NCBI GenBank assembly: GCA_030549335.1
Contig: CM060191.1
Coordinates: 2,051,001-2,115,000, forward strand
DNA from: Pontederia crassipes
Taxonomy: Eukaryota > Streptophyta > Magnoliopsida > Commelinales > Pontederiaceae
DNA: 64,000 nucleotides
Direction: 5' to 3'
The notes beneath the pieces were generated by a model. That model made no database searches. It saw nothing but the letters and a program-made list of their open reading frames with translations, and was not told the origin of the DNA. A program made the position numbers and the translations under genes. Shown one piece after another: positions 1 to 64,000 of the stretch. The first letter of the stretch is position 1; the number at the start of each line of letters is the position of its first letter.

Positions 1-1479
1 CCGGATTAATGTCGGAAATATCAAACATAAAGTCCAATAAGAAGTCCTTTGGACTTTGGAGTTGATGTAACAAATAAAATATGTAGTCTAGGACATCATT
101 AAATTTATTCTACGATGGAGTTGAGGTAACAAATATCATTATTTTTTGTTTTGTAATATTTAGCATTAAATTATATTATTTTTTAAAAAAATGAGAATAT
201 AAGCTTATTCAATACCCAAAAAATTTCATAGATATAAAAAAATTATTTCAACATACTTTCATTAAAATAATTTAAAATTTAAGTTGAATCAATTGTATGA
301 CAAAAATACAATAATTTCTTGTGTAATTGATAAAAATACAATAAAAAATTCATAGTTCAGGGGAGGTTGGAGGAAATAACCATAAATTAAAAGTTTAATT
401 ATATTATATTTTAAGAGAAAAAATATGGAGTATTTGAGGCATATAATTTGTAATCTTTTGAAAAATATAATAAAGTCATGTAGTTATCATACAAAAATAT
501 TTTCCCAAAATGCAACAAATTCATTTTATCATAAATGAAATGGATTTGTTCGAACACACATACAGGTGTTCATGAGTCAATATTTGATATAACGAATCCA
601 AGTTCGATCTAATCCATTAAATTTTAGACCGGATTAATGTCGGAAATATCCAACATAAATTCCAATAAGAAGCCCTTTGGACTTTGGAGTTGACGTAAGT
701 CTAGGACATTATTAAATTTATTCTCGGATGGAGTTGAGGTAACAAATATCATTATTTTTTTTGTTTTGTAATATTTAGCATTAAATTACATTATTTTTTA
801 AAAAAATGAGAATATAAGCTTATTCAATACCCAAAATTATTTTCATAGATATAAAAAAATTATTTCAACATACTTTCACTAAAATAGTTTAAAATTTAAG
901 TTGAATCAATTGGATGAAAAAAAAATACAATAATTTCTCGTGACAAAAATACAATAAAAAGTTCATAATTCAGGGAAAATTAGAGAAAATAACCCTAAAT
1001 CAAAAGTCCAATTATATTATATTTTATTATGCAATTAAAATCAGTCGAGAGACAATAACAAAGAGAAAAAATATCGAGTATTTGAGGCATATAAATGGTA
1101 ATCTTTTGAAAAATTTAATAAAGTCATGTAATTATCATACAAAAACATTTTTTTCAAAACCCAACAAATTCATTTTATCAGAAACGAAATGGATTTGTTT
1201 GAACGCATGTACGGGTGTTCATGAGTCAAGATTTGATCTAATGAATCGAAGTTCGATCTAATCCATTAAATTTTAAACCGGATTAATGTCAGAAATATCC
1301 AACATAGATTCCAATAAGAAGCCCTTTGGAATTTGGAGTTGAGGTAAAAACATGTAGTTTAGGACGTCATTAAATTTATTCATTAAATATCATTATTTTT
1401 TTGTTTTGTAAATATTTAGCATTAAATTATATTATTTTTAAAAAAATGAGAATGTAAACTTATTCAATACCCACAATTT

Positions 1480-1485
<6 letters not shown>
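1..1485. repeat. Tandem repeat, ~640 bp unit, about 2.3 copies
   Basis: The motif ccggattaatgtcggaaata starts at 1, recurs at 629, and appears with one change at 1278. The sequence between follows the same order each time: a 'gaagccctttgga' segment, then AT-rich DNA, then a segment with 'gttcatgagtcaa' just before the next copy. Unit lengths are therefore about 628 and 649 bp. The third copy breaks off into a TA microsatellite. No reading frame is conserved across the copies. The array may continue to the left of the window. Confidence 0.85.

Positions 1486-1531
<46 letters not shown>
1486..1531. repeat. (TA)n microsatellite
   Basis: An uninterrupted run of TA dinucleotides closes the third copy of the 640 bp tandem repeat. 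Confidence 0.9.
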
Positions 1532-1533
<2 letters not shown>

Positions 1534-2567
1534 CCTCAAAAGGTGCATTGCCATAACATTTCATTCATTTTTTTCTATTGCCAACTATGACAAATAAAAC
1601 TCATAATAAAAATATTTTATATATAATTGATCAATTAATTGATTAATAATATAAATAAATAGTTATTTGAAACTTATAAGGAAAGATGAATTAGACATAC
1701 GAATTAATCCAAATCTAGGGATGCTGAGTTGAGAAATGTGGCCACCATAATCCAGGGTGGCTCCCAATCTAGCTTTTCTACTTCCCTCCTCCGGTAACTT
1801 ACTTTAATTTTCCTTTACAAGCTTCTACTTGTTCATCGATTATGTTGTTTCATTTGTACTGAACTTTGATAAGAATATAAATTCATTAATGTTACTCTTT
1901 TAAAATTTTAAAAAGAGTAGTTACTCAAAGTTGAAAAATTCAAACCTCGTTATTTCTAGGATAAGTGATGATTAACTATAGGGCTATTTTCTTAATACCA
2001 TTCGCAACTTTTGACTATTTTCCCTTATAATATTTTATATCAAAATACAATAATCAAAGTTATAATATAATATATAAAGCAACACGAAAGATTTTTAGTC
2101 CATTTTTTTAGTTTTTAAGTTGCATCCTCTTTCTCTTTAAAATTATAGTTGTGAAGTTGGTGATTAACATCAATATAAAATAAGTTAAAAAATAATACTT
2201 TAACAAAATTTTAATAATTATAATTTTTACATTGGAATAAAATCAAATGATTTGTCTTCTCATAACATCTATAATTTTTGCAAATTTACACGTTGATGGT
2301 CCAAACTTCAAAAGCTCTCGTGCCAACTTAGAAAAAAAATATTTGGAGATTCATATATTTGAATGTTAATATTATAATTTAATTAAATGATTCTTGAGTA
2401 GGTGATCTGACCATATATAATTTATATTCTAATTTTATTTTTCATACTTTTGTTATGACATGTCTACTGCAATTTGAATATCCAGTGATCAACTTGGAAC
2501 ATAAAAGATATTTTGTTTTCGTAAAAGGAACTTACTAAAAGTTTGATAAATTCAGCTCTAGTTGATA
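1532..2567. other. AT-rich intergenic DNA, nothing recognised
   Basis: Very AT-rich, with many stops in all frames. I see no conserved domain, terminal repeats or RNA gene here. Confidence 0.6.
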
Positions 2568-3215
2568 ACATAAAAAATAGTATTTAACGGTTCAAATGCT
2601 ATTTTTTGTAAATGATAAAAAAGTAGCATTTAGTGTTTAGTATGAAAAAACTACTTTTACTAGCGTTTAGTGATTAGAGGTTAACAATTTATAATTTTTC
2701 TTATTTTACCCTTATTCAAATACACTATTTATTTCTCAACTTATTTTATTATTTTTTTCATTTTTATTTTATCATCATTTAACTATATTTCTTTTTATAT
2801 TCATGCTTAATTAATTACAAATTATTTATAAGTTAACAATGAATAAAAATAATATAATAATTAAGGGATAAACTCAAATTTTATTGTATTACATGATGAA
2901 TTTTTGTGCGCTATATAAAAATTATTGTCAATATAAAAATTTATATATTATAAAAAATTATATATTTTAACAAAAAAATAATTGTGAGATTTTATTTAGA
3001 TATAAATAATTTATTTATTATATTATAATAGAATTTGTACGATATTTGAACTAAATAATTTATCATATGTCCAATTATGTCATTTTATATTTATCAGCTA
3101 ATTCTACCATTATATTTATCATACACTTATTTGTTAGAACATCTACCTGATAATAATCATCTATTATCCACTAGTTAAATCACTAAATATGTTATCCGCT
3201 AATATTTCCAAACAA
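2568..3215. repeat. Dispersed AT-rich repeat, copy 1 (MITE-like)
   Basis: It shares an ordered set of segments with 32825-33218: 'atttaacggtt' near the start, 'tgcttaattaattacaaatt' in the middle, 'attatgtcattttatattta' later, and a short end similar to 'ccgctaat'. The start and end of the second copy both carry a gtt(t)aacggttt-like string in opposite orientation, suggesting a small non-autonomous DNA transposon. No target duplication was identified, so class is uncertain. Confidence 0.45.
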
Positions 3216-3802
3216 AGGAAAAAAATGATAAATAATTGAAATAATCTTATCCCACAAAAAGAAAGGCAAATAATAATAATAACTAAAAGTTAGTCTCAAA
3301 AACCAAACAGATGTAAAATACTAACAAATAAACAAGAAAATGAATTAAATATTGTATAAGGTTCAAAGAATAACATGTTTAAAAATTTTAAAAGTTGAAA
3401 AATTAAGAATAAAAACTTAGTTATCTCTGGATAAATTGTGATTAAAAAATTTGTCTCCATTGTGCTAGTGGAAAAAATATAAAGTTTATGGTAGTTGCAA
3501 AAATATGACCCCACAAATACAATCTTTTTTCTTATAACATGTTAAATGTCTCGCATATTTTTTTCTTCCGATAGTCATGATTTCTTAAAATGTGTAAAAT
3601 ATCGAAAGGATAATATAGTCAAAGAAGAAGTGAAGACACCCTTTCCTTAAACCTCCCACAAACTATAGTAATTTCACGATTAACCCTGAACTATGAATTT
3701 ATTGTGTTGTGATTTCTACTTAAGTTCTTGTATCTAATTTTTCCACTTTTTTATTCTTTTTATATTTTTTATAAGACTAAAATGCCTTTATTTTCTTTTT
3801 TA

Positions 3803-4225
3803 GGGGCTGTTTGATTAGTAGATAAGGGTTAAAATATTCCGATATTATAGAAAATATAGCAAAACACAATGCGAAATAAGATTAAGTTAGTCGAACTTGA
3901 TTTTTTACAAAAGTATATAGAGAATCCTGAATCACTACATATAACTCCATTTGAAGAATATCTCTATTTTTTTAAAACAACTAAATAGAGATATTCTACT
4001 TTTTTATTTTTTCACTATTTTTTATTTTTCATTATTTAACTATATATTGTTATATTATAATAATAAATGTAAACTATTTATAATAAAATAATTTAATTAT
4101 AAAATATGAAAATTATTCCTATTCAAGTAAACAAGAGGTAGAATAAGAATATAATTAGAATACTATATTTTCTAAAATAATTTTTTATTCTTTAAAAGAT
4201 ATTCTGCGACTAAATGACTCCTTAA
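3803..4225. mobile_element. Candidate MITE with short terminal inverted repeats
   Basis: The left end reads ttaggggctgtttgattagt and the right end, reverse complemented, reads ttaaggagtcatttagtcgc. They pair imperfectly over about 20 bases. The ~420 bp interior is AT-rich and non-coding. TTA/TAA at the ends would fit a PIF/Harbinger-type target site, but this is weak. 3216-3800 before it is featureless AT-rich DNA. Confidence 0.4.
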
Positions 4226-4562
4226 GATTTTAAAAAGAATAAAATAATATAAAACTAAAAATATTTTTTAAAAAGGGGCATTGTCCTCCTCCCCGACTCC
4301 CTCCAGCCACACCTTGCAAAGTTGATGAGCATGACTGGCAACAGACTTTCACGTGTGTTCCTTCCTTCTCCCCGAAGCTCTAGACTCTAGTGAGTGTGCC
4401 TCGTCGTCGTTAGGGGTGGTCATGGTGGAAGAGTTCCATGGACGAAGCCCTTATTTTTATCACTACAAGAAAATTATCATTTTTTGACGGATAGAAATCC
4501 GTCACAATTTGCGACGAAAAAATTTTTGACCGACTTTTCGACGTCACAATCGTCAAAAATAA

Positions 4563-5160
4563 AAATAATAAATTATGTAATTTTTTATATTATTATTTTA
4601 TTTTTCGATAATTAGGAACGTCGATATTTGAGACGGATATCCGTCTGTCACAAATTCTGACAGAATGTCCGACGGTTGTAATAAATTATGTAATTTATTA
4701 TATTATTATTTTATTTTTCGATGATGAGGAACGTCAATATTTTCGACGGATATCTATCGGTCGCAAATTCTGACAGAATTTTCGACGGTTGTAATCGTAA
4801 AAAATGAAAATAATAAAGTAATTTGTTATATTATTATTTTATTTTTCGACGACGAGGAACATTGATATTTCTGACAGATATCCATCGGTCACAAATTCTG
4901 ATAGAATTTCCTACGGTTGTAACCGTCGAAAATAAAAATAATAAATTATGTAATTTATTATATTATTTTTTTTTCTACGATTAGAAATATCGATATTTTC
5001 GACGGATATCCATTGATCGTAATTTCCGACGGAACTTTCGACGGTTATAATCGTCGAAAATGAAAATAATAAATTATATAATTTATTATATTATTATTTT
5101 ATTTTTTGACGATTAGGAACGTCGATATTTTCGACGGCCGTAACCATCGATAAATTTAAA
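4563..5160. repeat. Subterminal tandem array in the CACTA element, ~122 bp unit, about 5 copies
   Basis: Each unit runs from an 'aataataaattatgtaattt' type stretch through 'ttattttttcga' and 'aggaacgtcgatattt' to 'gacggttgtaatcgtcg'. Unit starts fall near 4563, 4680, 4803, 4930 and 5060. Copies differ mostly by point changes. Confidence 0.75.
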
Positions 5161-5360
5161 AATAATATAATATATGGAGTTTTTTATTAATATAATATAT
5201 TACTGACGGTTCGGACCGTCGGTAAACTAGAAAAATAAATATTATATATATGTAAGTAATATTTTATTATTATAATGAATACTTTCTGACGGTTAGGACC
5301 GTCGGTAATTAAAAATACTTTTCCGCCGCTCCTTTTTTCGTTTTCCCGCTTCCCAACTTT

Positions 5361-5366
<6 letters not shown>

Positions 5367-5397
<31 letters not shown>
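5367..5397. repeat. (TA)n microsatellite inside the CACTA core
   Basis: A run of TA sits just upstream of a CT-rich, GC-rich stretch. It could act as a TATA element for the transposon. Confidence 0.8.
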
Positions 5398-5399
<2 letters not shown>

Positions 5400-6257
5400 T
5401 TTCCCCCTGTCCATTCTCCACTTCTTTCCCCCTCTCCTCTCTCTCTCTCTCCATCTCCTATTTTGCCGGCCCGACCCGCTGACGACCTCCCGGCCGGCGA
5501 CCCTCTCCCTATCGGACGATGACCCGCCGGCGACCTCTCCTCTCCTCTCCTCCCTCTCACTCTCTCTCCAGCGCGACAAGATCGGTCGTTGCCAGATTCG
5601 GCCTGGCGGCCGGATCTGGTCGCCCACGGCCAAACCTGGCCACGGGGGTCAGATCGGCGCCACTAGCTGTTGGATCGGCCGAATCTAGCCGCGGGCGATC
5701 GGATTGGCCGCGGGTTGCGGCCTGAATCGGCTGTGGGCGGACGGATCTGGCCGTGACCCGATCCGCCCGCCAGGCGATCAGATTTGGCTGGCCGCTAATT
5801 TTTTTTTATTTTTAAAAAATTATTTACGATGATTGCGACCGCCGAAAGATCGATGATTGCGTCGACTGCTGATAGTTTTCACGGTTTGTGACCGTCGAAA
5901 GTTTCGGTGGGTTGCGATGACCGTCAAAAGTTTCGACAGTCAAAACCGACGAAAGTTTCGATGGTTGCACGACCGTCGAAAGTTTTGACAGTTACGGCCG
6001 TCGAAAACTTTCGACGGTTGCAACCATCAGACTTTTCGGACGGTTACAACCGTCGCGTCGGACATTTCGAACAGTTACAACCATCGATACTTCCGACGAA
6101 TTTTTTTCAATTGTCGCAAATCGATTTGCGACGATCGTTTTTCTGATGGATCGATTCCGTTCGAAAAATCATCGAAAAGTGTATTACCGATGATTTTTGT
6201 GCTGATTAATTATAGACAGTCAAAAAACCGTCTGTAATCAGCATTTTTCTTGTAGTG

Positions 6258-6551
6258 TATGAAGGTGTCAGAGCCCCATTCCATGATTAATGATTGCGTC
6301 ATCCTGCGTGTCGATGTCGAGGACGATTTCAGAGGTAGAGGCGGAAGAAGAAGCAAAGGGCCTCGTCGGTACTCATGATGCTTTCGTTTCATTGGAGCAG
6401 CAACTCCCCCTTCGCCTAGATCGCTTATACTTCCTCCTTTGCCACTCTACCCACGAGGCATGGTCATCCCCTCGTCGCCACTTCCACCGATGAGAAGTGA
6501 AACGAGGACATGACGCAACGGCTAGCTATTGTAGATGCTTCGAATGTTGTT
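6258..6551. other. Flank of the CACTA insertion, possible old coding DNA
   Basis: 4226-4460 and 6258-6551 are the two halves of the site interrupted by the CACTA element and are richer in GC than the surroundings. A 67-codon frame at 6290-6493 (+) has an acidic start (EVEAEEEAKG) but matches no family I recognise. It may be a gene scrap. Confidence 0.25.
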
Positions 6552-6875
6552 AGGAGTGTTGACAAGTCGGGTTAATGCCCTTTGGGGCAACAAATTTGAC
6601 CCAACTCCATCAGGTTTGGGCGAGATTATTTGTCGGTTCGTCCACCATTTTTTTATTTTTTACTTATTTTTTTGTATTATTTAATATTCATTTTAAAGTA
6701 TTAATATTTTATCAGTATGTATATATTATTTTCACACTGAACATATTTTATTGAACTTTTTATATACAATTTTAATCAAATAGATGATTAAAAATGAATA
6801 AAAAGGTAAAAAATAAATTAAATAATCAGGTTGGATTGGGTCGGGTCGGGTCATGGAAGTGCAGCGGCGTGTTCT
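6552..6875. mobile_element. Degenerate copy of the GGGTC-rich MITE
   Basis: It starts aggagtgttgacaagtcggg and contains ggttggattgggtcgggtcg near the right side. This is the same layout as the intact element at 39033-39548: GACCC/GGGTC-rich ends around an AT-rich middle. Ends are worn and no target duplication is visible. Confidence 0.45.
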
Positions 6876-6945
6876 AACTTGGCAACATGACGAACATGAG
6901 TAAAGCGCAGAGAATATGTGTAAACTCGAGTTTGAATGCATTGTA

Positions 6946-9900
6946 TGTAACAATCTAAAAATTTCATAAAAAAATCAACTTTTTATATATATTTTTATGT
7001 CAATATATTGGATGTTCGATCCAAAAATAGGTGCTTGATATCGCGGCAATCAATGGAGCTCCATTGGTCAATCGAAACTCGTTCGAATATTCGAAAGTGC
7101 AATAGATAGAAGATGAAAAAAACATCAGTTTTGATTTCCTTTTCCTCCATTAAACCATAATAAATTCTGGATCCTATAACATTCCCTGATCCTTGGATTC
7201 AAAAGCATGAAACCACACGGGGTAATCACCATAAAGACTCCATAAACTATTAAACCTTACCCTTTTCTTTTTTTTTCAACTTTTCCCATTCTTTTCTCCA
7301 TTGTTTTTTTTAAGTGTGCTCCAGGATTTAACTCAGCCAGAGCATCTTGGAGAGGTTCCTACAAGTGCTATTCACGAGGAGCACCAAGGACGAAGGTGGA
7401 GAAGAGACTAGAGCCAACCAAGTGCAAGGAAAACTGAAGAAATTGACAAAAGGTGTGTTTTCAAGATCTAGGTTATAGGATAGTTTTTTCTGAAGAGTTT
7501 GTATGACTTAAGAATTTTTCTAAGGTTAAGATTCAAGCTAGATTGGATAGATTCACACCATGGAATTTAGATTAAAGAATTATGATCTGTTTAAGTGCAA
7601 GTCATGAATCTTTGCAATGATATAAATATAGATTCACACCATGGAACTAACTTTGATGACCTGTTGCTTGATTTGCAAGTCATGAATTTTGCAATGATAT
7701 AAATATACTTGTGTATGATTATTATATTTGTTTAAGGTCATTTTCGAGCATGATATGTTAAAAAATCCAAAAGAAAGATTGTTTTCATGACTAATAAGGG
7801 CATCATGAAACTCCTTATGATTATGACATAATGAAAGGTTTTATTTAATAATGTAGATGACAAATTTGATATGAATATGATAAGATTTATCATCTGAATC
7901 ATGTTTTAAGGTAGCACATGTTTAATAGTGTTAGATCTATGTGTGATGTGGAAAAATTGTCTGAAAATATAAAAATTCCGCAATGACCTACGATTCTACC
8001 CACTGAAATGGACAACCAATTCTAAATCGATTTTGCTCTATTGGATATAGAGACACTTAGATCAGACGATCGATCCACGGAATGCTGAGACATGTAACTA
8101 CCACTTCAGACGACTAGTCCACGTATTAGGTGCCCAATATGAAATGTCAAAATGTGAACAAGATCCAACAGTCAAGCAGGACTCCTACTTTGATCAACCG
8201 AGGATCATGAACTGGGCATGGTTTTCATACCCCACATGAACTGGACGACCGATCGAGTTTCGACCATCCAAAGACCTCAACATAAAGTTGATAGTTTTTT
8301 GCTCAAGGGATAACAAATGACTGCAAGTCTTTTCGACATCCGATCCATGGCCATGATCGGCCGAGAGATGACTTATAACAGACGTCTAATCCTCCTACCG
8401 ATGATCGACAGATTGTGATTAAAACGAACGTCTGATATTTAAACCAATGACCAATATACCATGGTACAATGGACGTCTAATTCCCTAATTGTGTTTGATC
8501 CTCAATTGGACGACCGATGAACCATGATAAATAGTAATATGATTCCTTAACGGATGATAGATGGACACAAGAAATGGGTGTTCAAACACCCTAACGAACA
8601 ATCGTTGAACGACGATAAAATGGGCGATCGATCCACTATGGTCGTTCGATTATGGGATAGAGAATAAATGTGACCTTAATAAATAACCATTATGTGATTA
8701 ACCTTTGTGCCCTTGATTGTCCCTTTCTTTATGAAGATTTGTAACCACTTTTGCTCCCTCCAGTCTTGATCGATTTATATGATCAAAACATAAGTGTATA
8801 GTTAATAAAGGTAAAAGATGAGGCTATCATTGGCTATTTAGATGGGTGGTTATTAGCCTTATGTGAGCCATTCATCGTGGAGGTTCTCAACCTTGTGTGA
8901 GGAACTCTACCTACTGTTACGAATGTTACCGTCTTGTGCAAGGTCATTCCTACGGATGTTACTATTTTGTGCGAGGTCATGCTCCTCTTATGAGGCACAC
9001 ATTGATCCTCTAGTGACTCATATGGTTTAGGTAGTTACGTACTTGTGTGTTTGCAACAATATTTTCTAAAATTGGAAAGCTCTTCCAACTCATATATAAG
9101 ATGAAAAAAATGAATGACTAAAGATTGATGGAAGGACTATGCTTTTATGAACATGAATATGAAATGAAATAAAAAGAAATGGAACAATGATGTTTTTCCA
9201 AGTGAAAGATGACATCAAGAAAAGATGAACAATAAATGAACTTTCCTTAGTATTGATCACCATGACGATCCTCCTAATTTATTGCACATCTATTATATAT
9301 ATTTGTTTCATGGTTATTATTATGGTTCTATGACTATAAATTCACACTTACCTTTATGTTAACGATTGAATCTGCTCCTCTGTGTTGGTTCCCACTTAGG
9401 AGTAGACCCCGGATCCGATCCCACCTAACCTATTTTGATCGAGTCAAGTTGGTCACCCCTCTTTGGATGGGGTGAGTGCCATTTTTTCTTTTTTAAATTT
9501 TTTTCTTACCTTTTCTATTGTTTAATATGCAAATATTATATAATATTCATTCAACAAGCATAAATAAATTTCAAACATTTAAATATTATTTACACATTTA
9601 AAATAATTTTTATAAATTGAAAATTCTGACTTGTACTCGACTCGACCCAAGGTCGGGGATCGATCCACCAGTTGAACATCCCTATTTGATGCGTGTGTGG
9701 TGACTCAACTCGGATGATGTGTGCACATGTCACGGTTATCTTAGAGTTTGTGTTTTAATTCTTTTTTTATTGTCAAGTTGTATTATGTCATGACCCTATC
9801 ATGCTGAGACATGTTATTGATGTACTTGTGATATTAGACTTCCGCTATGGTGTACTCTTATTTATATTTATGTATCATTTTAGCTTCCGCATTTTCTATT

Positions 9901-10055
9901 AAAGTGTTGTAATAGTTCATTTTTGTAAGTTTTTCGTTGAGATGTCAGCCTTATTGATCACTTAGATCAACGAAAGGGTCAAAAAATATAAAAAGTAGTG
10001 CATTGAATGATGATTCTACCACATGGCGATGTCGAATTTCGACGAGGACATTACA
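6946..10055 (+). mobile_element. Candidate solo LTR fossil, Ty3/Gypsy (Del/Tekay-like)
   Basis: The block starts TGTAACAATC and ends GACATTACA, matching the TGTAAC...TTACA style of long chromovirus LTRs. The last 350 bases have the usual look of such LTR ends: T-rich DNA with 'cttccgc' motifs before the terminus. It has no gene. The flanking five bases do not match, so this may be a worn solo LTR or part of one. A MITE relic at 9398-9683 is nested in it. It looks old. The call rests on appearance only. Confidence 0.35.
9398..9683. mobile_element. Degenerate copy of the GGGTC-rich MITE
   Basis: The left end is aggagtagaccccggatccg and the right end is gacccaaggtcggggatcg followed by ttgaacatccct, which matches the TGAACACCCCT end of the intact copy at 39548. 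The middle is AT-rich. Confidence 0.5.
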
Positions 10056-11564
10056 TTCCATAACTCAATAAAAATGTCTAAATTAATTTAATCGTGTTGC
10101 TCAAATAGTTCATGTATTAAGAACTTTACTATAAAAGTTATATAATATATTAGATGATAACTAAAATCAATTAAATGCTATTGAACCCTAAAGATGATGG
10201 ATTAAGAGTCACATATAAATTAAAAGTCAATTATATTATATTTTCTTAGAATAATATATGGTGCTATGTTTCATTGACTTCCTATTTGCGGGAAAGATGG
10301 GAGAGAGAGAGAGCACCATATTTTTAATTTACTATTCTTGATAAAATTGCAATAACTTAAATAGTTTGATGCAATCATGTTTAAAAGAAAATAACAAAAT
10401 ATCAAAGGAGGAAATGGCTCAACAAGTTAAATAAATAAAAAAAGTGTTAAAAGTTCAAACTTGCAAAAATCACGTGAAGTGGAGGACTAAAAAGTAGCTC
10501 ACAAGATTGAAGTAAAAAAAAGAATCATTTTTAAAATTATTGAGAGGTAAAAATATGCTTTCATAACTCTAAATTTTAAAATTAATACAAATTTGAAACC
10601 GGCGAACACACTTGATTACTTGACTGATATAGAGTTGTTTTGTTCGATTTTACATTTTAAAGTTCAAGCTCTACTGACTTATAAAAGGCTCAACTAATAT
10701 CCTTGTTATTGTTATCATTATTATGTAAATATCTTTTTCTAAAACATTATCTAGATTACACTGCACAAAAATTTAGTAGTGTATCATTATTCATTAGATG
10801 TGACATAATATTGAGATTATAATGTTCCTTCTTATCATTTCAGTAAAGATTTTGAATTCGAATTTTATTTTTTTAACGTAAAAAAATTTCTAAAGCATCC
10901 CCCATGCTGCTAGATTAGTGGAACTATAGATCGGCACTCTAATATGTGATTAATGTTCATAACTCTTTCTTAGAATCCTAGAATTCTGATAACTTGAAAT
11001 CATATTCCAGAACATAAAACATACTACGTTGGATTTTGTTTTAAGTTCAAAATCTGTAGTAGGGAAAGAGTCATTGAAATATGAGATTACTCTCCATTTT
11101 CAAAGGAATGAGATTGCCTCATTTGACGGAAAACTGATTGTCTCATAATTTAATATTATCATATGCATTCTAATATAACATTTCCAAACATCTAACATGC
11201 CTCCAAAGATTTCCAGGAATACATCTAAATAAAGAAGTACTAACCTGAACGTCACATAGAATCCCTTAGGGAATATTGGGGTGAAAAAAAAGATATAATT
11301 CTCACAATGATATCAAGTTTTGATAAAAATCGTTGCACATCTTTCAAAATCAATTGGCTTAATAGCCATTGTGGAGCAAAAATGCACCAATTTGTACGTA
11401 TTAAGTAGTACCATCAATAGTAATAATAAAGAAAATGCGTCAGTTATATTTTTTGTATGCACCCAAGATTAATAATAAAGAGTAAGAAAATGTAGGATGG
11501 AAATTAAACAATAAACCAAACATAAATTTATTTGTTACTATAGTATCGATTGTTGAATTGGCTT
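10056..11564. other. AT-rich intergenic DNA, nothing recognised
   Basis: There is no long frame, terminal repeat or RNA gene that I can support. Confidence 0.5.
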
Positions 11565-11566
11565 TA

Positions 11567-11635
11567 ATGAGCATCCTGCCTACTTAAGTAGAGAGGATGC
11601 TCATTTAGTCGTTGGATCAAAATCCAACGACTAAT
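11567..11635. repeat. Two adjacent perfect hairpins at the transposon's left end
   Basis: ATGAGCATCCT at 11568 pairs with AGGATGCTCAT ending about 11606. Immediately after, TCGTTGGAT pairs with ATCCAACGA across a 4-base loop (about 11619-11632). Both stems are exact. Confidence 0.8.
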
Positions 11636-12175
11636 TAAAAAGATAAGAGCAATTCATGGGCGGTTCATTGTCTTTTTTGGCCGGTTCATCAAAGCTCAGG
11701 TTGCCATCCATCGATTGTTGGTCATTCACTACTCAACCTGCAGCAGCGGTGAGAGGAGTCCACTTCTGTAGCAAGGATGAGCAACGGTCAGCAAGATATA
11801 GGTGATGTGGGCAACCTCGAGCAATGGTGAGAGGAGTCTGAGTCACAAATTGTGGGGGGCTCTCGGCCTCGACTTCGTCTTGTGGAAGATGGCGGTTGGA
11901 GGAGTTTGATTGCCGCTGCCTGCTACTCACTATTCATGCTGCTGTCTGATGTCGATGCCGCTGCTCAATGTCGACGCAGTTGTCGTTGACGTCATTGCTA
12001 TTGCTCGCTGCCGATAACGTCGCTTCCACTACTCACTGCTGTTGCTGCTCGTTGCTAACGTCATTGCTCGTTGTCACCGTCGCTGCCGCTGCTCGCTGCG
12101 GCCTCCGCTTGTTGCTTGCCAGCTGCTATTGCTACTATTGTTGCTTGCCACGATGCTGCTGCCACTGGTCGCTGC

Positions 12176-15096
12176 TGTCACGCTCCCCGGGAGAAGCGTC
12201 ACATAATGCGAAAAACTTTCTTCGTTGGAGAGTCACCTATAAACATAAATAGGCAACGACGATTAGAACACGATATAACGCACAACAAAAGACTAATAAT
12301 TTAAATGATAAATCAAATGATTACAAAACTTAACTTTTACTTAACCGTGGACATGTGCAAGCATAATTCGTCATGAGAATCATTCGTGATCATTTAATTT
12401 ATTAACGGCCTCAATTACGTTCGCCTGTAGGATACGTGTAGGGGAAATCCATCCCATGAGCTTACGCCTGGTATGTAAGTCATGACAATTCGGATGACAT
12501 ATGTCATCCATAAAATGCACTTATTAACTATAAACACGTGGATGCAATAACCATTTTCTATGTGCCATAATAGTCATAAAGACATGCGATCAATTGATTT
12601 CAATAACAATTCAATATGTGCCACATGAGTCATTACTCTAGCATGACATAAATTCATAAAATGGACAGCAATAACTATGACTCAATAACAATACAATCCA
12701 ATTCAGTATCTAGGTATTTCTTTAACCTAGATCCATTTTCAATAATTCAATCTTTAGGAATAAAAGGTGATTCAATAACAATACAATCCAATAACTAGGC
12801 ATTTCTTTAACCTAGATTTATTTTAATTATTCAATCTTTAGGCTCACCAATATTAAGCATGAACCATTCAATCAATATGGCATCTCTATGCCTAATATGA
12901 CCCAAGGTCCAATAGTGCTCATGCTTAATTAAAATTATTATCTTATTTGTTATTGATGAGTGGAAGCTTGCACCAAGACTTCCATAATACGGTCCTCAAA
13001 TAGCCACTCTTATTACTCATCAAGAGACAACTACATTTTTCAATTCAATCAATTATCAATCTATATGTGAGCCTTTAACAATAGGTCGGAGGACTGAATC
13101 TTGCCTTAGTCAAATAATGGTGTGGCTAGCTAGGCCACGAGGAATCTGTTCGTTCCCCAAATAATAGGTGCTCCGAAAGGCCAATCGATCAATGTGGATG
13201 CATCTACCTCCCAATAGGACAGGCTTATCAATTGCGTTCCTCCGACGGGGTTCATTCAATCAATCAATACATCAATACATTAACAATTTCTATTTACGTC
13301 TTAGCATGCATTTCGGAAGCATCTAACTTATCAATCAGATCAACTAAAAATGATAAACAATCTATCAATGCATTAGAGCGATCGACCGACCATAACCAAT
13401 GGTCGAACGATCTTGTGTCAAACTTTGACCGACACGAGCGTGACATTGACACCGGTCGACCAATTTATATACGAAATCGACCAACACAATCACGACATGT
13501 GCACCGGTCGACTGATCCATATAGGCAATGTGACCCTACGTGTTTTCACTATGTTTTCGATTTTCAAAGCATCATACAATGTGCCACTCATTACAGAATC
13601 ATGATAGACTCTCAATCAGGATCAAAACATGATTCAATAATCAATTCCTAGCATGCAAATATTCTACGCTTTAATAGAACACAATATCAATTTTAAAACA
13701 ATAATAAATCATGCATTTATGCATCATGAATATTTAAATATAACACAATAATGATCCCCTATTTGAGAACTCAATCATAATATATAACAATATCTATCAA
13801 TCGTACGATTAACACTATCCAAAGCATAATCTCATAACTTTGGACAAATTCTACGTACTGGTGATTTTCAAATTATATCTTCACTTACAGAAGTGATAAT
13901 CTATTCATTCCAATTTTATTTGAAAAGACACTAGTGGGTTTTAGAGATAAATTTCTCAGAATGTATCTCTATATGATATGTTCTTAGAAATTCCTACATT
14001 AGCATCAATCTTGTTTCATTTTAACAGTTTGACAGTCATGCGAAGAAAGAACCACATCTTTCTTCACACAGATCCAAAATGTGTAAATCCAGGTTCATTT
14101 AAAAGATATATTAAGCATCTATGTGCATATAAGATTTCATGGAATTACATTATCTTTACAATTTTGTGTGCAATTAACAAGTCAGCTCAAATGTTTTTCG
14201 GAACAGTTTGACAACATTCAATCTTTGAACCATAACTCAAATAATACATCTCAGATTGAGATGATTCCAGTTCCTATCAAAAGTAGACTTTCATAGCTAT
14301 GAGTCCATATATCACTCATGATTTTTAAACTAAAATCACCTATCTTATGTGCTTATACAAGTGGATGCATCATTCTAAAATTTTGGATCAGCATGACAGG
14401 GAGCTACTTATTGGCTCATAACTTTGCCTACAAGTTAGATTAACATGATTGTTATTCCTACATAAACTAGACTTCATCATCTTTCTATCAATATATTATA
14501 TGTTATTTTTAGACATGTATAACATGTTCAAAAATATGTCCAAACAGAGGTTACAGAATTTGGACAGATTCTTATTTTCATTTCTATCATTTGAAACTTA
14601 TGATTATCACCATAAGTTCATGACTCCTTACATGTAAAATCATAACATAATCATCAATCCATCATCTGATCAAATAAGGATCAAGATGAGAGGGATTGGT
14701 ATCCCCTTACATACATACCTTTTGCCCTAATTTTTCATTTCTCCTCTCTTCTTCTTCTCTTGCCTTCACCATTCTTCTCCATTGTTGTTTTCCCCTTTTT
14801 CTCCACTTGACCAGCAACAACCACCATGATCTTCTTCTCTTTTCCTCTGCTGTACAATGGAGATTAGGAGCTTGTAGGTGTTGTGGGGGTTTTGGGAGGA
14901 TTCAACAAAGAGGCCACTAGAAAATAGTGGAAAGAGAGAGTGTGAGGACTTTTATAGTACTCTAAAGTGGGTTTGGGTTAGTGGGAAAGCTGATAAGTTA
15001 TTGGGTGAGGGGTTTATTAGTGGATTGTGAGGTCATCATCCACTATGGCTTAAAATTAATCATTTATATTTCTTTTTATTTTTCTTAAGTGTTACA
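12176..15096 (-). mobile_element. Candidate solo LTR fossil, Ty3/Gypsy (Del/Tekay-like)
   Basis: On the + strand the block begins tgtcacgctccccggg and ends gtgttaca. Read on the minus strand it begins TGTAACACTTAAG and ends CGTGACA. The five bases before (gctgc) and after (actgc) match at four of five positions, as expected for a target duplication with one change. It interrupts GCT-rich transposon DNA that resumes on the far side. No gene domain is present over 2.9 kb. It looks like a long solo LTR of moderate age. Confidence 0.55.
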
Positions 15097-15413
15097 ACTG
15101 CCGTCGTTGTTGCAACTCGTTGCCTGCCAAGGTGAGGTGGCTTCTGTAGCAAGGTTGAGCCGAGCCGAGATCTATTGTCGAAGGTTGAATTGAGAAGAGG
15201 CGTCATCGTCGTCATTGAGCAATGGCATGGCCATCGAGCGAGAAGGGGAAAGATCACGGAGATGGAGATGAGAAGAAGGGATGGAGAAGGGGAAAATCGG
15301 CTAAAAACGAAATCACCAGTGAACTAACGCGTGAACCGCTATCACCTACCCCGCCATTGGATTTTGATCTAACGACAAGATGGGTAGGGAGGATGCCCAT
15401 TAAATTCTATTGA

Positions 15414-18020
15414 ATTATATGAACAAAACAAATAAATAAAAAGATATATAAATGAAGTTGTCAATCTATTTTTGCTGTTATGTTTTGTGCGCCATATTTT
15501 TCTTGTGGGGAAATAAATACGGATACAAGTATCATTGAGTGACATAAAAGTACCAATTAATTATCAAGAAGGGAACAAAATATTTTAACAAAATATTTGC
15601 TTTCTAACTTTCTTTTTCCTAATTGGTCATTCAAAAGTAAAGTAACATTTAATTATTTATAAATAGTTTTCTTGATTTGGCCCTCTTCGCATTGTTGTTG
15701 TACGCATATTCATCATTTCCTATTCAATTATCTATGAAATTCAAATACATGAAAATGAAATTTTCATGAATAATAAAACCCAATGCGTAACATGATACAT
15801 TATTAAAAATAAGTATTCTTTTCTATTCTATTATTTTTCATCATATTCTTTCTATTGTTTTCATTCTTCTTTGATACATTGGACTATATCTTTTACTATA
15901 ACAATACCTTAAGACTTGTATATGTGTTATTCTAGACGAGCTCGACTTCTTTTACTATAGGTATATACACCTTTTGTGATTGGATTATAAATAATCATAT
16001 TTTTAACTATTGTGGTGGGATTATCAATACTCACCTTTTGACATTATAATGGTGGGACTATTAATACTCAGATGTTGACCATTATGTTATGTTGCAATTA
16101 GCGCACATGATAACTTTGTGTTGCAATTTTTATCTTTAACATAATTATCATCATTACAATTATCAATTTAACATAATTAATATAAGGGTAAATTTGTCAT
16201 CTAACATTAACACAATTAAAAGTATTTATCATCAAACCTTAACAAGAATCCATATCAGTACTATGAAAACGGACCGATTTTGGACAAAACTCTGACTGTG
16301 TTTGCAAGCACGTAGGCCATGTCCTTACTTCGATTCTTGTGCAAAATTTGATCGAATCTTGGGCTGGATCTGAAGTAGCTGGCCGGGTTCGCTATCGCCA
16401 ATTCCTAATTTGATCAATAAGAAAATTCGGATTGGGCATAATCAAACTCGGACCGTGCTCTTAAACAAACCTATTCTATCACCTTTTTCATAGGTTTGAG
16501 GTGGCTCAGATTGAATCCATCGCCACCAAAGTTCCGATTCCTTTCATTATAGAACTCGCAGGGTGTAAATCGAATTTGGTTGATCGTCACATTCAAGAAG
16601 TTGAAAAATTCACACGACAGAACTCACGTGAGTTGCCGGGACCTAGGGCAGATCTTCTCTGACTTAAAAATTTTAGTATTTAATAACAATATGTAAACTA
16701 TTATTTTCATCATAAAATTATTCATGCATTATAAGAGATCCTAAATGGTGTCTTAGCCGTATATATATCCCATTAGGAAGTCATATTTAAAAGCGATTTC
16801 GAAAATTGTGGAGGCAAAACTACTTCAAACTCAGAATTTGGATGACTTTTTCCAATGATCCTTCTCAACTTTTGGTGATGATCATGGCAACTTTCGACAA
16901 AGCTATCAACCACGAATAGATGGCCAGTGATAGCAGCTACGCATGCATGCCGAGGAGGAAGAAAATAAGGGCTCATAGTTAGAAGAAAATTTAGGTCTCT
17001 AAATAAGAGAAGGCTGACCGGGAGGAGGAGATTTAATTTATAAGAAAAATTAACTTTGGGATTAGCTTAATTATAATCCAAAAATGTTATAGTCCACCTG
17101 TAATCCACCTCGAAAGTATATCCTTAGTCTTACTCAATTATCTTTAATTCAAACATTTATCATTTTCTTTCTTATTCTAATCAAACGATTATCTCTTCAT
17201 AAGTTTCACTTATCTCTCAATTTTCAGAATTAAATAGCAATTTATTATGATTTATTTATGAATAATTTTAACTTTAAAACTCTTAATTTAAGCCTCATTA
17301 GGAGACCTGTTTCAATTTTACACCAAACTTTATCCGTAATCTTCTTCTAATTATATTTTATTTGTTCTATCTTTCCTAAAGATAAGTATTCCTAAATTTA
17401 CAAAAATAAATAAACAAATTATTATTCTTATCCTTTATTTTTTAAACATAATAATATAATATTATTTTATCTTTTAGATATTTTTAAAATTATCTCTTTA
17501 TCTTAAACTTATAACTATATTCAAATTTAAATTTGAACTCCTAAACTTGATTTAAATCCTAATTTCTATTTCAATTAGGACTTATCTTTTTTCCTTTTTC
17601 CATTTATTATCTAACTAAACTTTTATCTATTTTCAAACTTTATTTTAACTATCTATATTAACAATTATTTTTGAATTAATTTAATCACGATTTTTTTAAA
17701 AGAATTTGGGATGTTACGTTTATAGATATTTATGTAAGTGCACAACTATACAACATACAGAAGCTTGGCATTGTTTTTTAAGGAAAAAAATGAGATTATA
17801 AAACATCCACAACAAAAGTGATAATGTACCCATAAATTAATGAAACACTCATTTGATTTAAGGAAAAAGAAACCTACACATGAAAAGAATCACGTTCAAC
17901 TTAGGTTGCGTTGTTTTTTTTTTCGTTAAAAATCATAAAATTTGGGTGAATTCTTATACCTATTTTTTTTTTCAAGAAAAAAAGTCAAACTAGACTGTTT
18001 TAAGTTTTTCCAATCAGAAC
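15414..18020. other. AT-rich intergenic DNA, mostly unrecognised
   Basis: 16990-17715 is T/A-rich and ends 'tttgggatgttac', which resembles the tail of a plant LTR, but no partner was found. A 67-codon minus-strand frame at 16773-16976 starting MSPYFLPPRHACVAAITGHL is fairly complex in composition but matches nothing I recognise. Confidence 0.4.
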
Positions 18021-18405
18021 GGGGGTGTTCGACGGATCGGATCGACCCGCGAATCCGATGACCCGACCCGAATTGATCTCAATCCGACCTTGGGTCGGGT
18101 CGGATATGGATCAAAATTTTTCGATCAGAAGATCAAACTTTTTAATTTTTTTTAATTTTTAGCTTATATATTATGTAAAAAAAATTAAAAAAATTAAAAT
18201 AAATTACTTTAAATGTGTAAAATAATATTTAAATGTTCATTAAATTATTTCATGCTTTTTAAATAAATATTATATAGTATTTTTATATTAAATAATAAAA
18301 AAAGTAAGAAAATATTAAAAAAAGAAAAAAAATGAATAATCCGATCACCCGACCCGTCCCGATCAAAATCGGGCAAATTGGGCGGGTCGGGTCAGGTTCG
18401 GGGTT
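18021..18405. mobile_element. Copy of the GGGTC-rich MITE, right end worn
   Basis: The left end gggggtgttcgacggatcgg, followed by atcgacccgcgaa, is nearly the same as the left end of the intact element at 39033. The right side carries ggcgggtcgggtcaggttcg, but the terminal TGAACACCCCT is missing. Confidence 0.7.
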
Positions 18406-20008
18406 AATCCTAATTTTAAACTATGATATTTTTTAGACATAAATGTTAAATTATTTTACTCTAAAAATTAATTTTTCGATGTATCTATATCAAAAAATAT
18501 ATTATCACCACATCATGATTTTTATATTTAACTTCATAAAAATAAGTTAATAAATTTTTATTTTATTCGGGAATCCAAAATTTTAATTCTTTTCTGATCG
18601 ATTTTTAGATTTTCCTGACATATAATTTTTTACTTGCATCCATATTTTATATAGTGTGTGGTTGGGGGATAAGAGATTTTCTAAGCCACTAGGTTGAGTT
18701 CAATATTCTATTTTCATGTCTAAATAACAAACATCAAATCGAAATATAAACATATCTATTTAAAACTACATTGTCGAAAACCATAGGAGTTTCAATGAGA
18801 TTGAGAAGTGTTCATGTGCCATAGAACAAAATGGGTTAAAAATTCCAAAATGATAAGAAGCCAAAAATAAAAATCAATTTGATCTTAGCCTCTTGACATT
18901 TACCATGTTTTCATTGCATGCATTCCCTTAGTTAAATCTTAATTTATAGTTCTTCTGATTTTATTCACTGTATTTTTTTTACTTTTTAAAATTCCCTTTG
19001 TCAGTATAATTTATAATCAAACTCATATAATTTTTAGCAGTTGAGTTATTCCTCGTGAGATAATATGTTTTATACTCTAAAACTGACTTCGTGTACTTTC
19101 ATTTGTTTTTGCTACTTATCCTCCAACTAACTTTGTAATCAAGATTAATTCTTAATCTAGTCTTAAGTTATGTTGTAAATTACGGCCATACTAGTATGAT
19201 CATGTCATTATCTTAGTTTTATAAGTAAATGTTAGGATTTCTACGTGAGAGAGAAATTATGTATCACAAGAAAATTTAAGAAATTTAAAGCATGCAAAAT
19301 TTTATTAAATGAAAGAAATAAAAAAAGAATATTATTTTTCGGGAGTTTATATAGGTACTTTTTTTCACCGACGATAGAAAAATCGTCCCAAAATAGGACA
19401 CCTATCTCGTGATAAAAAAATAAATCAATTTCGAATCACATACCGAATACGTCTATAAAGAAAATCTGCTGAAGACTAAAGAGGGAACCATAAATAAGTG
19501 AAAATCTTCCTTTTTTTATAGTGTGCACTTCCAATTTACAGAATGGATGTCGCCACCTTTGAGAATGGCTGTCACACCTGTTTCAGAGACTGCATGGGCA
19601 GGTCCTCAATTCAATGCTTATGCATTTGATTTGGTTCCCCAATTGTCTCTCGTAAACTCTATCCACCTCATTATAATCCCTTTCTCTAAAATTTCTGGTC
19701 CAAGAAAAAAAAAGGGAGAAAAGAATTGGATGCAGAGGTTTCTGTTATAACCTCCTAAATGACAGTAGATCTCTTGAACACTAAAAATAGCAGAAACATG
19801 AAACAGAATGGATCAAGAGCATTCCAAAATAAAAAAGAAAAGTCATCATCCTCAACAGCTTCTCCCCTTTATCCAACAAAAGGAAAAAGAGCACGTAACA
19901 ATATCCTAATCTACCCACTTTCTTCATATATGGATCCTTCCATCTGCGTTTCCTGATCTATCTTGACATCTGAACATTAATCAGTTGCCTTCGTTAGGTG
20001 TGGAAAAA
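18406..20008. other. Intergenic DNA and probable leader of the CYSTM gene
   Basis: AT-rich to about 19500. From about 19520 the base composition becomes more balanced. Small frames at 19523-19750 and 19759-19956 have no family I recognise and probably lie in the 5' leader or promoter of the next gene. Confidence 0.4.
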
Positions 20009-20735
20009 ATGTATGATCCCAAGTATGCACAATATGCACAACCTTATGCTGCTTACCCAGCTTATCCTGGTTACCCTGTTTACCCTGTTCAAGGTAATTA
20101 ATTATTTGATGCGCATTGCCGTTCATGTTCTTTTACTGATGGAAGATTAAGTTTTTACTTTATGAGAAGACACCAATGCAGAGGAATAAATATAATACAC
20201 ATGTTCTATTTATCTTTCTCCTCCCTTCTCCAATGACAACTTCTAATGTTTGTGGCATGCAATTGCTTCATGGATGTAGGATACTACCAAGCACCCCCAG
20301 TAATGGCACCACCTCAGTATTCCATGCCTCCCCCTCCTCCCCCTCCTCCTCCTCCTCCAAGGCGTGACCAGTCTTCTGGATTTTTGGCTGGATGGTGAGT
20401 TCATATGCAACATCTCATTCTAGACATCAATATTCTTCAAATTTAATTCTCTTATGAACAATCCACAATAACATATAAATTTATGTGTACTGAAGCTCCT
20501 TTTTTCTGGTTACAAATAAGGTTCATGTATTTTCTGTACATTAGAAAGTCAACCATATAAATTGAATGAGGAGACTACTTATTCACAAGTTGACTAATTC
20601 AGTAGTTCTAATGGTTGCTATTGTTGCTGTTTAATTGCATTTTCTTGCAGTTTGGCTGCTGTGTGTTGTTGCTGTGTTCTTGATGAATGCTGTGAGTGCT
20701 GTGAATGCTGTTGCGAGATCATAATGCTCTGCTGA
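20009..20735 (+). CDS. CYSTM (cysteine-rich transmembrane) domain protein
   Basis: Three exons, 20009-20093, 20280-20394 and 20651-20735, all with GT/AG borders, give a 94-residue protein. The N-terminal part is rich in Tyr/Pro/Ala (YPAYPGYPVYPV), then come about 11 consecutive prolines and RRDQSSGFLAG. The C-terminus is the CYSTM module, with CLAAVCCCCVLDECCECCEC at its centre. This order (GYPP-like head, poly-Pro, Cys-rich membrane-associated tail) is the usual one for the plant CYSTM/WINDHOSE-type stress and cell-fate peptides; most are about 60-100 residues, so length is normal. Such proteins bind membranes through the Cys-rich helix and are linked to stress tolerance (family knowledge). 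The start is the first ATG in frame with the YP repeats. It has no functional link with the chaperonin genes downstream. Confidence 0.9.
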
Positions 20736-22680
20736 TCATCTTCTGAAGATGCTTCAGAGGAAACTTGTGAACAGATAGCTCCTATTTGCCATAGAAAAAA
20801 ATTACGTAGTATACTAGATGGATATGTAATGATCAATAAATTTATGTATATACACTCCTAAAAAAAATGTGTATACACATTACACACAGTCTAATGTTTA
20901 GTGCTCGAGATAACTTAGAATGGGAGAATTAGGATCACAATATGTGATACAACTCTTACCTTCAAGGGTTCATAACATCTGTGAGATAGAGCCACTCATC
21001 AGGCATTTTACAGCCAAGCAAATGCTGCTAATTTAACCAAACTTTACATCCAACAAAATATAACTCAGAAGACTATAATCTCAAAATCTTCATTAAGTTT
21101 TTCCTTCTCATGTTTCCACAGTTCTTTCTCATTTTGATTATAAAAGCAGAGCTAAAGAGAAAGAAATAGAAAGATGATATGGTGATCAAGTGATACAGCA
21201 CATTCGGAAACTAAAGTCTTAAATCTTAACTGTCATATAGATAGCTGAAGCACCAGGAAGGCAGGAACCAAGAAAGGATTGTCCAAACTGCAGTGAGGTA
21301 CAATCTTATGCATACAAAAGATAACATTGGAAACAAAATTTTGGAGTTTTCAGGATAATCCAATGGCAGGAACACATACCTGATATTTTCAGTATAGTAT
21401 TTGTCAGTAAATTACAGAGAAAAGGTTCCCTGACTACTAGGTTCAATCGGTCGAAGTCAAACATTTCTATTTGGTTCGATGAAAATGTCATCCCTGTACA
21501 ATTGAGGTACAGAACCAGGTTACAACAGCAGGGAACCACAAAAGTATTAATTTTCCAATCAACTGCACGAGGGACTTTTAATTACCTTCAATTGAAAGCT
21601 TGATCAATCTCTTTTTACGTCACCTAGTCGCATATGTCTTGCCAGAGTATTGTCTTAATTTCTTAAACTTATATTTGCCAATGGTGTCTGCATCTAGTTA
21701 TTGATGTGGCCAAACTTGATGAATATAAATTGCCCATTGATCTCACTTGATGCACATGAGCAGACATTAGATAGCCAGAAATTGCCAAATTCTGCTTTAA
21801 CTGTTAGCTTGGCAGAAACTGCAAATGAGTTGGATAATTCAGAATCCGAAGTTACTTACTCATATGGTTAAAAAGAAAAATAGCAACTCAACAAAAGGCT
21901 CTAAGTTCCCACACTAACTCTAAAATTGTCACCAAAATAATGAGAATGATTAGTTATGCTAGGATTGATATAGGCCACTGGCATCAGAGATCCTATTTAG
22001 CTATGCAAAATATTATCTGAGTGTGGCTTCGACATGTTGATTCTAGTGAAAGCTATATATTTAGCCCAAGATTATATCTTGATCTCAATCTCTTTTTTTT
22101 TATCTCGATCTGAATCTTAGGATCAGCTTACTGTAGTAGTAAAATTCCACTTCATAATGTTATCACAAAAGTAAAGAAAAGTAGTCCCTAAAGGATTTCA
22201 ACAAAGACCTTTTTCCCATTTCATCTTCTCACTCATGTCAACTCTAACATCATTCAATGGACCAACATTATGTTTCTGTTCTTGAAATCAGGCCATCATT
22301 ACAGAGCATAAAACAATATCATACTTTTTTAATACCATATATTTTGTAAGATTTTTAATAGTCACGTTTAAAATACTATATTTTGCTGTACTAACCATAT
22401 ACATACATTAGTTTATTTTTTTTTTAAATATATTTTTGTGTATCCTTGAACCCTTCTGTTCCTAGGTAATAAAGTGATCATGACAATTTTCATCTAGCCT
22501 ACTAACAGATTTCTCACTGGAGTAGATATCATGTCATTCATCAAAGGATTGAGACAATACAATCTTACTATGAGAGCAGATATGGTGGCAACACATGCCA
22601 TTACATGAAGCAGTGGCATCATAAGGCATTCAATCCTACACACAGACGAGAAATATGATCCAACTTGTTTCAGTGTTTTC
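20736..22680. other. 3' region of the CYSTM gene and unrecognised intergenic DNA
   Basis: The first few hundred bases probably include the CYSTM 3' UTR. Beyond that I see no conserved frame or repeat ends. A 125-codon minus-strand frame at 22494-22871 overlaps the duplicated chaperonin promoter and is not believed to be coding. Confidence 0.4.
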
Positions 22681-22880
22681 CTGCAATCTTCTAGATGGTT
22701 CGACCAGGAGGACCGATGAACCAGTGATTTCCGATCTAACGGTTCAAATGTGGTCGAAGCTTCATGAGAGCAAAGCAGGTCAAAAACCCGTTTCAGACAA
22801 CTCGCTTGCTGGTAGTGCACTCTTCGAATAAAGGCGTGAAAGGAGGAAGCTTTAGCACGAGCCTTATCCACACTAGAGAT
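22681..22880 (+). promoter_or_regulatory. Ghost copy of the Cpn60 beta promoter/leader
   Basis: From ctgcaatcttctagat at 22681 to aggaggaagctttagcacga near 22860, the segments run in the same order as in the working promoter at 22954-23175. These include the 'gaaccattgatgtccgatcc' and 'gtcgaagcttca' types and the 'ggaagcttta' leader. The ghost is diverged and lacks the gene body. It implies a third promoter unit, left by an earlier unequal exchange. Confidence 0.65.
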
Positions 22881-23206
22881 TGCAAACGGTTCGCACAGTC
22901 CGGTACATCAAATCTTAAACCGGTGCGCTCCAACCGGAGTGGCCCTATTATTACTGCAATCTTCTAGATAGTTCCGCCGGGACCGCATCGTGAACCATTG
23001 ATGTCCGATCCGACGGTCGAGACGTCGTCGAAGCTTCAAGATGGGGTGGAGCAGATCATAAACCCTTCGTCCCTCCTATAAGGCCGCCTCCCTCATCCGC
23101 TTGACGCAGCTGAAACCGCTACTTCTCGAAGAAGAGGGCTGAGGGCTAAAGGAGGAAGCTTTAGCGCGAGCCTCGTCGACTGCAGGGATTTCGATCCATA
23201 TTTGAG
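22870..23206 (+). promoter_or_regulatory. Promoter and 5' leader exon of Cpn60 beta copy 1
   Basis: The block from agattgcaaacggttcgcac through the leader is shared with copy 2 (28206-28533). A TATA-like TATAAGG at 23077 precedes a leader exon ending at 23206. A leader intron of 629 bases follows (23207-23835, GT...AG), so transcription would start about 23105. A promoter-proximal leader intron often boosts expression of plant housekeeping genes (general knowledge). Confidence 0.7.
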
Positions 23207-23838
23207 GTATGCTGTTGCGTTCCTTCGAGTCCTCTCTCCTTGTCAGTTCGACAATGTCTCGGATGTCTTCTGGTCTGTTGCACTTTTCGTGTCATAATTT
23301 GAATCGAGGGGTTGACTTTTAGTTGCTGTATTGGTCAAGTTGCAATTTTAATGATTCGTCTTCGCCACTTCGTTTCAGATGGGGAAAAAACTTTATTTTT
23401 CTTGGTAAAAATGGTTGAGTTTTGATGTCAATAGTTTGGACTACAGAATTTTCGGAAGGGATATCTTATAAAGGTGGTTTTTTTGACAAATCGTAGTTTG
23501 TATTGAACGACATGTTCGCAAATTTCGTCTTTAAGGAGCTTGTTTCTTGTGGAGTTAAATAGCGCAGGCGAAATTATGTATAAAGAAGCAGTTCATCTGA
23601 GATTTCGTTTTTTTACTGAAGAGACGCCTGTTCATTCAACTCAATCCAGTTGGTCCATTTTTCATGCCAGTGTTGTCACACTACCTGTTGCTGTGTCTCA
23701 AAAGGGTTCCTTGTCTTCATGTTGTATTACGTTATAATTTATGTAAAACTGAATGTGCAAGAATTCGATACCCTGCTCAGTTTTCTTTGATGTAAGACCA
23801 ATGGTTTGTTGTGTGACTTGTGTCTATGCTAGCAGGCT

Positions 23839-26800
23839 ATGTCATCCTCAATTAGCACCATGTCCACCGTTTGCTCTATGGTTGTTCCTAGCGGCGACAG
23901 GAAGCTGTTAACTTCCAGCGGGAAGTTGTCCCAATTTTCTTCATTTACGTCTATATCATCTAGTTCCTTCGGCAGCAGAAGCCATAGCCTAAGGTTCCAG
24001 AGACGAGGTGGCTTGAAGATCAACGCAATGGCCAAAGAGTTATACTTCAACAAGGATGGCTCAGCTATCAAGAAGCTACAAGTGAGCTATCTAACATTAA
24101 CCATCTTGCAAATGTACCTTTTTAGCTGCTGACAAAGTGCTTGCTTCATTGTTGCTAAATACCTCTACTTTCCTGTTTCTTGTCAGAATGGAGTAAATAA
24201 GCTGGCAGACCTTGTTGGGGTCACTCTTGGTCCCAAAGGCAGGAATGTTGTTTTGGAGAGCAAGTACGGATCGCCGAAGATCGTAAATGATGGGGTTACA
24301 GTGGCAAAGGAGGTAGTCTATGGAGCTGCACTGTGTATAATCTTGATTTCATAATGTATCTTGCTAAGGATTGACATGCTCTTAGGTTGAGCTGGCGGAT
24401 CCTGTTGAGAACATTGGTGCTAAGCTGGTGAGGCAGGCTGCTGCTAAGACTAATGACTTGGCTGGTGATGGGACGACTACATCTGTGGTTCTTGCTCAAG
24501 GAATGATTGCTGAAGGTGTTAAGGTAGACATTTGATTCCTAGGTGTTTGTAAGCTGCAGGAGATACACATCCACTCGAGGCACTTTTTGATTACTTGAAT
24601 TTTGTAATTTGTCTAGGTGGTTGCAGCAGGCGCCAACCCTGTTCAAATTACCCGTGGTATTGAGAAAACTGCTAAAGCTCTAGTTGCGGAACTCAAGAAA
24701 ATATCCAAAGAGGTAAACTAACCAATGGTTCCTTCATATCTTAACTGTAGATGGTCATTCATTGGATGCACAGTATATATTTATTATTTTCCTTATATGC
24801 ACTTTTTTATTTTTGAGTTCATAATAACCATGTAATTTTTTTCTTCTTCTGATGAATACCCTTGTATAGTTTGTGATTTCATTTTCCTACTAATTTTTTG
24901 TATTTCAGGTTGAGGACAGCGAACTAGCAGATGTAGCTGCTGTTAGTGCTGGAAACAACTACGAAATAGGGAATATGATAGCAGAGGCAATGAGCAAGGT
25001 TGGCAGGAAGGGGGTGGTTACACTGGAAGAAGGAAAAAGTGCTGAAAACAATCTATATGTTGTGGAGGGAATGCAATTTGATCGTGGTTATATGTCCCCT
25101 TACTTTGTGACGGATAGTGAGAAAATGACAGCTGAATATGAGAATTGCAAGGTTTGGCCTTATTTGGCAGAAGTTTTTTTTCTTAACAGGATTGTTTTAT
25201 CCCTCTTCTAAGTTGTATCAACTCCATTCGACTTTGTTTTTTGAATGTCATTCCTGTTGGCTTCCAGTTGCTTCTTGTTGATAAAAAGATTACAAACGCG
25301 AGAGACCTAATCAATGTGTTGGAGGATGCTATAAGAGGAGGATACCCGGTAATAATAATTGCAGAAGACATTGAACAAGAAGCTCTCGCAACTTTGGTCG
25401 TGAATAAGCTTAGAGGGTCCCTGAAGATTGCAGCACTTAAAGCCCCAGGTTTTGGAGAGCGCAAGAGTCAATATCTGGATGACATAGCTATACTAACAGG
25501 AGGTATTTTAGATGATTTCATGTGTATATTGTTCTTCAAGTTTGATTGTCCCAGAATTTGGTGTCATTGTACAAAAATGTTCTGACTCAAGTTTCTCTTC
25601 AGGGACTGTAATCAGAGAAGAAGTTGGACTTTCCCTTGATAAAGCTGGCAAGGAGGTTTTGGGTAATGCTGCTAAGGTTGTACTCACGAAGGATTCCACT
25701 ACCATAGTCGGTGATGGCACCACCCAGGAGGAAGTCAACAAAAGAGTCGCACAGATCAGAAATCTGATCGAGGTAACATGAAATTTATGTGTATAATCTT
25801 TTTCATTTCCCATGTGTCTGCTGATTGTTGAAGGTTATCATTCAGAATTTTGTTTTGTCAAATTCTCCAGGCTGCTGAGCAAGAGTATGAGAAGGAAAAG
25901 CTTAATGAGAGAATAGCAAAGTTATCTGGTGGTGTTGCTGTTATCCAGGTATGGAAAATGCTCTCTCCAATATGACTTATCTTTACTGCGATTAAGTTGT
26001 TGCAAATCTTCTATGGCTGGCAAGTGGTAGATGCATATCTTGATTTTATTCCTGTACTTGTGCAGGTTGGAGCTCAGACTGAAACAGAACTGAAAGAGAA
26101 GAAGCTAAGAGTTGAGGATGCTCTCAATGCTACAAAGGTATGTGCTAATTACTAGACTACTTTGTCCTTCTATCTTGTCCGATTTCTTATGTTTATTCCT
26201 TTATATTATTAGGCTGCCGTGGAGGAAGGAATAGTTGTTGGTGGTGGCTGTGCTCTTCTGAGGCTTGCTTCGAAAGTAGATGTCATCAAAGAGACCTTGG
26301 ATAATGATGAACAAAAGGTTAGTTTATCTATTGACTGCACTTCTTTTTCATTTTTATTTGTCAAACACCCTTGTGGTTTCACAGCTGGTAACTTTGAATG
26401 CTTATTATATGTTCATTTTGATGGCTGCATCCGCTCATCCTATTTCTTGTGGTTCTGCAGGTTGGTGCAGACATAGTCAAACGAGCTTTGAGCTACCCAC
26501 TTAAACTCATAGCTAAGAATGCTGGTGTTAATGGAAGTGTAGTCATGGAAAAGGTATTAATACTTCATAGTTTTCCCAGCATAGAATTGCTGAAACGATC
26601 TCTTGGAAAGAAATACTTATGTTTTACTATTTTGGTTATGTTAGGTCCTTTCTAATGATAGCGTTAAGTATGGTTATAATGCTGCAACCGGCAACTATGA
26701 GGACTTGATGGCTGCTGGTATAATTGACCCTACCAAGGTATTATGAAGCATTTCTTCTTTGAGAAGCTTGTATTGTCGTCTGTGTCAGTTTTTGTAAACT

Positions 26801-27278
26801 TATGTGGTAGGGGAGAGATCCCTTTCCAAGTTGAGGAAAAAAAGTCTAGGTGGTAGATTCCACAATACTATGTATTTATATGGCTCGGCAATCTTTCGTC
26901 CTGAAGTTCAACAAGGTCTAGGCATTGGATGAGTACTACAACATCAAATGTTTGTCTCCTTGTATAGTCTGATACAGTTGGATCATAGTTACAGTATTTT
27001 GCTTTTTCTGATTTGGTGACCTCTCCTTTCAACAGGTGGTGAGGTGTTGCCTGGAGCATGCTGCATCAGTGTCCAAGACCTTCCTCACCTCTGATGTTGT
27101 GGTTGTTGACATCAAGGAGCCCGAACCAGTCCCCGTTGGAAACCCAATGGATAACTCAGGTATATGTTCTTAAACCGATATCAAGATTCCCTATATGTAT
27201 GCTTCTATTCTGACCTTTAAATGCACATTCTCTAAACTGTGAATCTCGTGTTCTTTGTCATCAGGATATGGGTACTAA
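23839..27278 (+). CDS. CPN60B: Plastid chaperonin 60 subunit beta, copy 1
   Basis: Fourteen exons: 23839-24081, 24187-24312, 24386-24523, 24617-24712, 24909-25151, 25268-25502, 25603-25772, 25871-25948, 26066-26137, 26213-26317, 26461-26553, 26645-26737, 27036-27159, 27265-27278. All have GT/AG borders and the frame is open throughout (609 residues, normal for the family). Residues 1 to about 63 are a Ser-rich, Arg/Lys-containing plastid transit peptide; the mature protein should begin near [12 protein letters not shown]. GroEL-type landmarks include [21 protein letters not shown] (150-155, ATP site), the apical [21 protein letters not shown] with the catalytic-type Asp 461, and VVGGG. The C-terminus is NPMDNSGYGY, as in other plant beta subunits. 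The product assembles with alpha subunits into the stromal tetradecamer that folds proteins such as Rubisco large subunit, helped by Cpn20/Cpn10. The tandem partner lies 5.3 kb downstream. Confidence 0.97.
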
Positions 27279-28205
27279 TTAACTAGCCAGCTTTAGACAG
27301 GATCAAATTCTTCCATACGAGGCAGATGCCTGCTTTTTGTAAATCTTAGCTTCGATTATTCCATGTCAAGGTGTAGCTGATTGATTTCACAGGAAGCCAC
27401 TGCTCTGCTATTTTGTTTCAGAAAATTGTATCAGGCTAATCTATAAGAATAGTCTTGCTCGAGTTTTGAGGAAAATACGTTGACTTTCATCACTATCGGA
27501 TGCCTCACAAATGGGTCAAATAAAACAGGGATCCAGTTTTAAAATCATGATGTGTTGAGCTGCGTAACTTGGTGTTCTTGTTGCCTTTTCGTCTGTTGAT
27601 GCTGCAGAAGAGTTTGATGTGATGCTTCATATGCTGTTTCTGTTCATGTTGTTCAGAACTATTAACTTTAGACTTTAATTTGAGTTTATTTTCACAACTA
27701 TTATAATATGATATTTCCAACATAGGGAAAGGCATCAAGGCAATTAAGACTAATTTATTCTTCAGTACTTTATATATGGGTTATATATTTCTTAATTATC
27801 TTATAATATTAATTCATATATTCTTGGATCATATAAGTGTAAAGTGTAGAATAAAGGAGAATATATAAGTTTAAATTTATTAAATGCATCAACAAATATT
27901 TTATTGAGGGCCTGGGCCCCACTTCAATTATTGATGCGGTTAGGTAAACGTCCCATAAAATCGGAATGATGCAGCGAAAAATAACGTTCCCCCTTCCAAT
28001 CAAATAATGCGTGATTGCTGTGAGAAAAAAAAACTCAATTTATACGTCTCGAACCAAGAAACTATTGAGCTTTTGAATTTTATTATGTTATAAAAACATC
28101 AAAAATTAAGATATAAGTATAATTTATTAATTACTAATATTAAAATGTGGGTGGAGAAAAACAAGTAAAAAGTACTCCTTACATTTCACATGCAGACAAA
28201 CAAGA
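27279..28205. other. 3' UTR of Cpn60 beta copy 1 and spacer
   Basis: The first ~450 bases are probably 3' UTR. The rest is AT-rich spacer with no recognised feature. The duplicated block begins again at 28206. Confidence 0.6.
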
Positions 28206-28533
28206 GATTGCAAACGGTTCGCACAGGCCGGTCCAACAAATTTAACCGGTTCGCTCCAACCGGAGTGGCACTGTTATTACTGAAATCTTCTAGATAGTTC
28301 CGCCGGGGATCACATCGCGAACCATTGATGTCCGATCCGACGGTCGAGACGTCGTCGAAGCTTCAAGAGGAGAGGAGCAGATCATAAACCCTTCGTCCCT
28401 CCTATAAGGGCCGCCTCCCTCATCCGCTCGACGCAGCTGACACCGCTACTTCTCCAGGAAGAGGGCTGAGGGCTAAGGGAGGAAGCTTTAGCGCGAGCCT
28501 CGTCGACTGTAGGGCTTTCGATCCATATTTGAG
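28206..28533 (+). promoter_or_regulatory. Promoter and 5' leader exon of Cpn60 beta copy 2
   Basis: Near-identical to the copy 1 promoter from gattgcaaacggttcgcaca onward. TATAAGG lies at 28403. The leader exon ends at 28533 and is followed by a 640-base leader intron (28534-29173). Confidence 0.7.
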
Positions 28534-29176
28534 GTATGCTGTTGCGTTCCTTCGAGTCCTCTCTCCTTGTCAGATCGACAATGTCTCCGATGGCTTCTGG
28601 TCTGTTGCACTTTTCGCGTCATAATTTGAATCGAGGGGTTGGCTTTTAGTTGCTGTATTGGTCAAGTTGCAATTTTAAGGATTCGTCTTCGCCGCTTTGT
28701 TTCTGATGGAAAAAAACTTTATTTTTCTTGGAAAAAAAGGGTTGAGTTTTGGTGTTATAGTTTGGGCTACAGAATTTTCGGAAGGGATAACTTATAAAGG
28801 TGGTGTTTTTGACAAATCGTAGTTTGTATTCAACGACATTTTCGCAAATTTCGTCTTTAAGGAGCTTGTTTCTTGAGGAGTTAAATAGCGCAGGCGAAAT
28901 TATGTATAATGAAACAATTCATCTGAGATTTCTTTTTTTTTTAACTCAAGAGATGCCTGTTCATTCAACTCAATCCGGTTGGTCCATTTTCCATGTCAGT
29001 GTTGTTACACTATCTGTTGCTGTGTCTCAAAAGCGTTCCTTGCCTTCATGTTGTATACTTGTATCACGTTGTAATTTATGTAAAACTGAATGTGCAAGAA
29101 TACGATACCCTGCTCAGTTTTCTTTGGTATAAGACCAGTGATTTTTTTGTGTGACTTGTGTCTATGCTAGCAGGCT

Positions 29177-32100
29177 ATGGCATCCTCAATTAGCACCATG
29201 TCCACCGTTTGCTCTATGGTTGTTCCTAGCGGCGACAGGAAGCTGTTAACTTCCGGCGGGAAGTTGTCCCAATTTTCTTCATTTACGTCTATATCATCTA
29301 GTTCCCTCAGCAGCAGAAGCCATAGCCTATGGTTCCAGAGAAGAGGTGGCTTGAAGATCAATGCAATGGCCAAAGAGTTATACTTCAACAAGGATGGCTC
29401 AGCTATCAAAAAACTACAAGTGAGCTATCTAACATTAAACATCTTGCAAATGTACCTTTTTAGCTGCTGTCAAATGCCCACTTCATTGTTGCTAAATACA
29501 TCTACTTTCCTGTTTCTTGTCAGAATGGAGTAAATAAGCTGGCAGACCTTGTCGGGGTTACTCTTGGTCCCAAAGGCAGGAATGTTGTTTTAGAGAGCAA
29601 GTACGGATCGCCGAAGATCGTAAATGATGGGGTCACAGTGGCAAGGGAGGTAGTCTATGGAGCTGTACTGTGCATAATCTTGATTTCATAGTGCATCTTG
29701 CTAAGGATTGACATGCTTTTAGGTTGAACTGGCGGATCCTGTTGAGAACATTGGCGCTAAGCTGGTGAGGCAAGCTGCTGCTAAGACTAATGACTTGGCT
29801 GGTGATGGGACGACTACATCTGTGGTTCTTGCTCAAGGAATGATTGCTGAAGGTGTTAAGGTAGACATTTGATTCCTAGGTGTTTGTAAGCTGCTGGAGA
29901 TACACATCCACTCGAGGCACTTTCTGATTACTTGAATTTCATAATTTGTGTAGGTGGTGGCAGCAGGCGCCAACCCTGTGCAGATTACCCGTGGTATTGA
30001 GAAGACTGCTAAAGCTCTAGTTGCGGAACTCAAGAAAATATCCAAAGAGGTAAACTTACAAATGGTTCTTCATGTTTTAACTGTAGATGGTCATTCATTT
30101 GATGCACAGTATATATTTAAGTTTCCCCATATATGCACTTGTTTGGTTTTTAAGTTCATAATACCCATATATATGTATAGTTTTGACTTCATTTTTCCAA
30201 GTAATTTTTCGTATTTCAGGTTGAAGACAGTGAACTAGCAGATGTCGCTGCTGTTAGTGCTGGAAACAATTATGAAATAGGGAATATGATAGCAGAGGCA
30301 ATGAACAAGGTTGGCAGGAAGGGGGTGGTTACACTGGAAGAAGGAAAAAGTGCTGAAAACAATCTCTATGTTGTGGAGGGAATGCAATTTGATCGTGGTT
30401 ACATGTCCCCTTACTTTGTGACGGATAGTGAGAAAATGACAGCTGAATATGAGAATTGCAAGGTTATTTGTCTGATGTTTTTCTTTCTTAACAGGGTCAT
30501 TTTCAATTCCATCTGAAGGACTTTTCCTGTAATTGTCATGCCTTTGGTTTTCAGTTGCTTCTTGTTGATAAAAAGATTACAAATGCAAGAGATCTTATCA
30601 ATGTTTTGGAAGATGCTATAAGAGGAGGGTACCCTGTAATAATAATTGCGGAAGACATTGAACAAGAAGCCCTTGCAACTTTGGTTGTGAATAAGCTTAG
30701 AGGGGCCTTGAAGATTGCCGCACTTAAAGCCCCTGGTTTCGGGGAGCGGAAGAGTCAATACCTTGATGACATAGCTATATTAACTGGAGGTATTTTAACA
30801 TTTCACTATGTCTAAATTTTGTCATGTTTGATTGTCCAATTACTTGATGTCATTATCGACTCAAATTTGTTTCTGCAGGGACTGTAATCAGAGAAGAAGT
30901 TGGGCTTTCCCTGGATAAAGCTGGTAAGGAGGTTTTGGGAAATGCTGCAAAGGTTGTACTCACGAAGGATTCCACCACCATAGTCGGTGATGGCAGTACC
31001 CAGGAGGAAGTAAACAAAAGAGTAGCACAAATAAGAAATCTGATCGAGGTTTCAACATGAGATTATGTGTCCAGTATTATTTTTCAGTTTATCCTATGCT
31101 GCTGCTTAATGAGGATTGCCATTCAACTCTTTTTCTAACCAAATTCTCCAGGCTGCTGAGCAAGAATATGAGAAGGAAAAGCTTAATGAGAGAATAGCGA
31201 AGCTATCCGGTGGTGTTGCTGTTATCCAGGTAAAGAAGATATTATCTCAAATCTCACTTATGTCTACTGGGAATATGTTGATGTTTATCATCTATGGCTG
31301 ATGAGTAGCAGACTTAGCTTTATTCTTGTTCATGTGCAGGTTGGAGCTCAGACTGAAACAGAATTGAAAGAGAAGAAGCTCAGAGTTGAGGATGCTCTTA
31401 ATGCTACAAAGGTATGTGACATTTGTTTATTTGACTATGGTGTGTCAATTCTTTGTCTTATAGAAATTCAGTAGATTCATACCTTTCTTTAGGCTGCTGT
31501 AGAGGAAGGTATTGTTGTTGGTGGAGGCTGTGCTCTTCTGAGACTTGCTTCAAAAGTCGATGCCATCAAGGAGACTTTGGATAATGACGAGCAAAAGGTT
31601 GGTATTTGTAATGACTAAATGTCTTGTTCATTTTTACATGTCAACAGCATTAGTTTGACTAAAATGACTGAATCTTCAAGATGCCATCATGTTAATCAAG
31701 AAGTCCCACCTAATTCTTGTGCTTGTTCTGTAGGTTGGTGCAGACATAGTCAAACGGGCATTGAGCTACCCACTTAAGCTTATAGCTAAGAATGCTGGTG
31801 TTAATGGAAGTGTAGTAATGGAAAAGGTATTGGAACTTTTTAGTTTCCCGGCGCATAATTGTTGAAATGATCTGTAGCAAAGACTAACTTTGTTTTGTTG
31901 ATTTAATTGCCTTAGGTACTTTCTAATGACAGTGTCAAGTATGGTTATAATGCTGCAACGGGCAGCTATGAGGACTTGATGGCTGCTGGTATAATTGACC
32001 CCACAAAGGTATGTGTGTATGAATCATTTCTCCATCCAGAATCTTTGTTTTCTTCTCTCTGCTTCTGTAAATTTTGGTGGTAGGCAAGATTCATTTGAAG

Positions 32101-32538
32101 GTTGAGAAAACAAAATTAGGTGCATTTCTATAACTCTGCATTTGGACTGAGAATCAAAACATTTGTGTTTTCTTCTTGTATTCTGATACAATTCCATCTA
32201 ATCTGCTATTCGTGTTATCTTAATTTGATCAAGTGATTGCCTAGATTGCTATATCTTTGCGTCTGGATGATGATTTCTTCCATGTAACAGGTGGTGAGGT
32301 GTTGCTTGGAGCATGCTGCATCGGTTTCCAAGACCTTCCTAACCTCTGATGTTGTGGTTGTTGACATCAAGGAATCCGAGCCGGTCCCTGTTGGAAACCC
32401 AATGGATAATTCAGGTAGATCCTCTTAGTCCCAGTCCAATGTTTCCTATTTATAAGCTTCTCTCGATCTTTACACCGTCATATTACATTCTCTAAACTGT
32501 GGATTTTGTGTTCATTGTCATCAGGTTATGGATACTAA
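29177..32538 (+). CDS. CPN60B: Plastid chaperonin 60 subunit beta, copy 2
   Basis: Fourteen exons with the same lengths and phases as copy 1: 29177-29419, 29524-29649, 29723-29860, 29954-30049, 30220-30462, 30555-30789, 30879-31048, 31152-31229, 31340-31411, 31493-31597, 31734-31826, 31916-32008, 32291-32414, 32525-32538. The product is again 609 residues with no stop. By eye about a dozen residues differ from copy 1, several of them in the transit peptide. Mature-region changes include VAKE to VARE, AMSK to AMNK, RGSLK to RGALK, DGTTQ to DGSTQ, VDVIK to VDAIK, ATGNY to ATGSY and KEPEP to KESEP. None touches the GDGTTT or RVEDA sites, so both copies should be active. Leader, promoter and the first introns are almost the same as in copy 1, while later introns are very different. 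Confidence 0.97.
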
Positions 32539-32824
32539 TTTACTGAGTCAGCATACACGAGTTTTAAGGTCATCCGGCGGATGCCTTATTTTTGTAGTTC
32601 TTTTTTGTTTGATTTGTCAATTTCACAGAGACTCTACTCTTCGGCCTCAAAAGAATGATTGTATCAGGCCATCTATCTGTCTATCAAATAGGATTCATGT
32701 TATAGTGAGAACACTGTGGAGGAAATAACTTTGGCAAATAACTGATACCTTTCTTTTTCTCACCAATTCTCTAGCCCTCAATGGATCAGACAAAACTGAG
32801 GTTGTTAATCATGTTTGACAATGG

Positions 32825-33218
32825 TAAAAAGAGTATTTAGCGTTTAACGGTTTAAACTTTATTTTTTCGGTTTGGTAAAATACTTAAGACAGCGATTGTT
32901 GAAAAACTATTTTTGTTGGCGTTTATTTTTTTTATGATTTTATCCTTATTAAATTGCATTATTACTTTTTTATTTGTCTTATTATTTTAATATAGAATCA
33001 TTCAAGTGTATTTATTTTATATCCATATTTAATTAATTACAAATTATTTATTTCATTAGGATATTAATTACTTATTTATTAGATCATAAAATTTATAGAG
33101 CAATTGAATTGAATAATTTATTATATATTTAATTATGTTATTTTATTATATTCACCAACTAATTTTAGTTCTAAATTTATCAAATGCTTATTATTAATAT
33201 ATTCTAAATAAAACCGTT
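32825..33218. repeat. Dispersed AT-rich repeat, copy 2 (MITE-like)
   Basis: Shares ordered blocks with 2568-3215. The ends carry gtttaacggttt and, inverted, gttaacggtttt. It lies between the Cpn60 beta copy 2 3' UTR (32539 to about 32800) and the first thaumatin promoter. Confidence 0.5.
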
Positions 33219-33298
33219 AACTGCCAATTATACGAAACGAACCTTTCAAAATGAAATAAGACGGAACTACTTACAAAAAAAAAAAAAAAAATACAGGA

Positions 33299-33607
33299 CG
33301 CGCTAATTATACACCGAGTTCTGCTCGGCCTCGTAGTATACAAAAATGAGAAGAGCAGCAAGTCCGCATCATAAAACTGATACTGTAGAAAGTGCAACTC
33401 GTGGAGTTGGAAGAAGGAGAAGAAGAAACTCCGAATCAATACAGGAACATAAATTTATCAACTCCTAGAAAAGAAATAAGGTTCGCCTGGTCAGAATCGG
33501 ATCTCATAGCTTCGAGTTGGAGCCTTATAAATACAGCTACAAGTTTCCTCCTCGATCGTCTCATGCTCGCTCTCCTGCCCTGTCCTGTCCTTCTTGACAT
33601 ATTGACC
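33299..33607 (+). promoter_or_regulatory. Promoter of thaumatin-like gene TLP1
   Basis: TATAAATA lies at 33526-33533, about 75 bases before the chosen ATG. The 62 bases 33473-33534 recur at 43201-43262 with one mismatch, and a more diverged version of 33299-33430 recurs near 40260-40400. Two upstream ATGs (33392 and 33563) are in frame but lie before or just after the TATA box. They are not shared by the paralogues. Confidence 0.6.
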
Positions 33608-34651
33608 ATGTCGCGCTCCACGTCTTCGCCTTCCTTTCTCGCGCGTGCTGCCTTCCGCCTCCTCTGCGCTCTTCTGCTGATCTCCTGCGGCGGCTTCAAC
33701 GGCGCGTCCGCAACCACCATCGAAGTGATCAACCACTGCCCGTACCCCATCTGGCCGGGCGTCCAGTCCAACGCCGGCTCCGTCACGCCCGAGATCTCCG
33801 GCTTCTACCTCTTCCCCGGCGCGGCCTTCCCCGTCCACGCGCCCTACTCCTGGTCCGGCCGCATCTGGGCGCGCACCGCGTGCGGCGTCGATCCTACCAC
33901 CAGTAACTTCTCCTGCGCCACCGGCAGCTGCGCTTCCGGCGCAGTCGCCTGCAATGGGTTCGGCCCCACGGCCCCTGTGTCGCTCGCCCAGTTCAACCTC
34001 GGGAGCTCGGCGGAGGACGCCATGGACTACTACGACATCAGCCTGGCGGACGGCTTCAACGTGCCCCTCAAGGTGGCGCCGATGGGCTTCGGGGAGAAGA
34101 GCAGCGACTGTAGAGTGACCCAGTGCGATGATGAGCGGTGCCCGCTGGACAACGAGGACAACAAGTCCCCGCACATCTGCCCCACGGCCATAACCCCCAG
34201 CTTCAAGCTCGTCTTCTGCCCCGTTCCAGTCCCGACCACATCGACGCCGAGCAACAACAACACAACAGCTAGTGGCAATGTTACCAAGAACATGCCGGAT
34301 GTCCTCCCACCGGTGGTCTACGTAGCTCCTTCTCCTCCTCCGATGCCGAGGATTAGCAACACCACCGTGGACCATCCATCAACCAACATGACCACCACTT
34401 CAGCGCCAGCGCCAGCTCCGGCAAGCAGCAGCAGCAATGATACTAACCATAAGGACGTTCCGGAAATCAACATAAATATAAACATCACAACCATCTCTGC
34501 TCCAGCTTCGTCTTCAGCTCCAGCGCCAGCTCCAGTTTCGTTGGGCAGGAAGGGGTTTGTCCCCGTCTCTTCTGCGGCCGTCTCGGCCTCCACCGCGTCG
34601 TTGCTCGTCTCCGGCAGCGCCTTGCTTGTGGCTCTTCTTGCCCTTGCTTAG
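33608..34651 (+). CDS. Small thaumatin-like protein with AGP-like tail and GPI-type C-terminus (TLP1)
   Basis: Single exon, 347 residues. Residues 1 to about 35 form a signal peptide ending NGASA. Residues 36-205 form a thaumatin domain with only ten cysteines, in the order of the cereal small thaumatin-like (PR-5) proteins: NHC, TAC, FSC, GSC, VAC, SDC, TQC, ERC, HIC, VFC. Full-size members have sixteen. The family signature is present as FSCATGSCASGAVAC, with Ser where Asp is usual. About 206-322 is rich in Pro, Ala, Ser and Thr with several N-glycosylation sequons (NNT, NVT, NTT, NMT, NDT, NIT) and AP repeats, like arabinogalactan proteins. The last ~25 residues are hydrophobic (LLVSGSALLVALLALA), as in GPI-anchor signals. 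It is likely secreted and tethered to the outer plasma membrane; a defence or wall role is inferred from the domain. The start was chosen by alignment with the paralogue at 45320. Very GC-rich. Confidence 0.88.
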   Translation: MSRSTSSPSFLARAAFRLLCALLLISCGGFNGASATTIEVINHCPYPIWPGVQSNAGSVTPEISGFYLFPGAAFPVHAPYSWSGRIWARTACGVDPTTSNFSCATGSCASGAVACNGFGPTAPVSLAQFNLGSSAEDAMDYYDISLADGFNVPLKVAPMGFGEKSSDCRVTQCDDERCPLDNEDNKSPHICPTAITPSFKLVFCPVPVPTTSTPSNNNTTASGNVTKNMPDVLPPVVYVAPSPPPMPRISNTTVDHPSTNMTTTSAPAPAPASSSSNDTNHKDVPEINININITTISAPASSSAPAPAPVSLGRKGFVPVSSAAVSASTASLLVSGSALLVALLALA

Positions 34652-36122
34652 TTTCGTAGCACACACTGATCGAGCCATTCTCATGTGGCAGTAGCGTAGC
34701 ATGCATGCTCCTTCATGGAGTCATGAATTGTATTAACAATTTTATTTTGCGTGGTTTTTGTTTTGAGTTAGAGTTGGTCCAATTGATCGATGTATAAGCA
34801 TTTGTTTCAATGAACATATATTATGGTCAGTTGTTTTTTCTCACAGTAGCTAAGCATATGATATTATGTGCTGCAATATGTGAACAAATTCTTATGTGCA
34901 AGCATACTTGGCTACTCTGTTTTATTGTTCATTTGACGTCTTCATCTTTAAACCATTTCTCATCTCCAACTCTCAAGAGCTAACCCCTCTACTTTCCTTT
35001 GTTCCACTAAAGTATCATGACACAGCCACTCTTTTACATTCAGATCTCTAAATCGCGGTCATCTTTTACTTGAAGAAAGTTTGAGCTGCATTCAGATATC
35101 TCTACTACAGTCTATCATTACTGACAGCCAAAGCACTTGCAGGAACTGATGCTAAAAAAATTTGGGCAAGGCATCCGCAGATCACTGCTAGGACTATTTC
35201 TGTCTTAGATACTAATAGTTAAGAGTTAATTAATCAAATGCTCCTGAACTTTGACGTTTGCTCCGTTTTATCCTTTAATTTTAATTTGTAACATGAATGA
35301 CTTATTTTTTAACTCATTACACCGAATGTCATTTTCACCGTTGATCATCCATTTCCCGATCGCATAGCTAACGTGACGCTCACACGATATTTTCTCCACG
35401 TAAGTATTTAATGACGTAAAAATACTACAAAAAAAATAATTGAAAAAAATAAAAATACTGTCACATAGAGGAAGAGGGGCGGTGTTCCTTCTCTCTTTTT
35501 TAATTATTATATTATTTTTATCAAATCAGCCATAAATTTCCGTTCGAGCGTGCAACTTCTTCCAAACGCATCGGCCGAACTTTCACGTCACATCGTAAAG
35601 TTTCAGAGACATCAAGAACTTTAATTCTTCAATCCAAACACAGTCTAGTGTGTCATATTCCAATATCAGTGAACAAGTAATGAGACACATCGATTCAATT
35701 CGGATCAGAGAAAACTCGTACGGAACCCAGACTGAGTCACTAGCTACTAGGGCCAGATTAGGTGTCACTTGCCATATCCTATTTGGATTCGGATCGAATT
35801 CTTACGAACTTGATCGCGTACTACCTACACCCGGTCGGATTTTGAATATGTAGATATATATAGAAACTGTTACAATCTTCTATTATCTTTTATAACCTTT
35901 AATTTTTAAATTTATTTGATAGACTAAATATTATATTATTTTTTTCAAAGAACCTTGATGTTACATTTTATTTAATAGAATTTCATCACATTATTGTTTA
36001 GACATTGGGGAATACGTAGGCGATGAAATATTGCTAACTCCTTGTTGCCAAATATCAGAGATTTTTTTTTAGGAAAAGTAATTTTATTGATATTAAGTTA
36101 CTCAATGTTATATATATTTGTT

Positions 36123-36182
<60 letters not shown>

Positions 36183-36679
36183 TGTTTGAAATTTATGCTC
36201 CAACTCTTTTCCCGTGTTTCATCACACATCAATTTTTTTCGTCGCCTTTTATGCAATAACAATTTAATTGTCATTTGATTTATTGAACTATTTTATTTTA
36301 TATTTTGTGCATCTTAAATGGCACCGACAATACTAGAGAATTTATTTTACCATATTTTTTTATTAACTTATATTATTTGATTTGATCGTTCGACTTGATT
36401 CAAAAATCGCCAATCCGGGTCGACGGTGGAATCGAATTTTACAACATCCACCTATATTCAAACGAAGTTATTCGTTTCGTGCAAATTTTTAGAAATCGAA
36501 TATATACATTGAAAGAAATGTATATATTCATATGGGAGCGAATCTTCTACTTATAAATAGTGCACACTATAAAATTATTCATTTTATTTAAATATTTTCA
36601 ACAGTTAACATTAATATTTCGAAATTTTTATCATCAAAATAACAATTATATAAAACATTAAAACTTTTCTAATCCAAAG
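34652..36679. other. TLP1 3' UTR and AT-rich spacer
   Basis: 34652 to about 34930 is 3' UTR shared with other cluster members (gagtcatgaattgta is a marker). 35653-35760 has weak similarity to 38262-38330 (a 'tcatattccaat ... cggatca' order), possibly old upstream sequence of a lost copy. 36125-36177 is a TA microsatellite flanked by tttgtttg on both sides. Otherwise nothing was recognised. Confidence 0.5.
36125..36177. repeat. (TA)n microsatellite
   Basis: About 26 TA units, bordered by tttgtttg on each side. Confidence 0.9.
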
Positions 36680-36684
36680 CTTGT

Positions 36685-37617
36685 AATTCTTCGCCTACTC
36701 TTCTCGCTCGTCTTGCCTTCTTCCTCCTCCTCCTCTCCTCCTGCGGCAGCTTCAACGGCGCGTCCGGAACCACCATCGAAGTGATCAACCACTGCCTTAC
36801 CCCATCTGGCCGGGCGTCCAGTCCAACGCCGGCTCCGTCACGCCCGAGATCTCCGGCTTCTACCTCTTCCCCGGCGCGGCCTTCCCCGTCCACACGCCCT
36901 ACTCCTGGTCCGGCCGCATCTGGGCGCGCACCGCGTGCGCCGTCGATCCTACCACCAGTAACTTCTCCTGCGCCACCGGCAGCTGCGCTTCCGGCGCTGT
37001 CGCCTGCAATGGGTTCGGCCCGAGAACGTGCCCCTCAAGGTGGCGCCGATGGGCTTCGAGGAGAAGAGCAGCGACTGTAGAGTGACCCAGTGCGATGATG
37101 AGCAGTTCCCGCTGGACAAGGAGGACAACAAGTCCCCTCACATCTGCCCCACGGCCATAACCCCCAGCTTCAAGCTCGTCTTCTGCCCCGTTTCTGTCCC
37201 TACCACATTGACGCCGAGCAACACCAACACAACAACTAGTCGCAATGTTACCAAGAACATGCCGGATGTCCTCCCACCGGTGGTCTACGTAGCTCCTTCT
37301 CCTCATCCGATGCCGAGGGTTAGCAACACCACAGTGGACCATCCATTAACCAACATGACCAATACTTCAGCGCCAACGCCAGCTCCAGCAGGCGGCGGCG
37401 GCGGCGGTGGCAGCAGCAATGATACTAACACTAATCATGAGGACGTTCCGGAAATCAATATAACTTGAAACTTCACAACCATCTCGGCTCACCAGCTCCA
37501 GTTTCGTTTGGCAGGAAGGGGTTTGTCCCCGTCTCTTCCGCGGCCGTCTCAGCCTCCACTGCGTCGCTGCTCTTCTCTGGCACCGCCTTGCTCGTGGCTC
37601 TGCTTGCCCTTTCTTAG
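36685..37617 (+). pseudogene. Broken thaumatin-like gene (TLP2)
   Basis: Nucleotide similarity to TLP1 and TLP3 runs from the signal-peptide region to the stop and into the 3' UTR. The start codon is missing, and upstream homology stops at about 36680, so the promoter is lost too. One C is missing in the Cys-Pro-Tyr-Pro codons (about 36793-36798), shifting the frame. An ~88-base deletion at about 37021 removes the segment equivalent to TLP1 33967-34056. The eighth cysteine is Phe (EQF for ERC). A TGA at 37465 interrupts the tail before the GPI region. The 3' UTR (37618 to about 37870) is still clearly related to TLP1. It cannot make the family protein. Confidence 0.9.
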
Positions 37618-37870
37618 TTTTGTAGTTACTGATGGAGCCATTCATATGGCATGCAATAGCATGCATGCTCCTTTATGGAGTCATGAATTGTAGTCACTCT
37701 TTTATTTTGTCTGGTTTTTTGTTTTGAGTTACAGTTGCTCCATTGATCGATGTATAAACATTTGTTTCGATGAACATATGGTCAGTTGCTTTTCACAGTA
37801 GCTAATCATAAGATTTATGTGCAGCAAGATGTGAACAAATTCTTATGTGCACACATACTTAATTAGCTTG

Positions 37871-38343
37871 CTCATTTTCCATGTTTTACTGTTCTTCTCC
37901 ATGTTACTGATTATGACACTTTGACGCAAAATTAACAGATGCAAAACGCTAATTTTACTTATTAAATTAATAAAATAATTACGTATTAATTTAAAATATG
38001 TGTTAAATAGTAGATGTGATTAGGATCATGATCATCGAATTATTTAATGGTCTTGATAAATATGATTAATTCAGCGATTGTAATTTATTTAATCTTAAAT
38101 GGAAATTTTTTATTATCAAATTACTCAAATAAATATATATTATTTCATCTAAGAAATTAATAAAGTATATACTCAATTTAATCATAAATTATAATAATTA
38201 AATAATAAAAATAATTAATGTATGGAGTGCTATATATACTCATTAACCTCTCTATATCATATTCCAATCGACTCTCTTCGGATCATAGAAAACTTATGCG
38301 GAAGAATCGGGTCGAGCCACTAGCCATAGGAATAAAGTTTTTA
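37871..38343. other. AT-rich spacer
   Basis: Nothing recognised except the short block at 38262-38330 noted as weakly similar to 35653-35760. Confidence 0.4.
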
Positions 38344-40067
38344 TGCCTTAACTAATTATATTTTGATAATATAAACATCGATTAATTAGAGTTATACTTA
38401 AAATATTGAGAAAGTTTAAGTAGGAATGAGTTATTTGATGTACCGAAATTGAAATTAACATTTGAATATATTTCATTAAAAGTTGTAATAATCTTGTTAG
38501 CTTTTTAATCAATTAAAAATCACATCATTCTGATATATTCAAAATAGTACAAAATGGTCGAACAATCAGCTAGTTAACTGGTTGACTGATCACCATGGAA
38601 AACGCAAAAATTGACCAATATTCCAAGATTGGTCGACCGACGATATAAAAAATATTGAGCGGCCGAACAATAGTAGTTCGATTGGACCTGCATCGAAAAA
38701 AGTGCGAGACAACTAGAAAAAAGACCAAAGATCATTGCCTAGTGGACGAAAAAGTGTGACCAATCCATTGATCGAAAAAGTGCAAGATTATCAAAACCCT
38801 CCAACATTCATATTTTTCAAACGGTTAGAAAGAACGGTCGATCGGTGGGCGGTCAGGTCTGCACACAGATGCGACTAATTTTGGCCAAATCAAATGTCTA
38901 TTATATTAGCCAAAGAGGCTTATAAAAGAGGTCCAAGAAGTGCACAAATAAAAGAAAAAGTAAAAGGAAACACCAAGCATTAAAGAAAATATATTTATTA
39001 AAATTCTTGAGTTATATTGTGGAATCTTCTCTAGGGGTGTTCAGCGGGTCGGATCGACCCGCGAACCCGGTTGGTCGGGTCGAGTTGACCCGCCCGACCC
39101 GACCACCGATCCGACCCGACCAAGGGTCGGGTCGGGTACGAGTTGAAATTTTCCAACCCGAGTTGACCCGACCCGACCCGATTGACCCGATATTTTATTT
39201 TTTTTTAATTTTTTCCTTTTTTATTTAAACTTACGCTTATATTTGATATAAAAATTTTAAAATAAAATATTATAAGTGCAGAAATAACATTAAATTGTTT
39301 AAAACTTTATTTTATGTTTTAAAATAAATATTAAATAATATTTTTATATTAAATAAATATAAAAATAGTAACAAAAAATAAATAAAAAAAGAAAATTGGG
39401 TGGTCGGGTTACCCGACCCGACCCGAACCGGGTTCGGGTTGGGTCGGATTTGCGCCCCCAAATCCCCTGGACCCGACCCGATCAAATTTGGTCGGGTCGG
39501 GTCGAGTTTGTTCACGGGTCGGGTCCAACCCGACACGTGAACACCCCTAATCTTCTCTTCTTTGTTCTCTTCATATAAGCTTGATACCGTAAATGATGAA
39601 AACTTTTATTTTGAGATTCGGGTATGTGATCCTGCGAAGAAGAGAATTTATCTTACCTCTTGAGTTTGACAAAAAGTAAGAGTGTTTTTTTCGTAAAAGA
39701 GGTGTCTTGGGCGAAAAATCGATACGTAAAAGCTTCATATGAGGAGGGGTGCACCTTATTTGTCAAAACGGAAAAATGTGTTGTGATGTAAAAAATTTCT
39801 TCTTTCCTCCATTGGGAACGAAAGGTACTAGTAGAATCTCCCGTCTTGAAATCGAGAAGTCGGAATGAGAGCAAAGGTCAAAGTGCGATCGAAATTACTT
39901 TGTGTTCTTGTGTTTGTCTTTCTCTTTTCTTCTATTTCCTACTCAATTGCGCATGTGATTTGATCATTATTGTATTAGTTTAAAATTTAATGAAATACAT
40001 CACGTAAATTCGATATTTTCAATAAAACATCAATTCACTCCCTCTTTGATGTCTTATGGCACCAGCA
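38344..40067 (+). mobile_element. Solo LTR fossil, Copia family of 53562-57755, with nested MITE
   Basis: The right half (39600-40067) follows the order of the Copia LTR at 53562-54538: 'atcttacctctt', 'tgtgatgtaaaaaatttctt', 'gagaagtcgga', a CT-rich stretch, then an A-rich end before 'ttatggcacc'. The left start near 38344 is inferred from 'aattatattttgat'. There is no internal region, so it is taken as a solo LTR. It is clearly more diverged than the two LTRs at 53-57 kb and therefore older. A 516 bp MITE with its target duplication sits at 39033-39548. Exact ends are uncertain. Confidence 0.6.
39033..39548. mobile_element. GGGTC-rich MITE, probable Mutator-like, complete
   Basis: The left end aggggtgttca and right end tgaacacccct are inverted repeats. 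The element is flanked by a perfect 10 bp direct repeat AATCTTCTCT (39023-39032 and 39549-39558). The outer ~120 bases on each side are built from GGGTC/GACCC runs that can fold on themselves; the middle is AT-rich. A 9-11 bp target duplication is typical of Mutator-like elements, so that assignment is favoured. It has no coding capacity. Relatives lie at 6552, 9398 and 18021. Confidence 0.85.
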
Positions 40068-40109
40068 TCTATTAAATAACAGTTCTTTTTTCAGTGATGT
40101 TTATTATTC

Positions 40110-40403
40110 AACGTAATGCCAATTATACCACACGAACCTTGAAAATGAATAAAGATGCAATTACATACTGATGAAAATAAATATTATCAGAAAAACATCA
40201 ATAGTGAGTTTTGCTCGGCCTAATTTTCTTGACCAATAAATATATTTCCTCCAAGAACACGCACTAATTATAAAGACTGAGTTCTGCTCGACCTCGAAGG
40301 ATACAATAATGAATGGTCGCTCGCAAGTTCAAATCCTAAAAGTGGCACTGCAAATAATGCAACTCGTGTCGGAGTTGCAAAAGAAGAAAAAAAATACTAT
40401 AAC
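40110..40403 (+). promoter_or_regulatory. Orphan upstream region of a lost thaumatin-like copy
   Basis: Diverged but collinear with 33217-33440 upstream of TLP1: 'gccaattata', 'gagttctgctcg', 'gcaactcgt' and 'agttg' in the same order. It is interrupted by the CACTA element starting at 40404, and no thaumatin coding sequence follows. Confidence 0.6.
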
Positions 40404-43200
40404 CACTACAAGAAAAAGTCGGATTTCCGACGGTCTGACATCCGTCTGAAATATCGATGGTTTTTTCGGCGGATCATGTAAACCGTCGAAATTTTCGTCG
40501 GATTTTTTTCGACGGTTCTGGTCGTCTAAACTTTCGACGGTCGAGAATTCATCGAAAGCTTCCGTCGAAAATCTTGATTTTTTGACGGTTGAGACTGTCG
40601 AAAGTTTAGACGGTTTACCTATCCGTCGAAACTTCCAGCAATCTTAGCCGTTGAAACATTTCAACGTTGGTCCCGTACTATTATTTTAATTTTTGACGGT
40701 TTCGACCATTGAAATTTGCGACGTTCGACGCAACCGTCAATATTTCGACGGTCAAACCCGTCGGAATGTTTTCAGAGATTTTTATTAATTAATTTATGCA
40801 ACTCTGTTCAGTTGAGATATTTAAATTATTATATATATCGACGGCTAAAACCGTCGAAAGTTTCGACGGTTTATGGAACCGTCGAAAGTTTCAACGGTTT
40901 TTCCAGCGGGTTCGAGCCGTCGAAATTCGAATTAATATTATATTATTTTTACCTATGTTGTGACGATTATGACCGTCGAAAAATGCCTATATAAATACCC
41001 GACCCCACTGTCACTTTGTCCGTTTTCGATCCCGCATCTTTCTTCGAAGCCGTCCGCATTTCGTCCGGCCGGCGGCCACCTCCCGCATGCGCATTGCTGT
41101 CCCTCGCCGCCGCCCGAAGGTTTCGCCGCCAGGTCGCCGCCGACTGCAATCTCCGGCGTAGGTAGGCTCCGATCCCCGCCCTTCTTACTCTCTCCGGCGG
41201 TCAGATCCGACCGCCCTCCGCGCGCGGTGGCCAGATCCAACCGCCCTCCGCGCACAGCTGCCAGACCCGGCCACCTTCCGCGCGGCGGCCAGAGGGCGGC
41301 CGCCCTCCGCGCGGCGGCCGGATCCTTTCGCCCTCCGCATTGTCAATTAAATTTGTGATCCATACAAAAAATTTATTGGGTTACTTATTTTATTTTAGTC
41401 AATTATAATCAGTATGGTTGGCATGATATTTCTTATGATTTACTTCTCTTATGTTATTATTCAGTGAAACTTATTTAAGTGTACTATGAAAGAGAACTTT
41501 CAAAGCAGGGACAAATGCCCTTCGCACCAAGGCAACATTTTTGGATTGCAAAAGCGACACCAAGTTTTCTCACACTCTAATTGGCACTTCATTGCAAGAA
41601 TACTTTTTTTTTCCCAAATTTCAGTATGTTCCATCAAGAAATCGAAACACAATAACTCATTATTTTTTAGAGTTATTTAGCCTCGAATAAAATTTATTAG
41701 ATAATAACCCTCCTAAGATACAATAAAGTCCAACTTGTAATCTCTTGCTTTAGTAATTTGACATTCCTATTATCAGCAAGAGTATAATATGCATGCATCG
41801 TATTGAGCTGCAGTGATTTCTGATTTGTGCTGTCAACGAAGTAGATATTACTTTTCGGTTTATACTATCGAAGCATTTTCTTTCTTTATTTTATCTTTTT
41901 TTTTTTGTATTTGAGTAGGTAAATTTTACATTGTATTTAACTTTATAAAAAGTTAAAACTTTTATTCAAAGTGCTTTTGCCAAATCCACTTATTCTATGT
42001 CTCGCATTGAGAGAGTTTTTGTTTTTTGGGAAGAACAGTTTTTTGAGGTGGGACTACAATATCATGCATTTAAGATTTAAAACTTTTCTAACCATACATC
42101 CCAAGGCCAAAAGGCTGAAACAAGACTCATCAAATTTGGCTTGGCTTTTAATCAACAAATGGTACTGTAAAGAAAACTTCTATCAGTCTTCATTATCATT
42201 TGCTTACTTTCAAGTTTCAACACAAAACATTTTTTTATAACCTTTGAGAAATCTAAATTTTTTACAAATACATCTCCTAAGATGCATATTTTTTTTCGGA
42301 TTGCAAGGAAGAATCATGGGCTTAACACAAGAATATAGTCGACAAAAAAGGACTCTCGAAAATCGAACTTAATACCTCTTGATATAAGGAGAGAGAGAGA
42401 TCATGTCTAGCTCATGAACTTTTAAGGATTTCAACCTGACTTGTATAAACCAAACAATTTGAATATCATGTTAAGCTTTTCTTTTAAATGAACTAATCCT
42501 CTTTTAAGCTTTTCTTATGATTTCATTTATGATGGAATATTTCATGCATAGACGCATAAACAAAAATTCTAACTAAATAATTCATAAAGGAAAAACTTGC
42601 ATATTACTATTGTTTTGTTGATATCTAGTTTAAAGTAAATAAAAATTCTTGTGTTACATATTATTATGTTATGCTTGTACTTGATCGATTGTTGTATTTG
42701 TTACGCTATGCATGTGTTATTGCTACGTAAATCTTGATTAGTTGTAATTAGCACGCAGGAGGGGAGCACACCGTTGATCCCAAGACAACTTTGGATGAAC
42801 CACGTCGACGTGAAGAAGGGTCACATTTACGGCCTCGGATCTTCTGTGAGTACAATAGATATTGGATATGGTCGTAAATCTACTTCAGGTTCATCTTGTT
42901 CTGATCAAGGTATGCAAGAAATTATGGATCAGATGCGGCATTCGATTAGGAAAGAGCTAAGAAAGGAGTTCGAAGAACGTGAATATCGTAATAGGACTGA
43001 AATAAAAAAAATGATGCATGCCATCATGCGTGGAGAATTTAACGACGACGACACCGAGGTAGATTCATTTTTTTGAAAATTTACTTTAATTTTACTCAAT
43101 AGATTCATATGCACTTTGACATCAATATAACCTAAGAAAATAAGGGTATATGGGTATTAACTTAGATTTTACTCTCCATTAGATTTTACTCTTCATTAGA
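40404..43200 (+). mobile_element. CACTA (En/Spm-type) transposon, right end missing
   Basis: It starts with CACTACAAGAAAA, the same 13 bases as the element at 4461. The first ~570 bases are packed with TTCGACGG/CCGTCGAA motifs. A TATATAAATA at about 40988 leads into a GC-rich leader (41000-41340), the same plan as the other element. Further on is a transposase-24-like exon (42758-43076). No inverted CACTA end was found before host-like sequence resumes at 43201, so the right end is deleted and the element should be immobile by itself. 41360-42757 contains only AT-rich DNA and short frames that I cannot assign. Confidence 0.8.
42758..43076 (+). CDS. C-terminal exon of a CACTA transposase-24-type protein (partial)
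   Basis: After a cag acceptor at about 42757 the frame reads EGSTPLIPRQLWMNHVDVKK, then HIYGLGSS, then a Ser-rich linker, then a charged helix (QEIMDQMRHSIRKELRKEFE and beyond) and ends DDTEVDSFF. The KKGHIYGLGS motif followed by a coiled, Lys/Glu-rich tail is the usual end of plant transposase-24 (Ptta/En/Spm) proteins, the accessory protein of CACTA elements. The upstream exons that should carry the rest of the domain were not found, so this is a remnant and probably not functional. Confidence 0.65.
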
Positions 43201-43262
43201 GAAATAAGGTTCGCCTGGTCAGAATCTGATCTCATAGCTTCGAGTTGGAGCCTTATAAATAC
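43201..43262 (+). promoter_or_regulatory. 62 bp copy of the TLP1 core promoter
   Basis: It matches 33473-33534 at 61 of 62 positions by eye and ends directly after the TATAAATA box. What follows (acaaaattaatgcgg) is not thaumatin sequence, so it is an orphan promoter scrap. Confidence 0.9.
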
Positions 43263-45118
43263 AAAATTAATGCGGCTGTATTTTGAGTGAAGTGTACGTC
43301 AAAATAATTTTTCCTTCTCTTTTTCGATAGTTTCCATTAGACAGATTATGATAATTATATTTGTTATAATTAATCATTTATGCTGGTTTAATATAGAGTT
43401 ATATTACACCACTATTTTTGTTCATGCCATGATTAATTATAAGAGTATTGAAAACAAAAATGATTGCGCTTCACACAAAACGATTTGTTTGCTTAACATG
43501 CTCATTAAGCTCTATAACTTATGGATTTTATGTAAATGAGCTTATTTTGCCCTCTACAATATATGCGATCTGAATCCCTGACAAATTGTCAATAAGCTTT
43601 CTTGAAAAATTAACGACAAAAGTGTCAAAATTTTTCTTTGTCAACATCCGGGGTGAAATTATAGTCTCTTGCACTTTGATGCACAAATGAATATAAAGAC
43701 AGGAGCTTAGAGTGGCTTTTCTTGTTAAGTAAGATCTCGAATTCGAATCCTTATGAACGTAAAAAAAAATTATTGCGAAATTCACTTATCAATATCAGAT
43801 ATCCAATTCGGAGTGATCTATGTCTAATTAATTAGATTGACTATCCAAAATAAATAAAGTGTGGAGGGGTGGCCTCCCCACTTTAATAATATACATATGT
43901 ATTAATAATATATGTATTGATTTATTAATTTTAAATTAAATGTTGATAACTTGATATGCTTTTTCTTAAATATTTATGTTATGATATTAAAATATTATTG
44001 GCTATACTACTATAAAGTTGTGAAAAAAATCATGGATTTAAATTTTTTGTACTCATTTTTTTCTTTTAACTTGTCTTTACCCCAATTTTAATATTCTCTG
44101 TCCTCCTTTTATAATGAAGTATATGAAAACACTAAAAAACCCTTGGTATTTGTGATCCGTGAATTCTTTAAAATCTTCCACGAACAATAATTTTACCATG
44201 GATTTATGAAAAATTAACTTATGTCCAATAACGGAATTCGTCACAATTTTTCAACGATTTTTCCATTAAAAATTGGGGTGGCACCTGACCTGCCCCGTTT
44301 CAAGGAGCAAGATGTTCTACTACCCACACTACCCCCTTCCCATTAAGTCCTCTATTTTCCAAGTGATGTAAAATCTCTATCATTAAGTAATCAATATTTA
44401 TAAGAAATCAATAAAATAATATATCTAATAATCAATAAAATAATATATATTAAACAACTCAAATATAATTCAATTAAAATTAATGTAACATAATATTTTA
44501 TTAAGATATTTCTGATGTAAATGATTTCTCTTGACCTCGAAGGTATATGAACCGCAATTCTTCACTTTCTTGCGGTGAAATCAGGAATTCACAATTTTCA
44601 TACCGTCTATCTGTATCCATAATGTAAAGGTTGATCTAGCTCAGTCGGATTAGCGTTCGACCGTAAGAGGTTATCTCAAATTCATTCTTGACCCACTTTG
44701 AGTCGGTCAAATCTAATTGAAACAAGTGTTGGTCGAAGTGACAAATTTAAATTAATTATGATAAAAAATTAATTTTTAGGACATATTACTTAAACTATAT
44801 ATATATCTAACTTTTTTTCCGTTTTTCATCACATGTCAAAAAAATTTCATCGTCTTTTACGTAAGAAATATTTAATTTATTAAACTATTTATTTTACTTT
44901 GTTATATTTTAACTTATTTATAATGCATTTTACTTTGTTATATTTTAACTTATTTTACTTTTTCTAGGAGTCGGAAAAGAAAAAAGAATCAGAATAATTC
45001 TTCTTCTTGTGTTGTCGTAGAAGTAGAACACGTAGGTAGATATCGACATGCATGCAGACCGACGCACGTGAGGTCTTCTCTTGTCTGGCTTCCAGGCGAA
45101 CTTAATTAGGAAAAGTTA
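43263..45118. other. AT-rich spacer, nothing firmly recognised
   Basis: A tRNA-like box A string (tagctcagtcgg at about 44637) is discussed among rejected items. No gene or terminal repeats were seen. Confidence 0.5.
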
Positions 45119-45319
45119 TACTCCGAATCGGATCAGAAGTACTGTGCATATTGATTAGTGATCGATTAGACAAGGAGTAGGAATAGCTGTGAATTGTGAT
45201 CGCAGAGAAGAGACTGATCGAAGAGCTTATATATAAATACAACATCAACATCGCATCCTTTCGCCATAAATTAACTCTTTTTCTCGTCCAGGGCTTCTAA
45301 TTCTTTTCTTCTTCACACC
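45119..45319 (+). promoter_or_regulatory. Promoter of thaumatin-like gene TLP3
   Basis: TATATAAATA lies at 45229-45238. The stretch with gaatcggatcaga, gattagtgat and ggaatagctgtgaatt is shared in order with the TLP4 promoter (49918-50008). Confidence 0.65.
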
Positions 45320-46357
45320 ATGTCTTCGTCTTCTCGTCTTGCCTTCTTCTTCCTTCTCCTCCTCCTCGTCTCCTGCGGCAGCTTCAACGGCGCGTCCGCA
45401 ACCACCATCGAAGTGATCAACCACTGCCCTTACCCCATCTGGCCGGGCGTCCAGTCCAACGCCGGCTCCGTCACGCCCGAGATCTCCGGCTTCTACCTCT
45501 TCCCCGGTGCGGCTTTCCTCGTCCACACGCCCCACTCCTGGTCCGGCCGCATCTGGGCGCGCACCGCGTGCGCCGTCGATCCTGCCACCAGTAACTTCTC
45601 CTGCGCCACCGGCAGCTGCGCTTCCGGCGCAGTCGCCTGCAATGGGTTCGGCCCCAAGGCCCCTGTGTCGCTCGCCCAGTTCAACCTCGGGAGCTCGGCG
45701 GAGGACGCCATGGACTACTACGACATCAGCCTGGCGGACGGCTTCAACGTGCCCCTCAAGGTGGCGCCGATGGGCTTCGGGGACAAGATCAGCGACTGCA
45801 GAGTGACCCAGTGCGATGACGACCGGTGCCCGCTGGACAACGAGGACAACAAGTCCCCTCACATCTGCCCGACGGCCGAAACCCCCAGCTTCAAGCTGGT
45901 CTTCTGCCCCGTTCCAGTCCCGACCACATTGACGCCGAGCAACACCAACACAACAACTAGTCGCAATCTTACCAAGAACATGCCGGATGTCCTCCCACCG
46001 GTGGTCTACGTAGCTCCTTCTCCTCCTCCGATGCCGAGGATTAGCAACACCACCGTGGACCATCCATCAACCAACATGACAACCAGTTCAGCGCCAGCGC
46101 CAGCGCCGGCAGGCAGCAGCAGCAATGATACTAATCATAAGGACGTTCCGGAAATCAACATAACGTTAAACTTCACAACCATCTCGGCTCCGGCTCCGGC
46201 TCCGGCTTCTGCTTCTGCTTCAGCGCCAGCGCCAGCTCCAGTTTCGTTGGGCAGGAAGGGGTTCGTCCCCGTCTCTTCTGCTGCTGTCTCGGCCTCCACC
46301 GCGTCGTTGCTCGTCTCCGGCACCGGCTTGCTTGTGGCTCTGCTGGCTCTTGCTTAA
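45320..46357 (+). CDS. Small thaumatin-like protein with AGP-like tail and GPI-type C-terminus (TLP3)
   Basis: Single exon, 345 residues, open from the ATG. The signal peptide is residues 1-27 (LAFFFLLLLLVSCG core, ending NGASA). Residues 28-197 form the ten-cysteine thaumatin domain with the same Cys order and the Asp-to-Ser signature change seen in TLP1 (identity in this domain is well over 90% by eye). The tail, about 198-320, has repeated Ala-Pro (APAPAPAGSS, ASASASAPAPAPVS), NTT/NMT/NDT sequons and the conserved block SLGRKGFVPVSSAAVSASTA before the hydrophobic end. The 3' UTR carries the cluster marker agtcatgaatt at about 46408 and a TA microsatellite (46539-46574). GC is far higher than in the flanks. 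A secreted, probably GPI-anchored product is inferred. This is the best preserved copy. Confidence 0.92.
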   Translation: MSSSSRLAFFFLLLLLVSCGSFNGASATTIEVINHCPYPIWPGVQSNAGSVTPEISGFYLFPGAAFLVHTPHSWSGRIWARTACAVDPATSNFSCATGSCASGAVACNGFGPKAPVSLAQFNLGSSAEDAMDYYDISLADGFNVPLKVAPMGFGDKISDCRVTQCDDDRCPLDNEDNKSPHICPTAETPSFKLVFCPVPVPTTLTPSNTNTTTSRNLTKNMPDVLPPVVYVAPSPPPMPRISNTTVDHPSTNMTTSSAPAPAPAGSSSNDTNHKDVPEINITLNFTTISAPAPAPASASASAPAPAPVSLGRKGFVPVSSAAVSASTASLLVSGTGLLVALLALA

Positions 46358-46536
46358 CTCTCTAGTGCCCAGCCATTCTCGTGGCAGTAGCATTCATGCT
46401 ATTTTATTAGTCATGAATTCTAGTAACACTTTATTTCTTCTTTTTTTACGTTTTGTTTCTGTTTTTGAATCAGAGTTGCTCCGTCATACATTGATCCATG
46501 TACAAAAATTTGACCTAATGAGCACACAGTTCGTTC

Positions 46537-46538
<2 letters not shown>

Positions 46539-46574
<36 letters not shown>
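46539..46574. repeat. (TA)n microsatellite in the TLP3 3' region
   Basis: Uninterrupted AT run. Confidence 0.9.
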
Positions 46575-46576
<2 letters not shown>

Positions 46577-46958
46577 ACAAATTCTTATATGCACAAAACT
46601 TAACTACTATGATTATTACTTAACTACATGAGATCCGTCTTTAATTTTTTGTTTGAAAAGAAATTAATACAGAGTTTCTTGTACGCGAAAAATAAAAAAA
46701 TATTTACATGTCAAATCGCCATCGAGCTTTCGCTGAAAAAGTAAAGAATGCGACATTATCAATAATTTGTCACTGGTCCGTGGCTTCTCTTAAAAAAATT
46801 GGCCTTCCAAATTTGTAGTAACTCGAAAAATATTCATGTGACAATAGTATTGGAGATAATTTAGATAGATATTATTGATTATTTTATTTAAAATTTGTAA
46901 AACCCATCATATTATCATATTTTGATTGTCTTTCTTGTTATTCTTCGTAATAAATTAG

Positions 46959-48830
46959 TGTAGGAACACAAAGCATTAAGAGAATGAAGAATTAATGTTA
47001 AATCGAAAATATCGATTTTACGAAAACTATTGCGGAAGCTTAAAATCGATTCGTTATTATTTAAATCAACATAATAGCAATAAAAACACATATATAATAG
47101 AGTAGAAAGGAGAGGGAGAGAGAAAGATAAACACAAAATGCACGATGATTTGTTGATGAGGTTCAATCACATCTTGACCTCGTCTTCACTCCGACTTCTC
47201 AATTTCGAGAGCGTCGGTGATTTCACTAACACCCTTCCTTCGTTTTAAATAGGACAAGGAAGAAATCCTTTACAAATCTTTTTTTTTCTCCTTTTCAAGA
47301 GGTAAGGCACACCTCTTTCACTCATCTTTTCTTCGCCCAAGAGATAAAACACAATTTCTTTTCATTAATGAGTTAAATAACTATTACAATATCATAAGAA
47401 CACTCCACAATCTCTTTTACAATTTGAAACCTCACACAAAAAGTAAGAGAGAAAGAAATGAGAGATTTATAATTTTGAGTTCAAGATGACTTCTTGGATG
47501 AACACAAGTTTTTTTTTTTACGAAGTTTTAGTCTTCTTAATATATTTTGAACCCCTTTTATAGCATCCAATCATTTTCTAGCGGTTGCTACTCAAAACTA
47601 GCTAGTCATTATGTACTTTTCTACACTAAAATGAGCGTCCATTTTAGAACTAATCGTTGGAATATAGTCATTACAGGCAACTTTCGGACGTCCATTTTGA
47701 GATTCATGCGACCTTTATAGAAATCCCAAAGTCTCGGACATTTGCGATCACTAGCAAACATTTTTGGGCATCCGTTATTTCCAACGATCGACCAAAAGAT
47801 GTTCGGTCACCAATTTTGTCATCAACGTTTGCACTCTTTTATACATAATTTTTTACACAGTTATTCAAATAAGACGATTTTTTATTCTATGAAAAGATAA
47901 AAAAAATATCTACAATTTGATACTCATCACTCATCCCAACTCCAATGATATCATAGTCAAATATTCAATCAAGGTTTCGTGCATAAAATTATCAACTTCA
48001 AATTAAACTTTTTAGACATTACTCCTTTTATACATAATGTTTCATACAAGTATCCAAATGAATTGATTTTTTATTCTATGAAAAGGTAACATAAGTCTCT
48101 ACAATTTTAATATTCATTATTTATGCAAAATCTAATGAGATCATGGTCAAATATTAATTCAAAGTTCAATATACAAAGTTGTCCATTTCACATGAAACAG
48201 TTTAGACATTTCTTTTATACATAACTTTTCATACCGGTATGAAAAACTAACAACTTTATTTATAACTTTCATGTTCACCTCTTATCCCAAATATATTGAT
48301 AAAGTAATTAAATATTAAATATAAGTTTAGCACATAAAAATATCAACTTCAAATAGAACTTGTTAACATTCACTTTTTTAGCATAACTTTTTTATACGGT
48401 TATCCAAATGAGGTGATTCTTAATTCTCTGAAAGAATAAGAGAATTATCTATAACTCTTATATTGATCTCTTTATCTAAGTACCATAATAGAATACTCAA
48501 ATATTAATTGCAAGTTTAGTACATAAAAATATCAACTTCAATTTGAACTTTTCGAACTTCACTTTTTTTAAACATAACATTTTATGTTGTTGTCCAAATG
48601 AGGTGATTCTTAATTCTCTATAAAGATATAAAAATTATCTATAACTTTTATATTTATCTCTTAATGTAAATCTCGTGAGAATATAGACGAACATTAATTG
48701 AAAGTTTAGTGCATGAAGTAACTCATTTATATTTAAATTTTTTTTCCGACATTTTAAATATAACTTCATTCTTTTAAGCTTTCTATAATCAAAATATAAT
48801 TATAAAAGGTATAAAATTTTTGATCCAACA
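46959..48830 (-). mobile_element. Solo LTR fossil of the Copia family, enlarged by an internal tandem array
   Basis: On the minus strand it starts TGTTGGATCAAAAATTTT (from 48830) and ends with TTCCTACA (46959), matching the ends of the Copia LTRs at 53562 and 56780. The R/U5-like part (46959-47330) follows the same order: gagaagtcgga, the CT-rich stretch, the end. Flanking pentamers attag and attat agree at four of five bases. At 1872 bp it is almost twice the ~976 bp family length because of the repeat array at 47845-48770. No internal coding region. Older than the paired LTRs. Confidence 0.8.
47845..48770 (-). repeat. Tandem array inside the solo LTR, ~185 bp unit, 5 copies
   Basis: Units begin near 47845, 48026, 48212, 48381 and 48571. 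Each carries 'tatacataac', 'tatccaaatga', 'attctatgaaaa', 'tcatagtcaaatatt' and 'atcaacttcaaa' equivalents in order. The reverse complement of a unit matches one single-copy stretch of the Copia LTR (about 53675-53820, 'tgactatgatatgattatat'), so the array is an amplification of the U3 region. Confidence 0.8.
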
Positions 48831-48921
48831 ATTATCATTCATTTTAATTTATAATCATAATTATCATCTCACTAATAATTGTGTCGTTTCAGACTAAGAG
48901 ATTAAGTGAAATGCAATTTGA

Positions 48922-48924
<3 letters not shown>

Positions 48925-48963
<39 letters not shown>
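48925..48963. repeat. (TA)n microsatellite
   Basis: AT run between the solo LTR and the 3' UTR ghost. Confidence 0.9.
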
Positions 48964-48970
<7 letters not shown>

Positions 48971-49257
48971 AGAATTTTCCTTTCTGAATATTCATCTTCT
49001 TTATTCTTTTAACTCTTATAAGAATAATATGCCACCCTAGTCCTTACATCCTCTTCTTTTATATATATCATTTTTATATCTTATTTATCTATAATAATAT
49101 ATGATGAAAAATTAAAATAATTTTTGGGATATTTTAGTGAAGTTTTTAATTATTTACATCATTAGTAGTTAGCAAAATGTGATATTACCCATATTTTAAA
49201 AAGTGAAGAAATATATATATTTTTTATTTATTATATAAATTATCGATTAATTAAAAT

Positions 49258-49440
49258 AGAGTCATGAATTTTAGTAGCACTTACTTTTTTTTCTTAGCTA
49301 CACTTGCATTAACAAATTGTTCCCTAAACTTTTGTTTTAATTAACATGTAGTTACTTGCATTTTGCAGTAGCAAATCTTATGATTTATCTAACCACATAA
49401 CATATTCTTATATGTAGAAAAATACTCTGATCAGCTAACA
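49258..49440 (+). pseudogene. 3' UTR ghost of a lost thaumatin-like copy
   Basis: gagtcatgaattttagtagc at 49260, then the Ttgttttaatt, 'gtagttac', 'cagtagcaaatcttatgatt' and 'catattcttatatg' blocks, follow the order of the TLP1 and TLP2 3' UTRs (34716-34910 and 37678-37850). No coding sequence precedes it. Confidence 0.7.
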
Positions 49441-49917
49441 TGGGGCGTGTCCCATTATGATATTTCATTTTGTAACAAAAACACCTTTTTTTTTAATTCA
49501 ACCCGAAATAAGGAAAAGTACAACCAGCAACCACTCAGGTTCCAATTGAACAAGATAGAAGCACAAAAGGAGCACCAAAAAAATTTTTAAAAAAAAACTC
49601 AAAGAAACTGTGACTTGTATGCAAGCAACATAGATGGAAGGTGGTGGAGAGACTGACTGGCGTCAGGGAGAGGACTGGAGGAAGATGGTGGAGAGCGTCA
49701 TCGCAAAGAGTACAACTCAGAATCTTGTATACATTACGACGAAGTGTCGGAGTTGGAAAAATATATATTTAAAGATCCGGATGATTAAATATAGATCTTC
49801 TTATAGAACACGTGGATACGCACGAACGTTCCGAATCTATGTAAGAATAGCTGCACAGGATCGGTCAATCGGAGAAAACAACAAGTTTATCAACTCCTGA
49901 AAAGAAAAAAAGAAAGT

Positions 49918-50100
49918 TCTACTCAGAATCGGATCAAAGAAGTGTGATTAGTGATTACAGAAGGTATAGGAATAGCTGTGAATTCTGATCACAGAGAAGA
50001 GAAGCGCCTATAAATATCACCCACATCAAACCGCATCCTCTCGCCATTACTTTTCTCGTCGCAGCCTCTTCAGTCCAGTAGTTAATTGATTCTTTACACC
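49918..50100 (+). promoter_or_regulatory. Promoter of thaumatin-like gene TLP4
   Basis: TATAAATA lies at 50009-50016, about 85 bases before the ATG. The upstream 90 bases are shared with TLP3 (ggaatagctgtgaattctga and neighbours). Confidence 0.65.
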
Positions 50101-51128
50101 ATGTCTTCGCCTTCTCTTCTCGGTCGTCTTGCTTTCTTCTTCTTCCTCCTCCTCCTCCTCGTTTCCTGCGGCAGCTTCAACGGCGCGTCCGGAACCACCA
50201 TCGACGTCATCAACAACTGCCCTTACCCATCTGGCCGGGCGTCCAGTCCAACGCCGGCTCCGTCACGCCCGAGATCTCCGGCTTCTACCTCTTCCCCGGC
50301 GCGTCCTTCCCCGTCCACACGCCCTATTCCTGGTCCGGCCGCATCTGGGCGCGCACCATGTGCTCCGTCGATCCTACGACGAGAAACTTCTCCTGTGCCA
50401 CCGGCAGTTGCGCTTCAGGCGCTGTCGCCTGCAACGGGTTCGGCCCGAAGCCCCCTGTGTCGCTGGCCCAGTTCAACCTCGGGAGCTCGGCGGAGGACGC
50501 CATGAACTACTACGACATCAGCCTATCGGACGGCTTCAACGTGCCTCTCAAGGTTGCGCCGATGGGCTTCGGGGAGAAGAGCAGCGACTGCAGAGTGACC
50601 CAGTGCGATGCCGATCGGTGCCCGCTGGACAACGACAAGTCCGCTCACATCTGCCCCACGGCCGAAACCCCCAGCTTCAAGCTCGTCTTCTGCCCCATTC
50701 CAGTCCCTACCACATTGTCTCCGAGCAGCAACAACAACACAACAACTAGTCGCAATGTCACCAAGAACGTGCCGGATGTCCTGCCACCGGTGGTCTACGT
50801 AGCTCCTCCTCCTCCTCCGATGCCGAGGATTAGCAACACCACCGGGGACCATCCATCAACCAACATGACCACCACTTCAGCGCCAGCAGGCAGCAGCAAC
50901 AATGAAACTAATCATAAGGACGTTCCCGAAATCAACATAACGTTGAACTTCACAACCATCTCGGCTCCGGCTCCAGTTCCAGCTTCTGCTTCAGCGCCAG
51001 CACCAGCTCCAGCTTCGTTGGGCAGGAAGGGGTTTGTCCCCGTCTCGTCTGCCGCCGTCTCGGCGTCCACCGCATCGTTGCTCCTCTCCGGCACCGGCTT
51101 GCTCGTGGCCCTGCTTGTTCTTGTTTAG
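50101..51128 (+). pseudogene. Thaumatin-like gene TLP4 with one frameshift
   Basis: The signal peptide (MSSPSLLGRLAFFFFLLLLL) and the first domain residues TTIDVINNCPYP are in frame from 50101. One C is then missing from the CCCC of the Tyr-Pro-Ile-Trp codons (about 50226-50229). The native frame is open again from about 50230 to the stop at 51128, carrying the rest of the ten-cysteine domain, an AP-rich tail and a GPI-type end (LLLSGTGLLVALLVLV). In the shifted frame, translation from 50101 would give a 139-residue secreted Ser/Pro/Ala-rich protein ending at about 50505. Promoter, TATA box and the rest of the gene look healthy, so the loss is recent or is a homopolymer error in the assembly. 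Confidence 0.85.
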
Positions 51129-53556
51129 TTAGTAGTTATGTTATATGTAGTACCGAGGCATTCATGGTCATAGCTCTTGTTTTGTTTTCTTAGATTTATT
51201 TTTTAAAATAAATGAAAATAATCCCACTATGTTTTGTATCATTTACTTCATATTATAATATCATCCATAAAACATCATTGACTTATCTTTTTTATATATT
51301 CATCTAATTTATATATTCAAACGTTAATTCCAAATTATGACGATATGACAAGTAATCAAGAGAATTGAACACTTTGTATATATAAATAGAATGTTAAATA
51401 ATCAATCCTTTTTAGCTTTTAATACTTTGTATTAAAATAAATATCAATAATTAACTCCATGAATTATGAATTATATATTAATTTATATATTCAAGATCAA
51501 AACAAAAAAAATAGTTGAACAATTGTTCTTTGATTTATTAAATTTATAATAATGTTATTATAATATGTGCAATTATATATATTAATATTCTAATTACATA
51601 TATCTTTACATATATCCGGATTACTCAGTTGGACCGATTTGACTTTATCGGAAAATTTTTTCCGAGTCAATATTTGAGTAGGAGTTTACAACATTGAGAC
51701 AAATCTTCTCCCTAAATATAATTTTATATAATCTTGGAGAAATAATCCGAGCAAACGATCATCCCTTCAAGTTCATAATATATTTTTAATATACTTTCTT
51801 TATACTCCAAAAAAAATAATCATGCACATTTTTAATCATCTTTCAAAGATTAATTTTCGGAATTTATCATAATATATAGGATTATTTTTTTAACACCCGT
51901 GAATTATAATTTTTTCACATTTAATTATAAACTATAAATTTTAACTTTGCCCTTGATATCACTTCTCAAACACTTATTATTGTTACTCCACATTTTCTAC
52001 TTTACCCTCTTTCTTTTATTAATATTCTCTCCCTTCACTTCTCCCGTTGCCCCGTTTAATATTCTAAATACCTTTCTTTTATCCACTTTCTCTCTCTTCC
52101 AGATTAGTATTCTTTTATTTTTATGATAAAAGTATTATATAAAATGAGATATGACACATACATATAAATTTAATTAATATGCAAAATTAAAATGCATCAA
52201 ATATGTAAAGTATTAGAAAAAATATATGAAATAAAATGGAAATAAAAAATAGTGTAAGTGAAAATAAAGTACCACATACAAAATAAAAAAAGAATTTTAT
52301 AAAAATAATTATATATTCTGATTATTTAATAAGTCTTTGTGTCATTTTTCCAACTTTTTTATAACTCATTTATCTTATATTTTCCAAAACTAATGTATAT
52401 GTATATTACAATACTACATTAAATTGCTATGTGTTCCCTTTAAATTATACGTTATTATTATATTTAAGAATTTGGGTGGTATTCAATGAGACAAAACATA
52501 AGAAAGAAAATACATAAAAAGGCTATTATATTAAATCATGGTAATATTGAATATACACTTAATTTCAAAATATACAAAGTAATTTTAAAAAAAGACACAA
52601 AGACTTAGTAAATTATTAGAAATTGTTTCAAAAAAGGATTAGTAATTTATTACCAATTTTTACAAGTTCTATTTCATTTTTTTCAATGTTATATTTGCAA
52701 TTTTTCATATTAAATAAATTGATACGTATTTCTCATATTTCATATTATCTGTTTATTATTAAAAAGTAAAAACACTAATTTCTCGAAGAAATAAAAAATA
52801 AAAAATAATTAATTACAAAAAGGTGGATGGAAAATGGGAACTGACACATACGAAAAGGTGAGAGAAGATCCATTAGATCGATGATAAAATAGAAAGTATG
52901 GAGTCACACCAAGAGGGTGTTTTTTACTAGTAATCTTTTTAGATTATTGGTAATATGAAATTAAATTACTTGGTTCCATCACATTATTTTATTTATTTTA
53001 TTTTAATTTGCAGGTAATCTAAATTATCTAGCAATGAAGATTGCATATGAAATGATAATTTACATTTATTAGGAGGGGAGTGTCTATCCAGATTGTCACC
53101 CAAATGACAATTTCTTTTCATTCATACCCTTTTCAATCTTGGACAAATAAAATATAAAAATTCATATAAAAACACCAAAAAAATATTATTACCATAATAA
53201 TTAATAATATTAGTTTATTTAAATTAGTTTATTATTGTTATTCACATGAATTACATATTATTATTTATTGATTATTTTAAATATGATGTGCATTTCCATT
53301 ATTTTCATTTAAAAAATATGAAATATTTATAATTATATTTATTTAATTTATTAATTTTATTTGAGTTTTAGTTGGATTATATAATCTTTAACTTAATATT
53401 AATAATAAAAGATATTTTAGTAAAAGTTGTATAGTGTCATTTAAATTGCTGAAAAGATTACTTGTACATAGTAAACAAGGTAATGCACATTGCTGATAAT
53501 TTAATTGGTGGCAATCTTTTTATTAGGCAATGTAGATTGCTAGGAAATGTGAAAAG
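51129..53556. other. Very AT-rich intergenic DNA
   Basis: The first ~120 bases are the TLP4 3' UTR. The rest has no recognisable gene. The 52915-53560 stretch contains several 'aatctttttagatt'-type short inverted strings and may be a worn MITE, but I could not define its ends. Confidence 0.4.
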
Positions 53557-53561
53557 GTAAT

Positions 53562-54538
53562 TGTTGGGTCAAAATTTTAATGACATATAAAATTATATTT
53601 TGATGAAACAAATTTCAAAAGATTAATGTTAAAATGCTGAAAAAGTTTAAAAAAGAGAGATAACTTTATGCACGAACTTTGATTACATAATTGACTATGA
53701 TATGATTATATTTTGAATCAATGATACACATCAAAGTTGTAGAGAATTCTGTTAGCTTTCCATAGACTCCAAGATTATCTAATTTGAAAATCTGCAGAAA
53801 GTTATGATCAAAATAGTGCAGATGTGTGGTTGACCGGCCTCATAGTCAAATGAACAGTAACAGTCAAATTTGAAGGAGAAATTTGTGGATCAAATTTTGG
53901 ATGAATTTCTCACACACTAAATGCTATAAAAGGAATGCCAAAGCCAAAGAAAAATACACATATTCACTCATCAAAGAAAAACTTCAAGTTATCAAAGAAA
54001 GATTATTTCTTGAAGTTTTCATTTCATAGCTTTCTCTTCTTTCTCTCTTCTCTACTTATGATCATAGAATTGTAAAAGAGAAAATCACTTTTGTTCAAAA
54101 AATTGAGAGAGCTCTTGTGTAAAAGAGGTTCAAAATCTTACCTCTTAAGCGAGAGAAATAAATTAGTTTCATTGAAGGAGAAGTGTGCCTTACCTCTCGA
54201 AACGGAGAAAAGACAGTGGTGTAAAGGACTTTCTTCCTTGCCCCATTTGGAACAAAGGAAAAGATTAGTGAAATCTCCGACGGCCTCGAGGTGGAGAAGT
54301 CGGAGCGGAGACGTAGGCCAAGGTGTGGCCGAACCTCGTCAACAATCACCGTGTGTTTGTGTTTGATTTTCTCTCTCTCACACTCCCTCTCATATTATGT
54401 TTATTATCTGAATTGTTTTGATTTAAAAGAATTAACAAATCGGTTTTGTGCTTTCGCGATGATTTTTGTGAAATCGATATATTCGATAGAACACCAATTC
54501 ATCCCCCCTCCCCTCTTGGTGCCCTTTGAGATCCTACA
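53562..54538 (+). repeat. 5' LTR of the Copia fossil
   Basis: 977 bp, from TGTTGGGTCAAA to ATCCTACA. A TATAAAAGG at about 53927 probably marks the U3 promoter. The U5 side is CT-rich. Confidence 0.92.
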
Positions 54539-54668
54539 ATTGGTATCAGAGCAGGTTGCTCTTGTTTTAAAATTTTGAATCATCTTGTTTTCAGATCTAA
54601 TTTTCTTTAGATCTAATTGTTTTAAGATTCAATCATCATGTTTTAAGATTTAAAAATTTTTAAGAACC

Positions 54669-56122
54669 ATGGCATCAAGTGGAATTAATTTTGCCGAAAG
54701 GTAATCAATTAGTCGTGCTCCCCTTTTGGATGCATCACATCTTGCATATTGGAAAATTAGAATTCAAGCATATATTTGTTCTATTGATATCGACATGTGG
54801 GACATAGTTGAAAAAGGTTATTATGTCAATGAAAAGTTACCTACTGATACTAAAGAAAAAGAAAATATTTTTTTTCAAAATTTGATTGGAAAGCCAAAAA
54901 TATATTTTATTGTGGTTTGGATTCAACGGATTTCAATCGGATTTCTAATTGCAAAAATGCAACTGAAATTTGGAAGAAACTTATTACTAATTATGAAGGA
55001 ACGGATAATGTTAAAGAATCTAGATTAAATATTTTGAATCATCAATATAATTTCTTCAAGATGCATGAAAATGAATCCATAAATGATATGGTTGTTCGAT
55101 TTAATGATATTTTGAATGGCTTAGCCTCCTTGGACGAGCCAATATCTAATCCCCAAAAAGTGAAAAAGATTCTCAGGTCTCTCCCCCAAATGGCATACGA
55201 AAAGGACCGTGATCGAAGAGAAGGATTTGAACAAATTGGACTTTGATGATCTTATTGGTTCACTTCTAACTTATGAGATCTCTATCCAAGAAGATTCAAA
55301 AGAAAAAACTCCCAAGAAGAAAACATTGGCATTGAAGGCAAATACAATAGAAGAAGATTCAAGTGAAGAGGAAGTGGATGAAAAGAAACTCGCACTCTAT
55401 ACAAGAAAATTAGATAAGTATATCAAGTTGGTTAAAAAGAAAGACAAGAACGAGAAGTCAACAAGAAAATCATACAAATACCACAAAGAAGAAAAATCCC
55501 AGAAAGGTAAAAAAAAATATGAAGAGTCTAGTGAAACAAGTATTTCATCCAGCTCCTCGAGTGATGAAGCATACATATGCTTGATGGCACACGATGATGA
55601 GGTAATTTTTAACCCTTCAAATTCAAATTATGACTCACCCAGCACTTCTGAAGAAATTCTTTCTTTAGATGTGAATAAAGAACTCTCGTCTCTTATAAAA
55701 AGATATTTTTCAATTAGAGATAAATGAAAAATTAATATGTGAAAATTGAAAAATTAAAAGAAGAAAAGAATGTATATTTTTTGGAAAATGAAAAACTAAA
55801 AATCGAAATTGATACTTTGGAAATCACGCATGCATGTGAAGTTGTAAAACTAGCATGTTCCTTGGAAAAAGTAAAGAAAGAAAATGTCTTTTTAAAAGAT
55901 ATACAAAATAAAATTATTTCTTATGCAAAGAAAAATAATTTCAGGAATAATCACTATGATAGAAAATTTCATTTTAGATGTTTTACATGTGAGTTTTATG
56001 GACATTATGCATATCAATGCAAAATGAAAAAATCAACACAACATGGCATGATTTGGGTTCCGAAAGGAACATTGCCTAACAAAATAGGACCCAAACAAAT
56101 TTGGGTACCAAAAATTACATAA
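54669..56122 (+). mobile_element. Gag region of the Copia fossil
   Basis: It contains the gag capsid-like region (LAYWKIRIQAYICSIDIDMW; RLNILNHQYNFFKMHENESI), a Lys/Glu/Ser-rich acidic linker, and a CCHC zinc knuckle (CFTCEFYGHYAYQCKMKK). The block ends with the IWVPK repeat typical of the SIRE branch just before protease. Pol is absent. The reading frame is not continuous. Treated as a fossil. Confidence 0.85.
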
Positions 56123-56779
56123 TTACTTTTCAGGTGTGCCTCACATGCAAAGTAAATGACAAGTGGTGAAGACACAAAAGTTATGGTAAAAAGTATCACT
56201 AACTTTTGATTTCACTCAAAAATTTTAAAACTACTATTTCTTTAACAGAAAAGAAGAATATATAAAAGATTGGTCACAATGATAGGGGGAGCATGATTAA
56301 GCATTATTTTCACATATCATAGATATCACATTATTTTATCAAAGTTTTTATGCCATATTTTTAATATATCATTATTTTGACTTTCATAAATTGATTTTTA
56401 TTATAAATAGCCATAAATTTAAGGGGAGTTATATTTCAAAACTTGCAACTACTCTACATATTTATTATATGACAAAAAGGGGGAAGAATAATTCTTTTTG
56501 AAAATCGATTAAGGGAGAGTTACAAATGATTTCTTATATGCTTCATTTACAAACTACTTTTTGATGAAACAAAAGGGGGAGAAATATATGAAAAATATAA
56601 CCTGAATATACTTTATATGAAGATTACCTTACAATTAATATTTATATGAATATATACCAATGTAAGGAAAGTTAAGAGTTAGGGGAAGTAAATTTGTTTT
56701 TTACAAGATTTTACAACTTTTTCTCCAACTTATATATTTTTCATATTTTTTGGTTTATCTTCATAAAAAAGGGAGAGAT

Positions 56780-57755
56780 TGTTGGGTCAAAGTTGTAATG
56801 ATATATAAAATTATATTTTGATGAAACAAACCTCAAAAGATTAATGTTAAAATGTTGAAAAAATTAAAAAAAAAGAGATAACTTTATGCACGAACTTTAA
56901 TTACATAATTGACTATGATATGATTATATTTTAGATGAATGATACACATCAAAGTTGTAGAGAATTCTATTAGTTTTTCATAGACTCCAAGATTATCTAA
57001 TTTGGATATCTGCAGAAAGTTATGATCAAAACAGTGTAGATGTGCGGTTGACCGACCTCACAGTCAAATGAACAGTAACAGTCAAATTTGAAGGAGAAAT
57101 TTGTGGAGCAAATTTTGGATGAATTTCTCACACACTAAACGCTATAAAAGGAGTTCCAAAGTTAAAGAAAAATACACACATTCACTCATTGAAGAAAAAC
57201 TTCAAGTTATCAAAGAAAGATTATTTCTTGAAGTTTTCATTTGATAGCTTTCTCTTCTTTCTCTCTTCTCTACTTATGATTATAGAATTATAAAAGAGAG
57301 AAACACTTTTGTTCAAAAAATTGAGAGAGAGCTCCTGTGTAAAAGAGGTTCAAAATCTTACCTCTTAAGCGAAAGAAATAAATTAGCTTCATTGAAGGAG
57401 AGGTGTGTGCCTTACCTCTCGAAGCGGAGAAAAAACGATGGTGTAAAGGGCTTTTTTCTTACCCCATTTGGAACAAAGGAAGGGATTAGTGGAATCTCCG
57501 ACGGTCTCGAGGTCGAGAAGTCGGAGCGAGGACGTAGGTCAAGGTGTGACCGAACCTCGTCAACAACCATCGTGTGTTTGTGTTTGATTTTTTCTCTCTC
57601 TCATACTCTTTCTCATATTATGTTCATTATCTGAATTGCTTTGATTTAAAAGAATTAACAAATCGATTTTGTGCTTCCGCGACGATTTTTGTGAAATTGA
57701 TATATTCGATAGAACACAAATTCACCCTCCTCTTGGTGCCATTTGGGATCCTATA
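56780..57755 (+). repeat. 3' LTR of the Copia fossil
   Basis: 976 bp, from TGTTGGGTCAAAG to ATCCTATA, followed by the GTAAT target duplication. Confidence 0.92.
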
Positions 57756-57977
57756 GTAATGCAGTAAACGCTCCCTAAGTGTTGAGGAGTGGGGTTAAGG
57801 GCACCCTTAACTTTAATATAAATTATGTTATTTTTTTTATGATTATGAAAATGTCATTCTGCCCTTATTTTTTAATATGAAAAATGTAAAAATATTTACA
57901 TACGCATAGAGTATGGCATAAAAATATTTATATTTGTATTGACTACTTTTTAGGATATTTTATTATAATATAAAGAG

Positions 57978-58420
57978 TTATTTTCTCAAACTATCTTTAA
58001 ACTATCGTGATTTTTTAAATCTAACTCCAAACTATAAACTTCGTTTGTGAGAGAGAGAGGAGAGGAGGGTCGCCTCTCGACCTCCCCCCAAGAGAGGGGG
58101 GCCCTCTCGACTTTCGTCTCGCCGGACGAAGGTCGAGAGGGGGGAGGTCGGGGGGCGACCCTACTTTCCCCTCTCTCTCTCCCTCTCATTGAGAGGAGGG
58201 GGGCATGCGTACGTAGGGAGATAGAGATTTTTTTCGCGTAAGGGTATTTTTGACTTTTCACAAATGTGAAAAATTAAAGATAATTGAAAAGTTGACGGAA
58301 TTGGAATGAAGGATCAAATTGAAAAAATCGTGTTATTTTAAGGATCTAAAAAAAATGAAGTTCGTAATTTGATATTAGATTTAGAAAATCACGATAGTTT
58401 AGGGATGATTTGAAAAAATA
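57978..58420. mobile_element. Foldback/MITE-like element with GC-rich core
   Basis: The left arm (57978-58048) and right arm (58352-58420) are inverted repeats of ~65 bases; the best shared core is aaactatcgtgatttt. Between them, 58055-58200 is a GC-rich block that itself folds: gtcgcctctcgacctccccc pairs with ggggaggtcggggggcgac. TA dinucleotides at both outer ends could be a Stowaway-type target site. The apparent frames across the core are simple-sequence artefacts. Confidence 0.65.
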
Positions 58421-58708
58421 CTAAGGATAAAAATGATATTTTACAATTAAATTTAATGAAACAAGTTTGAATTACAAAATTTATAATTTAGATTTAGACG
58501 CGAAAAAAATTATTTTAGAAAAATAGTCTTAATATATATGATATTTTGCTTTAACGTGCTTTAAGATTTTCCTATTAGTCCTTTCGACGGCCATGATTGC
58601 ATTCTTTAAGATTGTGACTTTTAAGTTCGGGCTCGAGGGCCCGCCCAATCGTCTCGTCTCGTGTTCCGGCGTAGCGAGTCGGCGAAGCAGAGACCTCTGC
58701 ATACCGTA
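58421..58708 (+). promoter_or_regulatory. Promoter and leader region of SMG9
   Basis: AT-rich until about 58620, then abruptly GC-rich into the leader and first exon (gggctcgagggcccgcccaa). An in-frame upstream ATG at 58661 exists, but the ATG at 58709 begins the usual MAGG... start. No TATA box was recognised. Confidence 0.4.
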
Positions 58709-61700
58709 ATGGCGGGCGGCGCTCCGCCTTCCGCCGGCGCCTCATCGGCCTCCTCCTCTGGCCTTCCTCCGCCGCCGACGCCTCCCAAGATCCTTCTGGC
58801 TAAGCCTCCGGGCGCCGTCGCCGCCCCAAGGCTCGGCCGCGACGACGACCCATCCGCCGCCGCTCACCGCTCGCGCAACGTCCCTCAGCCCGGCTCTCTC
58901 AGCCTCCTCTCCGGTGCGTCATGGGAGCTCCACACAGAGAGGATCCTTCCGGTTTGATCCTGTTTCTCCTGTCTCTAAGCTCTCCTTCCACTTCTTATTA
59001 CAAGCTCTAGGAAAAGCGGAAGGCTTCTCTTGAAAAATGATCCAAAATTTATCTCGTAATGTTGGTTTACTGCTGCAATTTTTTATTCTTTCTTTGTCTT
59101 TTCTTTCGGAATCGTAATGGTCTCTATAAGATGGATGGCAAACTGATGAAAATTTCCACCTTTTATAGTTTCTGTAGAGGGTTGTGTTAGGCCCCGACAG
59201 CCAGCATAAAATTCTGTCGAATATTATGAACATGATCATATAGCCGACCCCACCTAATGAGATAAGGCTTTGTTGTTGTTATTGTATAGTTTTAGTAGTG
59301 CTCTATTAAGGAAAAACTAAGATCATTGAACTCAGAGTTTAAAAAAAACTTTTTAGTTCGTATAATTAAAGTATAGTAAAATCGTGGAGTAAATATAGCT
59401 ATAAAATAACCAATATATTATTAACATCATACTTATTGAGCACTAGAAAATGTTTAACCTACTAATATTTTTCATTCTAAATGTTACAAATATAAATATA
59501 ATATAACTTTGATCAAGTTTAGCCTCATGACTCATGATGTTGCACCATCATCATGCAATAGTAATACACAAGAAAAGAAAAATGTAAAAAATAAATAGTC
59601 ATAAAATAATCAATGTACCATTATAAATAAGTTTGCATATAGCAGGAAAAATAAAAAAAGATGTTATATTGAATCTAATCACTATTTTATATCATTATTA
59701 TATAAAATAAAAACCATGTATGTGTGATATGTATAGACTTATATGAATGTTATGACTACAATATAGGAATTTGTTGACCAAAACTCTTAAATTCAAGAAT
59801 TTATTTGACCACTTAACAAGGTTGGTAAGAATTTTTCACAGTTTTACTGAAGAGATTCAATGCATAGAGTTCCTTTTGCTTCTAGCCTTCTACATCTTGC
59901 TACTGATCCTTGTTTGTTAGTGTTATGTAGTTTCTTAGTGAGAACAACGATTTTACTGTGATTGGAATCATCGGCCCACCTGGTGTTGGGAAATCAACAA
60001 GTATGAATGAACTCTATGGCTTTGATGCGAGTTCACCTGGTATGTTTTATTGTATCATTATATCTCCATTTTCTGTTGCCTGAGCAGTTGTAGTTGAAAG
60101 AAAAACAGCACAATAATCATGTCATAATTATATGTATCAACACTTGCCTGTCGCCTGAATTTATTGAAAGGCGGCAAGAAATGTTCTAGTAATAGTGAAG
60201 AATTGGTCATTGTTGTAGTTGTTATCCGATCAGTTAGTTGCAAGTCTATTCATTGTGCAACTGCATGGTCTCCAGGGGATATGTCTTCTGTAACTCATAC
60301 AGTACCTCCAAAATTATATTATTTGATAGAATTTAATGTTAAAAGAAAGTAGTTATTCATTTCTCTGTGGTAGACTCATGTGAGATATGTCTTCTGCATT
60401 TCACGTGTCAAAAAAAAATGAAGATAGTCCCTTGGAAAAAACATAATATTGACTTCAAATGTGAAGTTATTTTGCCTGAAGGATAATGATTATTTTCCAT
60501 ACTTTTTCAAGGTATTGTGATTCAAATGGGCCTGCATTAGTGTTTCTTTCGTTGTTGTTAGTGTATTTCTGCTTTGCTGACTAGCTGATGTTTGAACTTT
60601 GAACTGTGGCCTTCTGACATAAATTTCCAAGGTTCCCATGAAGTTATAACAATTCTGTTGTTATTGTGTGCTAATTTTAATACCCGCTGTCATCTATTGC
60701 TTGTTAATGCTTACAGGAATGCTCCCTCCTTTCGCGGTACAATCAGATGACACTAGATCAATGGCTAAACACTGCACCACAGGTATTGAGCTGAGGGTTT
60801 CTTCCGAGAGACTAATACTTCTTGATGCTCAGGTCAGTTGCTAAGCTTTTTGTCTACTCCTATGTACGTTTATAGTGTTGTTTTCTTGTTATTATTCTTT
60901 TTATCTTAAATCTTTTTGCCCTGAATAGTGGCATCCTTATAAAATGGCTCAAGCATGGATGTTGTGCAACACCCCTTTTGGCATGCATCGTATTCACATG
61001 TCATGGTTGTATGGATGCATGCTCCAATATTTTCATCTTTTCTTGTAGATCTATTCCAAACAGTGCAGTAGTTTTCTTGTAAAATAGATTCTCTGTTGCT
61101 CTCGAACTTTCTATTGATTTCTAAAAATATCAGATATAAAATATATGACAGTGTTCATGTTATTTAAGGGAGCTACATAATTCAAGAAAATTTGTGATGA
61201 AGATATTTTCATATGAATTCTCTATCATTCCAGTCTTCATTCTCCTGCATGCATTCACTTTTGGAAACAATTTCGTATTGCTGCTTTAACAAAACTCTGA
61301 TTTTTTATCCAGCCAATATTCAGTCCATCACTTTTAGTTGATATGATGAGACCTGATGGCTCTTCTGCACTTCCTGTTCTAAATGGAGAGCCCCTTTCTG
61401 CTGATTTAGCTCATGAACTCATGGGAATTCAGGTGTTTATGGTCTCTGTTTTATCATTACTATATATATTTTTATATTAATATCTGATCTGAACATTTTA
61501 ATCTGGAGTCCGATTAAAAGAGGGAGAGGGAGGCCAAGGCGGACACTTGGCGAACTAATAGAGCAAGATCTATTGGTGAATAATATACCGAAAGGTTTGG
61601 TTACTAATAGAGCGGAATGGCGTCGTATGATCCATGTAGCCGACCCCACCTAGTGGGATAAGGCTTTGTTGTTGTTGTTGTTGTATCTTATCTGAACATT

Positions 61701-63458
61701 TCTTGTTGCATGTTGTGGCGCAAGGAACATTTCTAGCTTGGTGTTTTTCTATCATCTGTTTGCAATATATTGTTGGTTGTCTCAGAGGGAATTCGTGATT
61801 TTAGTATGTGGCAACTGATGCTTACGGTATGTATCAATTACCTGAAACAATATCGTAGTCGTTCCTGTTAAGATATCACGCTCACTTTGTATCAGTTTTA
61901 TTGTTTCCCTTGGTTGAATCAGACAGTTTTTTTTTCTACTGAGGAATCAAACACAAAGTTAGATTGTATCCGTCTTTTAATCTCTTTTTATCTGTTTGCA
62001 CATTCTTTTTTTTCATGGGCACAAACACATGGAAAGAGCAATAGGTGAGATTATGCTAACAAAAGTAGCATTAACATATGTTTAGTGCTAATGCAACAAT
62101 ATAAAATGTCATTTGTTCTGGAATATGCATTTAAACCACGGAAGATTTGCAAAGGATTACACACATCAAGTGTTGGCTAATTTTCTGAAATTTCCTGTTG
62201 TATGATCTGAAGAACCTTCTAAGCTTGTCGTTGAAGAACATCTAGAAAATGAAGAAAGAAGCATTTGTTACATTGAAAACAAAAACAGAAATACCCAGCA
62301 AATTAACTTGTGCATAAACTCAAAACTCTTTTAATAACTGATATATTAATTGATTTATTGTAGGTTGATTTGTTAAAGCATGGAATCCCAGACCCATCAT
62401 TATTGGGGTCTGCCCATACCCAGGGTGCTGGGCCAGAGAAAGAAAGCAAAGCCAATGATCAGTCTGCCAGTGAAGAGTTTTCAGCTGCTCTTGTTTTTGT
62501 GCATTCTAAGTAATGAACTTTGCAGTTCAAGAGTTAAAATTGTTTGCTGCTTATTCACCTTTTTTATTTTGTTTATCTATGCACTAACCTTGTGACTATT
62601 TTCATAGCAGAACATCATGATATCAAATTTATATCGATGTATTTTACAGGTTGCGAAATCAAGACCTGTGTCCTTCTAACACTTGCTATTAAAGAAGGCT
62701 TTGGGACAGTTCTATAGCTCGTCCTCTTTCAAAGTTGATGAAACCAGAATGGACTTATTAAAGAAGGCTTTGGGACAGAACTATTCTAATAATTGTTTAG
62801 AAACAAAAAATATGCAGCAGGACTTATTTCTTCTCCCCATCAAAGTGGCTGATAACCTCCAGAGATCTCAGGTTGAATGTTTCTCCTCAACGTTGGGAAA
62901 ACTCCGTGATCAAGTAAGTTCGTAGTGTTGTTTGGATGGCTACCCAAACCTCGGTAAGCATTGTTTCCCTTTAAAAAAAAAAGTTCAGTGGTGTTGTCCT
63001 TTAGAAGTTTCAAGTCTAGGTTTGTGTGCAAAATTTTAGAACTGAAATTATTGCATGTGTATACTCAGTCCATCGAAGGGAAAACCTCCAAGATATATAT
63101 GTTTGAAGACAATAAGTCGTTTTCTTTTATAGTTATTGGAATCAAAACGACCAAAACTGTTATTGGCATTTCTCAGAAAAAAACTGCCCAATGTTATCTT
63201 TTATTTCAGATACCCTCCGTAACAATTTACTACTAGACTATCAAAAATCTATGTTCCCTCTTTGTTGCAATTTATATTCCTTCGGCTCCATGTTGCTTAT
63301 TTCAGATACTCTCCATGAATGGTCGTTCGTTTGCTAAGAATATTTCAGAACGTGATTGGTTAAGGAACTCAGCGAAGATATGGGAGTTGGTTAAGAAGTC
63401 TCCAGTACTTGCAGATTATTGTAAAACTCTCCAACGTGCAGGATTATTTAGGAAGTAA
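58709..63458 (+). CDS. SMG9: SMG9-like subunit of the nonsense-mediated decay kinase complex
   Basis: Eight coding exons: 58709-58951, 59931-60039, 60717-60832, 61313-61432, 61737-61826, 62364-62509, 62650-62913, 63306-63458, all with GT/AG borders. Exon 1 is a Pro/Ala/Ser-rich head with PPKILLAKPPG and the motif QPGSLSLLSG. Exon 2 carries the G-domain P-loop GPPGVGKST after NDFTVIGII. Exons 3-5 carry HCTTGIELRVS, LILLDAQPIFSPSLLVDMMR, ELMGIQLGVFLSSVCNILLV. Exon 8 ends RDWLRNSAKIWELVKKSP...GLFRK, the family end. SMG9 pairs with SMG8 to bind and restrain the SMG1 kinase that phosphorylates UPF1 in mRNA surveillance (family knowledge). Exon 7 is 264 bases where phase requires a length of 3n+1: after DLCPSN the frame meets TAA at 62690, while LLKKALGQFYSSSSF continues in another frame. 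As read, only about 288 residues would be made. This is a real lesion or an assembly error. Confidence 0.88.
59172..59284 (+). mobile_element. RTE-type LINE 3' tail, worn, in SMG9 intron 1
   Basis: gccgaccccacctaatgaga, then taaggctttgttgttgtta, is the same 3' end as the copy at 61499. It is flanked by tatagttt on both sides (59164-59171 and 59285-59292). Severely 5' truncated. Confidence 0.75.
61499..61689 (+). mobile_element. RTE-type LINE, 5'-truncated, in SMG9 intron 4
   Basis: A frame from 61507 to the TAG at 61651 reads SPIKRGRGRPRRTLGELIEQ...NRAEWRRMIHVADPT, the C-terminal end of plant RTE-clade reverse-transcriptase proteins. It is followed by the typical tgggataaggctttg and a (TTG)n tail. 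A perfect 12 bp target duplication atctgaacattt flanks it (61487-61498 and 61690-61701). A short, fairly young insertion in the same orientation as the gene. Confidence 0.88.
62687..62778 (+). repeat. 23 bp direct repeat, 69 bases apart, in SMG9 exon 7
   Basis: tattaaagaaggctttggga followed by cag occurs at 62687-62709 and 62756-62778, and each encodes a LLKKALGQ stretch. The offset is 69 bases, so the duplication itself keeps frame. Confidence 0.85.
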
Positions 63459-64000
63459 TTCTTTCCTGTTTGAATAACATGCCATGACCATTAAAGCAAC
63501 CCTACTCTCTGCTGCAGAATCCAAGGTAGTCAACCTTCCTTTCAATTTTGCGTCTTAACTGTTCCCCAAAATCATTGCTTGCGCGCCTATTTTGATGCTC
63601 AATTTGCTTGTTCGTTATTGCCTTTTTCAGGTACCATCAATCCATGCACGTCCTTATTAACACAGAAGTGCAACTAGATGAATCCCGTGGTCCTCTTCTT
63701 CAAGTGCATCCTGATGTATCATTACTTTCCAAGAAAAAAACCATCGAATGTATTAATTTCTTTGAATCTTCTGCTTTTAGAAGTCAACGTGTACCCTTTA
63801 GATACATCATGAGCAAGCAATGGTTCCTCTAATAAAGATCAACTATCTCATGTAGGAATTTTTAAACTTTTTTAGGTTGGGAATCATTCTAATGAAGTTT
63901 ATTCATCAAAATTGCATTGAATGTGGATTCATGCTGCGAGTGACATAACTGCATCATTTGTATAGCATCCATCTCATGGCAACAATTAGCTGCAGTTCCC
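63459..64000 (+). other. 3' region of SMG9, unassigned
   Basis: Probably 3' UTR. An AG at about 63630 precedes a 60-codon open stretch to 63832 (contains YHQSMHVLINTEVQLDESRG and ends SKQWFL) whose composition looks coding-like, but I do not recognise it. It could be an alternative last exon or part of an old gene. Confidence 0.3.

Follow-up and report, generated by a model that had tools for sequence, protein, structure and literature searches.

Small thaumatin-like proteins (TLPs), short proteins of about 17 kDa, are grouped into a single class by their ten cysteines. The locus described here lies in a window of 64,000 nucleotides (the whole stretch of Pontederia crassipes DNA that was analysed) and raises the question of how a ten-cysteine thaumatin domain comes to be carried by proteins that are not short (345 residues for TLP3 and 347 for TLP1, before processing), from which TLP lineage this domain stems and where such proteins would act. 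In five cereals, small TLPs average 175–185 residues, according to the accessible part of PMC8786798.

Four TLP copies are arranged in tandem within the window, two of them intact (TLP1 and TLP3) and two damaged (TLP2 and TLP4; Table 1). The frames of TLP1 and TLP3 end at 34651 and 46357, as given in a first-pass annotation. TLP2 carries a 1-nt frameshift, an 88-nt deletion in the domain and a stop in the tail, and its start codon is absent at the position where the other copies have one. Downstream of its frameshift, TLP4 is open to a C-terminus of the TLP1/TLP3 kind. The four copies are homologous over domain and tail, and the two indels between TLP1 and TLP3 are both multiples of three. Together with the constraint on the last 37 residues (see below), this homology and these in-frame indels support both the architecture and its coding reality. 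An alternative start of TLP1 at 33563, 15 codons earlier, is less likely, the start at 33608 being favoured because of the TATA-like site 82 nt upstream; TLP4 also has a TATA-like site, 92 nt before its start (a motif match without control). A few W-box and G-box motif matches, likewise counted without control, occur in the promoters. Repeats and a copia gag lie near the cluster. The antisense ORFs 33491–34375 and 45245–46063 were rejected as genes, as they mirror the GC-rich coding frame and have no other support.

Table 1. Features of the TLP cluster (positions in the window)
Feature	Position	Strand	Basis or remark
TATA-like site, TLP1	33526..33531	+	motif match 82 nt before 33608; without control
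TLP1	33608..34651	+	intact frame, 347 aa before processing; ORF, Pfam match
TLP1 signal peptide	33608..33712	+	by eye, hydrophobic N-terminus
TLP1 ten-cysteine thaumatin domain	33713..34222	+	Pfam, cysteine positions
TLP1 Pro/Ala/Ser/Thr stretch	34223..34537	+	105 aa, 7 sequons
TLP1 SLGRKG block and hydrophobic C-terminus, GPI-type	34538..34648	+	37 aa
TLP2, damaged copy	36739..37584	+	tblastn
TATA-like site, TLP3	45228..45233	+	motif match 92 nt before 45320; without control
TLP3	45320..46357	+	intact frame, 345 aa before processing; ORF, Pfam match
TLP3 signal peptide	45320..45400	+	by eye, hydrophobic N-terminus
TLP3 ten-cysteine thaumatin domain	45401..45910	+	Pfam, PDB matches, cysteine positions
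TLP3 Pro/Ala/Ser/Thr stretch	45911..46243	+	111 aa, 7 sequons
TLP3 SLGRKG block and hydrophobic C-terminus, GPI-type	46244..46354	+	37 aa
TLP4	50101..51128	+	one single-base frameshift near codon 43

TLP1 and TLP3 share the architecture that had been proposed for them, i.e. a signal peptide, the thaumatin domain, a Pro/Ala/Ser/Thr stretch, a conserved block and a hydrophobic end. The whole part that follows the domain has 142 residues in TLP1 and 148 in TLP3, which departs from the first-pass annotation. Pro, Ala, Ser and Thr account for 58% of the stretch in TLP1 and 60% in TLP3 (57–60% over the copies read), over a measured length of 105 and 111 residues. The many sequons reported earlier are real: each stretch holds seven N-x-S/T, where shuffles of its own letters lead to expect 2.7 in TLP1 (P 0.0046) and 2.2 in TLP3 (P 0.0014). 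The AP repeats are frequent as described, but the 17–24 AP, SP and TP dipeptides per stretch are hardly above what composition gives (P 0.10 for TLP1, 0.033 for TLP3 and 0.37 for TLP4). In chimeric arabinogalactan proteins (AGPs), Pro, Ala, Ser and Thr make up at least half of the stretch, with AP, SP and TP dipeptides, and the stretches of the window have this composition. From their sequence, they would be N-glycosylated, and O-glycosylated on hydroxyproline.

In TLP1, TLP3 and TLP4 the block SLGRKGFVPVSSAA reads the same. The last 32 residues are uncharged and end in a hydrophobic run; a conserved block and a hydrophobic C-terminus had been noted in the first-pass annotation. The best 15-residue hydropathy of the C-termini is 2.4–2.6, and five candidate GPI sites, with 19–26 residues after them, are present in all three C-termini read (TLP1, TLP3 and TLP4), which satisfy simple rules of our own, applied without a control set. 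The last 37 residues are also the most constrained part of the proteins (dN/dS 0.13, 0.24 and 0.13; one-sided P 0.013, 0.022 and 0.002). This conserved end is a candidate GPI signal and anchoring is probable; if the anchor works, the TLPs would be cell-surface and not freely secreted proteins. Alternatively, the TLPs might be PR-5 proteins of the usual secreted or vacuolar kind, with a tail that is a pro-region, cut after sorting and providing no anchor, a reading that appears rather unlikely. It has in its favour the eight meadowsweet TLPs with C-terminal extensions and the vacuolar role discussed for osmotin pro-regions in the accessible part of PMC13298582, as well as the weak constraint on the Pro/Ala/Ser/Thr stretch between the intact copies (not clear, P 0.20). 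However, no part is more constrained than the end, which in all three copies lacks charge and is hydrophobic, and 142–148 residues with seven sequons far exceed the 18-residue propeptide found in the same part of PMC13298582.

The domain itself belongs to the Thaumatin family (PF00314), with E-values of 1.2e-36 for TLP1 and 2.4e-37 for TLP3 and scores of 126.8 and 129.1 bits against a curated cut-off of 27.4. This membership by profile stands although neither TLP1 nor TLP3, which both read SNFSCATGSCASGAVAC, matches the thaumatin signature G-x-[GF]-x-C-x-T-[GA]-D-C-x(1,2)-[GQ]-x(2,3)-C in the form cited by the accessible part of PMC13298582. The domain has 170 residues and ten cysteines at the same positions in TLP1 and TLP3, in agreement with the earlier count of ten cysteines in about 170 residues. 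In the alignment, 60 residues, six of them cysteines, separate C132 from C193 in cherry Pru av 2, where the window domain has 4; the approximately 56 missing residues are the six-cysteine segment of Pru av 2, and it is because of this absence that ten cysteines remain. These would suffice for five disulfides, with pairs assigned by alignment. Structure prediction of the domain gave no usable fold (mean pLDDT 33.0 alone and 30.1 with a four-row alignment).

The best PDB matches of the window domain are Pru av 2 (2ahn, 117 bits) and 3zs3 (106 bits), which we take to be Mal d 2; the other 25 of the 27 distinct matches score at most 69.3 bits, and TLXI scores 51.6. Raw identity separates poorly (45.8% for Pru av 2 and 41.1% for Mal d 2, in the N-terminal stretch, and 40.0% for zeamatin). 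Both proteins share the WPG motif with the window domain, and their first seven cysteines are spaced almost as in it. The clade that unites the three has an SH-aLRT of 98.4 and a bootstrap of 98 with IQ-TREE, and a bootstrap of 96 and an SH-aLRT of 97 with treekit, which warns that long branches meet; the grouping with Pru av 2 is supported at 94/97 without TLXI and at 97/98 without an unverified row. AU tests rejected the joining of the domain to the small types in all four cases (p 0.014, 0.0083, 0.0086 and 0.017), in a set where these types are TLXI (a real sequence, whose branch is very long) and one unverified cereal sequence, and which is free of GPI-type 16-cysteine TLPs. Among viral contigs no relatives were found (two stretches matched a pattern), and 54 stretches from genome contigs held one distant archaeal thaumatin protein, uninformative on the plant lineage.

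The earlier label of small thaumatin-like protein therefore holds for the ten cysteines and the deleted segment but not for the lineage, the domain lying with the 16-cysteine proteins Pru av 2 and Mal d 2 and apart from TLXI. It groups with Pru av 2 as a member of subgroup II would, but has ten instead of 16 cysteines and probably lacks the full set of REDDD cleft residues of that subgroup. The small TLPs published from monocots belong to subgroup I, and dicot TLP-kinases to subgroup II (the latter from the accessible part of PMC3048497). Judging from these comparisons, the domain probably became 'small' independently and stands close to known TLPs that are listed as GPI-anchored. It is unlikely that it is a true monocot-type small TLP of the TLXI lineage that acquired a tail and acts as a surface inhibitor of xylanase or another glycosidase. 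Wheat TLXI (3g7m), by its name a xylanase inhibitor, shares the ten cysteines and lacks a large piece of the same domain half, and a sorghum small-TLP-kinase puts such a domain on the membrane (accessible part of PMC3048497). However, the tree and the AU tests place the window domain on another branch, cysteines 6–10 are spaced differently, and with TLXI as query the chains of subgroup I score higher (87 and 85 bits) than Pru av 2 (74 bits), whereas the window domain shows the reverse.

That the locus is a decaying cluster of recent duplicates, all heading for loss and with a tail of no kept function, would fit the two damaged copies out of four and the repeats and copia gag nearby, but is just as unlikely, as two copies are fully open with indels in frame and dN/dS stays under 0.55, in the domain as in the tail, in every pairing of TLP1, TLP3 and TLP4. 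Since the tail of the damaged TLP2 still has a dN/dS of 0.31–0.55, part of the constraint signal is inherited.

Concerning function, TLP1, TLP3 and TLP4 have LAQF (3/3 copies holding the site, this stretch being missing from TLP2) where nine PDB rows have LAE, LVE or MAE. The conserved Glu that is replaced by Gln, which by its numbering we take to be the E of REDDD, probably belongs to the acidic cleft. With Gln at this site, a wall-glucan binder or scaffold appears likelier than a glucanase. In fungal SUN proteins, a beta-1,3-glucan binder includes a thaumatin-like domain that lacks REDDD (accessible part of PMC13251364).

The preferred reading, whose chances as a whole we put at about even, is that of a tandem PR-5-type cluster whose products combine a subgroup II-derived ten-cysteine domain, a glycosylated stalk and a GPI end into a non-catalytic binder or scaffold. 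The domain would stem from 16-cysteine proteins of subgroup II, the side of Pru av 2 and Mal d 2, and would have lost the six-cysteine segment, leaving ten cysteines. The protein would enter the ER, a GPI anchor would replace its hydrophobic end in the region of VPVSSAA, and its stretch would receive both types of glycans. The thaumatin core would then be held in the wall, at some distance from the plasma membrane, where by analogy its ligand, bound without catalysis, may be beta-1,3-glucan of the wall or of fungi, or a protein of a pathogen. A further-reaching reading, speculative and rather improbable in full, is that of a second origin of the small domain, from GPI-type subgroup II and independent of the cereal small TLPs, with a tandem family being maintained as cell-surface receptors or scaffolds that sit on long glycosylated stalks and bind beta-glucan, either callose or the glucan of fungi. 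If the cluster is such a second origin on the GPI-bearing side, cysteine count would be unsafe as a class marker, and the locus would allow the roles of the absent segment and of the acidic cleft to be probed in a natural setting. The GPI-type TLPs, which have been little studied, would also gain a testable role at the wall from a glucan-binding core held at the membrane.

A membrane-linked small-type domain has a precedent in the sorghum small-TLP-kinase, which links such a domain to the membrane but by a TM segment and with a kinase; the accessible part of PMC3048497, whose authors call the origin of this protein puzzling, describes no such tail. The literature matches listed, which come largely from outside subscription journals and supplements, included no TLP that combines ten cysteines with a GPI or AGP tail. 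Chimeric AGPs (fasciclin-like, xylogen-like) share with the window TLPs a folded domain, a Pro/Ala/Ser/Thr stretch and a GPI-type end but have folded domains other than thaumatin, a word absent from 23 of the 25 papers listed out of 37 matches. Pru av 2 and Mal d 2 differ from the window TLPs by their 16 cysteines, the presence of the segment and LAE or LVE instead of LAQ, and their solved chains have 222 residues, without such a tail. The GPI-listed TLPs of Arabidopsis have 16 cysteines and tails shorter than those of the window TLPs. These PR5K-like proteins, At1g20030, At4g36010 and At4g38660, are listed as GPI-anchored in the accessible part of PMC6726743 and, compared by description only, resemble the window TLPs in that their thaumatin domain goes with a GPI anchor, which is a candidate feature in the window TLPs. 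Because the GPI-listed TLPs are PR5K-like and dicot TLP-kinases also belong to subgroup II, a GPI-type tail would be less surprising on the window domain.

The architecture that the first-pass annotation proposed for TLP1 and TLP3, which are 91% identical, is confirmed. A signal peptide (judged by eye) precedes a 170-residue domain that matches Pfam Thaumatin and carries ten cysteines at positions common to both proteins, although the thaumatin signature pattern is matched in neither; this domain is followed by a Pro/Ala/Ser/Thr stretch and by a conserved end of 37 residues that starts SLGRKGFVPVSSAA and closes with a hydrophobic run, the last 32 residues including no charged one. The stretch (58–60% Pro/Ala/Ser/Thr) is 105 (TLP1) or 111 residues (TLP3) long rather than about 115. 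It does contain many sequons, seven in each protein where shuffles give 2.7 and 2.2 (P 0.0046 and 0.0014), but the claimed AP repeats are hardly above composition (AP-type dipeptides versus shuffles: TLP1, 20 versus 15.7, P 0.10; TLP3, 24 versus 17.8, P 0.033; TLP4, 17 versus 15.5, P 0.37). Simple, uncalibrated hand-made rules give five small-residue positions per copy as candidate GPI sites, followed by 19–26 residues, in all three copies read.

Thaumatin-like genes and other features of the window
Feature	Positions	Strand	Description
Tandem duplication	23082-27206 and 28409-32461		spacing about 5.3 kb; blocks 79–96% identical
TLP1	33608-34651	+	intact frame, 347 aa
TLP2	36739-37584	+	found by tblastn; damaged
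TLP3	45320-46357	+	intact frame, 345 aa
Tandem repeat	48040-48742		unit present four times; spacing 161–190 nt
TLP4	50101-51128	+	found by tblastn; one 1-nt frameshift about 43 codons in
copia-type gag match	54854-55243		E 1.3e-23

The content of the window (thaumatin genes, exons weakly matching Cpn60, copia gag) is plant-type. The exons of the tandem duplication match the Cpn60 profile with a score under its cut-off, and their N-terminus presumably resembles plastid chaperonin 60 beta. Three copies of the repeat unit lying between TLP3 and TLP4 are 64–75% identical to the reference copy, and the gag match represents retrotransposon remains downstream of the TLP cluster. A TATA-like motif (plain motif match, no control) lies upstream of TLP1 (82 nt from the start), TLP3 (92 nt) and TLP4 (92 nt). 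TLP2 shows a 1-nt frameshift, an 88-nt deletion within the domain and a stop in the tail, and lacks the start codon of the other copies. The separate 1-nt losses of TLP2 (about 36795) and TLP4 (about 50226) fall into one and the same run of Pro codons, only a few bases from each other, and may reflect chance, a mutable run or sequencing error.

Indels between TLP1 and TLP3 are of 12 and 18 nt, and those relative to TLP4 are divisible by three in 4 of 5 (TLP1) and 5 of 6 cases (TLP3), the sole exception being the 1-nt lesion of TLP4. For the pairs TLP1/TLP3, TLP1/TLP4 and TLP3/TLP4, which are not independent, Nei–Gojobori dN/dS is 0.43, 0.28 and 0.24 in the domain (170, 113 and 113 codons; P 0.066, 0.0015 and 0.0006), 0.52, 0.39 and 0.36 in the stretch (P 0.20, 0.015 and 0.020) and 0.13, 0.24 and 0.13 in the last 37 residues (P 0.013, 0.022 and 0.002; one-sided binomial, counts rounded throughout). 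The end is the best-kept region of the protein; constraint on the stretch is weak when intact TLP1 and TLP3 are compared. In the three comparisons with damaged TLP2, dN/dS is 0.55, 0.31 and 0.41 for the tail and 1.01, 0.55 and 1.32 for a short piece of the domain; as the tail value is low even there, part of its signal is older than the damage.

The label "small thaumatin" is justified by the ten cysteines and by a large missing segment, but not by the affinities of the domain. Among 27 distinct PDB sequences, the domain best matches Pru av 2 (2ahn, 117 bits) and Mal d 2 (3zs3, 106), the next reaching 69.3 and wheat TLXI, which we take to be the sole small type among them, 51.6. The order is reversed with a cereal small type as query (Jun a 3, 146; 1z3q, 143; Pru av 2, 93), and TLXI as query also places 1z3q (87) and zeamatin (85) ahead of Pru av 2 (74). 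Percentage identities over the N-terminal stretch tell the branches apart less clearly than bit scores do (Pru av 2, 45.8%; Mal d 2, 41.1%; zeamatin, 40.0%; remaining subgroup I chains, 36–40%; TLXI, 28.7%). In a tree of 12 rows (nine PDB chains, two window domains and the cereal small type), the window domains group with Pru av 2 and Mal d 2 (SH-aLRT 98.4, bootstrap 98; second method, bootstrap 96, SH-aLRT 97; 94/97 without TLXI, 97/98 without the cereal row). GPI-type 16-cysteine TLPs lie outside this row set, in which TLXI forms a very long branch, and the tree software gives a warning that long branches meet. Joining the window domains to small types was rejected by all four AU tests (p 0.014, 0.0083, 0.0086 and 0.017).

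The aligned fragments of Pru av 2 have cysteines at 127, 132, 140, 156, 160, 169, 170, 180 and 193, while the window domain has the pattern C133-x4-C138-x4-C143-x12-C156-x12-C169. The 60 residues, six of them cysteines, that separate C132 from C193 in Pru av 2 correspond to 4 residues here; the arrangement of TLXI, where x7 separates the sixth and seventh cysteines, is different. TLP1, TLP3 and TLP4 carry Gln where all nine PDB rows have the Glu of LAE (or LVE, MAE), presumably the E of the acidic-cleft residues REDDD; the region is absent from TLP2.

Beyond what is read directly from the sequence (frames, domain, composition, conserved end, missing segment, Glu-to-Gln change), the following working can be proposed. 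The protein would be exported and attached to GPI near VPVSSAA, its stretch would be glycosylated and the domain would be displayed in the cell wall. By analogy, a non-catalytic glucan binder would be our first choice of function, because beta-1,3-glucan binding by TLPs is cited in PMC6831746 and because, in PMC13251364, the thaumatin-like domain of fungal SUN proteins, which lacks REDDD and is compared structurally with TLXI, makes up one side of a canyon proposed to bind beta-1,3-glucan. Our second choice would be a surface-located enzyme inhibitor. Glucanase or classical antifungal activity appears less likely, since, according to PMC3048497, no defined acidic cleft is present in small types.

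A Methanomicrobiales MAG contig (L001, JAAZNH010000297.1; archaeal origin taken as labelled) encodes at 2842-4191 a 449-residue protein matching Pfam Thaumatin (E 2.9e-27), with a C-terminal stretch rich in Pro/Thr. The fusion had been presented as little described: our literature searches, within their limits, brought up no ten-cysteine TLP in which a long glycosylated tail is combined with a GPI end, but related arrangements are known. Three Arabidopsis TLPs are GPI-listed (PMC6726743). PMC3048497 describes about 40 additional C-terminal residues in 10 poplar TLPs as well as a small-TLP-kinase of sorghum that is linked to the membrane. C-terminal extensions and predicted TM regions are common across TLP surveys (PMC7564728, PMC13298582, PMC8786798), with one TM region in 12 of 19 barley TLPs (PMC7564728) and extensions on eight meadowsweet TLPs (PMC13298582). 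PMC3048497 assigns monocot small TLPs to subgroup I and both Pru av 2 and the TLP-kinases of dicots to subgroup II, and it holds that rust fungi, monocots and conifers may each have evolved small TLPs on their own. The new element is apparently a small domain of independent origin, on the side of the TLP family that already bears GPI anchors.
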